A stretch of DNA of 64,000 nt from Saccharopolyspora erythraea NRRL 2338 (GTDB lineage Bacteria > Actinomycetota > Actinomycetes > Mycobacteriales > Pseudonocardiaceae). The stretch lies in assembly GCF_000062885.1 (NCBI RefSeq), contig NC_009142.1:5631584-5695583 (forward strand). Reading direction: 5' to 3'. A program made the position numbers and the translations under genes. How positions within the stretch are numbered: the first letter of the stretch is position 1; every line of letters starts with the position of its first letter. A model generated the notes under the pieces. It was not told where the DNA came from and did not search any database. It worked only from the letters and a program-made list of their open reading frames with translations. Below, one piece after another: positions 1 through 64,000 of the stretch.

Positions 1-1
1 C

Positions 2-151
2 GCGATTCTGAAGGCCGTGCGAAAAGGTGACGCGGACGCCGCGGCCAGGCTGACCGCCGAGCACGTCCAGCACGCCGCGGCCATCCGCGACGCGAACCCG
101 GAACTGCGGGCCGCCGGCGGACAGGACCGGGAGGACCACACCGGCCTCTGA
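2..151 (+). CDS. C-terminal end of a GntR/FadR-type regulator (partial)
   Basis: The window opens inside a gene; 49 codons are readable up to TGA. The segment ILKAVRKGDADAAARLTAEH is the last helix pair typical of the FCD effector-binding domain of FadR-subfamily GntR repressors, where a conserved GDA..A.....H pattern closes the helical bundle. The DNA-binding domain lies outside the window, so the target genes cannot be read. An IclR gene lies convergent to it. The family call rests on a short fragment. Confidence 0.6.
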   Translation, partial: AILKAVRKGDADAAARLTAEHVQHAAAIRDANPELRAAGGQDREDHTGL

Positions 152-280
152 GCCCGCACGTACCCGTTCTCCGGATCGACGGCCTCATCGGCCTCACGAT
201 GGGGCCGTCGTCGTTTCCGCCCTCACAGACCTACATTTCGGTCCTGCGTTCCCCATTTCCCGCGTGCAGAGCGAGTTCCG

Positions 281-1045
281 CTACCGGTGGCTGATCTCGG
301 CGGAGATGGCGTCGGCGTGTTCGCGCACGAGGGGCGCGCATCGGTCGCGAAGTTCTCCGGCGGAGATGCGCGCCGCGTTGACCGAGATGTTGAGGGCGGC
401 GATGACGCCACTGCGGTCCCGGATGGGAGCCGCGACCGAGCGGACGCCCTCTTCTCGTTCACCATCGATCAACGCGAAGCCGTCCTCGCGCACCGTCATC
501 AGGGCCTCGCGCAGCTCGCGCCGGTCTGTGATCGTGCGCGAGGTCAGGGGCGTGAGCTCGACCTCTTCGAGGTAGGCATCGAGTTCGGCGTCCGGCAACG
601 CCGCGAGCAGAACCCGGCCGAGCGACGTCGGGTAGGCCGGCAACCGCGAGCCGATGTTCAGCGTGATCGACACGCTCCGCGGACTCGGCACCCGCGCCAG
701 GTAGACGATCTCCGCACCGTCCAACGTCGCCAGCGAGGACGATTCCTGCGTGGAACTGGACAGGTCACGCATGTGCGGCTCAGCGTGCTCCCACCACGGA
801 GAGGAGGAAAGATAGCCGTAGCCGAGGCGCATCACCTTCGACGTCAGCCGGAACCGGCGGTCCTGCTGTGTTGCGAAACCGACGCGGGTGAAGGTCAGCA
901 GCACGCGGCGGACGGTCGCGCGAGTGAGGCCGGTGAGCTCGGCCGCCTGGCTGATGGTCAGCTCCGGGTGCTCCGCGGAGAAGGCCATCATGACCTGGAA
1001 GGCCTTGTCGACGGAATCGATGAAATCCGGATCTTCCCGTGACAC
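281..1045 (-). CDS. IclR-family transcriptional regulator
   Basis: 254 aa, the normal size for the family. Residues about 8-75 form the winged helix-turn-helix (ISQAAELTGLTRATVRRVL is the recognition region) and residues 90-250 the IclR effector domain, ending in IAALNISVNAARIS and a final helix. The spacing is close to the PcaR/PcaU/CatR branch, which senses aromatic-ring catabolites. It follows the amidohydrolase, SDR, CMD-like and symporter genes on the same strand and probably regulates them. A palindrome at 4886-4904 upstream of the first gene of that run is a candidate site, but this link is inference. Confidence 0.9.
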   Translation of the reverse strand: MSREDPDFIDSVDKAFQVMMAFSAEHPELTISQAAELTGLTRATVRRVLLTFTRVGFATQQDRRFRLTSKVMRLGYGYLSSSPWWEHAEPHMRDLSSSTQESSSLATLDGAEIVYLARVPSPRSVSITLNIGSRLPAYPTSLGRVLLAALPDAELDAYLEEVELTPLTSRTITDRRELREALMTVREDGFALIDGEREEGVRSVAAPIRDRSGVIAALNISVNAARISAGELRDRCAPLVREHADAISAEISHR

Positions 1046-1178
1046 TCCTGGCTCTCTCCGTCCCTCGCCCGCGGGCCTTTCCAGGCTGAACTCACCCCAG
1101 CCCGGACTGGCTCAAATCTACCCCACCTCGCGGCGCCGGGGAGCGCTCGACGGTGTCGCGAGGCGGATGTCTCCGTGA

Positions 1179-2055
1179 TCAGTGCGGGAAATCGAAGCAC
1201 TCCGCGGGGTTGTCGACCAGCAGTCGTCTGCGGTCGGTCTCCGTGAGGGCGAATTCGGCGAGGAGGTCGACCAGGTCACCGTCGTCGGGGACGAAGCCGT
1301 GGGTGTTGGGGTGGGGGGAAATCCGTACCCCACACGACCCGTTCCGGCGCACTCCAGGCGAGCAACCGGGCGAGCGCGGCGGAGTCGCTCATGTCCGGTG
1401 GAACGGTGGCAAGACGGTCGGCGCCGCTGAGCTTGACCCAGACCCGCCCGGTGTCGAGCAGCCGGCGCAAAACCGTCACCGCAGGAGAGTCGAGGCCCTG
1501 GCGCAGATCGACACGGCCCATGTGGTCGATGACGACCGGAAGCGGTAGCGACCGGATGAAGTCCTCGTGTTCGGCGAGGCCGTTGCCGGCGACGTGCAGC
1601 GCGATGTGCCACCCGTAGGGGCGGACCAGATCCGTGATCGCTTCGATTGCTCCTGGCGTAGGCGCGGGTCCGAGATGCGGGGTGAAATGCAGACGGGCCC
1701 CGCGAACGCCGGCGTCATGCAAGCGGGCGACTTCCGCCGCGGAGGTGTCGGGGCGGATCAGCGCAACACCGCGGTAACGGCCCGCGCCTTCCTCCAACGC
1801 GGCCACCAAGGAGGCGTGGTCGGCGCCGTGCGCGGCCGACTGGACGAGCACCGCCCGATGGAACCCGAGCAGGTGGTGCAGCTTCTGCAGGTCTGCGAGC
1901 GGCGCTTCGGGGGGTGTGAAGGTCCGGTCCGGCGCGTACGGGAACAGGCTCGTGGGGCCGAATATGTGGCAGTGCGCGTCGCAGGCGTCGGCGGGCACGT
2001 CGATCGTCATAGCGTGCGGTGCCGGATGCGGGCCGGGATTGGACGGTGTGCTCAA
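1179..2055 (-). pseudogene. Amidohydrolase of the 2-pyrone-4,6-dicarboxylate hydrolase type, frameshifted
   Basis: TIM-barrel metal-dependent hydrolase of the COG3618 group (LigI / galactarolactonase-like). The N-terminal metal motif DAHCHIFGP is clear, followed by a barrel with HVAGNGLAEHEDF and VVIDHMGR, and a C-terminal VVWGTDFPHP with the catalytic Asp. The reading frame breaks in a run of six G (+ strand 1313-1318): as given it reads DFPPPQHPRLRPRRR, while removing one base restores DFPHPNTHGFVPDD and a normal end DNPAECFDFPH at 1179. The start is taken as TTG at 2055, 6 bases after AGGAGG; ATG at 2010 is the alternative. It lies directly downstream of the SDR gene. Because the break is a single base in a homopolymer, a sequencing error is as likely as a true pseudogene. 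Confidence 0.8.
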
Positions 2056-2072
2056 CGGAACCTCCTGCTCAC

Positions 2073-2873
2073 TCAGTCGCAGCGGGCGGTCATGCCGCCG
2101 TCGACGACGATCTCGGTGCCGGTGACGAATCGCGCTTCGTCGGAAGCGAGGAAAAGCGCGGCGTGTGCGGTGTCGCGGCCGTCTCCCATGAATCCGAGCG
2201 GGATGCGGGCCTGGCGTTGGGCGAGCAGCGCGTCCACATCGCCGCCGGTGCGTTGCCCGGCGAGACGAGCTTCCACCATGGGGGTGTGCAACTGTCCTGG
2301 CACCACTGTGTTGACCCGGATCCGGTCCGGGGCGTGCTGCACGGCGACCACTTTGGACAGCTGGATGACGCCTGCTTTCGCCGACGCGTATCCCACCTGG
2401 GCCGAGCCGGTCCAACGCAGTCCTGAGGTCGATGCGATGTTCACGATCGCACCGCCGCCCTGCTCCTTCATGACCGGAATGACGTGTTTGCAGCCGAGGT
2501 AGGCGCTGGAGAGGTTGGTGTCCAGTTGCGCCTGCCAGGTCTGCTCGTCGAGTTCCACCGGTCCGCCGTGCCGTGAGCCGCCGACGTTGTTGACCAGAAC
2601 GTCGATCCTGCCGAACGCGGTGCGGGCAGCCTCGACCATGCCCGCGACGGCTGCGGAGTCGGTGACGTCACACGTGTGCGCCACCGCAGTGCCTCCCTCC
2701 TCAGCGATCACCTCCAGGGTCGACTCCAGCGGTTCGGCGTCGCGGTCCACGACCAGCACCCGTGCGCCTTCGCGGGCGAAGATGGCCGCCGTTGCACGCC
2801 CGTTGCCCCAACCCGGACCGGCGCTGCCCGCACCGGTGACGATCGCGACCTTGCCTGCCAGTCGACCGCTCAT
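2073..2873 (-). CDS. Short-chain dehydrogenase/reductase (classical SDR)
   Basis: 266 aa NAD(P)-dependent oxidoreductase. The Rossmann motif is VTGAGSAGPGWGNGRA, with a slightly enlarged glycine loop; NNVGGS follows beta-4, the catalytic Ser is in NIASTSG and the YxxxK pair is YASAKAG. The C-terminal FVTGTEIVVDGGM is the standard closing motif. The start ATG at 2873 overlaps the stop of the upstream CMD-like gene by four bases (ATGA), so the two are translationally coupled. Its substrate is probably a hydroxy/keto intermediate in the same catabolic route as the neighbouring amidohydrolase; the sequence does not reveal which. Confidence 0.92.
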   Translation of the reverse strand: MSGRLAGKVAIVTGAGSAGPGWGNGRATAAIFAREGARVLVVDRDAEPLESTLEVIAEEGGTAVAHTCDVTDSAAVAGMVEAARTAFGRIDVLVNNVGGSRHGGPVELDEQTWQAQLDTNLSSAYLGCKHVIPVMKEQGGGAIVNIASTSGLRWTGSAQVGYASAKAGVIQLSKVVAVQHAPDRIRVNTVVPGQLHTPMVEARLAGQRTGGDVDALLAQRQARIPLGFMGDGRDTAHAALFLASDEARFVTGTEIVVDGGMTARCD

Positions 2874-3430
2874 GCCACTGCTCCGTTCTCGTCGAGGGTG
2901 TCGGGTTCGGTCGCCTCGTCCGGTCGACCGACGTGCAGGGCGACCAGGAAGCGGGAGACCAGGTTGTAGGTGCCGATCGTCGCGGTGAGCTCGACGATGT
3001 GCCGGTCGTCGAAGTGCTCGTGCAGCGCCTTGAAGACGTCGTCGGGCACCTCGACAGATCGTGTCATCGCATCGGTGTAGGCGAGCGCCGCGCGCTGCGG
3101 TGCCGTAAGCGTGGCCGCCGGGTCCACGACGTCGACGCGGAGCCCTTCGGTCTGCTCGGGGGTGAGCCCGGCTCGGTGCGCGACCGGTTCGTGCGCGTTC
3201 CACTCGTAGTCGGCACCGTTGAGAGCTGCGACGCGCAGGATCGCGAGTTCCCGGATGTCGGCGGGCAGGCCGGCACGGGTGCGGATCGCTCCCAGCAGAC
3301 TGTTCCATCCGTCGGCGATCGGGGGACTGTGCAGCAGCATCTGGTCCAGTGGTGTGAGCTGCCCGCCGCGCCGCTCGCGGATCCGATCAGCGATTTCGCT
3401 GTCAACGCTCTGGTATTCCAGGCGTGCCAT
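2870..3430 (-). CDS. Carboxymuconolactone decarboxylase-like (AhpD-fold) protein
   Basis: 186 aa all-helical protein of the CMD family. The diagnostic stretch is RELAILRVAALNGADYEWNAHEPVA followed by RAALAYTDAMTRS. The paired redox Cys of true AhpD enzymes are absent, as in decarboxylase-like members. It sits first in a coupled set with an SDR and an amidohydrolase and downstream of a dicarboxylate symporter, which fits degradation of a ring-cleavage acid. ATG at 3430 begins the conserved MARLEYQS; an upstream in-frame ATG at 3463 would add 11 residues and has no better ribosome site. Confidence 0.85.
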   Translation of the reverse strand: MARLEYQSVDSEIADRIRERRGGQLTPLDQMLLHSPPIADGWNSLLGAIRTRAGLPADIRELAILRVAALNGADYEWNAHEPVAHRAGLTPEQTEGLRVDVVDPAATLTAPQRAALAYTDAMTRSVEVPDDVFKALHEHFDDRHIVELTATIGTYNLVSRFLVALHVGRPDEATEPDTLDENGAVA

Positions 3431-3486
3431 CAGTGTTGTGATCCTTCCGTGCCGAGGATGCATATGAGGTGGAGTGCCGCGGCGGG

Positions 3487-4851
3487 TCAGGAGGGGCCCG
3501 CAGTGTTGGCGACCGCGTCGGCCGTGGGCGCTGGGAATGTCTCGGCGGAACCGTCGCGGTCAGGCAGGGGTACAACGGGTTCGCCGTTGAGGACGGCGCG
3601 AGCACGTTCGAGATCGAGAGCGCGTTCCCAGCGTGCGACGACGAGACTGCCCATGATCTGTCCGGACAGGCTGACCAGACCACGCATGGTCGACAGGAAC
3701 CGGTCGATGCCCAAGACCAGCATGATCCCGACAACAGGGACCGCGCCCGTGGTCGACAGGGTCGCCGCGAGGATGACGAAGCCCGCACCGGCAACTCCCG
3801 CGCTGCCCTTCGAGGTGACCATGAAGACGGCCAGCAACCCGATCTGCTGCCACAACGACAGGTCGACGTTGAACGCCTGCGCGATGTACAGAGACGCGAA
3901 GCCGAGGTAGAGGCACACTCCGTCACCGTTGAACGCATATCCGGAGGGAACGACGAGGCCGACGATCCGCTTGGGCGAGCCGAGGTTCTCCAGCTTGCGC
4001 ATGAGCTGCGGCATCACGACCTCGTAGTTGGAGGTGCCCAGCGTGATCAGCAGCTCGTCTTTGAAGTACCGGTACAGCTTGAGGATCCGCAGCCCGCACA
4101 GCCGAGCGATCAAGCCGAACACCAGCAGGCTGAACACGATGCCGGTGGCCCAGAACAGCGCGATCACACTGCCCAAACTGGTCAGCGTTCCAAGCCCGAA
4201 CTTGCCCGTGGTGTAGGCCATCGCGCCGAAGGCCCCCAGCGGCGCCAGGTACATGACGAGTTTGACCACACCGAACACCGCTTCGCCGACACGGCCGATA
4301 CCGCGGGCCAGCGGCTCGCCCCGGCTGCCGAGCGCCTTGATCGCGAGGGCGAACAAGATCGCGATGAGCAGAACCTGCAGCACGTTGCCCTCGGTGAAAG
4401 CGCTGACGACGCTGTGCGGAATGATCTGAACCAGGAAGTCGTACCAGTTCTGGCTCTCGCTGGTCTGCAGGTACTTCTCCGCCGCACCCGAGAGCTGCAA
4501 CGCGTTCGGATCCGCGTTGAGCCCCCTACCCGGCTCGAACACATCCATCACGACCAAACCGGCGATCAGCGCGATCGTCGTGACGACCTCGAAGTAGACC
4601 AGAGCTTTCACCCCGACACGCCCCACAGCCGTCAGCTCCCCGGCCGAGGCGATACCGGTGACGATCGTGCAGAACACCACCGGGGCGATGAGCATCTGGA
4701 TCAACGAGATGAAACCTGTGCCGACCGGCTCGAGCGACGCACCGATCTCCGGAGCGATCAGGCCGAGGGCCGCGCCGAGAGCGATCGCGACGAGGACGGT
4801 CACGTACAGCTTCGACGTGAAAGCGCTGTGCAACAGCGATCGCATCGGCAT
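3487..4851 (-). CDS. Dicarboxylate/amino acid:cation symporter (DctA/GltP family)
   Basis: 454 aa membrane transporter of the DAACS family, with eight hydrophobic transmembrane segments and the re-entrant substrate loops. The signature GYAFNGDGVCLYLGFASLYIAQ, the glycine/serine-rich TSKGSAGVAGAGFV loop and the FALAIKALG segment are all present. Such proteins import C4-dicarboxylates, Asp or Glu with Na+ or H+. It is the first gene of a leftward run with CMD-like, SDR, amidohydrolase and IclR genes, so its cargo may be a related di- or tricarboxylate. The start codon follows a region holding a 19-bp palindrome. Confidence 0.92.
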   Translation of the reverse strand: MPMRSLLHSAFTSKLYVTVLVAIALGAALGLIAPEIGASLEPVGTGFISLIQMLIAPVVFCTIVTGIASAGELTAVGRVGVKALVYFEVVTTIALIAGLVVMDVFEPGRGLNADPNALQLSGAAEKYLQTSESQNWYDFLVQIIPHSVVSAFTEGNVLQVLLIAILFALAIKALGSRGEPLARGIGRVGEAVFGVVKLVMYLAPLGAFGAMAYTTGKFGLGTLTSLGSVIALFWATGIVFSLLVFGLIARLCGLRILKLYRYFKDELLITLGTSNYEVVMPQLMRKLENLGSPKRIVGLVVPSGYAFNGDGVCLYLGFASLYIAQAFNVDLSLWQQIGLLAVFMVTSKGSAGVAGAGFVILAATLSTTGAVPVVGIMLVLGIDRFLSTMRGLVSLSGQIMGSLVVARWERALDLERARAVLNGEPVVPLPDRDGSAETFPAPTADAVANTAGPS

Positions 4852-4885
4852 CGTTGTCTCCCGATTCTGTGCGACTGACGAACAT

Positions 4886-4904
4886 CTGTACGTTGGACGT
4901 ACAG
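4886..4904. promoter_or_regulatory. 19-bp palindrome, candidate operator of the symporter operon
   Basis: CTGTACGTTGGACGTACAG is a perfect inverted repeat (8-base arms, 3-base centre) 35 bases upstream of the symporter start. Position and symmetry suit a dimeric repressor. The best local candidates are the IclR protein at 281-1045 or the partial GntR-type regulator at the window start. Nothing else in this stretch up to 5057 looks coding. Confidence 0.5.
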
Positions 4905-5057
4905 ACGATGAGCGACGGCGGGAGCGCTGTCAATAGACACCCACGGTTTGGCCGACGCAGCACTGGAAAGGCGATACGGCTGTTCGGCTTCCTGGTGTGA
5001 GCGGCGATGCTGCTCACAACCGACTCTGAACATGACGCCGCTGGTATCGCCTCATAC

Positions 5058-5105
5058 AACACCGGGGCCGGATGATCCGAGTGCGGATCATCCGGCCCCG
5101 GTGTT
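5058..5105. terminator. 22-bp perfect hairpin, probable bidirectional terminator
   Basis: Two 22-base arms pair perfectly around a 4-base loop (AGTG at 5080-5083); both arms are GC-rich. There is no T-run, as is common in actinobacteria. It lies between the leftward MIP18-like gene (ending 5248) and the start region of the symporter operon and would isolate the two. Confidence 0.65.
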
Positions 5106-5247
5106 GCCACGCGCCGGCGACGTCAGGCGCGGGACGGTTCGTGACCTCGAGACGGCGACGCCCAGCCCGCACTCCGCCGGCCTCCAACGGCAGGCGACGG
5201 TGGAACGCCAGAGGCGAAGGTGAGCATGGCCGTTTCGCCGGCGAACG

Positions 5248-5669
5248 TCAGGCTCCATGCCGACCCGCCATTGACGGCTTGCTCGCCGAGGAGGTCCGGG
5301 GCGGCAGACCGGGCACGTCGTGCAGGTCTTCCTCGGCCAGCGCCGGCTCGTCCCGGAGCATGCCGGTCAGTGCTCTCTCCAGCAGCCCGCTGTTGATCAC
5401 CTCCGAGTCGTGGTGGTCGTCCAGGACCACCACGACTTCCCGCGCCCGCGGAAGCTCCGACAGCACGTCCTTGGCATCGGCAGCCATCAGGTAGGCGAAG
5501 TTGGGCGAGCAGAAGGAGGTCGGCAGGCGGAGGTGGACAGTGATGTCACCTTGGTCCGAGACCTCCAGGGAGCGGACGAAACCAAGGTCGGTGATGGGTT
5601 CGTCCAGTTCCGGGTCGAAGACACGATCCAGTGCCGACGTGCGGCTCGTTGCAGCTCTGCGGTATGCAT
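5248..5669 (-). pseudogene. MIP18/DUF59 iron-sulfur assembly factor, frameshifted near its start
   Basis: The family core reads LDRVFDPELDEPITDLGFV followed by a segment with the conserved Cys in PTSFCSPNFAYLMAADAK. MIP18-type proteins help build or deliver metal-sulfur clusters. The initiation region (ATG at 5669, MHTAELQRAARR) is in a different frame from the core; the break is near 5633-5640 and one or two bases would join them. The start lies one base after the stop of the truncated amidohydrolase, so the pair was once a coupled operon. An amidohydrolase next to a DUF59 gene is known beside actinobacterial propane/alkane diiron monooxygenase operons; no monooxygenase is present here. Confidence 0.7.
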
Positions 5670-5670
5670 T

Positions 5671-6405
5671 TCAGGCCACCGCCGCCGCTTCGACCACTCC
5701 GAGATCGTCGGGGACCTCGATGTCGTACATGGACGCGGCGTTGAGTCCGAGGATTTTCTTCTTCTGGCCCACGGTGAGCGGCGGGTATTCCGTCATGTCC
5801 TCGGGGATCTGGAAGTCGACGAAGCGTTCGACCAGCCACCGGGGCGTCCAAAGCGCGTAGTCGCTGGAGAACTGGATCCGGTCTTCGTCGAGCCAGTAAA
5901 GCAGTTCGCCGATGATCTGGGCGAAATACCTGGGTCGGGTGTGGATGAAGGGCATCGCGACGGCGAGGCCGGCGTGCACGTTCGGCTCCTGCGTCGCGAT
6001 CCAGCAGAAGTCCTCCAGGCGCGGGAGGCCGCAGTGCTCGACGACGAAGTTGAGGTCCGGGAAGTCCGTTGCGGCGATGTCGACGTCGGCGACGTCGAAC
6101 GCGTCGCGGTCCAAGGGCCGAATCGTCGGTCCCTTGTGGATGTGGATGTTGCGGATCCCGAGCTCTCGGCAGGCTTCGAGATAGCGGTAAGTCCACGGAT
6201 CGTTGAGCTTGTACCCGCGCGAATCACCATGCCACTCCGCGGTGTAGAGCTTCACTCCCTTGAGCTGGAATTCTGCGCCGGGCACGTCGCTGGGTGCCTG
6301 GTAGGCCTCGTGGTGGGTCGGTGCGCCTGGCTGCAGTCGCGGTGTGACGTCGACCTGCACTGCGGTGCGGTCTGCGTCGCGAGCCGCCGAGTTCCGGTGG
6401 CCCAC
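5671..6405 (-). pseudogene. Amidohydrolase lacking its N-terminal half
   Basis: From about position 6284 leftward the protein matches the C-terminal part of amidohydrolases found with diiron monooxygenase operons: LKGVKLYTAEWHGDSRGY, NIHIHKGPTIRPLDRDAFD, FVVEHCGLPRLEDFCW, FSSDYALWTPRW and KKILGLNAASMYDIEVP. Family members are about 350 residues and begin with a metal-binding HxH motif that is absent here. The first ~40 residues of the open frame (from 6405) do not resemble the family. It is therefore a 5'-truncated remnant, coupled to the MIP18-like gene. Confidence 0.7.
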
Positions 6406-6718
6406 CCGTGCCGAGGGTTGGTCCTTCGCCGGCTCGCGACCCTCGCAAACGTATCGCCCAGCACCGAACTACGGCGGCGTGGACGACGGCAACCGCTCGC
6501 AGCGCGCCTACGACCGGGGAAGACAGTATCTCGCCAAGTTGAACCCTGCACGGCGCGACCACCGAAACGACGATCGCTTCGAACCCCGTCCTCGGCGACG
6601 CGATCAAGACGAAGGGATGTGTTTCCTCGGCCCGAGCCGTGACGCGCATGGTGCTTCGGATCAGGGTGGCGAGTAGCGAAATACGGGGGCTGCGTCGCGC
6701 ATTACGTCGGTGGCGGCT
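6406..6718. other. Gap without a recognisable gene
   Basis: 313 bases between the truncated amidohydrolase and the fructuronate reductase gene. No reading frame has family resemblance and no hairpin stands out. It probably holds the breakpoint where the amidohydrolase lost its 5' half. Confidence 0.4.
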
Positions 6719-8020
6719 TTACACGGTTCGGCCGGCGGAGAGCCGCAGGTGCTCGACGTAGTCCTCCACCGCGGAGACCAGCTCCCGGTCGTTGGCGAGG
6801 GTGACGTCCAGAGCGGACAGGACACGGCGCGGGGCGTCCGCCGAGTGTGCCAATGAGACCAGTTCGTCGGCGCGGGGGTCGCTGACCGGGCGGTCGCGCA
6901 GATGGATCAGCCAGCCGGCCAACGCCGCGACCGGGGCATCGGGCATTCGCTGCGCGGCGCGTTCGGCGCGCAGCACCGGCAGGATCCGGGCGGGGATCTT
7001 TTGGGAACCGTCCGCGGCGATTTGCAGCAGGTTGTGCCGCACCCCGCGGGAGGAGAAACGCTGACGCAGGCGCTGCCGGTAGTCGGCCAAGTCCTCCTCC
7101 GGAAGGGACGCGTGGCGCGACGCGACGTCCCACCACGACGCGGTCAGCCTCGCCAGCACCGGGTGCCGGACGGCCTCGTCGACCGTCGCGCACCCCAGCG
7201 CAGGACCGGCGTAGGCCAGCAGTGTGTGCGCACCGTTGAGAAACCACAGTTTGCGCTGCTCGTACGCGGCGAGGTCGTCGACGAACCTGGCACCGGAGTT
7301 CTCCCACGCGGGCCTGCCGAGCGGGAAGTCCCCGGCCAGCAGCCACTCGCTGAACGGTTCGGTCACCACGGGAGCCCGATCCTCGAAGCCGGTGAGCCGC
7401 GCGGTGGCGGTGACGTCCTGCTCGGTGGTCGCGGGCGTGATCCGGTCGACGACCGTGTCGACGAACGACACGTGGTCCTCGATCCACGAGCGGAAATCCG
7501 GGGCCTCGCCTGCTGCGGCGGTGCGGATCGCCTCCCGCAGCACGCCGCCGTTGCCCGGCAGGTTGTCGCAGGGCACAAGCGCAATCGGGGCGCCGCTCGC
7601 GCGGTGACGCCCGCGCAGCCCGGCGAGGACGCGGCCGATCGCGGTCCCGTCCTGGTCACCGGACAGCCGGTAACCGGCCTCGGTGATCGTCAGCGTCAGC
7701 AGCGTCACGTCGGGAGAAGCCAGATCGGCGAGCCACTGGTCGGTTTCGCTGCCGGGATGGGCACGGCTGATCGCATCGACGATCTCCGCCCGTGGCTCCC
7801 CTTCTCCGCGCACCTGCAGCGAGTACAGACCGTCTTGCTCGGCGAGCGTGCGCGGGAGCTCGGTGTTGCGGAACGTGTAGGCCGCGATGCCCCAATCCGG
7901 GTCGGCCATCGTGTACACCGCCTGGTGGGCCCGGTGGAATGCGCCGAGTCCGAGGTGGACGGCGCGTACCGGAGCCGGCGGGCGTGCGTGGGCAGCGGCG
8001 CGGGTCAGTCGTGTCGTCAC
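6719..8020 (-). CDS. uxuB: Fructuronate reductase (mannitol dehydrogenase family)
   Basis: 433 aa long-chain NAD-dependent polyol dehydrogenase. N-terminal nucleotide domain: VHLGLGAFHRAHQAVY. Centre: VPCDNLPGNGGVLREA. Catalytic part: RKLWFLNGAHTLLAYAG, with the conserved K and N-G-x-H. It reduces D-fructuronate to D-mannonate (or tagaturonate to altronate) in hexuronate breakdown. Its start overlaps the uxaC stop by four bases, so the two are one operon, and a mannonate dehydratase is encoded across the LacI gene. That context favours the fructuronate/mannonate branch over mannitol oxidation. Confidence 0.88.
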   Translation of the reverse strand: MTTRLTRAAAHARPPAPVRAVHLGLGAFHRAHQAVYTMADPDWGIAAYTFRNTELPRTLAEQDGLYSLQVRGEGEPRAEIVDAISRAHPGSETDQWLADLASPDVTLLTLTITEAGYRLSGDQDGTAIGRVLAGLRGRHRASGAPIALVPCDNLPGNGGVLREAIRTAAAGEAPDFRSWIEDHVSFVDTVVDRITPATTEQDVTATARLTGFEDRAPVVTEPFSEWLLAGDFPLGRPAWENSGARFVDDLAAYEQRKLWFLNGAHTLLAYAGPALGCATVDEAVRHPVLARLTASWWDVASRHASLPEEDLADYRQRLRQRFSSRGVRHNLLQIAADGSQKIPARILPVLRAERAAQRMPDAPVAALAGWLIHLRDRPVSDPRADELVSLAHSADAPRRVLSALDVTLANDRELVSAVEDYVEHLRLSAGRTV

Positions 8021-9525
8021 AGTCGGAACGCCTTTCGCGGCTGGCGGTCGTGGAGGTCGTGGATGACGAGAGCGGCGTCGTCCTCGCTGAGCACGTGCTC
8101 GGCGACGAGTCCCGCCAAGTGGGCCGCGTCGACCCGGCGGGCCGTGTCATGGCGGGCGGGGATGGAGCAGAACCCTCGGGTGTCGTCGATGAAGCCCGCG
8201 TTCCGGTAGAAGCCGGCCGTTTCGGTCACGGCGTCGCGGAAGCGGTACATGGCGCGGGGAGCATCGAGAAACCACCACGGCGCACCGAGGTAGACCGAGG
8301 GGTAGAACCCGGCAAGAGGGGCGAGTTCACGTGAGAAGACGGTCTCGTCGAGGGTGAACAGGACCGTCTGGAACCGCGGGTTCGTGCCGAAACGCTCCAG
8401 CATGGGCTGCAGCGCGCGGGTGAACTCCGCCTGCAGCGGGATGTCGTGACCGGTGTCGGGGCCGAAACGGCGCAGCGTATCCGGGTGGTGGTTGCGCCTG
8501 CTGCCGGTGTGCAGCGCCATGACCATGCCGTCCTCGCTGGACATGCGGGCCATTTCGCCGAGCAGCTGCTGGGACAGCAGGCGGGCGTCATCGGCACTGG
8601 CTGTGCCGGATCGGACCGCATCGAACAAGCGCTGCGCCTGCACGGCGTCCAGGAAGGCCATGCGCGCATCGGGGGCACTGTGATCGGTGGCCGTGGCGCC
8701 GTGCGCGCGGAAGTGCTCCCTGCGGTTCTCCAGTGCCCGGATGAGCCCGTCGTAGTCGCCGGTGTCGATGCCGCTGGCGGCGGCGAGGTCGTCCAGCGCC
8801 GTGGTCCAGCCGGAGCCGGTGGCATCGAGGCAGCGGTCGGGGCGGAAGGTCGGCACGACGCGGCCCGACCAGGACGGGTCCTCGGCCAGGGCCCGGTGGT
8901 AGGACAGGTCGTCGGTGGGGTCGTCGGTGGTGGCCAGCGCCGCGATCGCGAACGAGTCGTACAGCGCACGCGGCCGGAACTCGGGCTTGCGCAGCCGGAC
9001 GGTGAGCTCGTCGAACAGTTCGTCGGCGGTGTCCGCCGAGGGCTGCACCGTCACGCCGAGCACGTCGTGCAGCTCGGCCTCCAGCCAGCCCCGGGACGCG
9101 GTGCCCAGGAACAGGTGCCAGTGCTCGCAGAAGGTCCGCCATACGTCCCTCGGCTGTGCGGGGTCGGTGTCGTCGGCGCTGTCGCGCAGTCCGAGGTCGG
9201 CCAGCGGGACGCCGTGGGCGTGCAGGAGGCGGGTGACGTAGTGGTCGGGGGTGACCAGTAGCGACGCGGGGTCGGTGAACGCGTCGTCGTCCGCGAGCAG
9301 GCGGGCCTCGACGTGCCCGTGCGGGCTGATCAGCGGGAGGTCACGGACGCTGTCGTAGAGCCGCCGCGCGATGCAGCGCTGGGACGGTTCGGACGGGAGC
9401 AGCCGGTCCGGGTGCGGGGTCAGCGGCACCCGGCCTGCAGGGGCGGCCCCGCGAGGTGTGGCAAGGGGGCCGGCGTGCTCGTGGTCGTAGCGGGTCCCGG
9501 AGGTTGCTGCCATGCCGCGGTCCAT
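8017..9525 (-). CDS. uxaC: Glucuronate (uronate) isomerase
   Basis: 502 aa. Uronate isomerases are amidohydrolase-fold enzymes; the N-terminal metal motif is LISPHGHVEARLL. Further matches are DVWRTFCEHWHLFLGTASR, YDSFAIAALATTDDP, VVPTFRPDRCLD, MVMALHTGSRRNHH and YPSVYLGAPWWFLD. It converts D-glucuronate to D-fructuronate, the first intracellular step. The frame opens with about 30 residues that look unstructured; ATG at 9525 is used, with ATG at 9513 also possible, and neither has a good ribosome site. A LacI-type operator lies 30 bases upstream. Confidence 0.93.
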   Translation of the reverse strand: MDRGMAATSGTRYDHEHAGPLATPRGAAPAGRVPLTPHPDRLLPSEPSQRCIARRLYDSVRDLPLISPHGHVEARLLADDDAFTDPASLLVTPDHYVTRLLHAHGVPLADLGLRDSADDTDPAQPRDVWRTFCEHWHLFLGTASRGWLEAELHDVLGVTVQPSADTADELFDELTVRLRKPEFRPRALYDSFAIAALATTDDPTDDLSYHRALAEDPSWSGRVVPTFRPDRCLDATGSGWTTALDDLAAASGIDTGDYDGLIRALENRREHFRAHGATATDHSAPDARMAFLDAVQAQRLFDAVRSGTASADDARLLSQQLLGEMARMSSEDGMVMALHTGSRRNHHPDTLRRFGPDTGHDIPLQAEFTRALQPMLERFGTNPRFQTVLFTLDETVFSRELAPLAGFYPSVYLGAPWWFLDAPRAMYRFRDAVTETAGFYRNAGFIDDTRGFCSIPARHDTARRVDAAHLAGLVAEHVLSEDDAALVIHDLHDRQPRKAFRL

Positions 9526-9554
9526 ACGGGCAGCGTCGTCATCTCGCGCGACGA

Positions 9555-9570
9555 GTGCAACTGGTTGCCA
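9555..9570. promoter_or_regulatory. Imperfect LacI-family operator before uxaC
   Basis: GTGCAACTGGTTGCCA has the same inverted half-sites and 4-base spacer as the perfect site at 10609-10624 (TGGCAA-n4-TTGCCA), with changes in one arm. It lies between the stop of the LacI gene and uxaC, where it could control uxaC-uxuB. Confidence 0.6.
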
Positions 9571-10566
9571 TCAGTTGTCATGCCTAGGGGCGGCAGTGGA
9601 GCCGCGCGTCACAAGATGGGCGTCGAACAGCGTGGAATCCGTCCTCGTGCGGTGGGTGAGCTGGGCGTGCAGGACGTCGACGGCGGATCTGCCGAGCCGT
9701 TCGGTCGGCCCGGCGATGGTGGTCAGGCCCGGGGTCGTCAGGTCCGCGCCGAAGATGTCGTCGCACCCGATGAGGCTGAAGTCCGCGGGCACGCTGATGC
9801 CGGCCGTCTGCAAGCGTTGCAGGGCGCCGATGGCGATGAGGTCGTTGTAGGCGATGGCGGCGGTCGCGCGCTGGAGCATCAGCGCGTCGGCGGCTTCGTG
9901 CCCGCCCGACAGGTTCGGCACGTGCGGCCCCACGAACGCCGCGTCGAGACCGAGCGCGCCGGATTCCTCCTGCACAGCACGCCAGCGTGCGCTGTTGATC
10001 CAAGAGTTGCGAGGGCCGGAGAGATAGGCGATGCGGCGATGCCCGATGGCGGCCAGATGGCGAACGGCCTTGCGCATCCCTCTCGCGGTGTCGACCACGA
10101 GACTGGGAATTCCGTCGATCTCGCGGTTGATGACGACCAGCGCGCGGTGCTGGGCGATCTGGCGGATGACGTCGTCGGACAGGCGGGAGGTGGCCAGGAT
10201 GGCACCACTGGTGGTCGCCAGCAGCTGTCGCAGGTTGCTGACCTCGACACGCGGTGACTCGTCGCTGTCGGTCAGGACGAGCGTGTAGTCCTTCTCCAAT
10301 GCCTGCGACTGGGCCGCCTTGATCAGCGGGGCGTAGTACGGATTGGCGATATCGGTGACGACCAGGGTGATCGTCCGCGTGCGGCGGGGTGCCTCCGCGC
10401 GCGCCAGCGGCCGCGGGAGGTAACCGACCTCGTCGGCGGCGGCCCGGACCTTCTCTCGGGTGGCGTGGTTGACCCGGCTGGGATGGGAGAAAGTGCGCGA
10501 CACGGTGGAAGCCGCGACGCCGCAGCGCCGCGCGACGTCGTAGATCGTCGGCCTGCCCTGGTCCAC
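9571..10566 (-). CDS. LacI-family repressor of the uronate genes
   Basis: 331 aa. N-terminal helix-turn-helix: TIYDVARRCGVAASTVSRTF, followed by the hinge helix and a periplasmic-binding-protein-like sensor domain (RTITLVVTDIANPYYAPLIK, IGCDDIFGADLTTPGLTTI). GTG at 10566 is chosen because GGAGGT lies five bases before it and the family's conserved start follows at once. A longer frame beginning at 10614 would run through the operator at 10609-10624. It separates the uxaC-uxuB and manD-GH31-TRAP transcription units and probably represses both until a uronate or mannonate inducer is present. Confidence 0.9.
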   Translation of the reverse strand: MDQGRPTIYDVARRCGVAASTVSRTFSHPSRVNHATREKVRAAADEVGYLPRPLARAEAPRRTRTITLVVTDIANPYYAPLIKAAQSQALEKDYTLVLTDSDESPRVEVSNLRQLLATTSGAILATSRLSDDVIRQIAQHRALVVINREIDGIPSLVVDTARGMRKAVRHLAAIGHRRIAYLSGPRNSWINSARWRAVQEESGALGLDAAFVGPHVPNLSGGHEAADALMLQRATAAIAYNDLIAIGALQRLQTAGISVPADFSLIGCDDIFGADLTTPGLTTIAGPTERLGRSAVDVLHAQLTHRTRTDSTLFDAHLVTRGSTAAPRHDN

Positions 10567-10608
10567 CGCGTACCTCCGTGGTCGTCCGCTGTTGATGTTG
10601 GCAACAAA

Positions 10609-10624
10609 TGGCAACTGATTGCCA
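10609..10624. promoter_or_regulatory. Perfect LacI-family operator in the divergent promoter region
   Basis: TGGCAACTGATTGCCA is a perfect palindrome (TGGCAA-4-TTGCCA). It lies between the divergent LacI gene and the manD operon. A further half-site TTGGCAA lies just left of it. Confidence 0.72.
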
Positions 10625-10736
10625 GTCTACGGGGCGACTCCTACGTTGAACCGACCGCGAGTCCAGCAGCCACCGCACCGATCACTCGAGCACGGCGGAC
10701 CGGCGACCACTCGTCGTTTTCAGTCAAGGAGGACCA

Positions 10737-11975
10737 GTGCTCATCGAGCGCGCAGACGTCATCGTCACCAGCCCGGGCCGCAACTTCGTCACCCTGAAGA
10801 TCACCACCGACGACGGGGTGGTCGGCTACGGCGACGGCACGCTGAACGGCCGGGAGCTGGCGGTGGTTAGCTACCTCACCGACCACGTCGCGCCGTTGCT
10901 GCTCGGGCGCGACGCGCACGCCATCGAGGACACCTGGCAGTACCTGTACCGCGGCGCGTACTGGCGACGCGGCCCGGTGACGATGGCCGCGATCGCGGCG
11001 GTGGACACCGCCCTGTGGGACATCAAGGCCAAGGTCGCCGGGCTGCCGCTCTACCAGATGCTCGGCGGGGCCAGCCGCGAGCGGTGCCTGGTCTACGGCC
11101 ACGCCAGCGGCAAGGACATTCCCGAGCTGTTCGACTCGGTGCGCGAGCACCTCGAAGAGGGCTTCCGGGCGATCCGCGTCCAGACCGGCGTGCCGGGTCT
11201 GGACTCGGTGTACGGCGTCGCCTCCAGCGCGGCCGCCTCGCTTGGTGACGACACCCGCTACGACTACGAACCCGCCCGCCGCTCGGCGCTGCCCGCCGAG
11301 GAGACCTGGGACACCCGCGCCTACTTGCGGCACGTGCCCTCGGTCTTCGAAGCCGTCCGCGGCGAGTTCGGCGAGGACATCGCGCTGCTGCACGACGCGC
11401 ACCACCGGCTCACCCCGATCCAGGCGGCCAAGCTGGGCAAATCCCTGGAGCCCTACGACCTGTTCTGGCTCGAAGACGTCACGCCGGCTGAGAACCAAGA
11501 AGCGCTGCGCTGGGTGCGTCACCACACCACCACGCCGCTGGCGATCGGCGAGGTGTTCAACTCCGTGTGGGACTACCAGCACCTGATCCGTGAACAGCTC
11601 ATCGACTACGTGCGCTCGCCGATCACGCACGCGGGAGGCATCACGAGCGTGCGCCGGATCATGGACTACGCGGCGATGTACCAGGTCAAGTCCGGTATGC
11701 ACGGCCCGACGGACGTCTCGCCGGTCGGACTGGCGGCCGCCGTGCACCTCGGCCTGGCACTGCACAACTTCGGTATCCAGGAGTACATGGTCCACAGCGA
11801 ACAGACGCGGTCGGTCTTCGGGCCGACGTACGAATTCGCCCTCGGCGGCCTGCGTCCGAGCGAGGAACCCGGTCTGGGCATCCACTTCGACGACGACCTG
11901 GCGGCCAAGTACCCCTACGAGCGGGCATACCTGCCTGTGAATCGGCTCCAGGACGGTACGGTTCATGATTGGTGA
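10737..11975 (+). CDS. manD: D-mannonate dehydratase, enolase superfamily (ManD type)
   Basis: 412 aa. The mandelate-racemase/enolase fold is clear: N-terminal cap with [34 protein letters not shown], metal ligands in the [14 protein letters not shown] and [15 protein letters not shown] strands and IGEVFNS, and a C-terminal [17 protein letters not shown] followed by [12 protein letters not shown]. ManD removes water from D-mannonate to give 2-keto-3-deoxygluconate, the step after UxuB. GTG at 10737 follows AAGGAGG. It starts the rightward operon under the LacI operator. Some members of the family prefer D-gluconate; the neighbours favour mannonate. Confidence 0.9.
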
Positions 11976-12076
11976 GGGAAACACCCGCGCCGCCGCATCC
12001 GATGTCCCATCACTGTCATCCACGACGGCGCCGCCACCCGGACAGTAGGCAATCCGCCAGATCGAGAGAAGTTCAC

Positions 12077-14596
12077 GTGCGTGTCACATCACGAGTCGAG
12101 CGAGTGGAACGGGCCGGTGACCGGATCCGCGTCCACACCGACGGTGTCGAGCTCCTGCTCATTCTCATGGCCGACGGCATTCTGCGTATTCGCGCCGGTT
12201 TCGAGGGCGATTTCGCCGAGGAGTCGTACACGCTCACCACGACGGCGTGGCCGGACCGGCTCGACGAGTTCATGGGGGCCGAGCGCACGCGAGTGACGCC
12301 GCTGCCGTTCGACGTCGACGACCTGGGCGATCTCGTCAGGGTGACCGGCGGGAACCTCCGCGTGGACATCGAGAAGGAGCCGTTCCGGATCCGCGTCCAC
12401 GACGACGCGGGCACACTGCTGCATTCGGATATCGTCGGGCTCGGTTATCTGCAGGATTCGAACGGTCGCCGCATTCACACCAGCGAGATCTCACTCGACG
12501 ACGCATTCTACGGTTTCGGCGAGACCACGGGGCCGCTGAACAAGGCTCAAAAACTCATCACGATGAGCCCGAAAGACGCCCTCGGTTACGATCCGCGCGA
12601 AACCGACCCGCTGTACAAGCACATCCCGTTCTATATCAAGATGAACCGGGAAACCCGGAAAGCCGTCGGGTACTTCTACCACAACACCTACGATTGCGAT
12701 TTCGACCTCGGCCGGGAGCGGAGTAACTACTGGCCCCCGCACAGCCGCTACCGCGCCGACGGCGGCGACATCGATCTCTTCCTCATCGCCGGTCCGGGCA
12801 TTCGCGACGTCGTGCAGCGCTACACCATGCTGACCGGCAGACCACCACTGCTGCCCAAATATGCGCTGGGCTACCTGGCCTCGTCGATGTACTACTCCGA
12901 ACTCGACGCCGACAGCGACCGCGCGATCACCGAGTTCATCGACATCGCCAGAGCCGAGGACATTCCCGTCGACGGTTTCCAGCTCTCGTCGGGCTACACC
13001 ACACAGGAGACCGAGGCCGGAGCGAAGCGGTGCGTCTTCACGTGGAACGAGCGCCGCTTCCCCGATCCCGAGGGCTTCTTCGCCGGAATGGCCGAGCGCG
13101 GCATCACTGTGTCCCCGAACGTCAAGCCCGGTGTCCTCGACGTCCATCCCCGCCTCGAGGAATTCGGCAGTGCGGACGTCTTCGTCACCCGCAGCGCCGA
13201 CGCGGCCGCGACAGCCGGTGACGGCCCCGCCACCGGTGCCTGGTGGGGCGGGCCGGGCCGGTTCGTCGACTTCACCAAGCCCGCCGCCCGCGAGGCGTGG
13301 CAGCGCTGGCTCACCGAAGCGGTCCTGGACAAGGGCACGACGTCGGTCTGGAACGACAACTGCGAGTACGACGGCATCATCGATACCGACTCCGGCGTCG
13401 ACTTCGAGGGCGCAGGCGCGACGATCGGCCGTCTGCGCAGCGTCATGTCGAACCTCATGTGCCGGGTGACCCGCGACAGCATCGCCGCGACGGCTCCGTC
13501 GGCTCGTCCCTACATCGTGTGCCGCTCCGGTCACGCGGGCATCCAGCGCTACGCCCAGAGCTGGGCGGGCGACAACTCCACCTCGTGGGAGTCGTTGCGG
13601 CACAACATCGCCACGATCCTGGGAATGGGCCTGTCCGGCTTCCCGCACCACGGCTGTGACATCGGCGGATTCCACGGCCCTGCACCCGATCCCGAGCTGC
13701 TGGTGCGGTGGGTGCAGCACGGGGTCTTCCAGCCGAGGTTCTCGATCCACTCGGTCAACTCCGACAACACGGTGACCGAGCCGTGGATGTACCGCGACCA
13801 CACGCCCTACATCCGGGACGCCGTCAAGCTGCGCTACCGGCTTTTCCCCTACCTGTACTCGCTCACGGCGCGTGCCGCGGCGACCGGCTGGCCGATCATG
13901 GAACCGCTGATCAGCGCGTTCCAGCACGACCCGGCCCTCGACGAGACGTCGGAGGAGTTCATGCTCGGCGACGCGCTGCTCGTCGCCAACGTGCTCACCC
14001 CGGGGGCGAGCACCCGCGCCGTCCGGCTTCCGGAAGGCGAGGTGTTCTACAACGCCTGGACCCGGGAGCGCTACGAGGGCGGACAGGTCGTGGAACTGCC
14101 GGTGGACCTCGGCTCGATCCCGCTGTTCCTGCGTGGCGGCGGCGTCGTTCCGGTCGCGGAGAACCAGTTGCACAGCCTCACCCGTGACGAGGTGACGGAG
14201 CTGCGCTTGATCTGCGCCCCCGACCGCGACGCGCGCTTCACGCTCTACGAGGACGACGGCCTCACCCGTGCCCATGAGGACGGTGTGTTCCGCGAGACCG
14301 ACATCCGGATGACCGCCGGTGAGCAGGTGCGCCTGGAGCTGACCCGGCGCGGCGGGTACCGGAGCGCCGTCGAACGGCTGCTGTTCGACGTCATCCGGCC
14401 CGGCCAGTGCCCGCACTGGGTCGCCCTCGACGGCGAGCGCCTCCCGCAGTACCTGCACCGCAGTCACTTCGACGCCGCGGAGGCGGGCTGGCACTACGAC
14501 ATCGGGCTCGGATCCGTGCTGATCAAAACCCCCGACCCCGGCGGCGATCTCGCCGTCACGATCTCGTTCGAGCCCATCGACATGATCGGCATGTGA
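12077..14596 (+). CDS. Glycoside hydrolase family 31 (alpha-glycosidase)
   Basis: 839 aa retaining glycosidase. An N-terminal beta-sandwich (DDAFYGFGETTGPLNK) leads into the catalytic barrel. The nucleophile Asp is in VWNDNCEYDG, the acid/base Asp in AQSWAGDNSTSWESLR, and the substrate loop is PHHGCDIGGFHGP. A C-terminal beta domain includes IPLFLRGGGVVPV. There is no signal peptide, so it acts inside the cell on a sugar brought in by the TRAP system. GTG at 12077 (purine-rich site GAGAGAAG before it) is preferred to the longer frame from 11969, whose first 36 residues are arginine/proline-rich filler. In this operon it probably releases a uronic acid, xylose or glucose from a short glycoside. 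Confidence 0.9.
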   Translation: MRVTSRVERVERAGDRIRVHTDGVELLLILMADGILRIRAGFEGDFAEESYTLTTTAWPDRLDEFMGAERTRVTPLPFDVDDLGDLVRVTGGNLRVDIEKEPFRIRVHDDAGTLLHSDIVGLGYLQDSNGRRIHTSEISLDDAFYGFGETTGPLNKAQKLITMSPKDALGYDPRETDPLYKHIPFYIKMNRETRKAVGYFYHNTYDCDFDLGRERSNYWPPHSRYRADGGDIDLFLIAGPGIRDVVQRYTMLTGRPPLLPKYALGYLASSMYYSELDADSDRAITEFIDIARAEDIPVDGFQLSSGYTTQETEAGAKRCVFTWNERRFPDPEGFFAGMAERGITVSPNVKPGVLDVHPRLEEFGSADVFVTRSADAAATAGDGPATGAWWGGPGRFVDFTKPAAREAWQRWLTEAVLDKGTTSVWNDNCEYDGIIDTDSGVDFEGAGATIGRLRSVMSNLMCRVTRDSIAATAPSARPYIVCRSGHAGIQRYAQSWAGDNSTSWESLRHNIATILGMGLSGFPHHGCDIGGFHGPAPDPELLVRWVQHGVFQPRFSIHSVNSDNTVTEPWMYRDHTPYIRDAVKLRYRLFPYLYSLTARAAATGWPIMEPLISAFQHDPALDETSEEFMLGDALLVANVLTPGASTRAVRLPEGEVFYNAWTRERYEGGQVVELPVDLGSIPLFLRGGGVVPVAENQLHSLTRDEVTELRLICAPDRDARFTLYEDDGLTRAHEDGVFRETDIRMTAGEQVRLELTRRGGYRSAVERLLFDVIRPGQCPHWVALDGERLPQYLHRSHFDAAEAGWHYDIGLGSVLIKTPDPGGDLAVTISFEPIDMIGM

Positions 14597-14607
14597 GAGA
14601 GGCAGGC

Positions 14608-15645
14608 ATGAGGAACCGATTGATCAGCGGCATCGTCGCCCTGGTCCTCGTCGCGGCCCTTGCCGCATGCGCGCCGGCATCCGGCGCGCGGACGAGCGCC
14701 GAGGCGACGCCGGAAAACCCTCTGGTGTTAAGCCTGGCGAACAACCTCAGCGACGACCACGTCACCTCCAAGGCACTCGCCTCGTTCGCCGAGGACGTCA
14801 AGCGGCGCAGCGGCGGCCGAATCGTGTTGAAGCACTACGGAAACGGTCAGCTTGGCGACGAACCCGAGGTGCTCGGCCAGCTCCACGAAGGCATCGTCGA
14901 CATGACCCGCGTCAGTGCGCCGGGACTGGCGACCTACGCCCCCGGCTATCACACCTTCGGCCTGCCCTACATCTTCGACTCCGAGCAGGAGTTCCACGAG
15001 GTGATGGATTCGCCTCAGATGGCCGAGTACTTCCGCTCGACCGCCGACGCCGGCTTCGTCGGCCTCACCTACTACAGCTCCGGGGCGCGGTCCTTCTACA
15101 CCGGGAACACGCCGGTGCGGACCCCGGAAGACCTGCGCGGGCTCAAGATCCGCGTGCAGGACATGCGCTCGCAGACCGACTTCGTCGGCGCATTGGGAGC
15201 CGCCCCGGTCGTGATGGCGTTCAGCGACACCTACACCTCGCTGCAGACCGGCCTGATCGACGGCGCCGAGAGCAACGAGACGGTACTGACCGACAGCGCG
15301 CACGGCGAGGTCTCCCATGCGTTCTCGATGACCGAGCACACCCGGATCCCCGACATGCTCGTGATCAGCACCGAGACCTGGGAGCGGCTCGACCCGGCCG
15401 ACGAGAAGCTGCTCACCGCGGCGGCCCGCGCATCGACCGAGCAACAGAAGGCCGACTGGGCGAAGACCACCGAGCAGGCGATCGCCGACGCGAAGGCGAT
15501 GGGCGTCGAGTTCATCACCGGCGTCGACACCGCCGCCTTCCGCGAGGCCACCCGGCCGGTGGTGGACGGGTACGCCAAGCAGCACCCGGAGGTCGCGGAG
15601 CTTCTGTCCGTCATCAACTCGGCCGGGAAGCGAGGCACGCCATGA
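14608..15645 (+). CDS. TRAP transporter solute-binding protein (DctP family)
   Basis: 345 aa secreted lipoprotein. The signal sequence ends in the lipobox LAAC (Cys about residue 23). The DctP fold follows: GGRIVLKHYGNGQLGDEPEVLGQL, FGLPYIFDSEQEFHEVM, TPEDLRGLKIRVQDM with the Arg that binds a substrate carboxylate, and TSLQTGLIDGAESNE. It captures an organic or sugar acid outside the membrane for the DctQM pair encoded next. The stop overlaps the dctQ start by four bases. Context points to a uronate or a uronate-containing oligosaccharide. Confidence 0.93.
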   Translation: MRNRLISGIVALVLVAALAACAPASGARTSAEATPENPLVLSLANNLSDDHVTSKALASFAEDVKRRSGGRIVLKHYGNGQLGDEPEVLGQLHEGIVDMTRVSAPGLATYAPGYHTFGLPYIFDSEQEFHEVMDSPQMAEYFRSTADAGFVGLTYYSSGARSFYTGNTPVRTPEDLRGLKIRVQDMRSQTDFVGALGAAPVVMAFSDTYTSLQTGLIDGAESNETVLTDSAHGEVSHAFSMTEHTRIPDMLVISTETWERLDPADEKLLTAAARASTEQQKADWAKTTEQAIADAKAMGVEFITGVDTAAFREATRPVVDGYAKQHPEVAELLSVINSAGKRGTP

Positions 15646-16154
15646 CCGCACTCGACCGTCTCAACCGGGTGCGACGAGCACTCGGTGGCGTGCTGGCGGG
15701 ATTCGCCGGTGCCCTGCTCGTCGTCATGACCCTGCTGGTGCTGTACCAGGTCTTCACCCGCTACGTCTTGGGCTCGCCGGCGGCCTTCACCGAGGAGCTC
15801 GTGCGCTACGCGCTCATCTGGACGTCGATGATCAGCGCCGCGTACGCGTTCCTCCATCGCAAGCACATGTCGCTCGTCGTCCTGCGGGATCGGTTCTCGC
15901 CCGCGGTGCGGCGCACGCTGGTCCTCGGCTCGGACGTCCTCGTGCTGGTCTTCGCCGTGGTCGTGCTGGTGATCGGCGGCACGATGCTGGCGCTCAGCTC
16001 GGCCGCCGACTATTCGGCACTGCTGGGTGTCTCCCGGGGTCTGGTCTACGCGATCGGGCCGGTCGCCGGCCTCGCGATCGCGTTCGCGCAGTTGCTCAAC
16101 ATCTGGCAGGACCTCATCAGCGAGGTCTCGATCGAGACGGTGGGGACGGACTGA
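15642..16154 (+). CDS. TRAP transporter small permease (DctQ)
   Basis: 170 aa, four transmembrane helices: LAGFAGALLVVMTLLVLYQVFTRYVLG, the LIWTSMISAAYAFLHRKHMS region, DVLVLVFAVVVLVIGGTML and YAIGPVAGLAIAFAQLLNI. The motif FTEELVRYALIW is typical of DctQ. It is coupled to dctP (ATGA overlap) and to dctM (TGATG overlap) and forms the small membrane subunit of the complex. Confidence 0.92.
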   Translation: MTALDRLNRVRRALGGVLAGFAGALLVVMTLLVLYQVFTRYVLGSPAAFTEELVRYALIWTSMISAAYAFLHRKHMSLVVLRDRFSPAVRRTLVLGSDVLVLVFAVVVLVIGGTMLALSSAADYSALLGVSRGLVYAIGPVAGLAIAFAQLLNIWQDLISEVSIETVGTD

Positions 16155-17458
16155 TGGATGCTCTGACCGCTGTCGCCGTCCTGTTCGGCGCATTCTTCGT
16201 CCTGCTGTTCACCGGCGTGCCGATCTCGGTGTCGCTTGGAGTTGCCTCGTTCGTCACCGTGTTGGCGTTCCTGCCGTGGGACGACTCCACCTACATCATC
16301 GGGCAGCAGATGAACGTCGGCATCGAGAGCTTCGCGCTGCTGGCCGTCCCGTTGTTCATCTTCGCGGGCAACATCATGAACACCGGCGGTATCGCGCGCC
16401 GCCTTGTCGACCTCGCTCTGGTGGCGGTGGGTCGGGTCCCCGGCGCGCTGGCGCACACCAACGTGCTGGCGAACATGTTGTTCGGCGCGCTGTCCGGCTC
16501 GGCCGTGGCATCGGCCGCCGCGATCGGCAGCACGCTGCAGGATCGCCAGCAGAAAGCCGGATACGACCCGGCTTTCGGGGCGGCGGTCAACATCGCGTCG
16601 GCCCCGACCGGACTGCTCATACCGCCGACGACGGCCGCGATCGTCTACTCGACCGTCGCGGGCGGCGTGTCCGTCTCCGCGCTGTTCATAGCGGGGTACG
16701 TACCCGGCATCCTCATGGGCCTGGTGATCATGGTGATCGCCTTCGTCTTCACCCGACGGCAGAAGTATCCGAAGGCCGACCGCGTCACCTTGGCTGAGGG
16801 CTTCCGGGTCCTACTCAGTGCGATCCCGGGCCTGCTGCTGATCGTTGTCGTGGTCGGGGGCATCGTGTTCGGCGTGTTCACGGCGACCGAAGGTGCCGCG
16901 GTCGCCGTGGTGTACACGCTGGTGCTGTCGCTGGCGTACCGGAGCATGTCGTGGACGGCCCTCAAGGATGTCGTGACCCGCACGGTCATCGCGACCGGCA
17001 TCGTCATGTTCCTCATCGCGGCGTCCGCGGGCATGTCGTGGGTGATGGCCTATACCGGTATCCCGGCGGCGATCGCGGAGGCGCTGCTGTCGGTGACGGA
17101 CTCGTCAGCGGTCATTCTGGTGCTGATGCTGATCCTACTGCTGGTGGTGGGTACGTTCATGGACATCACGCCGGCGATCCTGATCTTCACGCCGATCCTG
17201 CTGCCCATCTCCGAGGAGCTCGGCATGGACCCGGTCCAGTTCGGCATGGTGCTCATCCTCGCGATGTGCATCGGCACCATGACGCCGCCGGTCGGTTCGG
17301 TCCTGTTCGTCGGGACCGGCGTGAGCGGGGTGTCGATCGAGCGGGTCGTCCCGAAGCTGGTGCCGTACTTCGTCGGGCTGGTCCTGCTGCTCATCGCCGT
17401 CACCTTCATCCCCTCGCTGTCCCTGGGGCTGCCGGGCATGCTGGGCTTGCTCGAGTAG
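16154..17458 (+). CDS. TRAP transporter large permease (DctM)
   Basis: 434 aa, about twelve membrane segments. Recognisable blocks are [80 protein letters not shown] and [15 protein letters not shown]-like loops. It is the Na+-coupled translocating subunit. It is the last intact gene of the uronate operon; remnants of mobile DNA begin about 170 bases downstream. Confidence 0.94.
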
Positions 17459-17628
17459 CGGTCCGAGCCTCTCCGCGGCCGGGCGCCCACGCCGGAACCC
17501 CCGGCTCAGGGTTCCCGGACCGCGAGGACGAGGCCGGCAGGCAGGTCGTCGACAACGTCGAACGCGTCCCTGCGGAACGCTTCGGAGCCGAAAGCGATGC
17601 GCTTGTCGTAGCGCCACTTGTCGCCGTG

Positions 17629-17796
17629 CGCGTGGCGGGCAGTCGCTGGGCGATCGAAGAATGCTTCCAGAGCGCCAATAACGAAACCGGACTCGATCAA
17701 CACCAAGCACGCGGCTACACCGCCTGGTACCGCCACATCACCCTGTCCATGGCCGCCGCCGCGTTCCTCGCCATCACCCGCCACACAGCGCAAAAG
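17629..17796 (+). pseudogene. IS701-type transposase remnant, first piece
   Basis: A frame reading [20 protein letters not shown] then [29 protein letters not shown] matches the conserved C-terminal catalytic region of IS701-family transposases (the E of EECFQ is the last catalytic acid). The frame then runs into unrelated sequence. The missing continuation is found at 19041-19235, so the gene is split by the IS110-type insertion between. Nothing of the N-terminal part is visible; the sequence between 17459 and 17628 is not recognisable. Confidence 0.75.
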
Positions 17797-18901
17797 GTGC
17801 CTCTATGTGCCGTGTCAAGCCGGTGATGGAGTAGCCGGTTGGTAGCCGGGTGCGGTCGCGGAGCATGGCGAACAGGACAACGACGCGGCGGCGGGCGAGG
17901 CAGGTGATGGCGGCGACGTGGTGCTTGCCTTCGGCGCGTTTTCGCTGGTAATAGCATCGGGATGCTGGGTCGCGCAGTGAGGAGAACGCCGAGAGATAGA
18001 GCGCTCGTTTGAGCTGTTTGTTGCCTCGCCGGGAGGGATTTTCGCCGCGGATGCTGGTGCCGGAGCGGCGGGTGACCGGTGCCAGTCCGGCGTAGGAGGC
18101 GAGACAGGCGGCATTGGGGAAGCCGCTGGCGTCGCCGATCTCGACAAGGATGCGGGCGGCGGTCCTGACCGCGATGCCGGGCATCGAGATCAGGACCCGG
18201 GAAAGAGGGTGGTCCTCCAGCAGGTGTTCGACCTGCGCGGCGACAGCGTCGCGTTGTTCTTGCACTGAGCGAAGAGAGGACGCCAGATGCGGCAGGATCG
18301 TGGCGGCCGCGGTGGTTCCGGCCACGACGACGGTTTGCTCGGCCAGTGCGGCCAGGATGTCGTCGACCAGGCGCTCGGCCATGCGGGGCGCTTGCCGGGG
18401 CGCGGTCGCCACCAAGCGGCGTCGCCCAGCGGCGTTCATTGCCGTGGGTGTGGGGAATCGTTCGATCAGTGCCAGCACGGCCGGATGACTGGCTCGCGGT
18501 CCGAGGACACGTTCCAGGCTCGAGTGAATCTGAGTCAGGAGTCCGCGTAGCCGATTGCGAATGCGCGTGGACTCGGCGGCGAGATCGTCGTCGAACCCGG
18601 TCAGCATCGTCAGCTCGGCGAGGGCCTCGTCTGCGACGTCGATCGAGCGCAATGTGTGCGGCAGTGTCCGGGCAGCATCCGCGATCACGAACGCGTCACG
18701 GGCGTCGGTCTTGCCCTCTCCCGGGTGCAGGTCGGCCAGCCGGCGCATAGTCAGTCCAGGCGGATACGCGATCCGGCAGCCCACGTCGCGAGCCACCGGG
18801 CGATCTCGTCGCTGCCCATGCGACACGTCCGCGTGCGTCGTTGCGTCCCAGCCTGCCTGGCACCAGCCGCCGGCATCCACGTTACGAACACCTACCCGCA
18901 A
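17774..18901 (-). pseudogene. IS110-family transposase, decayed at both ends
   Basis: A long open frame carries the family core: KTDARDAFVIADAARTLPHTLR (DEDD domain), FDDDLAAESTRIRNRLRGLL and the C-terminal Transposase_20 region VLISMPGIAVRTAARILVEI, FASYAGLAP-like CLASYAGLAPVTRRSGTSI and KQLKRALYLSAFSSL. The first DEDD aspartate segment is missing: the N-terminus jumps from VGVRNVDAGG to VARDVGCRIAYPPG. At the end the usual YQPxTP...LDxxHRGT tail occurs in two other frames, so there are frame breaks near 17800-17850. The element occupies roughly 17797-19040, inside the IS701-type gene. IS110 elements usually lack terminal inverted repeats and none is seen. Confidence 0.78.
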
Positions 18902-19040
18902 GTGGTCATGCCTCTATCAGCGGTCAACCAGCACCACCAGGCCCGGCGACACCACCTTTTCGATCACGACCGACAAGGGGCTCTAGTCATACCGGACCTG
19001 GAGGCCAGGAGCCTCGGTTTCGAGACCACGAAGAAAGTAA

Positions 19041-19235
19041 CGGGGCTCACTCAACAGCACCGAACCCCAGATTCCCTTGACTCAGGGCGAAATCCGCCGC
19101 CTGTTCAACCGCATCACCCGCCCCGTCCGCCACAGCATCGACCACATCCTGCACTGGTCCGCATGGCGACGAACCAGCCAGCACCGCACCCGCACCAGCC
19201 ACTACCGAAGACATCACAACCTGTCGTTGCAGTAG
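19041..19235 (+). pseudogene. IS701-type transposase remnant, last piece
   Basis: 64 codons ending TAG read NSTEPQIPLTQGEIRRLFNR then HILHWSAWRRTSQHRTRTSHY, the C-terminal tail of IS701-family transposases. It continues the piece at 17629-17796 and has no start of its own. Together they show that the IS110-type element inserted into an older IS701-type copy. Confidence 0.75.
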
Positions 19236-19249
19236 TAAGGACCGGGGAT

Positions 19250-19459
19250 CGAGTCCCTCCCAGCGCAGTCGGCGCGCTCGCGCCGCCGCCCATGCCTCCT
19301 GGGCCAACACCACCGACCGAACCGCACGAACCAGCCACGCAACTCGGGCGTTTCTCGCTCGCTTCGAGCAGCAAGTCGACCCGCACGGCCAGCGCGCAGG
19401 TAGCCGGCCCAGGTCGTCGAGAGGCCGTCGGTGAGCCGTTCAAGACCCACAAGGGGCAT
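19250..19459. pseudogene. Fused remnants of the recombinase-linked small gene and a tyrosine recombinase
   Basis: 19253-19390 (+) matches the 5' part of the small gene at 51931-52212 (shared SQRSRRARAAAHASWANT-type reading, SLPALGW-like context). At about 19390 it switches directly to the N-terminal codons, on the minus strand, of a relative of the recombinase at 52327-53277 (GLERLTDGLSTTWAGYLR). The DNA between these points in the intact arrangement at 51.9-53.3 kb is missing here. This is a deletion derivative of the same recombinase module. Confidence 0.7.
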
Positions 19460-19752
19460 TGCGAAGCTCCGGAGTCAAGGTGTCGATGAGCGGCGTGCTT
19501 GACTTCGAAGAACGAATCTCGATCATGAAAAAAGAGTCTTCACAGGCTCTGACCTGCGAAGACCCTTTCGACCGTCGGGACGGCGGGATTCGAACCCACG
19601 CCCCCTTGACCCCAGCGGTGCCCGGACAAGTGCGCAACCTGCGCGAGCAGAGAATTTGCAGGTACGGGCGCTACCGTCCACTACCGTACAGAGCGGTGCG
19701 ACGCGAAACTCGCCAACACAATCCTCCCACTTTCCTCCCAACGCCGGCGACA
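19441..19752. repeat. Direct repeat copy A with tRNA-Pro-like 3' half (candidate att site)
   Basis: About 310 bases imperfectly matching 53267-53586 in the same orientation. In order it contains the recombinase start codon region, a short conserved stretch, a hairpin with an A-run (19525-19567; on the minus strand a terminator) and 19576-19615. The last, on the minus strand, reads as the anticodon loop, variable region, T-arm and acceptor 3' strand of a tRNA-Pro(GGG)-like gene; the T-loop GGTTCGAATCCC is exact. The 5' half of the tRNA is absent, so it is not a functional tRNA gene. One G of the anticodon loop run is missing compared with copy B. Confidence 0.7.
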
Positions 19753-19758
19753 AACGGC

Positions 19759-19905
19759 AGGGTCTTCTGGCGTGGCGGCAGCCCGCGTCGGCCGTCGGCC
19801 GGCAGCGTGTGCCGATCGCGGAGGCGTTCGGCGAGCTGTTCGAGGGACAGTGCGCGCAGTCCCGGCCACGGCCAGTTCGATGGCCAGGAGGATGCCGTCG
19901 AGGTC
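19759..19905 (-). pseudogene. Short remnant of an AfsR/LuxR-type ATPase regulator
   Basis: Two adjoining frames read DLDGILLAIELAVAG and LRALSLEQLAERLRDRHTL, the DGIPLAIELAAARLR...LSxxQL block that follows the NB-ARC-like ATPase in large actinobacterial regulators. The intact gene at 20483-22825 has the same block. Only ~50 residues remain, with a frame break. The stretch from 19906 to 20235 shows nothing recognisable. Confidence 0.5.
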
Positions 19906-20235
19906 CGCTCCCAAGATCCAACTCGCGTGACTGCGAGGTGCCACTCGCATGCGATGGGAACAATTCGCCGCCGCCCGGTGAACCGAGCCAGCATGTCACG
20001 TAGCTCAGCTGCCGCGTGAGTATGCAGCCCTGAGTTCGGCGACGGAGTCGTTCCCGCTCGATGGCGAGGCACCGGGTCCAGCGCGGTGTCTTGAGATCGC
20101 TTGTCAGGCGCCAGTTGGATCTCCCCGCAGGCAGTTGCTGGACCGGCCAGGGACTCCACCGCCCACAGCAACCGCATGCGAGCAGACCAGACCCCAGGAA
20201 ACTTCTGGATCTCTCGCCTGCATGGGAAACAGGGT

Positions 20236-20390
20236 GACGAGGATACGTTGGCACCGCGATTACTGAGATCGGTGAGTACTTCGGGCCAGACCTTCGCGGT
20301 TTCGTCTCGGCGATCCAGCGGCCCAGGGCGCGCCTGCGCCCCTCCACGTCGACACCGCAGCCAGGTAGACGACCTTGGTCATCACAGCAG
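20236..20390 (-). pseudogene. IS256-type transposase fragment
   Basis: Pieces in different frames read GCGVDVEGRRRALGRWIAET and PEVLTDLSNRGANV, equivalent to the GVDxDGxKxxLGxWI...WxxVLxxLxNRG block between the first and second catalytic Asp of IS256-family transposases. It is a small decayed fragment, about 55 codons, with no ends visible. Confidence 0.5.
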
Positions 20391-20482
20391 CCCCCCGCGC
20401 CGGAGATGCGCCGAAACGCGATGGTGGGACAATCGGATCGGGTGGCTGAATTGCCTAGTGCAAACGAACGGTTGGTTGAGCC

Positions 20483-22825
20483 ATGGTCGAAACGCCGCCG
20501 TTGGGAAACCTGCCCGAGGATGTGTCGAGCTTCGTCGGCCGCACCCGGGAGGTCGCCTCGGCGGAGCAGTTGCTGTCGGGTACGCGGCTGCTGACCCTGA
20601 CAGGTACCGGCGGTGTGGGTAAGACTCGGCTGGCGCTGCGCATCGCCGCTGAGGTGCGCAGGGCGTTCCGGGATGGCGTCTGGCTGGTGGAACTGGCGGC
20701 GCTGGAGGATCCGGACCTGCTGGTGCAGGCCGCCGCCACACCGCTGGGAATCCGGGACTGGTCGTCCCGGCCGACGCAGGACGTGCTGCTGGACTATCTG
20801 GCGGACAAGCACCTCCTGCTGGTGCTGGACAACTGCGAGCACCTGATCGGCGCCTGCGCGGACTTCGTGCAAACGCTGCTGGTCGCAGCCCCCGAACTGC
20901 AGGTACTGGCCACCAGCCGCGAGTCGCTGCGGATCCCGGGCGAACAGTTGCTTTCCGTGCAGTCGCTGTCGCTACCGGACCCCGACCGCACGCCGCGACC
21001 GGACGAAATCGAACGGTACGAGGCGATTGACCTGCTGCACCAGCGAGCCGCGGCCGCGGCCCCCGGATTCAGCCTCACCCCTGAGACCGTCTCGTCCGCA
21101 GTCCGGCTCTGCCGGCGCCTGGACGGAATCCCGTTGGCCATCGAGCTCGCCGCCGTGCGGTTGCGGAGGATGTCGATCGACCAACTGCTCGCCGGGCTGG
21201 AAGACCATTTCAGCCCGCTCACCGGCGGAAGTAGCACTGCACTGCCCCGCCACCGAACTCTGCGGGGAACCATCGACTGGAGCTTCGATCTGTGTTCACC
21301 CGAGGAACGACGGTTGTGGGCCAGGGCATCGGTGTTCGCCGGAGAATTCGACCTCGACGCTGCCGAAAGCGTCTGCTCCGGTGACGGCATCGCCCGCGAC
21401 GACGTCGTCGTCCTCGTGGCGAACCTGGTGGAAAAGTCCATCCTGTCCCGCTCCGACCTCCCCCACGGCCAACGCGCGCGGTACCACATGCTGGACACGA
21501 TTCGTCGGTACGGACAGGAGAAGCTTCGCGCCTCCGGCAAGGAACGACAGGTGCGGCAGCGGCACTGCGACTGGTACCAGCGCTTGGCCGAGCAGGCCGC
21601 GGCCGAGTGGTTCGGCCCGAACCAGACGCAGTGGGTCACCCGCCTGCGCAGCGAGCACACCAACCTGCGGGCGGCCATCGAGTTCTGCCTCACCGAGCGG
21701 ACTGACATCCAGGCCGGATTGCGCATAGCCGGAGCGCTGTGGTGCTACTGGATGCCGTGCGGCGTCCTCGCGGAAGGGCGGCAGTGGATCGACCGCCTGC
21801 TCCCGCTGGCCCCCGAACCGACCACGGCACGCGGCACAGCGCTGTGGGTCTACAGCTGGGCGGCCTCCCATCAGGGCGAACCGGCCGCCAGCGCCGCCAG
21901 CGCCGAGCAGTGTCGCAGGGTGGCCGAGCAGCTGGGGGACTCGCAGATGGCGGCTTACGGCCTGCAGGTGGCCGGGCTGAGTGCGATGAGCAGCGGCGAT
22001 CTCGCGGCCGCGCGGTCGTACTGCTCCGAGGCGTGGCGCCGCCACCGCGACCTCGATCATCTCGCCAGCCCTGCGGTCATGGCGCTGATGCAGCAGGGTT
22101 TCGTCGCGGCGTTGCAGGGCGACCTCGACCAGGCGGTCGATTACGCCGAGGACTGCGTCCGCATCGCCAGGGAACACGGTGAGCACTGGACCCGCTCATG
22201 GGGGCTCGTCGTACTCGGACTCGCCCTGTGGCTCCGCGGCGACCACCAGCAGGCGATCCCGTCACTGCGAGAAAGCATTGCGACCAAGCGCGGCCTCCAT
22301 GACCTGTTCGGTCTCGGCATGGCGGTGGAATTCCTCGCCTGGTCGCTGACCTGTACCGGCCGCCACAAAGACGCGGCCCCGTTGTTCGGGACCCTCGCGC
22401 GCATCTGGCCGCTGGTCGGCGTCCCGCTGATGGGGATCCAGCCGCTCGCCGAACTCCACAACGAGATCGAGGCGAAGGCCCGCACCGCCCTCGGTGCAGC
22501 GGTTTTCGACACCGCCTTCAACAAGGTCGCCGGAATGGATCCGTACCAAGCTCTCGACCAAGTACTGGACGACAAAGCCACCCCGCCAAAAGGTCCATCG
22601 CAGCGCGACGACCCGCAGTGGTCACCATTGACACGCCGGGAGCAAGACGTGGCACAGCTGATCGCCGAAGGCCTGTCGAACAGAGACATCGCCGCACGAT
22701 TGCTCATCAAGCAGCGCACCGTCGAATCACACGCAGAACACATCCTGGCCAAGCTCGGTGTGGACTCACGCACCCAGGTCGCGGTCTGGGTCGTCGAGCG
22801 ACGAGCCGCCCACCAGCCAGGCTGA
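20483..22825 (+). CDS. Large LuxR-family regulator with NB-ARC-like ATPase and TPR region
   Basis: 780 aa. The Walker A motif LTLTGTGGVGKTRLALRIAAE is near residue 45 and Walker B HLLLVLDNCEHL near 115. Then come ATSRESLRIPGEQL and DGIPLAIELAAVRLR, a helical TPR-like middle (350-680) and a C-terminal LuxR helix-turn-helix SPLTRREQDVAQLIAEGLSNRDIAARL...KQRTVESHAEHILAKLG. Such LAL/AfsR-like proteins activate secondary-metabolite or catabolic operons on binding a ligand and ATP. The nearest gene, the SnoaL-like protein, is convergent. It lies inside the att-like repeats. Confidence 0.92.
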   Translation: MVETPPLGNLPEDVSSFVGRTREVASAEQLLSGTRLLTLTGTGGVGKTRLALRIAAEVRRAFRDGVWLVELAALEDPDLLVQAAATPLGIRDWSSRPTQDVLLDYLADKHLLLVLDNCEHLIGACADFVQTLLVAAPELQVLATSRESLRIPGEQLLSVQSLSLPDPDRTPRPDEIERYEAIDLLHQRAAAAAPGFSLTPETVSSAVRLCRRLDGIPLAIELAAVRLRRMSIDQLLAGLEDHFSPLTGGSSTALPRHRTLRGTIDWSFDLCSPEERRLWARASVFAGEFDLDAAESVCSGDGIARDDVVVLVANLVEKSILSRSDLPHGQRARYHMLDTIRRYGQEKLRASGKERQVRQRHCDWYQRLAEQAAAEWFGPNQTQWVTRLRSEHTNLRAAIEFCLTERTDIQAGLRIAGALWCYWMPCGVLAEGRQWIDRLLPLAPEPTTARGTALWVYSWAASHQGEPAASAASAEQCRRVAEQLGDSQMAAYGLQVAGLSAMSSGDLAAARSYCSEAWRRHRDLDHLASPAVMALMQQGFVAALQGDLDQAVDYAEDCVRIAREHGEHWTRSWGLVVLGLALWLRGDHQQAIPSLRESIATKRGLHDLFGLGMAVEFLAWSLTCTGRHKDAAPLFGTLARIWPLVGVPLMGIQPLAELHNEIEAKARTALGAAVFDTAFNKVAGMDPYQALDQVLDDKATPPKGPSQRDDPQWSPLTRREQDVAQLIAEGLSNRDIAARLLIKQRTVESHAEHILAKLGVDSRTQVAVWVVERRAAHQPG

Positions 22826-22884
22826 CGGCACTACCACACACGGCGTTCGGATCGACCGGAACGCCAGCTAGCTACCTTGCTGGT

Positions 22885-23367
22885 CTAGCTCGCGGAGAGG
22901 CCCACCCCGGCCCGGGAGTCCTCTTCGCCGCGCATCTGGCGCAGCAAGGTCTCGTTGTCGTAATAGACACGCTCGGCGACGAGTTTGCCCGCCTCATGCC
23001 CGTCTCCGAAGAGATAGAACGCAGCCACTTCCACCGATACCGGCAGGCCCTGCGGCGTGACCCCGCAGTACTCGCCGCGGTGCGTCCCGGTGATCGTCAC
23101 CTCACGCACGGATGCCCCAGGGGTGTCGTACTCGGCGGTGACGACGACCCGAAAATCCGGGATGGCCGCTTCGATGAGCCGGTAGAAGTCCTGGACACCC
23201 TGGAACCCGGGAAAACGGGTGCTCAAGGGGACGACGTCGTAGTACGCCCGCTCGTCGGTCAGAAAGGTTCCATACACCCGCGCCCAGTCATGGTCGTTCT
23301 CGCCTTTGATGTGCTCGTCGATCGTCCGGCGCTGGGCGGCGATCCGTTCCTGGTCGGTCACGGTCAT
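22885..23367 (-). CDS. SnoaL-like polyketide-cyclase/ester-cyclase family protein
   Basis: 160 aa, NTF2-like fold. Recognisable parts are VYGTFLTDERAYYDVVPLST, FPGFQGVQDFYRLIEAAIPDF, VREVTITGTHRGEYCGVTPQ and VEVAAFYLFGDGH, in the order of the SnoaL ester-cyclase family. Members include aldol cyclases but many act in other pathways or have unknown roles. ATG at 23367 follows CAGGAG by eight bases; a longer frame from 23454 has no ribosome site. It is convergent with the LuxR regulator and stands alone. Confidence 0.8.
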   Translation of the reverse strand: MTVTDQERIAAQRRTIDEHIKGENDHDWARVYGTFLTDERAYYDVVPLSTRFPGFQGVQDFYRLIEAAIPDFRVVVTAEYDTPGASVREVTITGTHRGEYCGVTPQGLPVSVEVAAFYLFGDGHEAGKLVAERVYYDNETLLRQMRGEEDSRAGVGLSAS

Positions 23368-23713
23368 GGCTGCGCTCCTGGTTCGCCTGAGTTCAGCGTT
23401 CCACCGCCGGCCCGAGCCGGCAAACCGATCGTCGCTCCAATGCAACACATCCAACGATCACGGCGTGGACATGCGGGTCAGCCGGCGGCACCGGGTCGGG
23501 CGTCTGCCAGTCGTACCCGTGTGGCGGTAGGGCCGCAGGTCCATGGGTGGCAGGGAGTCAGCGGTACCTCGATGGCCGCGCGCGGCCCTGAAGGCACACC
23601 ACGGCGGCATACGGCAGGGATGTTGGCGGCGCTCGGACAAGTCGAAAGACTGTGCTCAGCCACCGGCCGCTACCGGACCGGCGTCTCCCTGGCGGCCGGC
23701 CCAGTAGCTCACA
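23368..23713. other. Intergenic stretch without a recognisable gene
   Basis: 346 bases between the SnoaL-like gene start and the end of the GntR gene. It should hold the promoter of the SnoaL-like gene. No reading frame, repeat or clear hairpin could be supported. Confidence 0.4.
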
Positions 23714-24403
23714 TCAAGCGCTTGACTCGTCGAGGTCGTCGGATGCGAAGAGTTCGTCGATGAGTCCGCCGAGATGTGCCCAGTGTTCGGCGGAGAGCCC
23801 TGCGGCACCGTCCGCGTCGCCGTTGGCGCACAGCTCGGTGAGCTTGGTGTGGTGGTCGACGGTGTCGTGCCCGCCGAGCAGGGTGGAGAACTTGCGGTAG
23901 AGGATCCGGTGCACCTGGGGGTGCAGCTGATCGATCACCCTGCGCAGGACCGGGTTGCCGGCCGCGTCGATCGCCACCCCGTGGAAGGCGTCGTCGGCGG
24001 CGAAGGCACCAGTGATGTCGTGCTGATCAACGGCGTGCGCGAAGTCCTCGTTGGCTCGGCGCATGCGGTCGATGTGGTCGGTGGTCATGTGCGGGACTCC
24101 GGTGCGGACGGCGAGTTCGTCCAGCGACCGGAGCACGACCAGGGTGGCGGCGACGTCGTGGCGGTTGAGCGTGGTGATCCGGGTGTAGACGCCGGGTTTG
24201 GCTTCGACGAGCCCGGTGTCGGCCAGCCGGGTGAGAGCCTCGCGGACCGGCGTGCGGCTGAGCCCGAGACGCTGGGCGACCTCGCTGTCCCTGATCTTTT
24301 CCCCAGGAGCGAACTCGCCGCTGACGATCGCGTCCTTGAGACGCTCGTAAGCCGCGTCGCTCATGCGCGGCCGTTCGACCGGCGCTTCATCCCACCGTGC
24401 CAT
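23714..24403 (-). CDS. GntR-family (FadR/FCD) regulator of the aspartate genes
   Basis: 229 aa. Winged helix: AAYERLKDAIVSGEFAPGEKI, RDSEVAQRLGLSRTPVREALTRLADTGLVE. The FCD effector domain follows, with metal-binding His residues in DDAFHGVAIDAAGNPVL and the closing GDADGAAGLSAEHWAHL. It is the third gene of a leftward operon after a symporter and a racemase. ATG at 24403 lies within a palindrome (24402-24417), suggesting autoregulation. A similar sequence lies in the symporter/aspA divergent promoter. Confidence 0.9.
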   Translation of the reverse strand: MARWDEAPVERPRMSDAAYERLKDAIVSGEFAPGEKIRDSEVAQRLGLSRTPVREALTRLADTGLVEAKPGVYTRITTLNRHDVAATLVVLRSLDELAVRTGVPHMTTDHIDRMRRANEDFAHAVDQHDITGAFAADDAFHGVAIDAAGNPVLRRVIDQLHPQVHRILYRKFSTLLGGHDTVDHHTKLTELCANGDADGAAGLSAEHWAHLGGLIDELFASDDLDESSA

Positions 24404-24417
24404 ATTGCGTCCAATAT
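24402..24417. promoter_or_regulatory. Palindrome at the gntR start, candidate GntR operator
   Basis: ATATTGCGTCCAATAT: six-base inverted arms around four bases, overlapping the start codon of the GntR gene. The right part continues CCAATATACCGC, nearly the same as CCAATATACTGC at 26491 in the promoter of the symporter gene. Confidence 0.55.
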
Positions 24418-24429
24418 ACCGCAGAAGGT

Positions 24430-25185
24430 TCAGTTCAGACCTCCCCCGCGCGCATGAGCGATGACGGCCTCCGCCAGCACCTGGGTCGGGTCGACCACGG
24501 GCACGGGCAGTTGGCCGGTTTCCAGACCGAGGGGAATTTCGGTGCAACCGGCGATGATGGCCCGCGCATCTCGATCGACGAGCCGCCGCGCAGCCCTCGC
24601 CAGCAGCCCCCGATCATCCTTGCCCGCCTTGATCGACCGAATCGCGGCCATCACCTCCTCGGCCTGGGAGGTGGAGTCGGGCACCAGCAACGCGATCCCG
24701 GCGGTCGCCAACCATGTTTCGTACAGCCTGGCGCGCACCGTGCCGGTCGTGGCGAGCAATCCGACCTTGCGCACCGGAGGCCGGAGCGCGGCCAGGTGGC
24801 GGCTGGTCTGCTCGATCATGTGCACCAGGGGAACTCCGACGCGCTCGACGACCGCGGGCAGGAATGCGTGCGCGGTGTTGCAGGGCACGGCGATGACATC
24901 GGCACCGCCGGCGGCGAGCACGCGGGCGCCGTACACCAGCCACGGGGTGGGATCGGTCCCGCCTTCGAGCAATGCCCGGGTGCGGTCGGGGGTCGTCGGA
25001 TCAGACCAGATGATCACGCGCAGGTGTTCTTGGTCGGTGGTCGCCGGGGTGGCGCGGATGAGCTTGGCGTAGAAGTCGGCGGTGGCCGCCGGGCCCATCC
25101 CCCCGAGCACGCCGATCGTGGGACCGAGGGCCCCTGGGTAGTCGGCGGCGCGGGAGGACGGGAGGTCGAAGACGGTGTCAGACAC
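24430..25185 (-). CDS. Aspartate/glutamate racemase family protein
   Basis: 251 aa, PLP-independent two-Cys racemase. The opening motif is IGVLGGMGPAATADFYAKLI. The first catalytic Cys is in ADVIAVPCNTAHAF, the second in RAIIAGCTEIPLGL. It interconverts D- and L-aspartate (or glutamate). It overlaps the symporter gene by eight bases and precedes the GntR gene; an aspartase is divergent. This makes a route in which D-aspartate is imported, racemised and deaminated to fumarate. Confidence 0.9.
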   Translation of the reverse strand: MSDTVFDLPSSRAADYPGALGPTIGVLGGMGPAATADFYAKLIRATPATTDQEHLRVIIWSDPTTPDRTRALLEGGTDPTPWLVYGARVLAAGGADVIAVPCNTAHAFLPAVVERVGVPLVHMIEQTSRHLAALRPPVRKVGLLATTGTVRARLYETWLATAGIALLVPDSTSQAEEVMAAIRSIKAGKDDRGLLARAARRLVDRDARAIIAGCTEIPLGLETGQLPVPVVDPTQVLAEAVIAHARGGGLN

Positions 25186-26482
25186 GCTCGGGGGCCTTCG
25201 GCTGGGTCTCGGGACTGAAGGCGCGTTCGGACCGCCCGATCACGACTGCGGCCAGGGAGTTGCCGACGACGTTGATCGCCGTGCGGGCCATGTCGACGAT
25301 GAAGTCCACGCCGACCAGCAGGGCGATGCCTTGCGGCGGTAGGCCGAGGGTGTTTCCCGCGGCGATGAGGACCACGATCGAGGCCGAGGCGACGCCGGCC
25401 ATTCCCTTTGACAGCACCACGAGTACGAGCACCATCATCAGCAGGGTCGGGACGCTGGTGTCGGTTCCGTAGGCGTTGGCGAGGAACACCAGCGCCACGC
25501 CCTGGTACAGGGTGGAGCCGTCGGTGTTGAACGAGTATCCGAGCGGCACGACGAGTGAGGTGACCGACCGGTTGACGCCGAAGGCTTCCAGGCGGCTCAG
25601 CAGCGGAGCGAGCACGGCTTCGGAGCTGCGGGTGACGAAGGCGATGCCCGCCAGGTCTCCGGTCGAACGCAGCATCCGCAGGTAGGGAACGCGGAAGATC
25701 GCGGCGATGAGCGGGAACAGCACGCCGAGCACCAGGGCGAGCCCGAGGTAGACCACTGCGACGAAGCCGAGCAAGCTGGTCAGGCCCTGCAAGCCGTAGT
25801 GCGCGACGTCGTAGGCGATGAAGCCCAGCACACCCAGCGGTGCGAACCGGATGACGTAGCCCACGATCCGGAACATGATCGACGACCACGAGTCCAGCAC
25901 TGCGCGCACCGGGGCGGACTTCTCTCCCAGCGCTGCCATCGCGACCCCGACGAAAAGGGCGAACACGATCACGGCGAGCAGGTTGCCCTCGGAAAAGGCT
26001 GCCACGACGTTCTTCGGCACGGCATCCAGGAGAAGCTTCTGGAAGTCGATACCCTGCGACATGCCGCTCAACGACCCCGCGTCGGCCTGATTGACCGGGG
26101 CGCCGGAGCCGATGCCGGTCAGCTTCCCCAGCCCCACGGCCAGCAGCAGGATCAGCGTGGTGACGATCTCGAAGTAGAGGATCGCCTTGCCCGCGACCCT
26201 GCCGACGTGACGTACCGATTCCATGCGTGCGATCCCGAGCACGATCAGCGGGAACACCAGCGGGACGACCACCATCTGCACCAGGTGCAGGAAGACGTCC
26301 CCGAGGACCTTCAGGTGCTCACCGGCCGCCGGGGCGAACGTGCCCAGCGCGGCGCCCAGCACCACCGCCAACAGCGCCTGAACTCCCATCGGCACGCGCC
26401 ACCAGCGACGACGTCTCGGCTCGTGATTCGGGGGCGACGACTCCGCAGTGACACCTTCGGCAACATGTGGTTCACTAGCCAT
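25178..26482 (-). CDS. Dicarboxylate/amino acid:cation symporter, probable aspartate importer
   Basis: 434 aa DAACS-family transporter with eight membrane segments and re-entrant loops. Marks are VVVPLVFPLIVLGIARM, FVTRSSEAVLAPLLSRLEAFG with the serine-rich hairpin loop, VPLGYSFNTDGSTLYQGVALVFLA, LSKGMAGVASASIVV and a C-terminal VDFIVDMARTAINVVGNSLAA with the Asp/Arg/Asn substrate contacts of Asp/Glu/C4-dicarboxylate carriers. ATG at 26482 follows GGAG; the frame upstream to 26575 lies in the promoter. It is more distant from the symporter at 3487-4851 than an ordinary duplicate. Confidence 0.92.
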   Translation of the reverse strand: MASEPHVAEGVTAESSPPNHEPRRRRWWRVPMGVQALLAVVLGAALGTFAPAAGEHLKVLGDVFLHLVQMVVVPLVFPLIVLGIARMESVRHVGRVAGKAILYFEIVTTLILLLAVGLGKLTGIGSGAPVNQADAGSLSGMSQGIDFQKLLLDAVPKNVVAAFSEGNLLAVIVFALFVGVAMAALGEKSAPVRAVLDSWSSIMFRIVGYVIRFAPLGVLGFIAYDVAHYGLQGLTSLLGFVAVVYLGLALVLGVLFPLIAAIFRVPYLRMLRSTGDLAGIAFVTRSSEAVLAPLLSRLEAFGVNRSVTSLVVPLGYSFNTDGSTLYQGVALVFLANAYGTDTSVPTLLMMVLVLVVLSKGMAGVASASIVVLIAAGNTLGLPPQGIALLVGVDFIVDMARTAINVVGNSLAAVVIGRSERAFSPETQPKAPERV

Positions 26483-26488
26483 CCTGGT

Positions 26489-26518
26489 CTCCAATATACT
26501 GCGTTCTGCGTATTGGAG
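26489..26518. promoter_or_regulatory. Inverted repeat in the symporter/aspA divergent promoter
   Basis: CTCCAATA and TATTGGAG are eight-base inverted arms, 14 bases apart, seven bases upstream of the symporter start and on the path to aspA. The left arm shares CCAATATAC-GC with the palindrome at the gntR start, so one GntR protein could control both directions. Confidence 0.55.
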
Positions 26519-26592
26519 CAACAGAGTGAGCGGCACCTCCCGTCCTGTCAAGTGCAGCGCCGGGCAGACCCGCACCGCCGCATGGAGACGTC

Positions 26593-28044
26593 ATGAGCAA
26601 CCGCGAAACCCGCACGGAGCACGACCTGATCGGCGACCGCGAGGTCCCCGCCGACGCCTACTACGGCGTGCACACCGCGCGGGCCGTGGACAACTTCCGC
26701 ATCACCGGCACGCCGATCGCCACCTACCCCGACCTGATCAACGCCCTGGCCTCGGTCAAGGAGGCCGCCGCCCGCGCCAACCACGACCTCGGACTGCTCG
26801 ACCAGCGGCGGGCGGAGGCGATCACCGCGGCCTGCGCCGAGATCCGCGCCGGGAAGTTGCACGAGCAGTTCGTGGTCGACGTGATCCAGGGCGGCGCGGG
26901 CACCTCGACCAACATGAACGCCAACGAGGTCATCGCCAACCGCGCGCTGGAACACCTCGGCCACACCCGCGGCGACTACCACCACCTGCACCCGCTCGAA
27001 CACGTCAACCTGGCCCAGAGCACCAACGACGTCTACCCCACCGCCATCAAACTCGCCCTCACCACCGGCCTGCACCGCCTCCACACGGCCATGGGCGCAC
27101 TCGCCGAAGCCTTCCACGACAAGTCCGTGGAGTTCGCCGACGTCCTCAAGATGGGACGCACCCAGCTACAAGACGCCGTCCCCATGACCCTGGGCCAGGA
27201 ACTCAAGACCTACGCCATCATGCTCGAGGAAGACCGCCAGCGCCTCACCGAAGCCACCGACCTCCTGCTGGAGATCAACCTCGGCGGCACCGCCATCGGC
27301 ACCGGCATCAACACCCACCCCGACTACGCCGCGAGCGCCTGCACCCACCTCGCCCGCATCACCGCCATCCCCGTCCGCACCGCCGACAACCTCGTCGAAG
27401 CCACCCAGGACGCCGGCGCCCTCGTGCAGCTGTCCGGCGTGCTCAAACGCGTCGCGGTCAAACTCTCCAAAACCTGCAACGACCTGCGCCTGACCTCCTC
27501 CGGCCCCCGCGCCGGACTCAACGAGATCAACCTGCCCGCCGTGCAGGCCGGATCCAGCATCATGCCCGGCAAGGTCAACCCCGTCATCCCCGAAGTCGTC
27601 AACCAAGTCGCCTTCGAAGTCATCGGCAACGACGTCACCGTCACCCTCGCCGCCGAAGCCGGCCAACTCCAGCTCAACGCCTTCGAACCCGTCATCGTCC
27701 ACAGCGCGCTCAAATCGCTGACCCACCTCACCGCCGCCTGCGACACCCTCACCACCCGCTGCGTCACCGGCATCACCGCCAACCGCACGCAACTCGAGCA
27801 CACCGTCCGCAACTCCATCGGACTGATCACCGCCCTGAGCCCCTACATCGGCTACACCAACGCCACCACCATCGCCCAGCAAGCCCTCACCACCGACCGC
27901 AGCATCACCGACCTCGTCCTCGACACCGGCCTCATCACCCCAGAAAGGCTGTATGCGCTGCTGCAGCCCGAAAAGCTCACCCGGCCACGCCATATCACCA
28001 AGGAGCCAGGCCCACGCACGGCCGCCACTGATAATGCACGGTGA
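26593..28044 (+). CDS. aspA: Aspartate ammonia-lyase
   Basis: 483 aa member of the fumarase/aspartase superfamily. The N-terminus RTEHDLIGDREVPADAYYG is aspartase-like. Conserved regions are GGAGTSTNMNANEVIANRA, HVNLAQSTNDVYPTAIK, and the mobile signature loop GSSIMPGKVNPVIPEVVNQ with the catalytic Ser. It deaminates L-aspartate to fumarate and ammonia, feeding the TCA cycle. It is divergent from the symporter-racemase-GntR operon and shares a control region with it. The class II fumarase alternative is less likely given the neighbours. Confidence 0.9.
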   Translation: MSNRETRTEHDLIGDREVPADAYYGVHTARAVDNFRITGTPIATYPDLINALASVKEAAARANHDLGLLDQRRAEAITAACAEIRAGKLHEQFVVDVIQGGAGTSTNMNANEVIANRALEHLGHTRGDYHHLHPLEHVNLAQSTNDVYPTAIKLALTTGLHRLHTAMGALAEAFHDKSVEFADVLKMGRTQLQDAVPMTLGQELKTYAIMLEEDRQRLTEATDLLLEINLGGTAIGTGINTHPDYAASACTHLARITAIPVRTADNLVEATQDAGALVQLSGVLKRVAVKLSKTCNDLRLTSSGPRAGLNEINLPAVQAGSSIMPGKVNPVIPEVVNQVAFEVIGNDVTVTLAAEAGQLQLNAFEPVIVHSALKSLTHLTAACDTLTTRCVTGITANRTQLEHTVRNSIGLITALSPYIGYTNATTIAQQALTTDRSITDLVLDTGLITPERLYALLQPEKLTRPRHITKEPGPRTAATDNAR

Positions 28045-28228
28045 GATTGGCGGGGCGAAGCTCCATGACGGCTCGCTCGGTGACGTAGGTGCTTTGGCCG
28101 TTCTGCAAGGCTCGGCGTCCGAGAAAGTCGGGGAACTTACCTTCTTCACGAGCTTGGTGTGTGCGATCCGTCCTCAGCTTGAGTTTTAACCCTGGGTGGG
28201 TGCGTGGTGACCCCGGTTGATCATGGGC

Positions 28229-28287
28229 GAAGCCCTTGGTTGATCATTCGTTCTTGCGACAGAAGGAAGATCACAACCAAGGGCTTC
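28229..28287. repeat. 14-bp inverted repeat at the left end of an IS-like element
   Basis: GAAGCCCTTGGTTG (28229-28242) and CAACCAAGGGCTTC (28274-28287) are perfect complements 31 bases apart, just before a transposase start. A hairpin there would stop transcription entering the element from aspA. The stretch 28045-28228 holds no gene I can name. Confidence 0.5.
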
Positions 28288-28289
28288 AG

Positions 28290-28820
28290 TTGATCAGTGT
28301 GCACGACGTCGGCCAAGCCGGTGCGCTTGGGGAGCTGTCCGGGTTCCGTCAGCGGTTCTACGGGTGTTTGGCCGGGCGGGCGGACGTGCTGTTCGAGCTG
28401 ACCGACGCGGTGTTGTGCAGCGATGGACCGGTCACCAGTCTGGCCGAGTTGTCGTTGACCGCCGAGCATCGACGCGGGCACGGTGCCTTGTACGACGCGG
28501 TCAACCATGGCCACCTCGAGGTGGACCGGCTGCGGGTAGCGCTGGCGGGATTGCCTGTTCCTCGTGCGGCGGATGGGCGGATCGTGCTGGCGGTGGATGT
28601 GTCGCCGTGGCTTCGTCCGGACGCGGCCTGTAGTCCCGACCGGTTGTTCTGCCATGTGTATGGCCGCTCGCGCAGTGCCTCGCAGTTCATCCCGGGTTGG
28701 CCCTACTCATTCGTGGCCGCGCTGGAGACCGGGCGCACGTCGTGGACGGCGATCCTGGACGCGGTGCGGTTGGAGCCGGTCGACGATGCCACCGCGGTCA
28801 CCGCCGCCCAACTGGAGCCT
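28290..28820 (+). pseudogene. 5' part of a transposase of the NF041680 type, cut off by IS256
   Basis: The frame reads VHDVGQAGALGELSGFRQRF, FELTDAVLCSDGPVTSLAEL, RIVLAVDVSPWLRPDAA (first catalytic Asp), LFCHVYGRSRSASQFIPGWP and SFVAALETGRTSWTAILDAVR, the N-terminal ~175 residues of a widespread actinobacterial DDE transposase. It stops exactly where the IS256 terminal repeat begins at 28821, and its continuation is not on the other side of that element. TTG at 28290 is the likely start. Confidence 0.8.
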
Positions 28821-30281
28821 GTCAAGTGGTTTGTGTATAGGACTTTGGGTGGGTCAGTTGAGGTAGGGGTCGAGGCGGTCGGGGAAGTGCAGGGCGAGTG
28901 CGCCGAGGGCTTGTTTCCAGCCTTGGACGGTGGCGCCTTCGACCAGGCGTGCGGGGGCGTTGCGCTGGTGGGTGGGTAGTCCGCGTTGTTTGTCGCGTTG
29001 TCGGGCGCGTTTGTCTTCGATGTCGCGGATGGCCAGCCACAACAGCTTGATCACCGCGTCGTCGGAGGGGAAGTGCCCGCGATTTTTGATGATCTTGCGG
29101 AGCTGGTAGTTCAGTGACTCGATCGAGTTCGTCGTATAGATGATCTTGCGGACTTCGGGCGGGAACTCCAGGAACGGGATGAACCGTTCCCACGCGTTTT
29201 CCCAGGTCCGTACAGCGGCCGGATACTTGCGGCCGAGGTCGGACTCGGCGAACTCCAGCAGGGCGGTCTCGGCGGCCTGGGCGGTGGGCGCGGTGTAGAT
29301 CGGTTTCAACGCCGCAGCGACCTTCTTGCGGTCCTGATACGAGACGAACCGCATCGCCGCCCGGATCAGATGCACCGTGCAGGTCTGCACCGTCGAGGAC
29401 GGCCAGGTCGCCTCGATCGCCTCCGGCAACCCGGGCAGGCCGTCGCAGCAGACGATCAGGACGTCTTTGACGCCGCGGTTGCGCAGCTCGGCACACACCC
29501 CGGCCCAGAACTTCGCCCCTTCGGAGGCCTGGATCCAGATCCCGAGGACGTGTTTGACGCCGTCGAGATCGACACCGACGGCGATGTGGGCGGAGCGGTT
29601 GCGGACCTGGTGGCCGTCACGCACCTTCACCACCAGCGCATCGAGGTAGATGATCGGGTAGATCTCTTCCAGCGGCCTCGACTGCCAGGCCGTGACCTCC
29701 TCGAGCACCGCGTCGGTGATGTTGGAAATCGTCTCGTGGGAGAGCTCGGTGCCATAGGTGCGCTGCAGGTGGTGCTGGATGTCGCGGACGGTCATCCCGC
29801 CCGCGTACAGCGAGATGATGATCTCGTCCAGGCCGCCGGCCCGCCGCGACCCCTTGGGCACCAGCCGCGGCTCGAACGAGCCCGCCCGGTCGCGGGGCAC
29901 CTCCAGATCGACATCGCCGACCTCGGTCGAGATCGTCTTACCGCTGGCACCGTTGCGCGAGTTCGGACTACCCCGCCCGGCCGGATCCCCCTTGTCATAC
30001 CCGAGATGGTCCGACATTTCGGTTTGCAGCCCACGCTCGAGCACGGCTTTGACCAGCTCGGGCAAAAACCCGCCCTGCCCGGTCAACGCCAGCCCGCCCC
30101 GGTCGACGGTGTCCATCAGCCCATCGAGCAGGCCTGCCTCGATCATCTCATTGACCGCGTCCCGCGCTGACGAGGGCTGTGCGGCCGTCCCGAACGGATG
30201 TCCTTCCTGCTGCTGCGAATCACGCGTGCCCATCGGTGCGTACTCCATCAACTATCGGATCTTGTACACAACCCACCTGAC
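28821..30281. mobile_element. IS256-family insertion sequence
   Basis: 1461 bases. The ends are imperfect inverted repeats: GTCAAGTGGTTTGTGTATAG at the left and, read inward from the right, GTCAGGTGGGTTGTGTACAA. One transposase fills the interior. The flanks differ (a transposase gene at left, an emb gene at right) and show no matching target duplication, so the copy now marks a rearrangement joint rather than a simple insertion. Confidence 0.85.
28854..30251 (-). CDS. IS256-family transposase
   Basis: 465 aa, full length for the family. The DDE catalytic residues sit in IYLDALVVKVRDG (first Asp), VCCDGLPGLPEAIEATWP (second Asp) and the TTNSIESLNYQLRKIIKNRG region (Glu). The family's C-terminal RFIPFLEFPPEVRKIIYTTN block is intact. 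Two other decayed relatives occur in the window (20236-20390 and 54065-54558). The start could also be the Met at 30233. Confidence 0.95.
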   Translation of the reverse strand: MMEYAPMGTRDSQQQEGHPFGTAAQPSSARDAVNEMIEAGLLDGLMDTVDRGGLALTGQGGFLPELVKAVLERGLQTEMSDHLGYDKGDPAGRGSPNSRNGASGKTISTEVGDVDLEVPRDRAGSFEPRLVPKGSRRAGGLDEIIISLYAGGMTVRDIQHHLQRTYGTELSHETISNITDAVLEEVTAWQSRPLEEIYPIIYLDALVVKVRDGHQVRNRSAHIAVGVDLDGVKHVLGIWIQASEGAKFWAGVCAELRNRGVKDVLIVCCDGLPGLPEAIEATWPSSTVQTCTVHLIRAAMRFVSYQDRKKVAAALKPIYTAPTAQAAETALLEFAESDLGRKYPAAVRTWENAWERFIPFLEFPPEVRKIIYTTNSIESLNYQLRKIIKNRGHFPSDDAVIKLLWLAIRDIEDKRARQRDKQRGLPTHQRNAPARLVEGATVQGWKQALGALALHFPDRLDPYLN

Positions 30282-33200
30282 ACGCCCCCCCAGGCGACCA
30301 CGTTCCCCAATGCGTTTCCGTGTGAACGCTCATAGCCACCTGTGCAGGCAACGCATCCGGGACATAAGGGTCCACCGCGTAGAGCGATCCCCAGTCCCTG
30401 TTGACGTCGTTTTTCAAGTACGTGGGCATTTCGCGCATGCTCGTCGCCACGCTCAACCAACCGAAGGCTCCGCCAGCATCGGGCGAGGACCATCCCTGTC
30501 CGATCGCACGCACCTCACCGCCCGCCGCGATCCGGAGCCTGGGCATATCAGCAATTCCGTTGTGGCTACTGGTGACCCGGGCGCAGGGATGCACCAAAGC
30601 TGCTGGCCACTCCACGAACGTAGGTGTGTCACCGACGATGTCGGTCATTTTCGTAAGTTGGGGCGCCCGAGGCGCGGTAACTGCGAGCCAGCCGTGGCTT
30701 CCGAGTGCCCTGTCCTTGGCGACCAGCCGCATCTTCGTCGCGCCTTCCGAAGGTCCTCCGACGGACACGCGGTGATCACGCCACTGCGCCGCCGGACCCT
30801 GGACGACGGGGTAACGCTGCACCACCTCGAAACCATCTGGCGTATCCCGACCGAACTCGATGAACACCGAGTTCGCACCCGCTTCCCAACCGGCGAGGGT
30901 GAGAACTACCGGAACGTCCCCGTTGAGCGCTCGTTCCGGCAGGTCGTACCACTCGGTGCGCAACTCACCGGTGCCGGTCTCAGTCGGCTCGTAGCTTCCC
31001 CAGACAGGCGCTCGCTCTCCGCCGAACTGGTTTGGCGGTGACCAGTCCGGTTCACCGGGATTGGCTCCGTTACCTGGCGGCAGCCGTCGCGCCCGAAGCC
31101 GTCCATCTTTGCGCGCAGGTAGGCGTCTGGGCTTTCCTCCGCCTCATTCGGCTTGCGCACCCTCGTTCCAGGCGTGGCGTTAACCGGTTGGTCCGGGGAC
31201 ACCCGCAGCACACCAGAAAGCGGGTTGGTCTCGACATAAACGTAGTCGGGGAGGCCGCAGCTGTTGCCCGCAAGTTGCTTGATGTTGTCCTGACCGAGGC
31301 TGTACGTGCCCCACTGTTCCTGGAAGACCTTCGCGAAACTAGCCACCTCTCCGATGATGAGCAAAGCGCAGATCACCGACAGGGGTGCGGTACCGAGACG
31401 CAACGCGCGGCTGCGTTCCTCAAGACTTTGATCGACGACCTTTGGGTTGTGCTCATCGATGCGGAGATGCTCGACGAATGCCACGATCAGCGCGATCGCG
31501 GCGATGATCAGCAGGAAGGTACTTGCGTTATACCCCTCGATCGAAGGCCGTTTGTCGAACCACGGCACTCCCCAGCCTGACACGTACCACCATGCGTTCG
31601 TACCAGTCGCCGCGAACGCCAGGATCACCATCAACCCTGCGAAGAAGACCGCTCGATTACGCCGCGAACGGAGCACCGTACTGCTCGCCGCCAGTGCGGT
31701 CAGCGCGGCCAGCGCTCCACCAACGGCAGCGAAGATACCGAAGTGATGAGTGTGCTTGGTTGGAGTGAGCGCGAGAGCGACGAAGGACAGCGCAGTGACA
31801 CCGAGCAGCCGACGGCTCGGTCCCAGCGCCGCTCCCCGGATCTGGCCGCGGCGCAGCAAGACCACCAAACACGTGATCAGGCACAGCATCACCAACAGCA
31901 CCGGAAAGCGACGGGTCAGCGACCCATCCGGGATCGGGCTGAACAACAGGCTGTAGCGGTGTATCTCCTCGTACCAGGTCTGGTCCGGACCGATTTCCTT
32001 TCGCGACCTGGTCGCGTCCATGACCGACTGCCAGGTCTGGTCGGAGAAAGCGAGAACCAGGATCACGAAGCCCGACGCCGCCAACGGGGCCAGTACCGGC
32101 AACCAGCCGAACTCCCGTGCCCGCTGCCGTACCAGATGCAAAAGCGGTTTGACCGCAGCTACGAACGCCATTGCGGCCACCATGCCGTGCGGGTTCGCGG
32201 CCACTGCCAAAGCAGCGCCAACGAGCCCCAGAGCCGCCGGAACCAGGCGGCTTGTGGCAACCGCGCGTTCCACAGCACACAAGGCCAGCAACGAGAACAC
32301 GACCACTACGGGCTCCGGCCGCAGCCCGTTGTTGTACGGGAGCCAGAAAGCCAGGAACACTGCGGCAGCGGCCCACCCGGCCGAGGTGCTACGCCGAACT
32401 CGCTGTCCCAGCCGGGGAAGCACCTCGCGACTGATCAGGAACCAGCTTGCGAGGCCCATCACCAAAGCAGGCAGGCGCACCCACGGCGTGGCGGTCGAGA
32501 TCTGCACCCACCACGAGTACACATCGACGAACCAGCCCATCGGAGCCACTGCAACCTCGAACCAGCGGTAGAAGTCACTGACGTAGCCCAGATCGGCGCG
32601 GACGCGCGCCATGGTCAGGAAATAGCCGTCATCAGCCGTCATGGCGCCAATCAGCCACCAGACGACCAGCACACCCACCACCGCGACGTCTCGAGGTGTG
32701 GGTTTCCACCAGCCAGAGGGCGCGAACCTGCGCGGACGCCGTGCAACACGTGAATCGAACGCGCGCAACGCAAGGACCGAAGAGAGGAACGCGACCACCG
32801 CCAGTACGATCACCACGATCTTGATCGGCGTCGCCGTGCTCTGATAGCGGTCATCTACCTGAGCTTCGAACGACACGCCGCGGACATCGTCAATCCGGGC
32901 GTCCAGGTCGGAGTAGATGCCAGTCATTTGTGGCCGGACGTCATCGTTCACTCGTGCGATCGGATGCCCGCTCACACTCGCCACGGTGCCGAACCCGTCG
33001 GAGTGCACCTTGACGACGCAGTCATCCCCGACGAGTGCAGTGCTGGCTAGCTGCTGACCACGACTGGTCAGCACAAGGCGCCCGTCCTGGACCTGCAATA
33101 TCAGCCCAGTGATCTTGCCGTACTCCGATGGCGGTGGGTTCGTGCTCAGGACAACCGCGGGGCCGGCATGGCGAGCATCAAGACCGCGTACGACCGCGCA

Positions 33201-33498
33201 CGGCACGACGAGGTCAAGGCGCAGCGGCGAATAGGTGACCAGCGGCGCCGATACCGGCTTCGTCCCCTGCGCCGTCGGCCACTTGAGCGTGGTGACCTGG
33301 TGGTCGACCGGTAGAAACGGCACCGCTAGTGCCAGCAGCGTTCCCAAAAAATCCGGAGACCACGGCCAGGAGCTTCAGGCCAGATCCACCACTGCCGGCA
33401 AAGCGGAGACGCGTCGCCTCACGCTTCACCCGTCGTTCGATTAGCTCCGTCGACCGTCGGGCATCAGCACTGTCCCCAGGAAGCACGCACGCAAGCAT
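30220..33498 (-). pseudogene. Arabinosyltransferase of the Emb family, two frame breaks
   Basis: A roughly 1090-residue membrane glycosyltransferase: N-terminal membrane anchor LLAVVSGF...GTLLALAVPFLPV, GT-C motif WWLIGAMTADDGYFLTMARVR with paired Asp, many transmembrane helices, and a C-terminal carbohydrate-binding part (WGSLYAVDPYVPDALPAQ). Emb proteins add arabinose to arabinogalactan, as expected in Pseudonocardiaceae or mycolata. One break lies in a run of six A (33346-33351, + strand); dropping one base joins the two frames. The second is near 31062, where PIPVN should continue DWSPPNQFGGERAPVWG. The last codons run into the IS256 right end, replacing the natural tail after WGTWSPG. 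It may be functional if the breaks are sequencing errors. Confidence 0.82.
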
Positions 33499-33697
33499 AG
33501 TAGCCGGGAAACCTATGGTTCCAGCGGCATACGACTGTCGGCGGCGACGCTTGCAGTCAAGCCACCCGACCGGAAACTCAGGTTTTTCTCAGGGTTTTGT
33601 GACCAGCCGGTAACCTTTGAACTCCTCCGCGCCCCAATAATTCCGCAGTCAAGAATGGTCGAGAAGCTCAACGAGATTCCCACCAGGATGATTAGTG

Positions 33698-33728
33698 GTT
33701 GGCGGCGCCGATTTGCGGCACCGCCAAC
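33698..33728. terminator. Hairpin downstream of the flavin monooxygenase gene
   Basis: GTTGGCGG and CCGCCAAC pair, and GCCG/CGGC extend the stem past one mismatch around ATTTG. It lies 58 bases beyond the monooxygenase stop and upstream of emb, suiting a terminator for the leftward operon. The rest of 33499-33785 is AT-richer and probably holds the emb promoter. Confidence 0.6.
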
Positions 33729-33785
33729 ACCCCCGTTGTCCAGTGGTTTCTCAACTTATCATGGTAATCTCATCCTATTAATATG

Positions 33786-34976
33786 TCACGATTCAAACGA
33801 TGATTCGACATCATGACCGAACAGCCACGACCGGTTGTGCAGCTCATGTACGTCGCGCAAGGTGACATCCCGGTCCTGCTGCGCTGGCCCGTCGTCCAGG
33901 TGGAAATTACTGGTACTAGAGCGCGATTCGCGGTGGATCTTAGCAACCCTGGGAACTCGCACCACCTGGTAACGCTCCAGCGCAGCATCGATCTGACCAC
34001 CACAGCTTCCGAGTGACGCGGCCAAGGCGAACGCGTCCTCAACAGCCTGGTTCGAACCTTGAGCGATGAAGGGCAGCATCGGATGTGCAGCATCCCCAAC
34101 GACGGCCAGCCTTGCCGTACTCCAGGTGGGGTAAAGATCCCGGTCGTGCAGCGCCCACCGGGTCACAGCATTGGCCTCCGCGAAGAGTTGGCGCACTTGG
34201 CGGTGCCAGCAGGTGTAAGCCCGGCGCAGGTCCTCAACGCGGCCGGTGGCCATCCAGGATTCCTCCTGCCAGGGGTCCTCACTCGGAACGGTGGCGACGA
34301 AGTTGACCAGGCGGCCACCTGAGACAGGATAGAAGACGCAATGCTGCGCCGGACCGAGCCACACCGTGACTTTGGGAACCGAATCATGAGGATCCAGAAC
34401 GGCCTCCGTCGGCACCAAACCTCGATACACCACCTGTCCAGAGAAACGAGGGCGATCAGTGAGCAGCGCATTCCGGACAGTCGACTTGATGCCATCGGCC
34501 CCGACTACGACGTCCGCCGTCTCGGTACGCTTTTCCGAGAATCGTAGAAGCGCATGGCGTTCGAGTTCTTCTACTCCCTCACAGGTGTACCCGAGACGGA
34601 CGTCCGACCTGACCGTCTCCAGAAGAGCGGAGTGTAGGTCCGCGCGGTGCAACGTGTAGTACGGCGCGCCGAAGAGCTCTTCGCAGCGATCACCCAGAAC
34701 CGTTCGCCCGAGCAATCGGCCGTCGTCCCATCTCCGCAGCTCCAGCGCTTCCGGACGCACCGCGACGGACTCGAGGCGCTCAGCAAGTCCCACTCTGTGC
34801 AACAGACGGCTTGCGTTGGGGGAAATTTGGATACCCGCGCCCACTGCAGCCAGCCGCTGCGATCGCTCGTACACAGTACACCGCAGTCCAGCACGTTCAA
34901 GTGCCGCGGCAGTGGCCAAGCCGGCGATACCCGCGCCTACCACCGCGATGTTCAACCCGTCGCTTCCGCCGTCCAT
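33786..34976 (-). CDS. FAD-dependent aromatic monooxygenase (salicylate / 3-hydroxybenzoate hydroxylase type)
   Basis: 396 aa class A flavoprotein hydroxylase. FAD-binding GxGxxG: NIAVVGAGIAGLATAAALERAG. Middle motif: DVVVGADGIKSTVRNAL. Second FAD motif: RLAVVGDAAHPMLPFIAQGSNQAVEDA. It uses NAD(P)H and O2 to hydroxylate a phenolic acid. The start at 34976 shares a base with the stop of the dehydroquinate-synthase-like gene (TAATG), so the two are translated together. That pairing suggests tailoring of an aromatic acid made by the upstream enzyme, such as an aminohydroxybenzoate; the pairing is seen, the substrate is inferred. Confidence 0.88.
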   Translation of the reverse strand: MDGGSDGLNIAVVGAGIAGLATAAALERAGLRCTVYERSQRLAAVGAGIQISPNASRLLHRVGLAERLESVAVRPEALELRRWDDGRLLGRTVLGDRCEELFGAPYYTLHRADLHSALLETVRSDVRLGYTCEGVEELERHALLRFSEKRTETADVVVGADGIKSTVRNALLTDRPRFSGQVVYRGLVPTEAVLDPHDSVPKVTVWLGPAQHCVFYPVSGGRLVNFVATVPSEDPWQEESWMATGRVEDLRRAYTCWHRQVRQLFAEANAVTRWALHDRDLYPTWSTARLAVVGDAAHPMLPFIAQGSNQAVEDAFALAASLGSCGGQIDAALERYQVVRVPRVAKIHRESRSSTSNFHLDDGPAQQDRDVTLRDVHELHNRSWLFGHDVESSFES

Positions 34977-36077
34977 TACTGCTCGATGCAAAATTCGTCA
35001 ATGGCGTATCCGACGTGGCGGGCCTCGTTGGGAAGATAGCCCAGAATCGAATCTCCGGGGCGCAACTCGGTGGTGTTGAGCACCGCCCCTCCCGGTCCCA
35101 GCACGCGAACGTGCCAATCGTTCTGAACGATCAGGTTGGCCGAACGGCCCGAGTCCGACACGGCGTCGATACTCAGCAGAGGCCTCCGCTCGATCTTGAC
35201 ACGGCCGACGGTGACCTCGCGCGTTCGGCCGCTGGAATCCACGGCTACCAGCACGTGCCGGCCTTGAGCTCGCTCAGGTAGTTCGTCCTACCGTTCTGCG
35301 AGATCGTGTACGAGTGAAGGCCGCCGGCGTTGACTCGGAAGGGCCGGGTCGGCATGTACGGCAGGGGTGGGTTTCACTGCACGACAGCACCAGTCCGCTC
35401 GAACGTGAGCCGATCAGCAGCCCTTCGTCCTCGCGCAGGTACGAGCAGGTGTCGACACAGGCCCTGTCGCCCATCCCGACGTCGTTGATCTCCGTCACCG
35501 TCAGCGCCACAAGAGCAAGGTCGGGCGTGCTCGCTCGGGTCCGTTCTTTGAACTCGGTCGCGTCGCCCACATCGTTGACGGCCAGCATGACGCCGTCCGA
35601 GCCACGTTCGAGGACGCCGCAAAGGATTTCGACGTCCGGCATTTTCCGCGCAACCGTGATGACACCGCCCTTGGAGTTGTTGGCGGCGGCCAGCACGATC
35701 TCCAGCGGAATCTTGGTGGGTTCGTGGAACCACAGCACGCTCCACGGATCGGTGCGTGCTGCCTCGCAGGCGAGATCCAAGGTATCCGAGTCGACGATCT
35801 CGACGAACCTGCCGATCTCGGCCTTCGGGTACAGCTCGGCGATCTCGGCTCTCTCCGCGTCCAGTGCGGAGTCCACGATTACGGCATCGACCTCGTCCGC
35901 AGCCCGCGGCAGTTCACCGCGCGATACCATGAGCACCCGTGTGACGGTCGGTGGCAGCGATGCGAGGTCGGCAACATCATCGGACAACACGGCGTCCACG
36001 CGCTGGTGCACGGCCTCCTCGATGATCGCATCCTTCGCTCCACCCGCTCCTCGAATGTCCAGCCAGCACAGTTTCAT
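34976..36077 (-). pseudogene. 3-dehydroquinate synthase II (AroB'/GriH-like), two frame breaks
   Basis: Joining three frames gives ~367 residues of the archaeal-type dehydroquinate synthase family: [75 protein letters not shown], then in a second frame [18 protein letters not shown] and NYLSELKAG, and in a third [30 protein letters not shown]. Breaks are near 35365-35370 (a short C run) and 35255-35260. In actinomycetes this family makes 3-amino-4-hydroxybenzoate from an aspartate-semialdehyde/triose adduct for grixazone- or cremeomycin-like products. The usual aldolase partner is not in the window. ATG at 36077 follows GAAGGAG. Confidence 0.78.
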
Positions 36078-36186
36078 CTGATTCTCCTTCGTGATCGAGT
36101 AACGTTTCCGCACTTGGCGTCCCGGCCAAGCGCCTGAATGCACAACCGCGGTCGAGCAGGACCACGGCTGACGACCTTCGGAACTC

Positions 36187-37239
36187 CTACGAACGAGCCG
36201 CTACCTGGCGAGCCAACTCGACCCGGCTGTTGATGCCGAGCTTCGCGAAGACATGCCGCAGGTGGCTGTCCACCGTGTACGGGGAGAGAAAGAGTCGTTT
36301 CGCGGCCTGCTTGTTGGTGAGGCCCTGTGCAACCATCTGCACCACTCGAAGCTCAGAGTCAGTTATGCTGTCCCATCCACCCAACTCCCTGTTACCGCGA
36401 CGGCTCGACCGCCTGCTCCCAACCCGCTGGGACGATTTCCTCACACGTACCGCGTCGTACTGCGCACCAATATCGACATAGATCGCCGAAGCCTCTTCCA
36501 GCAGATTGACGGCTTCGTGGTGGTCACCCGAGTCGGACAGCGCTACCGCCGCGTCCTCCATGGCCGCCGCCCTGGCCAGCACTCGCGCGCTGGAGCGGTA
36601 GTGCTCCACCGCCTTGACCAGCAGCTCAGGATCATTTCGGAGCACCCCCTGCGCATGTGCAGCTGCTCCAGTCATCGAGGACACCCGCGGATTCACCGAG
36701 GCCAGATAACGAACCGCCGCGCACACGGCTTCGGCTTTGGATGCCATGCCGATCTGATCAGCGATCCGGATCAGCAGCGGCGCCGCCGCGTACTGATCGT
36801 TCAACAACAGCAGAAGAACAGGATTCTCCGAGTACACGGTGATGAGTTTGTCGATTGCGGGACCTGCGGATTCCGGTATCTTCGCGAAGAAAAGTTTCGC
36901 CCACTCCAAGCTTGGCCACATGGTCTGACCGCTTTGAGCAATCGCCCTTTCCGCCAACGAGAGGTGTTCGCCAGCCAACGACAGCTCGTACCGCCTTATC
37001 GAGACCTGCACCAGCAGCGAACGGAGCAGTACCTGTGGCAATGGGTTCGCGCTGTCCTCAGCGGCGTCGAGACCTTCATCTGCGATCTGCTGTGCCTCAG
37101 CCAGCCGACCGGTGACCAGACACAGCTCGGCTTGGCCGTAGTGCCACAGTGGCCGCGCGCATTCGGCGCCGAACCCGTCGAGCTCGTCCCTCATGGCCGT
37201 ATAAGCCGCTTGATCGTGATCCCGCTGGCGTAGCGCCAC
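36187..37239 (-). pseudogene. LuxR-family regulator, C-terminal half only
   Basis: 350 residues: a helical TPR-like region (ECARPLWHYGQAELCLVTGR, YSENPVLLLLLNDQYAAAPLL, YRSSARVLARAAAMEDAAVAL) and a complete C-terminal LuxR helix-turn-helix (WDSITDSELRVVQMVAQGLTNKQAAKRLFLSPYTVDSHLRHVFAKLG). LAL regulators normally have an ATPase domain of several hundred residues before this; here the frame stops at an unrelated element gene at 37217-37240. It is therefore truncated. It lies upstream of the dehydroquinate-synthase/monooxygenase operon on the same strand, and its parent probably regulated it. Confidence 0.78.
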
Positions 37240-37436
37240 CGCACGCGCCGCGTCGGCTCGGCGGGACGCCGGCTGCCGATGCTGACGACCTCGGCCGCCT
37301 CACGGTCCTGTTGCTCGCGGCGCTCCCGCTGCTCCCATGCCTCATCCACACTCGCGCCGGTGCTGTAGACGGTGTCGTCGGCGGAGTCGTACCAAGCATC
37401 GGCATCATGGTTCGAGTCGCCGTAGCGCATGCTCAT
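37191..37436 (-). CDS. Small hypothetical protein of an integrative element
   Basis: 81 residues from ATG at 37436: MSMRYGDSNHDADAWYDSAD then an acidic/arginine-rich tail (WEQRERREQQDREAAEVV). I do not recognise a family. The start overlaps the stop of the gene upstream (ATGA), the dense spacing of actinobacterial conjugative elements. Its 3' end overlaps, in another frame, the broken LuxR gene, so the last ~15 codons may not be native. Confidence 0.5.
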   Translation of the reverse strand: MSMRYGDSNHDADAWYDSADDTVYSTGASVDEAWEQRERREQQDREAAEVVSIGSRRPAEPTRRVRWRYASGITIKRLIRP

Positions 37437-37825
37437 GCGCTCTCGCCCCGGCTCGACAGGCATCGGCCGGTATGCCAGTCCACGGGCCCTCCCCGGTACC
37501 CGCCATGACGAGCGCGCGCCTGCTCCGCCGTCGGCCCAGGCTGCGCGCGGCGCCGCTGCAGCTCCGCATATGTCGGCGCCGCGGCCGCCCGCCTCCAGTC
37601 GCACGCGGCGCTGACCGCATGCGAGTTCGCCGCGTCCCGTCGCCGCCGGTCCCACTCGATCCACTCACCGATCAGGTCACGAACCTGCGGAGATTCCACC
37701 AGCAGCGCCACCTTCGGCAGTTCCGACCACAGCCAACAGCTGGCCTCGCGCCAGCACGCAGCCTCTGCCACCAGCAGGTCGTAGACACCGCGTGGAATCG
37801 AGATCATGTTCTTGCCCGAGGACAT
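37433..37825 (-). CDS. Hypothetical protein of an integrative element
   Basis: 130 residues with a good ribosome site (GAGGAG, six bases before ATG at 37825). The middle is rich in Trp and Ala (EAACWREASCWLWSELPKVALL, IGEWIEWDRRRRDAAN) and the end is basic. I do not recognise a conserved domain. The position beside an excisionase-like gene, an integrase and the coupled small gene suggests a conserved accessory gene of an AICE-type element. Confidence 0.55.
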   Translation of the reverse strand: MSSGKNMISIPRGVYDLLVAEAACWREASCWLWSELPKVALLVESPQVRDLIGEWIEWDRRRRDAANSHAVSAACDWRRAAAAPTYAELQRRRAQPGPTAEQARARHGGYRGGPVDWHTGRCLSSRGESA

Positions 37826-38101
37826 GACGTCTCCTCACCAGAAAAGAAGGGCACACCGGCCGCCGCCAACCGACACCGGAGAGCCGTAGAGGTTGTTGCG
37901 AAGCCTGAGTAAAAGCGTGACGACGCTATGCGCGTCGAGCCCGGAATGGAAAGCGACGTCAGCGACGGCATGGCCCTCGCATAAAGGGGTGTTCGCGGCC
38001 TGGTGGCGCTCACCAGCGACTGTCACCGCCGCTTACGCCACCCTCGTCGAACCGCAACTACTGCCACCGAAACAGAGTGACGTCACCGGGAACCGAGGCA
38101 G

Positions 38102-38326
38102 TCAGTTCGAGTCCGGGTGCCGCATCGGAGCATCCGACCCGGCCAGGAAATCGTTGATCGCCGCGACCGGGATGATGTAGGCCTTACCGGTATTGCGCGC
38201 CCGCAGCTTTCCGTCAGCGATCAACTTCCGGACCTGCCACGACGACAAAGACATCATGGCCGCAGCAACGGCAACCGTCACCGCAGCGACCTCCACCTCA
38301 TCTGGATTCCGAATGAGCCGAGTCAT
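38102..38326 (-). CDS. Excisionase-like helix-turn-helix protein
   Basis: 74 residues: MSLSSWQVRKLIADGKLRAR followed by GKAYIIPVAAINDFLAGSD, the MerR-like winged helix (HTH_17) of excisionases: a first helix, an R-K-L-I-A-D-G-K-L turn, a wing and then I/L-x-x-F/W-L. It would bind att DNA and direct the integrase towards excision. The integrase gene is 1.2 kb away and broken by an IS5 element. Confidence 0.82.
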   Translation of the reverse strand: MTRLIRNPDEVEVAAVTVAVAAAMMSLSSWQVRKLIADGKLRARNTGKAYIIPVAAINDFLAGSDAPMRHPDSN

Positions 38327-39527
38327 GCGTCATCACCACCAAGTCGACTTCACATCGCGGCAAGTCGTGCCACATATCCACAACTACCCGACAGCCGCCG
38401 ACGGCGGAAGAGTTTTGCCGTGTCCACAGCGGCTATTGCCGTGTCCTTTCAAATGACACGGCCCGACACAAGACAAAGAGGCAGACGACTTTTCGCCATC
38501 GTCGGCAAAGCCGGGCTCACCGAGCCGGTGCGGCCAGCTCATCGCGTTCTCCGGCGCGTGTCCTGCGCTCCCTCGCCGACGATGCGTACCGCCGTAGGCC
38601 GCTGAAGCATGCCCGCTTCAAACCCTCAGGATGAGCTGTGACCATGCCGAAGGGCCCGCCCGCTGGCCGGATCGACGTCGATGGCAGTGGACTAGCCGTC
38701 CAAGCGGGCAGGCCGCACCAGTGTCGAGCCTGGCCGCTGAGCTACGGAGGGCAGAAAGGCCCATAGTCAACGACGAGGCCGTTCGACACCGCGCCGGGTC
38801 CTTCAGCGCCCGGCTCCGCTGCTCCACGCCAGCGCAGCAACCCCAAAACTCCACTGGATGGCGCAGCCGGTAGGCACACCACCCGCTGGTCCTGCCGCCG
38901 GCGGCAGCCCGCGCAACAAGTGAACTGATTTCATTTTCCACTGAAACGGCAGTAGATAGCATCAACTGAATCCGACCGCGACCCACTGTCAAGGCCGCTG
39001 GCCGAAGTCGCGTCGGCCGCGGGGCGACCGAGGAGACTCACGCGTAGCACACACATCGGGCGGAAGTGGGCCTGCAGGCACACGCTCCAGGTGAACCGCG
39101 CGGTTGACGTGGAGGCCGCTCGTCGACCGCAGGGACGACCAGGCTTACCTGTCGGCCGGGCCCCCGTGGCCATGTAGAACCCATGCTTTACGAACGCGAG
39201 CCCACGCGAGCGAGCCCTCGCGAACGCAACGCTCGTTTTTAGATCGCCCAGCTCAGGCACGGTCCAGCACACTCTCGCCGATCTCGACGCAACATCCGTC
39301 CAATGTGCGTGGGCTTTCACGCACGTGCGGATGCCCATCGGGCCAAGGGGTGGTCCGGCTGCGGCTCTTCGCGATCTTGCGAAGGTGCCGAAGGTGCCGA
39401 AGGTGCCACTATTTCGATGTGGGCACCTTCGGCACCATCGGGCACCTTCAGCAGTATCGACCCGCCGCCCAGCACAGCACTGCATCGTCCGGGACAAGGA
39501 GCCATGCCTTGCTGTGCCCGGTATCGC
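38327..39527. other. 1.2-kb stretch without a recognisable gene, within the integrative element
   Basis: Between the excisionase-like gene and the integrase, where AICE-type elements often carry a replication gene. No frame here looks like a Rep protein or any other family. The only structure I see is the cluster of GAAGGTGCC repeats at 39381-39449. It may be decayed replication DNA or an origin region. Confidence 0.4.
39381..39449. repeat. Iteron-like GAAGGTGCC repeats, direct then inverted
   Basis: GAAGGTGCC occurs three times head-to-tail (39381-39407). After 14 bases come two exact inverted copies GGCACCTTC (39422-39430, 39441-39449) with a partial GGCACC between them. Arrays of ~9-bp iterons facing each other are seen at plasmid origins and at regulatory or partition sites. 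No replication protein gene remains nearby. Confidence 0.6.
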
Positions 39528-40173
39528 TTACTCATCACCTCCCGAGCGGCGTGCCGCCAGGGGATGCGGTTCGCCGGTCAATGCCGCAACCGCCGCAGCA
39601 ACCTCCTCGAGACCGGCTCGAATGTAGGTCGTCGTGGTACCGCCGTCCCCACTACTGCTGTCGGTGTGCCCGGCGAAAGCCCGGGCAACCGCATAACCGA
39701 AATGTCGCTCCACCCAGGTCAGGGTGGTGTGGCGCAGCCAGTGCGTACTGATCTGCTGCGAGGCCACCCACGGCAAATGCGAGCCCAGCCTGCTCCACAG
39801 ATAGTCGTAGCGGCGCCGGGTGATCGGCTCCCCGTTGACGTACCGCAGCAACTGCCCACCCGACTCGGCCGCACCCCGATGCTCGGCGTGGTCCTGCAGA
39901 TGCCGCATCAGGGTCGGCGACACCGGTTGCCACCGCACCGTCCCGCCTTTCTCCTGCAACAGCACCAGACACTGCTGCGGATCGAGATCCCGTGGACGCA
40001 GCGCCAACGCTCCACCCCGGCGGCAGGCGGTCTCGGTGTGCAGCCGCAGCAGCAACGTATCCAGCGCCGGATCATTGCCCGTGGCCGCAGCCACCTCGTT
40101 GATTTCGGCCAGGCCGGAATCCGGCAACCCACGGCGGGTGGACGGCAACCGGCGCGGTTTGGGCACACGCTTA
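39528..40173 (-). pseudogene. Tyrosine recombinase, C-terminal part (split by an IS5-family insertion)
   Basis: Carries the catalytic domain: first Arg in HTETACRRGGALALRPRDLD, the second box in ISTHWLRHTTLTWVERHFG (H-x-x-R), and the later AFAGHTDSSSGDGGTTTTYI with His and the nucleophile Tyr. The N-terminal half is at 41088-41491. Removing the IS5-family element and one copy of the TTA target duplication restores EGDNPAKRVPKPRRLPSTRRG across the junction, so the insertion is the only disruption. Confidence 0.88.
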
Positions 40174-41084
40174 GGGGTCCTTTCAGATTGCGTGTGTGGG
40201 GAGCTTGGCGGCGAGGATCATGCAGTGGGTGAGTTGGAGGAAGCCGTCGTGGATGTCGTCGCGGGTTTCCCAGCGGATCCGTAGGCGGCGTGGTCCGTGC
40301 AGCCAGGCGATCGCGGCTTCGACCACCCACCGCAGCTTGCCGAGGCCGGAACCGTGGTCGTCACCTCGGCGAGCGATCCGGGGTGTGATGCCCCGGGCCC
40401 GCAGCTTGTCTCGGTAGACGTCGTGGTCGTAGGCCCGGTCTGCGTAGAGGCGGCGGGGTTTGCGGCGGGGCCGACCCGGCCGTCCGCGCACCGGTGGGAT
40501 CTCCTCCACCAGCGGCACCAGCTGGGTCACATCGTTGCGGTTGCTGCCGGTCAGCACCACCCGCAACGGGGTTCCACAGGCATCGGTGATGACGTGGTGC
40601 TTCGAGCCCGGCCGACCACGGTCAACCGGACTCGGACCGACTTTTGGGCAACCACGTCCCCGTTTGGCCTGGATCTGGGAGGAATCCACGACCGCTCGGG
40701 AGAAGTCCAACTGATCGGCCGCTCGCAGGCGATCCAGCAGCACCCGCTGCAACTGCTCCCATACTCCGGCCTGCTGCCACTCGGCCAACCGCCGCCAGCA
40801 CGTCGACCCCGAGCCGAATCCCAACTCCTGCGGCAGAAACTCCCACTGGATGCCGGTGTAGAGCACGAACAAGATGCCCTGCAGAGTCTTGCGATCGTCG
40901 ATCCGACGCCGACCCGGATACCGAAACCGACGCTCGTGCCGGGGCAGCAACGGCTCGATCAACGCCCACAACTCGTCGCTGACCTCCCACGGCCTCGGGC
41001 GAGCCATCCCACGCTCCCAACGATCGAAACGTGATCAACTCCAGCCACCACCATGCCAGACCAAGATCATTATGCAAGGACCCC
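40174..41084. mobile_element. IS5-family insertion sequence with target duplication
   Basis: 911 bases. The ends read GGGGTCCTT inward from both sides and are flanked by TTA at 40171-40173 and 41085-41087. It holds one transposase. It interrupts the integrase gene cleanly, which suggests recent insertion. Confidence 0.9.
40183..41007 (-). CDS. IS5-family transposase
   Basis: 274 aa single-frame DDE transposase. It begins PWEVSDELWALIEPLLPRHE with the helical N-terminal domain (DUF4096-like), then GIQWEFLPQELGFGSGSTCWRRLAEW. Catalytic Asp in FSRAVVDSSQIQAKRG, second in RRLYADRAYDHDVYR, and Glu in LGKLRWVVEAAIAWLHGPRRLRIRW. It appears intact, so the element may be active. Confidence 0.95.
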   Translation of the reverse strand: MARPRPWEVSDELWALIEPLLPRHERRFRYPGRRRIDDRKTLQGILFVLYTGIQWEFLPQELGFGSGSTCWRRLAEWQQAGVWEQLQRVLLDRLRAADQLDFSRAVVDSSQIQAKRGRGCPKVGPSPVDRGRPGSKHHVITDACGTPLRVVLTGSNRNDVTQLVPLVEEIPPVRGRPGRPRRKPRRLYADRAYDHDVYRDKLRARGITPRIARRGDDHGSGLGKLRWVVEAAIAWLHGPRRLRIRWETRDDIHDGFLQLTHCMILAAKLPTHAI

Positions 41085-41087
41085 TTA

Positions 41088-41491
41088 GCCGGATTGTCGC
41101 CCTCGGCGATCCACCCGTCGGCGACCGCATGGTTGTACACACACCGCAACGCCGCGATCAGATGCTCGGCTGCACCCCGCCCACCACGGGCATTGCGCCG
41201 AGCCACTACGTGGGTTCTGACGTGCTCGGCGAACTGCTTGATCTCCAGCGCCGTCGGCTCATCCAGCCGCCGATCACCCCAGTGCTCGAGAATCCGGTTC
41301 CAGTACGAGCCATACACCCGCCGCGTGCCCGCCGACACCGCCGCCGACACCTTCGGGATGTACTCAGCGAAGGTCGGCGCCACCGGCTGCTGCGGAGGGC
41401 CGGCCACCAAGTCCTCCGGTGAGAGACCCATCCGCGCCAGCACCAGCCGTGCGGCCTCGATCTCCGCCTGCTCCGGCTGTCCGCCACTCAT
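41088..41491 (-). pseudogene. Tyrosine recombinase, N-terminal part (split by an IS5-family insertion)
   Basis: 134 codons of the SAM-like core-binding domain: TFAEYIPKVSAAVSAGTRRVYGSYWNRILEHWG, DEPTALEIKQFAEHV and ALRCVYNHAVADGWIAEGDNP, which arrange the N-terminal clamp around att DNA. ATG at 41491 overlaps the stop of the AbrB-like gene. The rest of the protein is at 39528-40173. Confidence 0.88.
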
Positions 41492-41958
41492 GACAGCTCA
41501 CCCCCGACCAGGGAGCTCGTGTGCGGAGCCAGCACCGCATCCAGCGCCCGCATCGGGAAGGTCACGACCACATCCTGTGCAGGGTCAGCGGCCAGCAGCA
41601 GCCGATCTCCCGCACTCACGCCCACCCGAGTGCGCACCGGGCCGGGCAGCAGCACACGGGCCACAGCCGGGATGGTGAACACGCCCTGCGGATCACGGCG
41701 CACCACCGCCGCACCCCCACGCACGCTCACGCTCACGTGGTCACCGGCGGCCCAGCCCAGCGCCCGCACCACCGTGTTCTCCGCGATCCGGCCCGAGGCA
41801 TCCACCCGGCCGATCCCGTAGACCCATGACGCGTCACCGGGAACGGGCATTACCTCGGCCAGCGGCAGCCGCGACCGCATTCGCCGAATCTCGGCCGGGA
41901 CACGCGACCGAGCACCCGTCGACTGCGGCACCAGGGCCGACACGATCCGCTCACCCAT
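41488..41958 (-). CDS. AbrB/MazE-like (SpoVT-AbrB) domain protein
   Basis: 156 aa. GIGRVDASGRIAENTVVRAL with GWAAGDHVSVSVRGGAAVVR is a looped-hinge DNA-binding beta fold; a second related half, FTIPAVARVLLPGPVRTRVGVSAGDRLLLAA, follows. Proteins of this kind with two swapped-hairpin units accompany integrases in actinobacterial elements and probably control them. Its stop overlaps the integrase start (ATGA). ATG at 41958 is chosen; upstream GTG codons in frame are possible. Confidence 0.72.
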   Translation of the reverse strand: MGERIVSALVPQSTGARSRVPAEIRRMRSRLPLAEVMPVPGDASWVYGIGRVDASGRIAENTVVRALGWAAGDHVSVSVRGGAAVVRRDPQGVFTIPAVARVLLPGPVRTRVGVSAGDRLLLAADPAQDVVVTFPMRALDAVLAPHTSSLVGGELS

Positions 41959-42178
41959 GGCCACCACCACCCCGGCGACCACAGGCACACCGGGCCAGCA
42001 GCACAGGGACTGCACATGCCACACACCCGCAGGACAACGCTGGCCTCTGCGGGTTCGACTTAACGTAATACTGGGGAAATCTCACCAGTTTTTTGTGTCC
42101 GAGGGGGGAGTTGCGCACTAACCATACGGATTGAGCTGCCGGAGCCCGAGTGACACGGAGCCCCGCCGAAGCCCAAAG

Positions 42179-42352
42179 GTGTCGTCGCCGTACCTGCTCG
42201 GCGGCGCCGTGGATCTCCTGGCCGACGCTGGTACCACCAGTGCCGAACTCGCCGCCGCGAGCCGCCTGACCGTGGAGCAGATCGACGAAATCGTCACGGC
42301 CGGACGCGAGACCACGCCCAGCCTCCAGCTGGGTGTACATCCTCGTTCATGA
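42179..42352 (+). CDS. Small hypothetical protein or gene tail
   Basis: 57 codons from GTG: VSSPYLLGGAVDLLADAGTT followed by a helical stretch SAELAAASRLTVEQIDEIVTAG. The second part looks like a helix-turn-helix tail, but too little remains to name it. It may be the end of a truncated regulator upstream of the defence-like pair. There is no clear ribosome site. Confidence 0.3.
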   Translation: MSSPYLLGGAVDLLADAGTTSAELAAASRLTVEQIDEIVTAGRETTPSLQLGVHPRS

Positions 42353-42482
42353 CACACCCGCAGACGGCAGATGCCCCGGCTCGGACGGTTCCCGCGTTCC
42401 GGCCCAGCGAAGCGTCAGTGGGCGATAACATGCCCGCAGTGGGCAGACTGACGTTTCAAGGATGGGCGGAGAGGAAAATGCC

Positions 42483-43433
42483 GTGGTGACGGGTGCAACG
42501 CAGCAGAGCTCCGCGTCGCCCGGCTCAACCCAATCCGCGGCGGCGACGTGGGAGCCCTTGGTCGCAGCCAACGACGCCCAGCGCGTCGCGAATAGCTACG
42601 GTGCCAAGCTGACCAATCTGATCACGACAGTGCCGAAGACCCAGCCTAGCCCGGGTGTATGTGTGTGGTTTCTGGGGACTGTCATCGGGGCCGGCGAGCG
42701 CGAACGCGCGGCCATCGCGTGGATCATCGCCGACTCCGTGATGAAGAATCGCGCGGGTTCTTCTCGAGCTGGAGAGCTGTGGCGGTCCGCCGCGCTCGCC
42801 GGTACAAGACTATCCGGTCGCGATCGAAAAATCGTTTCCGCTTTCCTCGACGGCGTGTTCGGGCTTCCACCGGACGGCAAGAGCGAAATCCACGTCATCG
42901 GGCACGTCGCTGAATGGCTGTGGTACCTGCACGCACGTGAGACCGTCCATGGGTCCCGGAACATCGCGTTGCTTGATCCGCCCAAGTTCAACGTGACCGA
43001 GCCTGGCGGGGATGGTTTCGTCGTGTTCTCCGACGCCGTTACGTCGGAGACCTCATTCCGGTTGTGGGAAATCAAGCAGCACGTCGGCGGCTCCGCAGTG
43101 TCGACCACCGTGGGCACCGCGTATAAGCAACTGTCGACGAATGCGACGCGATATCTCGCGCAACTGACCGGTATCCACTCTACGCAACCCGGGCCGGTCG
43201 GTGAGTTGTGTCAGCAACTGGTCGACTTCTGGATCGACTGCAGCCACCGAGCCGGTGCCGGGGTCAGCGTCGCGTCCGCCACGACCCCGGCACCGCCCAG
43301 GTGTTTCAGCACGATGGGGAGGCACTTTCCCGGCTTCACGCAACCCGGTCAGATGGAAGGGCTGCTGATGGCAGTCGAGGATCTCCCCGGACTCGCCCGT
43401 GATGTGAGGGGCTATCTGTGGACCGTGCTCTGA
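42483..43433 (+). CDS. Putative PD-(D/E)XK nuclease, HamA-like partner of a helicase
   Basis: 316 aa. The candidate active site is GGDGFVVFSD (Asp near residue 177) and LWEIKQHVGG (E-x-K near 196-198) in beta-strand context, as in PD-(D/E)XK nucleases. The D-G-F then E-x-K order resembles DUF1837/HamA proteins of Hachiman antiphage systems. GTG at 42483 lies eight bases after GGAGAGG; an ATG at 42462 has no usable site. The gene overlaps the Ski2-like helicase gene by 16 bases, so the two are co-translated, the same order (nuclease then helicase) as hamA-hamB. The overall family assignment is tentative. Confidence 0.6.
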   Translation: MVTGATQQSSASPGSTQSAAATWEPLVAANDAQRVANSYGAKLTNLITTVPKTQPSPGVCVWFLGTVIGAGERERAAIAWIIADSVMKNRAGSSRAGELWRSAALAGTRLSGRDRKIVSAFLDGVFGLPPDGKSEIHVIGHVAEWLWYLHARETVHGSRNIALLDPPKFNVTEPGGDGFVVFSDAVTSETSFRLWEIKQHVGGSAVSTTVGTAYKQLSTNATRYLAQLTGIHSTQPGPVGELCQQLVDFWIDCSHRAGAGVSVASATTPAPPRCFSTMGRHFPGFTQPGQMEGLLMAVEDLPGLARDVRGYLWTVL

Positions 43434-46400
43434 ACTCTGAGGCACTCGCCGACGCGCTCGGCCAGCACGCGGAGGGCGCGCTGCCGTCGGTGGAGGAACT
43501 CATCAACCTCATCGCGGATCTAGAGGTGCAAACCTTCATCCGCCCGGAAGCTATCGATGAAAATCTGCTCCGGGCAGGGTGGTATTTGCACGGGATCGCG
43601 TCCGCGGCCGCGTCCCCGGAACTGTACACACCTGCTCGTCAACAGCGCGCGTTCGCGGTCTCCGCCCACATTTTCGATCTCGCTTTGAATGAGTCGGGCC
43701 GTGACGTCCGCGACCGACTGACTCTCGCGTTCGGCGCTCAGGTCGGCTACCGGCGTGCTGATCTGGACCCCAACGCCACAGCGATCTGGCGACGAGTCGA
43801 CGACCTCCTCGATGGTCCCGGCTCTGCCCCGGAAGGCGACCACGATTCCGGAGAGTCCGGTGATCTCGGCGCCGACATGCGCGCCGCGTCTCTATCGACT
43901 GAGAGTTTCATGACCATGGCGCTGCGGGCCGGGGTGGCGTTCCTCGGGCTGGACGTGGCGCGTATCGGGCAACTGCTCCGCGTCTGGCGTACCGAGGCCG
44001 CGGCCATGGCGTCCCGCATCGAGATGGACTCGTTGCAGTCGACCATGTTCGGTCCCGCCGAAGCGGTGACCCGTGCCGTCGCTGAGCTGATGGCGTTCCT
44101 GCGCTACGGCAACCGTGAACGTCTCCGCGCAGCGCGAGCCGGGCTCCACTCCGTGATCGACCTCCGTGCCGGCGGCGGTGACCACGACGCGCGATGGGTC
44201 ACAGCCCATCTGCTGGCCATCGCCGACGGCATGGAAACCTCCAGTATTTGGAGCGTTCTTCCTGACGGGACGCCGGACGCGGTCGCGCAAGCGTTCACCG
44301 TCGGCGCGCCACCCGTGCTCACGCTGTGGCCGCCTCAGCGGGACTTGTTAATGCGTACCACGGCGAACCCTCTGGAGCCGGCCACCACGCGGCTGTTGCT
44401 TTCGGTCCCGACCAGTGCGGGCAAGACTCTGCTGGCGCAGATTCTGATCTGTCATCACCTAGCAACCCAGCCCGGGGACGTCTGCTACGTAACGCCGTTG
44501 CGCAGTCTGGGCCGCGAGATGCGCCAAGCGCTGTCGGGACGCCTTCGTGTGCTACAGAAGGGGCTCGGCGCCGATCTCCCTGACTTCGGCGCCATCAGCA
44601 TTGACGACTTCTTCACCTTCATCGACGAATCTGGCGACTCGTCGGTGGAGGTGATGACCCCGGAGCGACTGGCGCACCTGCTGCGACGCGACCCGGAGGG
44701 CGTGCTCGACCGGTTCTCGATGTTCGTGATCGACGAGGCGCATCTGCTCGCCCAGCAGGACCGTGGGTTCCTGCTCGAGTGGCTGCTGGCGGTGCTCGCA
44801 ACTACCGACGCGCGCCTGATCCTGCTGTCGGGAGTCATGGGCAACGCGGACAAGGTGGCGGCTTGGCTCGACCCCACTCGCCCGGATGTTCTGTTCAGCT
44901 CCGACTGGCGTGGTCCAAGGCGATTGCACGCGCTGCTCTACTCCGACGTTGTGTGGGAGGCGGAGCAGCGGCTCCCACTGAAGTCGAAGACCTTCACCTC
45001 TCGATCCAGTTATCCGGTGATCGCCGACCTTCGAGTCCGGCCGGCCGAAAGCAACGTCCAGCGACTGACCACCCCACGGGACGAGCCAATCGGCGAGATG
45101 GAAAGCAAACGTCGCACGAACGGTACCTACGAGCGGAACAGGACGCCGTTCTACCTGCTGTGTGCGAGAACCGCCCATGTGCTGCTTCCCACCGGTAGCC
45201 TGCTGATGATCCTCTCGCGCCGCGACTACGCCCGCAATGCCGCACAAGAGGTCGCGAAACGACTCGATGTGACGTCGCGTACCGAAGCGCTCCGCGAGTT
45301 TCTCGAAGAACGACTCGGCGTACAGCACCCGCTCGTCGACTGCGTGCTCCACGGGGTGGCCTACCACCATGCCGGACTGCCGGTCGATGTCCTGGACGCG
45401 TTGGAGCAAGCGATGCGGTCCGAAGTGCTGCTGGCCATGTTCGCCACCTCGACACTCACCGACGGCGTCAACCTACCGGTGCGCACGGTGCTCATCTGCG
45501 AAACTCGGTACCAGGGCCAGGACCCTGGACAGCAGATGGACGGGCCCCGGCTACTCAACGCGGTCGGACGCGCCGGCCGGGCCGGACGCGAAACCGAGGG
45601 CTGGATCGTGCTGGGCGTCCAAGCCAAACCCGCCGACCGCCACTTCGAAGTTCTCCAGCCCGCCGCGGACGATCTTGAGATCGTCTCGACGCTGCACTCC
45701 AATGACGCACTGCACCAGTTGGCCGAAGCCGAGGCGCTAATTGCTGAGACCGCGGATGCTCTCTTCGAGCTGGCATCAGGCGCGGCCGCGGACTTCGCGA
45801 CGTTCGTGTGGTTCGTCCTCTCGACCCTCGAACGACTCGACCCATGGGCATCAGCGACGGACCCGCGCGACGTTGTACGACGCCTGCTCGCGTTCACCCA
45901 AATGCCGGATCACATCGAACGACGATGGATGGCTTTCGCCAACCACGTCGAACAGCAATATGCCCGCACGCCGGCCGAGAGCCGACGCCGATGGACCGTG
46001 ACCGGCACCGCGCTACGCAGCGCTCGACGGATCGAACAGATCGCAGTGAAGGTGGCTGACGAGGTCACCGCCCGCCACGAGGACCTGCCCCAAGCCGACT
46101 CGGGCATGACGTCCCTGACCACGATGTCCCTAACCACCGAGGAAGCGCTTGCGGTATTCGACGACGCCGGGATCTTCGAGCTGTTGCTGGAGTTGCCCGA
46201 GGCAGGCAAGGTCTGGCGATTCAAACCGACGGTGGGAGCCAAAACGACAGTCGACGTGTCGGTAGCCTCGGCTTTGCGCGGCTGGCTGGCGGGCTTGGAC
46301 ATGCCCGCGCTGGCCGCCGCGATACTGCCGACCGTCGATAACCCCTCGTGGCGACTGGAGCAGACCGTCGACGCGGTCAGCGGCGCGTTCGAACATTTCC

Positions 46401-46993
46401 TCAGTTGGACGGTCGGCGTGGTCGTCTCCCAAGCCAACGAGCTTTTGGTGGAACGCGGCAGCGCGACCGTCCTCCCGGAGGACTTGTCGTATTTCATCCG
46501 GTACGGCGTCGACACCACCACGGCCCTGAAGTTGCTGACCAGCGGTGTGAAGTCACGACGCATCGCTCACCAGATCGGTCGCAAGGCTCAAGCGCAGGAC
46601 ATCGAGTGGCGCGAGGTGCGTGACTGGCTCCGAAACCTCCACATCGCCGGATGGCGCCACGATTTCGAAGCAACACCTCGGGAGATCGAGGACCTGGCCG
46701 AGTTCTGCCGGTCACCGGCCCGGAGCCCACTGCGGCAACTTCTGGAGGACCACGAAACGACAGTCGATCTGGCTCGCCCGCTCGATTTTCTGCCAACGAG
46801 TCCACGGGCGGTCGAGCTACGTATGCCCAGCCCGTCCGCCCCAGTCGAAGTCTGGACTGTCGATTCGCCAGCCTCCCGGATCGGGATCATCGCGGCGGCT
46901 TCACACGCCGACATCCATCTGCTGCACAGCAGTGGCGTCGAGTGCTCCGCAACCACCGACGGCATCGTGGTGAGACTCCGCGAGGCGGACTGA
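43418..46993 (+). CDS. Large Ski2-like SF2 helicase, HamB-like
   Basis: 1191 aa. A ~300-residue helical N-terminal domain precedes the helicase core. Walker A: SVPTSAGKTLLAQ (about 328-340). DEAH box: FVIDEAHLLAQ (about 436-446). Motif III region: LILLSGVMG. Second RecA domain: VAYHHAGLPVDVLDALE (about 646), TDGVNLPVRTVL, and motif VI LNAVGRAGRAGRETEGW (about 713). This is the order of Ski2/Hel308/HamB enzymes. The ~450 C-terminal residues are helical and unfamiliar. With the nuclease gene before it, it forms a candidate antiphage module that would sense or unwind nucleic-acid ends and license cutting. The host-repair helicase alternative is less likely given the accessory setting. Confidence 0.8.
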   Translation: MDRALNSEALADALGQHAEGALPSVEELINLIADLEVQTFIRPEAIDENLLRAGWYLHGIASAAASPELYTPARQQRAFAVSAHIFDLALNESGRDVRDRLTLAFGAQVGYRRADLDPNATAIWRRVDDLLDGPGSAPEGDHDSGESGDLGADMRAASLSTESFMTMALRAGVAFLGLDVARIGQLLRVWRTEAAAMASRIEMDSLQSTMFGPAEAVTRAVAELMAFLRYGNRERLRAARAGLHSVIDLRAGGGDHDARWVTAHLLAIADGMETSSIWSVLPDGTPDAVAQAFTVGAPPVLTLWPPQRDLLMRTTANPLEPATTRLLLSVPTSAGKTLLAQILICHHLATQPGDVCYVTPLRSLGREMRQALSGRLRVLQKGLGADLPDFGAISIDDFFTFIDESGDSSVEVMTPERLAHLLRRDPEGVLDRFSMFVIDEAHLLAQQDRGFLLEWLLAVLATTDARLILLSGVMGNADKVAAWLDPTRPDVLFSSDWRGPRRLHALLYSDVVWEAEQRLPLKSKTFTSRSSYPVIADLRVRPAESNVQRLTTPRDEPIGEMESKRRTNGTYERNRTPFYLLCARTAHVLLPTGSLLMILSRRDYARNAAQEVAKRLDVTSRTEALREFLEERLGVQHPLVDCVLHGVAYHHAGLPVDVLDALEQAMRSEVLLAMFATSTLTDGVNLPVRTVLICETRYQGQDPGQQMDGPRLLNAVGRAGRAGRETEGWIVLGVQAKPADRHFEVLQPAADDLEIVSTLHSNDALHQLAEAEALIAETADALFELASGAAADFATFVWFVLSTLERLDPWASATDPRDVVRRLLAFTQMPDHIERRWMAFANHVEQQYARTPAESRRRWTVTGTALRSARRIEQIAVKVADEVTARHEDLPQADSGMTSLTTMSLTTEEALAVFDDAGIFELLLELPEAGKVWRFKPTVGAKTTVDVSVASALRGWLAGLDMPALAAAILPTVDNPSWRLEQTVDAVSGAFEHFLSWTVGVVVSQANELLVERGSATVLPEDLSYFIRYGVDTTTALKLLTSGVKSRRIAHQIGRKAQAQDIEWREVRDWLRNLHIAGWRHDFEATPREIEDLAEFCRSPARSPLRQLLEDHETTVDLARPLDFLPTSPRAVELRMPSPSAPVEVWTVDSPASRIGIIAAASHADIHLLHSSGVECSATTDGIVVRLREAD

Positions 46994-47033
46994 CCGCTAC
47001 AAGGGATCGTCCACTAAGCGATGCTCCTATGCG

Positions 47034-47310
47034 TCAAGCCGGTTGTGGCTCGGCGGTCCGCGACGGCGCTGGGAGTGCGGTGTTGTGGCCGATGAGCGCT
47101 TTGAAGACTTCGCGAGCCAGGTAGCGTTTGAGGCACCGGATGATCTCCCGCTTGGACTTGCCTTCTGCAGTGCGTCGAGCGGCGTAGGCGCGCGTCCTGG
47201 GGTCGCGACTTGGGCGACCGATTGCGAGCAGGTGCAACGCCCGGTTGGCGTCCCTGTTCCCACCGCGGTTGAGCCGGTTTGGGATCGTAATCGCCCGTTG
47301 CGGCGGTGTC
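47034..47310 (-). pseudogene. IS110-family transposase C-terminal remnant
   Basis: Reads RLNRGGNRDANRALHLLAIG, TRAYAARRTAEGKSKREIIRC and LKRYLAREVFKALIGHNTAL, the tail of the IS1111/IS110 Transposase_20 domain. Upstream sequence is out of frame and decayed. Different subgroup from the copy at 17.8-18.9 kb. The remaining stretch up to 47598 holds nothing recognisable. Confidence 0.75.
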
Positions 47311-47598
47311 GGCTACCTGACACACCCGCGCTCGCCGCCGGACGCGGCGAAGTCCCGGTCGGCGTCCTCCGCCTGGCGTTCGAAGCCGCCGGCGCTCTCT
47401 TGCGTGAACCCTAGCCGTGAGCGCGTCGACCTCGTTCGGTGTCAACCCGCCGCCTTGACTAGGGACGCGACATACGACTGTCTATTACTTAGGTACAGTG
47501 CGGGTCGTTGGGCAGCAGCCAGGCCGCACGCAGTCGAGGTCCGCCAACCTCGGTGCGCCGCCTGACCGCTGCCCACGCATAAGGGATGTGTCGGTGGG

Positions 47599-47739
47599 TC
47601 AGGGCGTTACGCCTTGGCCCGCCAGCACGAAACGCATTGCGTACGCCGCCAGCAGCGTCAACGACACGATCGCAGCGCGCACAGTCCGCTGGCATTGCAC
47701 ACAGCAACACCACCAGCCCGGCGATCCATCTCCGTGCAT
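47599..47739 (-). CDS. Small Cys-rich membrane protein
   Basis: 46 codons from ATG at 47739, nine bases after the very strong ribosome site AGGAAGGAGGG. The peptide opens MHGDGSPGWWCCCVQCQRTV and continues with one hydrophobic helix AAIVSLTLLAAYAMRFVLAG. The short Cys cluster before the helix suggests metal binding or a disulfide, but there is no family match I know. It is divergent from a truncated helix-turn-helix gene across two copies of an operator-like palindrome. Confidence 0.5.
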   Translation of the reverse strand: MHGDGSPGWWCCCVQCQRTVRAAIVSLTLLAAYAMRFVLAGQGVTP

Positions 47740-47832
47740 TGGGTATATCCCTCCTTCCTGAGGTTTGGGACGTGCATGCAGGAGGCTACCGAAATGAGAT
47801 CCACTCTTCGCGTGCAACCCCTCGTTGACCTG

Positions 47833-47900
47833 CATAGTTGTACAACTATGGCAATGCCGTCTGCTTGACCAGCAGGGTTCGAGATAGTTGTACAACTATG
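47833..47900. promoter_or_regulatory. Two copies of an ATAGTTGTACAACTAT palindrome
   Basis: CATAGTTGTACAACTATG at 47833-47850 and ATAGTTGTACAACTAT at 47884-47899: the same 16-base perfect palindrome twice, centres 50 bases apart, in the divergent region between the small membrane protein and the helix-turn-helix gene start. The ~50-base spacing and symmetry suit co-operative binding of a dimeric repressor. GntR-type regulators of conjugative elements use similar TTGTACAA-like sites; the actual regulator is not in view. Confidence 0.6.
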
Positions 47901-47967
47901 ACGAGCCCACCCACTTGACTTCCAGCGTTCGCCTCTATGGCTGCGATCGCCATCAGGGGGTGAGCAC

Positions 47968-48034
47968 ATGGCCGCCTCCCCCATCACCGACGCGGACCGA
48001 GAGCGCATGCGCGAGCTGCACGCGCAGGCTCGAC
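47968..48034 (+). pseudogene. 5' end of a helix-turn-helix gene, cut off by an IS3-family insertion
   Basis: ATG at 47968 follows CAGGGGGTGAG. The visible peptide MAASPITDADRERMRELHAQ is the opening of a common actinobacterial element protein whose next residues form a recognition helix. The coding sequence stops at the IS3 left end (48035). The remainder is not found right of the element (50781 onward). Confidence 0.55.
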
Positions 48035-48088
48035 TGAGGTGCCCCGAGTTTGGTGGAGGCCCTGAAGCCAGGATGATCGTCCTGGCAG

Positions 48089-48409
48089 ATGGGAGATCCA
48101 AGGTTCGATGGCTGCTCCGAAGAAGTACCCGACGAACTGCGTGAGCGTGCGGTGCGTGAGGTGGCCGAGTCCGGCCGGCCGATCGCGCATGTCGCTCGTG
48201 ATCTCGGTATCCACCCCGAGGCGCTGCGTAACTGGGTCCGGCAGGCCGAGGCCGACCGCGGTGAACGCACCGATCGAGCCACGACCAGCGAGAAAGACGA
48301 GCTGACACGGTTGCGCCGCGAGGTTGCCGAGCTGCGGCGGGCCAACGAGATCCTCAAGGCGGCGAGCGTGTATTTCGCCAAGGAGCTCGACCGTCCCCGG
48401 ACGAAGTGA
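48089..48409 (+). CDS. IS3-family transposase OrfA
   Basis: 106 residues: helix-turn-helix ELRERAVREVAESGRPIAHVARDLGIHPEALRNWVRQAE and a leucine-zipper-like tail KDELTRLRREVAELRRANEILKAAS. The expected beginning MAAPKKYP lies in another frame (ATG at 48107); one base near 48125 seems lost, so translation would need the upstream ATG at 48089. The stop overlaps orfB start, the usual frameshift zone. Confidence 0.82.
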   Translation: MGDPRFDGCSEEVPDELRERAVREVAESGRPIAHVARDLGIHPEALRNWVRQAEADRGERTDRATTSEKDELTRLRREVAELRRANEILKAASVYFAKELDRPRTK

Positions 48410-48536
48410 CCGCGATGATCGATGATCACAAGGACCGCTTCGGGGTCGAGCCGATCTGTCGGGTGCTGGAGTTCCCGCCCAGCACGTACTACGCCCACAA
48501 GGCCCGTAAGCCCGCTCGACGAAGCCTGCGAGATGA

Positions 48537-50447
<1,911 letters not shown>

Positions 50448-50993
50448 CAATACCTGTCCATCCGCTACGGCCAACGCCTGGCCGAGGTCGGTGTGACCGC
50501 CTCGGTCGGCTCGGTCGCCGACTCCTACGACAACGCCATGGCCGAGGCCCTCAACGGAACCTTCAAAGCCGAACTGATCGAACGACGCAGCTGGCCGAAC
50601 CCGGCCGCGGTCCAACGAGCCGTGCTGCAATGGGTCGGTTGGTACAACCACGACCGCCTCCACAGCGCGATCGGCCACGTCCCACCCGCCGAATACGAAG
50701 CCATGCACTACCGTTCCACCATCACCCCGAAGACCGCCTGATCCACACACTCCGGTCTCCATCAAAACCGGGGCAGCTCAACCTTCAGCCCTCCTCGGCG
50801 GATGGCTGGCCCCGGAGAGCGTATGTGTCCCGAAACAGGACACATCGTGGACCGAAGTGGACACGCGGCGACACTCCCTAAGTCGTGGACTATTACCAAG
50901 ACTGGGATGCGTGGACTTCGTCAGAGTGCAGGCGGGAACAGACTTTGATGCTGGATCCAGCCTCGGGCATAGGGCAGCGTTCGGTGGTCGCTG

Positions 50994-51938
50994 ATGGACG
51001 TGAGCAGGATTTCAACAGGACTTACTTCAGCCTGGAGCCATCTTCTGGCCGACTGGGATCGGACCCTGCGCTCATCGGGGAAGCCCGAGACCACGCGCTA
51101 CAACTACCTCCTTGCCGTGGCCCAGTTTGCCCGCTTTCTCACCGACAACGCGGCCGACTGCGCTGCCGGGCCAGCGGCGCCGGCAGAGTCGACGCGTGCG
51201 CACATCGAGGAGTTTCAGGCCTGGATGATCGAGACACGCTCGGCCTCGACAGCCTTGAACAAGCACAAGGTTCTGCAGCAGTTCTTCAAGTGGCTCGCCG
51301 AGGACGAGCAGGAGATCGACCGCTCACCCATGGAACGTGTCAAGGCCCCCACCACACCCACCAAACTGGTGCCGGTCATGGGCGATGAGGACACCAAGAA
51401 GATCCTCGACACCTGCAACGGCAAGACGTTCACCGACCTTCGAGACCAGGCGATCATCCGTCTCTACTACGGCACCGGCGCACGATTGGCCGAAGTCGCG
51501 AACCTCACCACCGACGACCTCGACATGGCCACCGACTCGGTCGTGTACCAGGGCAAGGGCGGGAAGAGTCGGCGCGTGCGGTTCGGACCGAAAACCGCCC
51601 GGGCACTGAGTCGCTACCTGCGCGCTCGCTCCCGTCACCGCGCAGCGGACGTGCCGAGCCTCTGGCTGGCCGCACGCGGCGCCCAGCCACTGCAGGCGAA
51701 CGGGATCAAGATCATGCTGAAGAGACGAGGCAAACACGCTGGAGTATCCGGCGTTCACGCCCACCGATGGCGCCACAACTACGCCCACGCGTGGAAGCTC
51801 GCCGGCGGCGACACCGGTGATCTGATGCTGCTGCTGGGCTGGAGCACGGATGCGATGGCTCGCCACTACGGTGCCAGCGCTGCCGCCGAACGCGCCCAGG
51901 AAGTCCAACTGCGAATGAGAATCGGGGAAAATGTCTAA
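50994..51938 (+). CDS. Tyrosine recombinase (XerC/D-like), first of a convergent pair
   Basis: 314 aa. The N-terminal SAM-like domain includes KPETTRYNYLLAVAQFARFL and STALNKHKVLQQFFKWLAEDEQE. Catalytic boxes: Arg in IIRLYYGTGARLAEVANL, Lys region VVYQGKGGKSRRVRFG, HxxR in VHAHRWRHNYAHAW, and LLLGWSTDAMARHYGAS with His/Trp and the nucleophile Tyr. It is paralogous along its whole length to the leftward recombinase at 52327-53277, with a small gene between. It overlaps that small gene by eight bases. Confidence 0.93.
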   Translation: MDVSRISTGLTSAWSHLLADWDRTLRSSGKPETTRYNYLLAVAQFARFLTDNAADCAAGPAAPAESTRAHIEEFQAWMIETRSASTALNKHKVLQQFFKWLAEDEQEIDRSPMERVKAPTTPTKLVPVMGDEDTKKILDTCNGKTFTDLRDQAIIRLYYGTGARLAEVANLTTDDLDMATDSVVYQGKGGKSRRVRFGPKTARALSRYLRARSRHRAADVPSLWLAARGAQPLQANGIKIMLKRRGKHAGVSGVHAHRWRHNYAHAWKLAGGDTGDLMLLLGWSTDAMARHYGASAAAERAQEVQLRMRIGENV

Positions 51939-52212
51939 CGATCAAGGAATGACTCCATCCCAGCGCAGTCGGCGAGCCCGAGCCGCCGCCCATGCCTCCT
52001 GGGCCAACACCGCTGACCGAACGGCACGAACGAGCCACGGAACCCGAGCGTTTCTCGCTCGCTTCGAGCGGCAGGTCGACCCGCATGGCCAGCTTGATCC
52101 AGCGGAGCGGGAAGTGCGAGCACGCCACGCCCGCATGGCCTACATGCTCAGCCTCGCCGAACGCTCCGCTCAGGCGAGAAGCAAGAGACGCGCACAAGCA
52201 GAACGGCAGTAG
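51931..52212 (+). CDS. Small recombinase-associated protein
   Basis: 93 residues: TPSQRSRRARAAAHASWANT, RTARTSHGTRAFLARFERQVDP, GQLDPAEREVRARHARMAYM, LSLAERSAQARSKR. Highly charged and helical with no enzyme motif; proteins of this pattern are common beside actinobacterial integrases and may be accessory DNA-binding factors. Coupled to the recombinase before it. A 5' fragment of a relative lies at 19253-19390 beside the other att-like repeat. Confidence 0.65.
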   Translation: MSNDQGMTPSQRSRRARAAAHASWANTADRTARTSHGTRAFLARFERQVDPHGQLDPAEREVRARHARMAYMLSLAERSAQARSKRRAQAERQ

Positions 52213-52254
52213 CCGAGACCCCACTCGGGTCTGCGATCACTGTCGCGGAACGCG

Positions 52255-52289
52255 GGCGGTGCGGTGTGCTCCGTGCACACCGCACCGCC
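52255..52289. terminator. 14-bp hairpin between convergent genes
   Basis: GGCGGTGCGGTGTG and CACACCGCACCGCC are perfect arms around seven bases. It lies between the ends of the small gene (52212) and the leftward recombinase (52327) and would stop transcription from both sides. Confidence 0.72.
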
Positions 52290-52326
52290 TGCGCTTCTGT
52301 CATCGGCCTGGCCCGCAAAGGCTCGT

Positions 52327-53277
52327 TCAGACGTCGTCGCCGATTCCCATGCGCACCTGGCTCTCCTGGGCCCGCTCGGCGGCGGCGCTGGCGCCGTAGT
52401 GCCGCGGCATCGCATCCGAACTCCACCCCAGCAGCAACATCAGATCACCGGTGTCGCCACCGGCGCGCTTCCACTGATGGGCGTAGGTGTGGCGCCACCG
52501 GTGCGCGTGCACGTGGTCCAGGCCCGCCCTCTGGCCCAGCCGCTTGAGGCGGATCTTGATGCCGTTGGCGTTGAGAGCCTGTCCCCCGCGATCAGCCAGC
52601 CACAAGTTCGGCAGATCAGCACCCTTGCGCTTGGCGCGCGCACGCAGATAGCGGCTCAGCGCGCGGGCGGTCCTGGCACCCATGCGCACCCGCCGGACCT
52701 TGCCGCCCTTGCCGTAGAGGGTCACCGACTCCGTCTTGAGATCGACATCCTCCAGCCTGAGGTGGGCGACCTCGGCCAGCCGGGCCCCGGTGTTGCAGAA
52801 CAGCCGGATGATCGCCTGATCCCGCAGGCTCAAAAAGTCCTTGCCCTTGCAGACCTCCAGCAGGCGCGTGGTCGCCTCCTCCTCGAGCACCGGAACCAGC
52901 TTGGTCGGCGCCTTGGGCAACCGCACCCGCTCCATCGGGGAACGATCGATCTCCTCCTCGTCGAGCATCAGCCACTTGAACAACTGCTGCAGGGCCTTGT
53001 GCTTGTTGACCGCCGTGGCCGCCGAACGCGTCTCGATCATCCACGCCTGGAACGCCTCGATGTGGGCCTTGGCGACCTCGGCCGGGTCCTCGGCCGCCGC
53101 GTCGGCCTCGGGATCGGGCGCGTGCTCGGCGAGATACCGCGCCAGCTGCGCGGCGGCCAGGACGTAGTTGTAGCGGGTGGTCTCCGGCCGGTTGCCGGAA
53201 CGCAGGCTGCGGTCCCAGTCCCGCAGGTAGCCGGCCCAGGTCACAGACAGGCCGTCGGTGATCCGTTCAAGATCCAT
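52327..53277 (-). CDS. Tyrosine recombinase (XerC/D-like), second of a convergent pair
   Basis: About 316 aa. RPETTRYNYVLAAAQLARYL and ATAVNKHKALQQLFKWLMLD form the core-binding domain. Catalytic boxes: IIRLFCNTGARLAEVAHLRL (Arg), TLYGKGGKVRRVRMG (Lys), VHAHRWRHTYAHQW (HxxR) and LLLGWSSDAMPRHYGAS (Trp and Tyr). ATG at 53277 matches the start of its paralogue MDVSRIS; 53286 is also possible. It ends against the small gene and begins inside direct repeat copy B, 120 bases from the tRNA-like half site, the normal place for an element's integrase. Confidence 0.93.
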   Translation of the reverse strand: MDLERITDGLSVTWAGYLRDWDRSLRSGNRPETTRYNYVLAAAQLARYLAEHAPDPEADAAAEDPAEVAKAHIEAFQAWMIETRSAATAVNKHKALQQLFKWLMLDEEEIDRSPMERVRLPKAPTKLVPVLEEEATTRLLEVCKGKDFLSLRDQAIIRLFCNTGARLAEVAHLRLEDVDLKTESVTLYGKGGKVRRVRMGARTARALSRYLRARAKRKGADLPNLWLADRGGQALNANGIKIRLKRLGQRAGLDHVHAHRWRHTYAHQWKRAGGDTGDLMLLLGWSSDAMPRHYGASAAAERAQESQVRMGIGDDV

Positions 53278-53586
53278 CGGGGGCATCGCGAAGCTCCGAA
53301 GTCAAGGTGTCGGTAAGCGGCATGCTTGACTTCGAAGAACGAACATTGATCATCAAAAAAGGGTCTTCACAGGTTCTGACCTGCGAAGACCCTTTCGACC
53401 GTCGGGACGGCGGGATTCGAACCCACGACCCCTTGACCCCCAGCGGTGGCCGGACAAGTGCGCCACCAGCACAAACAGCGACACCGCAGGTAAGGGCGCT
53501 CCCGTCCACTGCCGTATAGAGCGATATGCCGTGGAACTCGCCAACACGATCCTCCCACTTTCCTCCCAACACCAGCGTCAAAACGG
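53267..53586. repeat. Direct repeat copy B with tRNA-Pro-like 3' half (candidate att site)
   Basis: Imperfect direct copy of 19441-19752. 53403-53443, read on the minus strand, gives an intact anticodon loop CTGGGGG (anticodon GGG), TCAAG stem strand, T-arm with GGTTCGAATCCC and acceptor strand CGTCCCG of a tRNA-Pro-like gene. The 5' half is replaced by unrelated sequence at the anticodon stem, the usual crossover place of tyrosine recombinases. It is therefore a recombined att site, not a tRNA gene. Confidence 0.72.
53355..53395 (-). terminator. Terminator of the tRNA-like half gene
   Basis: On the minus strand, directly after the tRNA-like 3' end, AAAGGGTCTTCGCAGGT and its complement (one mismatch) form a 17-bp stem with a four-base loop followed by six T. 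This is a textbook intrinsic terminator and is preserved with changes in copy A (19525-19567). Confidence 0.8.
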
Positions 53587-54064
53587 CCTGCTTGACCATC
53601 ACCCGGTGTGGGTTCAAGACGCTGGACCGAGTCGACTCGTACGCCGACTATCCCTGGCTCAACGCACGTCAAGCCTCCCAGATTCCTCCCCCGCTGTCCC
53701 TCCCACCCGGAATATCCAGGACCAAGTCCCGCCCGGCGGGACTCAGCGCCCGGCCAGTGCGCTGGCACCTGCCGCGTGGACTCTCCCCAACCGGATGGCT
53801 GGACAACGCAGGCGTCCAGCCCTCACTGACAGCTCCTGGGGCGCAGCCACACTCTGCCGGACACCGCGACCTGCGAGATCCGAGGCGCTAGACGAAGTGA
53901 TCGTCATGGGCAAGGTTGGCATCCTCATCGGTCCTGGCGAACCGATGCCACGTCTGGCGCGGCACAGTCACCCCGATTCCGGTGTGGGCGTTGCGCTCCT
54001 AATCGCCCTGGCGGACCGATGCCACGACCGTCCGAGTCTGGAGAGTCGAATGTTAACGGCGGCG
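53587..54064. other. Gap without a recognisable gene
   Basis: About 480 bases between the att-like repeat and the IS256 remnant. No frame in it resembles a protein family and no repeat or hairpin stands out. Confidence 0.4.
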
Positions 54065-54558
54065 TTGTGGCGTCGAGATCGACACCGACGGCGATGTGAG
54101 CATAGCGGTTGTGGACCCTGGTGGCCGTCACGGACCTTCATCACCAGCGCATCCAGGTAAATGACCGGGTATATCTCTTCCAGTAGACGCGACTGCCGGA
54201 CCGTGACCTCTCCAGCACCGTGTCGGTGATCTTGGATATCGATCTTCTCGTGCGACAGCTCCAGTTGCGCTGCAGGTGATGCTGAATATCGCGCACGGCC
54301 ATCCCCGCCCACGTACAGCGAGAGGGATGTTCTCGTCCAGACCGCCGACCCACCGCGGGCCCTTCGGCACCAGACGCGACTCAAACGATCCGGCTCGGTT
54401 GCGGGGCACGTCTTGACCAGCTTGGACAGGAACCCGCCCTGCCCGGTCAACGCCAACCGGTCCCGATCGACGTTGTCCGTCACACCATCAAGCAGACCAG
54501 CCTCAAGCATCTCCTTGACCGCATCCGGGGCCGACCGCGGCGACACCGTGGTCCCGAA
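54065..54558 (-). pseudogene. Decayed IS256-family transposase (N-terminal part)
   Basis: Pieces in several frames match the intact copy at 28854-30251: DAVKEMLEAGLLDGVTDNVD, LALTGQGGFLSKLVK, then after an internal loss of about 50 codons RAGSFESRLVPKGPRW, VRDIQHHLQRN, LLEEIYPVIYLDALVMKVRDG (first catalytic Asp) and HIAVGVDLD. It stops soon after and has many frame breaks, so it is an old copy. Confidence 0.8.
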
Positions 54559-54702
54559 CGGATCCGCTCACACTGGCAGACGTGGCCATTCGCGCTGCTC
54601 ACTCAGCAGTTCTCCCGGCGGGCTTCCGACACACCGGTGCCCAAACTCCCCCGTTGCCCTCGAAGCAATCTTCCGGAACGATCTAGGTCCGTGGACGACG
54701 AC

Positions 54703-55737
54703 ATGCGGCAAACTCCACAGATCACCGTCGAAGGCTCCAGCGAACCTGCGAGAAGTCATGGATGGCAAGCGGTGTGGGACGGCACTCTCGCTTTCGCGTT
54801 CGGGGGTATGTTCACCGGCGGTTTCGGGGTCGAGTTCGTGAAGTCGTTCGCCACCGGCGACGACAAGGGACGCTGGTGGATCACGGCATGTCTCGCCATT
54901 GCGGTCGCCACCCTCGTCCTCGGGACAGTGCAGCGCCGCCGACAACAGCGATTGCAGCAAGTTGGCATCGTGGCCACCGCAGACGACCGCAAGCGTGGAG
55001 CATACCCAGACCGAGACGCCCTTGCGTTCAGCTGCACCGCTTATGCCGCCACGCTCAAAACCAGCATCATTCTACCTGAGAACAAACCGTGGAACGACCA
55101 CGAGATCGATGCACTCGCCGACGAAGTCGTACGCGCCATCCAGATCGCCACCACAACCGTTTCGGATTCGGCACGCATCAACCTCATTCCAACCATGCCC
55201 CTCAACGTCGGATTCTGGTTCGGCACCCGACTGAAGTCCGACAAAGCACACGAGATCGCCATTCATGGCCGGAAGAGAAACAACGGTTCTCCCTCCTACT
55301 TCCCCGCGACGATCCTCCGTGAAACGACCACCACCGCGACACCGCTTGAAGTCGGTATGGAAACCTTCGAGGACGGGGATCCCGATGTGGCGGCGATCGC
55401 CCTGGACCTGCAGGGACGCGGCAATGACTTTCTTGTTCCAGTCCGGAAGGTCTGCCAAGAACACGGTGCCCGGACGCTGCTCAGCCTCCGCACATGGTCG
55501 ACCACAATCCCGGAGACCAGGGAGGCTTTCACCGCCGTCGTCGAACAAGCCTGCCGCGAGTGGCGCAAGCACACGGAAACGACGGGGGCGCAACGACATC
55601 GACTCATCTTTCTCAGCGGCCCCATCCCAATCGCCGTCGCACTCGGCGCTCGATTCGCCCCCGAACGGGGCCGCTGGACCGCCTTCACCTTCGACCGAGA
55701 CACGAGCCGGTACGTACCCTTCCCAACCCGGGATTGA
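54703..55737 (+). CDS. Two-TM SAVED-domain protein (Cap14-like candidate)
   Basis: 344 aa from ATG at 54703 (GTG at 54691 also possible; no good ribosome site for either). Two hydrophobic helices lie at about 27-49 (TLAFAFGGMFTGGFGVEFV) and 58-77 (WWITACLAIAVATLVLGTVQ). The soluble rest ends RLIFLSGPIPIAVALGARF...WTAFTFD...YVPF, which resembles the closing block of SAVED domains (HLFxAGPxPxAVxLGxxL...Y-x-P). SAVED domains bind cyclic oligonucleotides; membrane-anchored ones are effectors in CBASS (Cap14), and SAVED fusions also serve type III CRISPR systems. Here the gene ends ~210 bases before a CRISPR array. No cyclase or Cas10 gene is in the window. Confidence 0.6.
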   Translation: MRQTPQITVEGSSEPARSHGWQAVWDGTLAFAFGGMFTGGFGVEFVKSFATGDDKGRWWITACLAIAVATLVLGTVQRRRQQRLQQVGIVATADDRKRGAYPDRDALAFSCTAYAATLKTSIILPENKPWNDHEIDALADEVVRAIQIATTTVSDSARINLIPTMPLNVGFWFGTRLKSDKAHEIAIHGRKRNNGSPSYFPATILRETTTTATPLEVGMETFEDGDPDVAAIALDLQGRGNDFLVPVRKVCQEHGARTLLSLRTWSTTIPETREAFTAVVEQACREWRKHTETTGAQRHRLIFLSGPIPIAVALGARFAPERGRWTAFTFDRDTSRYVPFPTRD

Positions 55738-55826
55738 CCTGCAGCAGCCTCTACTCGGATGGCCCCACACGCGAGCGGCCCAGCGACGCCACCACCAGGC
55801 GGGGGCACTCGCGGCGAATCACCGCA

Positions 55827-55946
55827 GGTCAGAAGCGAGAGGCAGGCATGTAAGATCCACATCGGTGGACGCTAAGATCGACACCGAGCACCCGCTCGAA
55901 ACGATCTTTGAAAAGCCAGGACACGGGCACCGAAAACAAGGAGCCC
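55827..55946 (+). promoter_or_regulatory. Leader of CRISPR array 1
   Basis: 120 bases directly before the first repeat, closely matching 62350-62468 before array 2: GGTCAGAAGCGAGA, CAGGCATGTAAGAT (a TAAGAT -10-like box), CTCGAAACGATCTTTGAAAA and CAGGACACG are shared. Degenerate repeats at the far end of the array confirm that this side is the leader. New spacers would be added at 55946/55947. Confidence 0.75.
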
Positions 55947-57377
55947 CCGTCACCGACGCGCAGCGTCGGTCCTCATTGCGGCCTCCAGCATCGCCGGGTC
56001 CTTGAACAGCGCCTCGATCCCGTCACCGACGCGCAGCGTCGGTCCTCATTGCGGCCTCCAGCATCGCCGGGTCCTTGAACAGCGCCTCGATCCCGTCACC
56101 GACGCGCAGCGTCGGTCCTCATTGCGGCCAGGCGTTCGGCGGAGAGCAGGCCCGGGAGTTCGGGCCCGTCACCGACGCGCAGCGTCGGTCCTCATTGCGG
56201 CATTCGGCCTGGGGATGGATCTCAGCCTGCTCGCGTACCCGTCACCGACGCGCAGCGTCGGTCCTCATTGCGGCGCCGCATACGCAGGTCCAGTTGCCGT
56301 CGGCATCGACGGCCCTCACCGACGCGCAGCGTCGGTCCTCATTGCGGCAGGAACCACGCGATCAGCGCGCCGGGCAGACCGTTCCCGTCACCGACGCGCA
56401 GCGTCGGTCCTCATTGCGGCCGGCGCCGGTGGGTGCGGAGACGGACGTTGGTGTGCAACGCCCGTCACCGACGCGCAGCGTCGGTCCTCATTGCGGCGGC
56501 ACGTCGCTCGCCTGCGATGTGCGCAGCTTCCTCCGTCACCGACGCGCAGCGTCGGTCCTCATTGCGGCAGTACGCAGGAGTCCAGCCGTGAAGATCCAGA
56601 CCCGCCGTCACCGACGCGCAGCGTCGGTCCTCATTGCGGCATTCGGCCTGGGGATGGATCTCAGCCTGCTCGCGTACCCGTCACCGACGCGCAGCGTCGG
56701 TCCTCATTGCGGCGCCGCATACGCAGGTCCAGTTGCCGTCGGCATCGACGGCCCTCACCGACGCGCAGCGTCGGTCCTCATTGCGGCAGGAACCACGCGA
56801 TCAGCGCGCCGGGCAGACCGTTCCCGTCACCGACGCGCAGCGTCGGTCCTCATTGCGGCCGGCGCCGGTGGGTGCGGAGACGGACGTTGGTGTGCAACGC
56901 CCGTCACCGACGCGCAGCGTCGGTCCTCATTGCGGCGGCACGTCGCTCGCCTGCGATGTGCGCAGCTTCCTCCGTCACCGACGCGCAGCGTCGGTCCTCA
57001 TTGCGGCAGTACGCAGGAGTCCAGCCGTGAAGATCCAGACCCGCCGTCACCGACGCGCAGCGTCGGTCCTCATTGCGGCATCGGGTGTGCGTGCTTGCTG
57101 ATTGGTGCCGGTACGACCGTCACCGACGCGCAGCCTCGGTCCTCATTGCGGCCCTACTACAACACCGGCAACGTCAGCTCGTTCTCGACCGTCACCGACG
57201 CGCAGCGTCGGTCCTCATTGCGGCGTCGCGGGCGAAGTCGTGGCTCCGGTGAATCTCCATCTCAGCCGTCACCGACGCGCAGCGCCGGTCCTCATTGCGG
57301 CCCACATCGAGAGATCCCCTACTACAGCGTGTAGCCCGGCAGCCGTCATCGACGCGCAGCGTCGGTCTTACTGCGGC
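55947..57377 (+). CRISPR. CRISPR array 1: 20 repeats of 36 bases, 19 spacers
   Basis: Repeats start at 55947, 56020, 56093, 56166, 56239, 56313, 56385, 56462, 56533, 56605, 56678, 56752, 56824, 56901, 56972, 57044, 57117, 57189, 57266 and 57343. The unit is CCGTCACCGACGCGCAGCGT followed by CGGTCCTCATTGCGGC; its centre CCGACGC-GCA-GCGTCGG is a perfect 7-bp hairpin. Spacers are 35-41 bases. Spacer 2 equals spacer 1, and spacers 10-15 repeat 4-9, leaving 12 different ones. Repeats 17, 19 and 20 carry changes, the last also lacks a base, marking the old end. The array precedes cas4-cas1. Confidence 0.98.
56202..57079 (+). repeat. Tandem duplication of six repeat-spacer units in array 1
   Basis: 56202-56640 and 56641-57079 are 439-base copies, identical in every spacer I compared, including the variant repeat lacking the usual G (CCCTCACC at 56313 and 56752). 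Recombination between repeats, or an assembly artefact, would produce this. Confidence 0.92.
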
Positions 57378-57738
57378 TGCGCATAACCACGATGCGCCGT
57401 GATGAGCATCCAGTTGCCACCACGAGCGTTCCGGGCCGATCCTCCGCTTTCCGCAGCCGGGTGCTCCATACTTGCGTTCCTTACGATCACGCTGCCACGG
57501 GATCTTCAGGTACGTCGCTGTCTTGGCCTCTCATGTTGGCCTCTGCATCAGCCAATGGCTATTGCTGGCTTTCCAGCCGCCCGTCGCGGCTGCTCCGGTG
57601 AAAAGCTCACCGGAGGGGGTGGGTCTGATGTGGCCGCTTGCAATCCACTATCGAGTGAATCCCGAGATTCGGTGTGCGGGTGCATCATCCCTGGGTGTCA
57701 CAGCCTGGCACATACCTACCTACAGGAGATGATCTCCC
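57378..57738. other. Gap between array 1 and cas4-cas1
   Basis: 361 bases with no recognisable gene. It should include the promoter of the cas4-cas1 operon. A ribosome site AGGAG lies nine bases before the ATG at 57739. Confidence 0.5.
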
Positions 57739-59388
57739 ATGGATCCGCCATTGCCCATCGGCGCCCGCGCGCTCAGCGACTTCCGGTTTTGTCCGCGGCT
57801 GTTCCACTTGGAGCACGCGGAGGGCTACCGCTTCGACAGCGAGGAGATGCGCCTCGGACGTCACGTCCATGCCTCCGTGGACGTGACGTCCGGGCGAGAA
57901 CGTCCAGCTCAGCGTATCGATCCGTCGAACTGGCGCATCTGCGCTCTCGCACTGTCGTCCGACGAACTCGGACTCGTGGCCGTGTGCGACGTCGTCGAGG
58001 CAGTCGGCGGGAACGTCCGGCCCGTCGAATACCGGCGGGGCGCGCCGCAGCGCGACGGGCAGCCGTGGCCGAACGACCGAATTCAACTGCTCGCTCAAAT
58101 CGTGCTACTTCGACACCACGGCTATCACTGCACCCACGGTTACCTCTGGTACGACTCCGTCCGTCGGCGCGTCCCCGTGCCATGGAGTGCCACGGCCGAG
58201 GCCGAACTGCGCCACCATCTCTTCCGCGCACGCCACGTCGCGAGCCAAGGTCAGCCTCCGCCGCCACTGCGGCACAGTCCTAAGTGCCCACGGTGCGCGC
58301 TGCTGCCGATCTGCATGCCGGACGAGATCAACGAACTATCCGAACGGGATTCCGAGAAGCCAAGGAAGCTTCTCGCACGTGCCCCTGCCCGTGATCCTGT
58401 TTACGTCACCGAACCCGGGACCACTGTCGGCATCCGCAGCGAGCGCCTGGCGGTGCGCAAGGACCACGAAGAGCTTCTGTCCTGCAGGCTCCGCGACGTG
58501 CTGCACCTCGTGGCCGCCGGTCCGGTGCAAGTCACGAGCCAGGCCGTGCACGCACTTGCCGAGCAGGGCAGTCCGGTCGTGTGGACCTCCACAACTGGGA
58601 GACTCAAATCAGTCGATATACCAACCGTGGGCAAGCACGTTGAGCTACGGAGACGTCAGTTCACCGCGACACCGAACACCGCACTCGACTTCGCCCGCCG
58701 CATTGTCGGCGGCAAGATCCGCAACGCCCGCACTCTGCTGCGCCGCAATCCCCACGTCGAGGAACCGGACCTCCTGAACCGCCTCGACGCCGACGCCGTC
58801 CGCGCCGAACGGGCACCGACCCGCAGCACGCTGCTCGGCATCGAAGGCGCCGCAGCCCGCACGTACTTCGCCGGACTCGTCGAGACCTTCCGGACAGATC
58901 ACCGTCTCCCCGGCCCGGCCTTCGACACCATGGGGCGGACCCGCAGACCACCTCGGGATGCGGTTAGCTGCCTGCTCTCGTTCCTGTACTGCCTACTGAT
59001 CAAGGACATCACCACTGCCTGCTACGCCCTTGGTCTGGACCCGTACTTCGGCTTCTATCACCAGCCTCGGCACGGCAGGCCCGCGCTCACACTGGATCTT
59101 GCCGAAGAGTTTCGCCCGCTTATCGCCGACTCCACAGCCCTGACGCTGATCAATAACCTGCAAGCCGATCCGGCGATGTTCCACGTCCACTCCACCGCGG
59201 TCGCACTCACCTCGTCCGGGCGCCGCGACGTGATAGATGCCTACGAGCGTCGCCTGACCACCGAAGTCATACACCCGGTCTTTCGTTACAAGACGACTTA
59301 TCGTCGGGCTATAGAGATCCAGGCACGCCTGTTCGCCGCCCACCTGCTCGACGAGATTCCACATTACACCGCGTTCACTAGTAGATGA
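57739..59388 (+). CDS. cas4-cas1: Cas4-Cas1 fusion, spacer-acquisition nuclease/integrase
   Basis: 549 aa. Residues 1-200 are Cas4: an Fe-S cluster set of one N-terminal Cys (FRFCPRLF, about 18) and three C-terminal Cys (KCPRCALLPIC, about 183-192), with the RecB-like VCDVVEAV and VEYRRG strands. The residue expected to be Lys in E-x-K is Arg here. From about 220 on is Cas1: LLSCRLRDVLHLVAAGPVQV, catalytic Glu in LLGIEGAAARTYF (about 369), His in GFYHQPRHGRPALTLDLAEEFRP (about 441) with the following acidic residues. Cas1 integrates spacers with Cas2; Cas4 trims them and selects the PAM. Such fusions are typical of types I-G and V-B. It is coupled to cas2 by an ATGA overlap. Confidence 0.96.
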   Translation: MDPPLPIGARALSDFRFCPRLFHLEHAEGYRFDSEEMRLGRHVHASVDVTSGRERPAQRIDPSNWRICALALSSDELGLVAVCDVVEAVGGNVRPVEYRRGAPQRDGQPWPNDRIQLLAQIVLLRHHGYHCTHGYLWYDSVRRRVPVPWSATAEAELRHHLFRARHVASQGQPPPPLRHSPKCPRCALLPICMPDEINELSERDSEKPRKLLARAPARDPVYVTEPGTTVGIRSERLAVRKDHEELLSCRLRDVLHLVAAGPVQVTSQAVHALAEQGSPVVWTSTTGRLKSVDIPTVGKHVELRRRQFTATPNTALDFARRIVGGKIRNARTLLRRNPHVEEPDLLNRLDADAVRAERAPTRSTLLGIEGAAARTYFAGLVETFRTDHRLPGPAFDTMGRTRRPPRDAVSCLLSFLYCLLIKDITTACYALGLDPYFGFYHQPRHGRPALTLDLAEEFRPLIADSTALTLINNLQADPAMFHVHSTAVALTSSGRRDVIDAYERRLTTEVIHPVFRYKTTYRRAIEIQARLFAAHLLDEIPHYTAFTSR

Positions 59389-59681
59389 TTATCATGCGCC
59401 GTCACCGCTACCTCGTCGCGTACGACATCCGCGACCCCCGGCGCCTACGTCTGGTCGCGAAGAAGATGGAGGACTTCGGCGACCGCACACAGTACTCGGT
59501 GTTCCTGTGCGACCTGACACGTGCCGATGTCGCTGACATGACCCGCGCGCTGCTCACCGTCATCGACTCCACAATAGATCGCATACTTATAGTAGACCTC
59601 GGATCAGGCGACTCCGATAGCAGATTCGAGTTTCTGGGGCGCCGACACGGGCTACCGACCACCGGCCATCGGGTCCTCTGA
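59385..59681 (+). CDS. cas2: Cas2
   Basis: 98 aa. RYLVAYDIRDPRRLRLVAKKMEDFGDRTQYSVFLCDLTRAD is the Cas2 ferredoxin-fold signature with the conserved Asp in YDIRD, followed by DRILIVDLGSGDSDSR. It forms the central dimer of the Cas1-Cas2 integrase. The start ATGA overlaps the stop of cas4-cas1. Confidence 0.97.
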   Translation: MIIMRRHRYLVAYDIRDPRRLRLVAKKMEDFGDRTQYSVFLCDLTRADVADMTRALLTVIDSTIDRILIVDLGSGDSDSRFEFLGRRHGLPTTGHRVL

Positions 59682-59713
59682 CGCGCCCAAAACCGCTGAA
59701 AGGCACAACAATC

Positions 59714-60451
59714 ATGACCGCAAACACCGACACCACCGATTTCACCCCGCCGTACAACATCACGTGGCGCACGTTCCTCGGCAGCCTCGACCGCATGGCA
59801 TCGGACGCGTCCCTGCCTTCCGTCATCGACCGCAGCTATCTCAGTTGGATGCCGGGCAGCGTGCAGACGAGCTACCTCACGTTGTGCCGCCAGTTCGGGT
59901 TGATCGACGACGACGGCAGCCCCATGAGTCTACTCAGCGAGATCGTCTACACCCCGAATTCCCGCCCGGAAGTCGTCGCGCGACTGCTGCGCGTGCACTA
60001 CGCCGCCATCGTCGAACTCGGCAAAACCCACGCAACATTGCAGCAACTCATGGATCTGTGGAAGGAGACGTTCGGCCAGAACGGGGAAACGCGCCGCAAA
60101 GCCATCACATTCTACATGCAAGCAGCCGACTTCGCCCAAATCCCGGTTAGTCCGCTTTGGGAACGAGGCGTCGCCAAGGCCAGCAGGCAAGCCACACCGG
60201 CCCGCCGAGCCCGGCCGCGCGCGCGCCGGACCAAACAGAAGCCGACCGCACCACAGTCGACGTCCACACCATCCGACACCGTCGTCCTCGCCTCTGGTGC
60301 TGGAACACTCAGCATCAGCGTCGATATCGATCCGCTTCTTCTGTCCGAAGAGGACCGTGGGTTCGTCTTCGGTGTCATCGACTCCGTGCACGAGTACCAG
60401 AACAAGCACACCAGCGATACGACGAACGACCCTGAGGACACAACCTCCTGA
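59714..60451 (+). CDS. DUF5343-like protein in the cas operon
   Basis: 245 aa, 32 bases after cas2. The N-terminal 150 residues are helical: WRTFLGSLDRMASDASLPSVIDRSYL, SVQTSYLTLCRQFGLIDDDG, NSRPEVVARLLRVHYAAIVEL, TRRKAITFYMQAADFAQIPVS. This pattern (small fold that selects by growth stage, then Y/F-x-x-A-x-x-A-G-I/L) matches DUF5343. A basic Pro/Arg/Lys-rich linker (ARRARPRARRTKQKP) leads to a short C-terminal strand-helix GTLSISVDIDPLLLSEEDRGFV. Function unknown; the basic linker suggests nucleic-acid contact. Its stop is 24 bases before the HNH-helicase gene, so they are probably co-transcribed. Confidence 0.6.
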   Translation: MTANTDTTDFTPPYNITWRTFLGSLDRMASDASLPSVIDRSYLSWMPGSVQTSYLTLCRQFGLIDDDGSPMSLLSEIVYTPNSRPEVVARLLRVHYAAIVELGKTHATLQQLMDLWKETFGQNGETRRKAITFYMQAADFAQIPVSPLWERGVAKASRQATPARRARPRARRTKQKPTAPQSTSTPSDTVVLASGAGTLSISVDIDPLLLSEEDRGFVFGVIDSVHEYQNKHTSDTTNDPEDTTS

Positions 60452-60475
60452 TGACCACACTGGAAGAACAAGCCC

Positions 60476-62176
60476 ATGTCCACCTACGGCTTCGACCCAC
60501 AACGGCGTCCCTACCAACACGACCGCGTTCTGCTCTACGTACGCGCAGGCGGAAGATGCCAGCGCTGCGGCACCGAACTCGGCGCCGACTACCACGCCGC
60601 GCACCTCGTGGCCTGGAACAACGGTGGCGGCACCACACTCGCGAACATGCAGGCGTGGTGTCCACGCTGCAATCTCGGGCTCGGCGACCACGACGTCGAG
60701 CCCTTCGGCGAACTCGCCCTCCGACCCTGGCAGTCCCAGGCACTGCCGGTCATCGCCGAGCGGATCTTCAACTACGGCACCGCCGTCCTGCACGCAGCCC
60801 CTGGTGCGGGCAAAACGATCTTCGCCGCCGCGCTGTTCCGCATCCTGCACGATGCCGGATACGTGGAGCGCATGGTCGTCGTCGTGCCGAACACGGCGCT
60901 GGTCCGGCAGTGGCGATCCGAACTCGCCCAACTCCGCATCCACCTTGACCCACACCCGACCGACGGCGCACTCGAAACCACCGGCCTCGCTGGCGTCATC
61001 GTCACCTACCAATCCCTGCCCACCTACGCGGGCGTGCACGCGACCCGCATACGCCAACGGCCGACGCTCATCGTCTTCGACGAGGTCCACCACGTCGCCA
61101 CCGACGCATCCTGGGGCTGGGCAGTGCGGAACATGGTTGGCGACGTCGCATCAGGAGACATCCACGCCCACGCGGTACTCAACATGACCGGGACGCTGTT
61201 CCGCTCGGATCCCCGGCGCCGGATCTCCACGGTCAACTACGACCGCCTCATCGTCGAAGGTGTTCCCAAGCTGCAGGCCGCCGCCGACTGGTCCGTGCCC
61301 ACCCGCGACCTCGTCGGCACCGAACTGCGCGCACCCGACCTCTACTGCTACGGCGGCCGCGCTGAATACATCGACCTCACGAGCGCCAAAGCCCAGCCAC
61401 GCAAGCAGATCGCAGACCTCGACGAGCAAGAACGAGTCGGAATTTTGCCCCAGGTGTTCGCGTCACCAGAATGGATCAACGGATTCGCCGCCGAAGCCGT
61501 CAGATTACTGGCAGAGCAACGCGCCGCCCTCGACGGCGCCGAACACCTGAAACTGCTGTTCGTTGCTCCCACCATCGTTGCTGCCCGACACGCCGCACAC
61601 GCACTGAACAAAGCGACCGGAACCGACTTCGCCCGACTCGTCGTTCACGACGAACCCCACGCACTCAACACACTTCGCATCGCCGCCGAAGAACCACGGT
61701 CATGCGGAATCGTTACAGTGCGGATGGTCACCGAAGGTTTCGACTGCCCCCGCATCGCCACCATCGCCTACGCCACCAACATCGTCGCCCCACTGTTCGT
61801 CGCACAGATGATGGCCCGCGCGATGCGCCTAACCCCCACGGAACGCGACACCGGCACCCACCTACCAGCGAAAATCCTCATCCCCGATCACCCAGCGCTC
61901 CGCGACGCTTTCGTCGACGCCATCCGAGACACCATCCCCCTCACCGAGGACACCGAGCCCGACGAACGCGGCGCCGCGCCGGAGACGCTCGGCGCGCACC
62001 ACTACGACCTGCTCGGCATCGACGATCCGCGACTGCACAATGTCAACGTCCTCGACCAAGACGAGGCAGTATCAACCGAAGAACTAACGGAGGCCCAAAC
62101 CCTCTGCGAGAAGCTGCATATCCCAACCGCATTCGCGGCACGCGTGGCGATCGGAATCCGCGGGCGAGGAACCTGA
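60476..62176 (+). CDS. HNH nuclease fused to an SF2 helicase
   Basis: 566 aa. An HNH/McrA-like zinc-nuclease domain at about 25-75 has GRCQRCG, the first His in DYHAAHLVAWNNGGGTTLANMQ (with Asn) and WCPRCNLGLGDH. A DEAD/ResIII-type helicase follows: LRPWQSQALPVI (Q motif), HAAPGAGKTIFAAALF (Walker A, about 104-118), TLIVFDEVHHVATDA (DEVH, about 200), NMTGTLFRSDPRRR (motif III) and RMVTEGFDCPRIATIAYATN plus AQMMARAMRLTP (motifs V and VI, about 443). Such a chain could unwind and cut DNA. It lies between cas2/DUF5343 and array 2 where an interference module would be expected; that role is inference. Alternatively it is an independent antiphage nuclease-helicase. Confidence 0.85.
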   Translation: MSTYGFDPQRRPYQHDRVLLYVRAGGRCQRCGTELGADYHAAHLVAWNNGGGTTLANMQAWCPRCNLGLGDHDVEPFGELALRPWQSQALPVIAERIFNYGTAVLHAAPGAGKTIFAAALFRILHDAGYVERMVVVVPNTALVRQWRSELAQLRIHLDPHPTDGALETTGLAGVIVTYQSLPTYAGVHATRIRQRPTLIVFDEVHHVATDASWGWAVRNMVGDVASGDIHAHAVLNMTGTLFRSDPRRRISTVNYDRLIVEGVPKLQAAADWSVPTRDLVGTELRAPDLYCYGGRAEYIDLTSAKAQPRKQIADLDEQERVGILPQVFASPEWINGFAAEAVRLLAEQRAALDGAEHLKLLFVAPTIVAARHAAHALNKATGTDFARLVVHDEPHALNTLRIAAEEPRSCGIVTVRMVTEGFDCPRIATIAYATNIVAPLFVAQMMARAMRLTPTERDTGTHLPAKILIPDHPALRDAFVDAIRDTIPLTEDTEPDERGAAPETLGAHHYDLLGIDDPRLHNVNVLDQDEAVSTEELTEAQTLCEKLHIPTAFAARVAIGIRGRGT

Positions 62177-62349
62177 CTCCACCCCGAACAGCGACTTCGC
62201 CCCCACGACACAGCCCGCGGCGACCGCAGCAGTCACAAAGGATCGCTGTAGTCACGGCAGTCACAACATGCAGCTCGGACCACCGGATCGTCCGCGAGCG
62301 GTCCGGCCACGACACCGCCAGGCAGAGGCGCTCGCAACGGGTTACCCCT
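62177..62349. other. Short gap before the array 2 leader
   Basis: Contains GATCGCTGTAGTCACGGCAG-like repeats of AGTCAC (three times near 62232-62265) but no gene. It may hold terminator or promoter elements; none could be supported. Confidence 0.3.
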
Positions 62350-62468
62350 GGTCAGAAGCGAGAAACAGGCATGTAAGATTGACATCGGCGACCGCCGAGA
62401 TCGCTACCGAGCATCCACTCGAAACGATCTTTGAAAACGCAGGACACGAGCACCAACAACAGGGAGCC
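62350..62468 (+). promoter_or_regulatory. Leader of CRISPR array 2
   Basis: 119 bases before the first repeat, colinear with the array 1 leader (55827-55946). Shared blocks include GGTCAGAAGCGAGA, CAGGCATGTAAGAT, CTCGAAACGATCTTTGAAAA and GGAGCC at the junction with the first repeat. The same integrase should serve both arrays. Confidence 0.75.
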
Positions 62469-63630
62469 CTGTCACCGGCGCCAAGCGTCGGTCCTCATTG
62501 CGGCCTCGTCGGTCATGGATTTGCGCGCTTCTTCGCGCCTGTCACCGGCGCCAAGCGTCGGTCCTCATTGCGGCTCGTAGTTGACCGACGCGTCGGTCAT
62601 GGTGCGGTACTGTCACCGGCGCCAAGCGTCGGTCCTCATTGCGGCCCCTCGGCTGGTGGACTATCAGCGGCGTCGCCCTCCTGTCACCGGCGCCAAGCGT
62701 CGGTCCTCATTGCGGCCGATGCCCTTCGTGCTGGCCTTGCCCAGCGCGTTCAGCTGTCACCGGCGCCAAGCGTCGGTCCTCATTGCGGCACGGAGTAGAA
62801 CGGCACCCCGGGCACCCCGGGGTTGAAGTAGTACTCCGCCCTGTCACCGGCGCCAAGCGTCGGTCCTCATTGCGGCACCAAGCCAAGCTTGTCGCCGAGC
62901 ACACCACGCACGAAGCTGTCACCGGCGCCAAGCGTCGGTCCTCATTGCGGCTCCTGGGCCTGCTTGGTGAACCACAACGGCCTGCTCGGTGAACCACAAC
63001 GGCAGCACAGCTGTCACCGGCGCCAAGCGTCGGTCCTCATTGCGGCCAAGAACGCCTCGGAGATGATCCGCGAGTGCGGCTTGATCCGGCTGTCACCGGC
63101 GCCAAGCGTCGGTCCTCATTGCGGCCTGCCACCAGTAGCGCAGCAGGGGGAACGCCAGCTCCACTGTCACCGGCGCCAAGCGTCGGTCCTCATTGCGGCT
63201 TTCCGAGGCGAAGGTTTCTGGTGTTCGCCATGTCGCCTGTCACCGGCGCCAAGCGTCGGTCCTCATTGCGGCAACTCGGTGTCATAGAAGTACTTCATCG
63301 TTTGAGTTCTTGCTGTCACCGGCGCCAAGCGTCGGTCCTCATTGCGGCTGTCCTGCGCCTCGTCCAACAGGATCACGTCGTACGGCTGTCACCGGCGCCA
63401 AGCGTCGGTCCTCATTGCGGCCACGTGCCAGTGCGGGTCACCGATCGGCGCGTCGCCGACCGGCTGTCACCGGCGCCAAGCGTCGGTCGTCATTGCGGCC
63501 TCGGAAGGTTGGCCATGCGTGGTCCGGGCAGGGACTGTCACCGGCGCCAAGCGTCGGTCCTCATTGCGGCACGTCCACGCCGAGGTAGTCGGTGCCGAGG
63601 CGATCGTCGGTGCTGTCACCGGCGCCAAGC
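62469..63630 (+). CRISPR. CRISPR array 2: 15 full repeats plus one truncated by IS21
   Basis: Repeats of 36 bases start at 62469, 62539, 62610, 62681, 62754, 62841, 62916, 63011, 63090, 63164, 63237, 63313, 63386, 63464 and 63535. A sixteenth begins at 63613 and is cut after 18 bases. The unit is CTGTCACCGGCGCCAAGCGT followed by CGGTCCTCATTGCGGC. It keeps the hairpin of array 1 with one A-U pair changed to a G-U wobble. Spacers are mostly 34-43 bases; two are 51 and 59 and contain internal duplications. The repeat at 63464 has one change. All 15 spacers differ. Confidence 0.97.
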
Positions 63631-64000
63631 TGTCAACGGCGGCCGAATGTGGACCCGGCTGCGGCGGCTGAAAATGGACCCACCCTGGTTGTTGATGTTT
63701 AGTCGTTGGTGTTGGTGGCCGCGGGCACGCGGCCGAGGTCTTGGCGGTCTTTGAGGCGGTAGCTGTCTCCTTTCAGTGAGATGACTTCGGCGTGGTGGAC
63801 GAGGCGGTCGATCATGGCGGCGGCGACGACGTCGTCGCCGAAGACCTCGCCCCAGCGGCCGAAGGGTTTGTTGCTGGTGACGATCAGGCTGGCTCTCTCG
63901 TAGCGGGCGGAGACCAGCTGGAAGAACAGGTTCGCGGCTTCGGCTTCGAACGGGATGTAGCCGACCTCGTCGATGATCAGTAGCGGGATCCGGCCGAGTT
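63631..64000. mobile_element. IS21-family element (left end, continues beyond the window)
   Basis: The sequence changes inside repeat 16 at 63630/63631 to TGTCAACGGCGGCCGAATGT, an IS21-type TG-starting end with an internal repeat of the GGCGGC...AATGTGGACC / GGCGGCTGAAAATGGACC kind (63638-63682). The istB gene reads towards this end. The array and any further cas genes may resume on the far side. Confidence 0.85.
63699..64000 (-). CDS. istB: IS21-family helper ATPase IstB (partial)
   Basis: About 100 C-terminal residues are visible: a Walker-B-like strand LLIIDEVGYIPFEAEAANLF, then QLVSARYERASLIVTSNKPFGRWGEVFGDD, AAMIDRLVHHAEVISLKGDSYRLKDR, the sensor regions of the DnaC-like IstB AAA+ helper. 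It works with the IstA transposase, which would lie outside the window. The stop is 69 bases from the element end. Confidence 0.94.
   Translation of the reverse strand, partial: LGRIPLLIIDEVGYIPFEAEAANLFFQLVSARYERASLIVTSNKPFGRWGEVFGDDVVAAAMIDRLVHHAEVISLKGDSYRLKDRQDLGRVPAATNTND

Follow-up and report, generated by a model that had tools for sequence, protein, structure and literature searches.

A Nuclease–Helicase Gene Pair of Saccharopolyspora erythraea as a Probable, Deeply Diverged Branch of the Hachiman Defence System

The Gene Pair and the Question It Raises

The stretch of DNA analysed here, referred to as the window, comprises 64,000 nucleotides of Saccharopolyspora erythraea NRRL 2338 and contains two overlapping genes for a putative nuclease and a helicase. 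An earlier note on this DNA had likened the pair to the Hachiman genes hamA-hamB. The question raised by the locus was whether the pair belongs to Hachiman, to another defence system, or to a function other than defence. The present analysis places it, very probably, on a deeply diverged branch of Hachiman (HamAB). The homology of the pair to HamAB was assigned with high confidence, and an anti-phage function is likely by analogy with the known system. Because the nuclease fails the HamA profile, the pair falls, as judged from sequence, outside the profile definition of Hachiman (HamA/DUF1837) and is a variant rather than a catalogued member.

Both open reading frames were uninterrupted and lay on the plus strand. 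The gene of the HamA-like, putative effector nuclease occupied positions 42462..43433 with an ATG start, giving 323 aa; an alternative GTG start at 42483 would give 316 aa, so that the start was uncertain by seven codons. The gene of the HamB-like, Ski2-family helicase occupied positions 43418..46993 with a GTG start and encoded 1191 aa. The two genes overlapped by 16 bases at 43418..43433, a segment that contained the helicase GTG start and the nuclease stop codon. Thus, the overlap with a 1191-aa Ski2-like helicase carrying its motifs, as described in the earlier note, was confirmed with both frames intact. Its 316-aa nuclease with a D-G-F...E-x-K site was borne out for the site and in part for the length, the ATG start giving 323 aa.

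The PD-(D/E)XK-type catalytic codons of the nuclease were located on the plus strand at 43011..43076, with D184 at 43011-43013, E203 at 43068-43070 and K205 at 43074-43076, in the pattern D184-G-F ... E203-I-K205. The codon of E151, which would complete the metal site with these three residues, was at 42912-42914 on the same strand. In the helicase gene, which lies on the same strand, residues 1-270 (43418..44227) were modelled as an N-terminal region of helices. Motif conservation was counted in 39 helicases. Walker A, PTSAGKT, was at residues 331-337 (44408..44428), with P, T, S, G and K present in 39/39 helicases and T or S at position 337. Motif II, DEAH, was at residues 439-442 (44732..44743), with D and E in all 39; residue 442 was H in 28 helicases and Q in the other 11. 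The motif TSTLTDGVNLP was found at residues 677-687, and Motif VI, GRAGR, at residues 717-721 (45566..45580), was invariant in 39/39. The C-terminal tail, about residues 1101-1191 (46718..46990), was modelled as strands, at the place where HamB has an OB-like barrel.

Sequence Searches and Residue Conservation of the Nuclease

The 323-aa nuclease gave no significant match in Pfam (best E 0.33), PADLOC (0.039) or NCBIfam (0.49), the last of which was searched with the nuclease and the 1191-aa helicase as single sequences. Furthermore, none of 50 nuclease homologs matched Pfam, including PF08878/DUF1837, or the PADLOC HamA profiles at E ≤ 1, and neither of the two Deinococcus members matched Pfam (PF08878/DUF1837) at E ≤ 0.1. 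A sequence search of the PDB with the nuclease returned three sugar-kinase-like chains at E 0.03, which were taken as chance matches, since the 50-sequence nuclease profile recovered none of them at E ≤ 10. All 16 plasmid records label the product 'hypothetical protein', and none of the papers listed by literature searches on Hachiman variants was seen to describe this nuclease family.

Seven residues, G147, G182, D184, E203, K205, Q223 and Y231, were invariant in the 50 homologs, and E151 was glutamate in 48 of them. The patterns used in the locus search included motifs around E151 and around E203/K205. The conservation of G182, D184, Q223 and Y231 was free of this bias because these residues were absent from the search patterns. 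The alignment points to a conserved D-E-x-K metal site in the nuclease family. In addition, the nuclease and helicase genes gave dN/dS values of 0.07-0.42 in the six pairs tried, which indicates purifying selection.

Predicted Fold of the Nuclease

The AlphaFold2 model of the nuclease, made with 50 homologs, had a pLDDT of 91.9. Residues 1 to about 30 were predicted to be disordered, the first 19 having a pLDDT under 50. In a Foldseek comparison with the PDB, HamA (8vx9_A) was the sole match at E ≤ 0.001 (E 3.1 × 10−5, TM 0.52/0.62, rmsd 6.9). With VIA-align, the same chain was matched with a Z of 14.9 over 228 residues (rmsd 4.3), residues 47-323 of the model being aligned with residues 1-256 of HamA. 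The chains 8zue_A and 8vxy_A gave Z values of 14.7 and 13.1, and the best chain other than the HamA/AbpA type, among the chains listed, gave 6.5. The identity between the nuclease and HamA was about 10-11% in the structural alignments. The predicted model bears on two points of the earlier note. The nuclease had been thought to share only its active-site pattern with HamA, which did not hold, as the model shares the whole HamA fold. The PD-(D/E)XK-type fold that had been proposed as a check was found, and its best match was HamA itself. On this model, the nuclease appears to carry the HamA fold over nearly its whole length.

The relationship was also compared at the level of profiles. In an alignment of 14 HamAs, M1, G82, E86, G118, D120, E137 and K139 were near-complete invariants, and hhalign placed G147, E151, G182, D184, E203 and K205 of the nuclease in register with HamA invariants, with D184, E203 and K205 lining up with D120, E137 and K139. 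The profile-profile probability from these sequences was low to middling: the 50 nucleases against the 14 HamAs gave 21% (E 0.001), and a 15-sequence nuclease set gave 52% (E 1.5 × 10−4). The real values of 20.7 and 31.8 for the two sets were compared with column-shuffled controls, 60 per set, which reached at most 9.9 and 11.2, and with reversed sets, run alike, which gave 4.9 and 4.8.

A separate defence system, in which convergence had brought an unrelated PD-(D/E)XK nuclease together with a HamB-like helicase, would fit the absence of a HamA profile match in all 50 nucleases, the structural alignment identity of about 10%, and the existence of other HamB-like helicases with unrecognised partners (L098 and L114). 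Such an origin is nevertheless improbable, for HamA stood far above other nuclease folds with an alignment reaching from residue 47 to 323, the invariant residues were in register with HamA, the gene order was the same as in Hachiman, and the HamA-binding region of HamB was retained in the helicase. Descent from a common HamAB ancestor was the preferred explanation of the pair.

HamB Likeness of the Helicase

The helicase matched the Pfam DEAD profile at 4.7 × 10−17. In PADLOC, PDC-M23B was the first match (1.4 × 10−66) and HamB1 the second (2.5 × 10−58), and both profiles matched 39/39 helicase homologs. The profile search suggested in the earlier note was thus positive for the helicase with HamB1 and negative for every nuclease with HamA/DUF1837. 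The helicase model (pLDDT 86.2) was aligned with HamB chain 8vxa_A with a Z of 24.5 over 935 residues and with 8vx9_B with a Z of 22.7 over 955 residues (9-1190 against 11-1165), the HamB alignments starting at helicase residue 9-10. Hel308 (2zj8) gave a Z of 26.8 over 643 residues, starting at 275, and Pol theta gave 24.6; these values were at or above those of HamB because the helicase core dominates them. Other than HamB, no chain exceeded 662 aligned residues among the 50 rows listed. Some Brr2 rows began at helicase residue 1-3, with about 560-580 residues aligned in all.

Residues 1-270 of the helicase were nearly as conserved as the core (mean p-distance 0.55 vs 0.52), and the least conserved part was the C-terminal tail (p-distance 0.755). 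In the HamAB study (PMC12278908), HamA is described as being held by an N-terminal helical bundle of HamB (NAH), and the bundle as a feature of every HamB that close Ski2 relatives lack. In the predicted model, residues 1-270 appear to correspond to this HamA-binding bundle, and the sequence matches point to a HamB-type Ski2 helicase encoded beside the nuclease. The helicase had been called long, with an unfamiliar C-terminal region. This description was not upheld, as the alignment of the model with HamB runs as far as residue 1190 and the length is normal for HamB, the E. coli HamB chain (8vx9_B) having 1174 residues. A housekeeping helicase was also considered and rejected: two other helicases of the same genome matched the core alone, at 30-34%.

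The rank of PDC-M23B as the top PADLOC model, with its match to every helicase homolog, raises the alternative that the pair belongs to the PADLOC candidate system PDC-M23 and not to Hachiman. A literature search under that name turned up no account of PDC-M23. This assignment is very improbable. The nuclease lacks a PDC-M23A match, as do all 50 homologs at E ≤ 1, and PDC-M23A was rejected as the identity of the nuclease; the PDC-M23A profile itself matched in one of 296 genomes of the phylum. Moreover, PDC-M23 seems to lie within the Hachiman spectrum, because at one related locus (L093, G142:C32, 442-4723) the helicase partner matched both HamA1 and PDC-M23A. This partner matched PDC-M23A at 7.3 × 10−7 but HamA1 better (1.1 × 10−16), with PF08878 above the cut-off, and was followed by a helicase with strong matches to HamB1 and PDC-M23B. 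The locus suggests that PDC-M23 is a Hachiman variant. Judged by the same profiles, the present clade is one step beyond L093, in that the helicase is recognisable and the nuclease is not. The divergent Hachiman branch thus remained the preferred reading of the pair.

Conservation of the Pair and Its Distribution

Of 394 genomes of the same class, three carried the nuclease, its own among them, and in two further genomes of the class the nuclease was likewise followed by a homologous helicase. When 84,980 species genomes were scanned with an alignment of three nucleases, 75 loci were obtained. Most hosts were Actinomycetota and a few belonged to Chloroflexota, Acidobacteriota and Candidatus Dormiibacterota; relatives were also present in 16 plasmid records, two of them from Deinococcus. 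The 75 loci were not independent, as L013/L014/L015 were near-identical to one another, as were L017/L069, and L072 was the same locus as L002/L004.

The helicase lay directly downstream of the nuclease in 69/75 loci. This result agrees with the earlier suggestion that the order and coupling match hamA-hamB, and shows that the two genes are conserved together. An in-frame helicase start exactly at the 16-base overlap was present in 69/69 loci with a helicase; for this count the start nearest the 16-base position was picked, and the observation is that such an in-frame start exists. RefSeq annotated the 16-base overlap in 8/8 plasmid regions that were opened. Five of the 69 helicase frames were shorter than 900 aa (L015, L030, L052, L054 and L074), and that of L071 ran off the contig. 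Six of the 75 loci were without a helicase, and four of these (L076-L079) were fragments at contig ends. The other two, L057 and L080, both from Streptomyces, showed no helicase match at E ≤ 10−10 in the roughly 10 kb downstream, and their nucleases were truncated, with the normal C-terminus lost. Downstream of L080 was a frame resembling, by eye, the last residues of the helicase. These two loci look like broken copies, and in L080 an internal deletion seems to have removed almost all of the helicase.

The nuclease and helicase distances were highly correlated in 39 loci (r 0.93), and none of 999 permutations gave a value as high. A helicase tree of 39 rows, 19 with this nuclease and 20 other HamB-like, was made in a quick version without an outgroup and was read as unrooted. 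In this tree, the 19 rows were split from the 20 others in one step (SH-aLRT 99). Among the 20 others, 17 had a HamA partner by profile or annotation and L113 had one by alignment; the partners in L098 and L114 were unrecognised. The branch to the present helicase clade was 0.77, shorter than that of 4.05 to the short HamBs of actinomycetes. In addition, one genome (G010) held a standard HamA locus as well as the present nuclease-helicase pair. Viral contigs scanned with the nuclease itself and with a helicase alignment gave 1 and 146 pattern stretches, none of which was confirmed, and phage genomes gave no tblastn match for the nuclease; there was no sign in these scans that the pair is carried by phages.

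Mobility and Neighbourhood

In the window, the pair was flanked on one side by an integrase piece and an IS4/5 transposase (39528-42024, minus strand) and on the other side (48089-53286) by IS remnants, namely IS3- and IS30-like pieces, together with two oppositely oriented tyrosine integrases. A MazE-like protein, weak and below the Pfam cut-off, was seen among this debris around the pair, and the 64,000-nt window contained no tRNA genes. The integrative-element debris noted earlier was thus present at the locus; support for the defence island proposed along with it came from the related loci.

Loci from different genera shared near-identical stretches: L013/L014 were 99.99% identical over 12.8 kb, and L017/L069 were 99.6% identical over 11 kb. 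Near-identical copies across genera were read as recent transfer, and mislabelled or contaminated assemblies could also account for them. Shared DNA was listed where the identity exceeded 85% and the length 1500 bases. In many cases it stopped at the end of the two genes, as in L014/L018 (4582 bases), and was longer in some locus pairs (6413 bases in L017/L018 and 7156 in L038/L045).

Defence neighbours were sampled from nine proteins of seven loci, picked by eye as promising (long frames, plus one from L005), so that the sample was non-random and control-free. PADLOC defence genes were near the pair in six of these seven hand-picked loci, L051 having none, and included pPIWI-RE (two loci), type I restriction, type IV restriction, QatA and TmtA. 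Clear defence products were also found in 3/8 annotated plasmid regions, namely SIR2 in one, ABC-three component and HEPN in another, and a restriction endonuclease in the third. That the pair serves DNA-break repair, plasmid exclusion or the stabilisation of its mobile element is very unlikely: HamB does resemble the repair helicase Hel308, and the pair does lie in mobile-element debris and on plasmids, but its patchy presence in the class, the near-identical copies across genera and the defence neighbours suit a mobile defence gene better than a repair gene, an argument that bears directly on repair and not on plasmid exclusion or addiction.

Comparison with Known Systems and Proposed Mechanism

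The pair was compared with HamAB from E. coli ECOR31 (PDB 8vx9, 8vxa and 8vxy; PMC12278908). Common to both were the nuclease-then-helicase order, the HamA fold spanning nearly the entire nuclease, the invariants G, E, G-x-D and E-x-K, and the length and domain order of HamB, from the N-terminal bundle that binds HamA through to the C-terminal end. The present nuclease differed from HamA in its identity of about 10% and in being invisible to HamA/DUF1837 profiles, and the conservation of W202, Q223, Y231 and W320 was specific to its family. Furthermore, the overlap was fixed at 16 bases here, whereas it ranged over 0-17 bases in the 11 other annotated HamAB pairs that were opened, all of them on plasmids. 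AbpAB (PDB 8zue, titled Hachiman defense system) has been proposed as a Hachiman variant, and AbpA has been described as having an extra N-terminal nuclease domain and a dead HamA site, in the same paper (PMC12278908). The C-terminal half of its 531-residue chain A (residues 258-537 of 8zue_A, Z 14.7) matched the nuclease model. In contrast, the present nuclease is without the extra domain, having about 46 residues before the HamA-like region, and its site is conserved. Hel308/Ski2-type helicases shared the helicase core with the present helicase, but their alignment began at about residue 271, and the N-terminal 270 residues and a partner nuclease were absent from them.

The 'distinct' Hachiman branch suspected in the earlier note is supported by the HamB-like architecture, the nuclease-then-helicase order and the absence of HamA/DUF1837 matches among the 50 nucleases. 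Against the Hachiman reading stand the same lack of nuclease profile matches, the rank of PDC-M23B above HamB, the Hel308 Z above that of HamB, the low to middling profile-profile probability and the quick helicase tree without a non-HamB outgroup, as well as the hand-picking of the defence neighbours and the clear products in just three of eight plasmid regions.

Previous work on E. coli HamAB (PMC12278908) describes a helicase that surveys DNA and restrains the nuclease, is loaded by free 3' ends and, through ATP-driven movement, activates the nuclease, so that phage and host DNA are degraded. By analogy, the helicase of the present pair would be a HamB-type, Hel308/Ski2-like sensor whose N-terminal helical bundle holds the nuclease, and the nuclease would be the effector, a HamA-fold PD-(D/E)XK enzyme with the metal site E151, D184, E203 and K205. 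The nuclease-helicase complex may patrol intact DNA in a restrained state. Phage infection would expose 3' single-stranded ends on which the helicase loads, its ATP-driven movement would free or activate the nuclease, and phage and host DNA would then be degraded, so that the infection aborts. Complex formation, nuclease and helicase activity, the DNA-damage trigger and the anti-phage effect are all inferred here from E. coli HamAB.

A further reading is more tentative, and on balance we doubt it. The clade may represent a third kind of Hachiman that evolves independently, its nuclease and helicase having co-diverged as a locked unit, with the 16-base overlap kept from Actinomycetota to Deinococcus. 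Behind the change in the nuclease would then lie an altered trigger or substrate, or evasion of phage-made HamA inhibitors, and not drift alone. If this is true, annotation pipelines miss a share of the Hachiman-type immunity of soil actinomycetes.

Other HamB-Like Loci and Significance

Hachiman-type immunity would, on the preferred reading of the pair as a diverged HamAB, extend beyond the reach of profile libraries, and surveys that demand a HamA match would leave the present loci uncounted. The comparison also marks the indispensable residues of HamA, namely G, E, G-x-D and E-x-K and little else. In addition, a second, distant HamAB would be available for structural studies of nuclease restraint by the helicase.

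Several other HamB-like loci were seen in the searches. In L098 (G134:C1:467000-479000, 4004-8546), a HamB-like helicase (PDC-M23B 8 × 10−52) followed a protein that matched nothing in PADLOC or Pfam. By eye, this protein has a stretch, S-G-I-D ... V-S-V-K, that looks like a nuclease site lacking its usual E, and it is possibly another HamB partner. An archaeal HamB-like helicase was found on a Halorarius halobius plasmid (L114, 2907-6727), with a 177-aa upstream neighbour that had no Pfam match and no HamA annotated beside the helicase. On the Nostoc plasmid pn3 (L110, 2321-6550), a 1409-aa protein was annotated as HamA with the helicase within the same protein, and HamA and HamB appear to be fused there in one gene. 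In a Candidatus Manganitrophus plasmid (L106, 3369-4127), the protein preceding a HamB-like helicase was annotated as SAVED domain-containing and matched PF08878 HamA at 3 × 10−15; the SAVED label is probably a mis-annotation.
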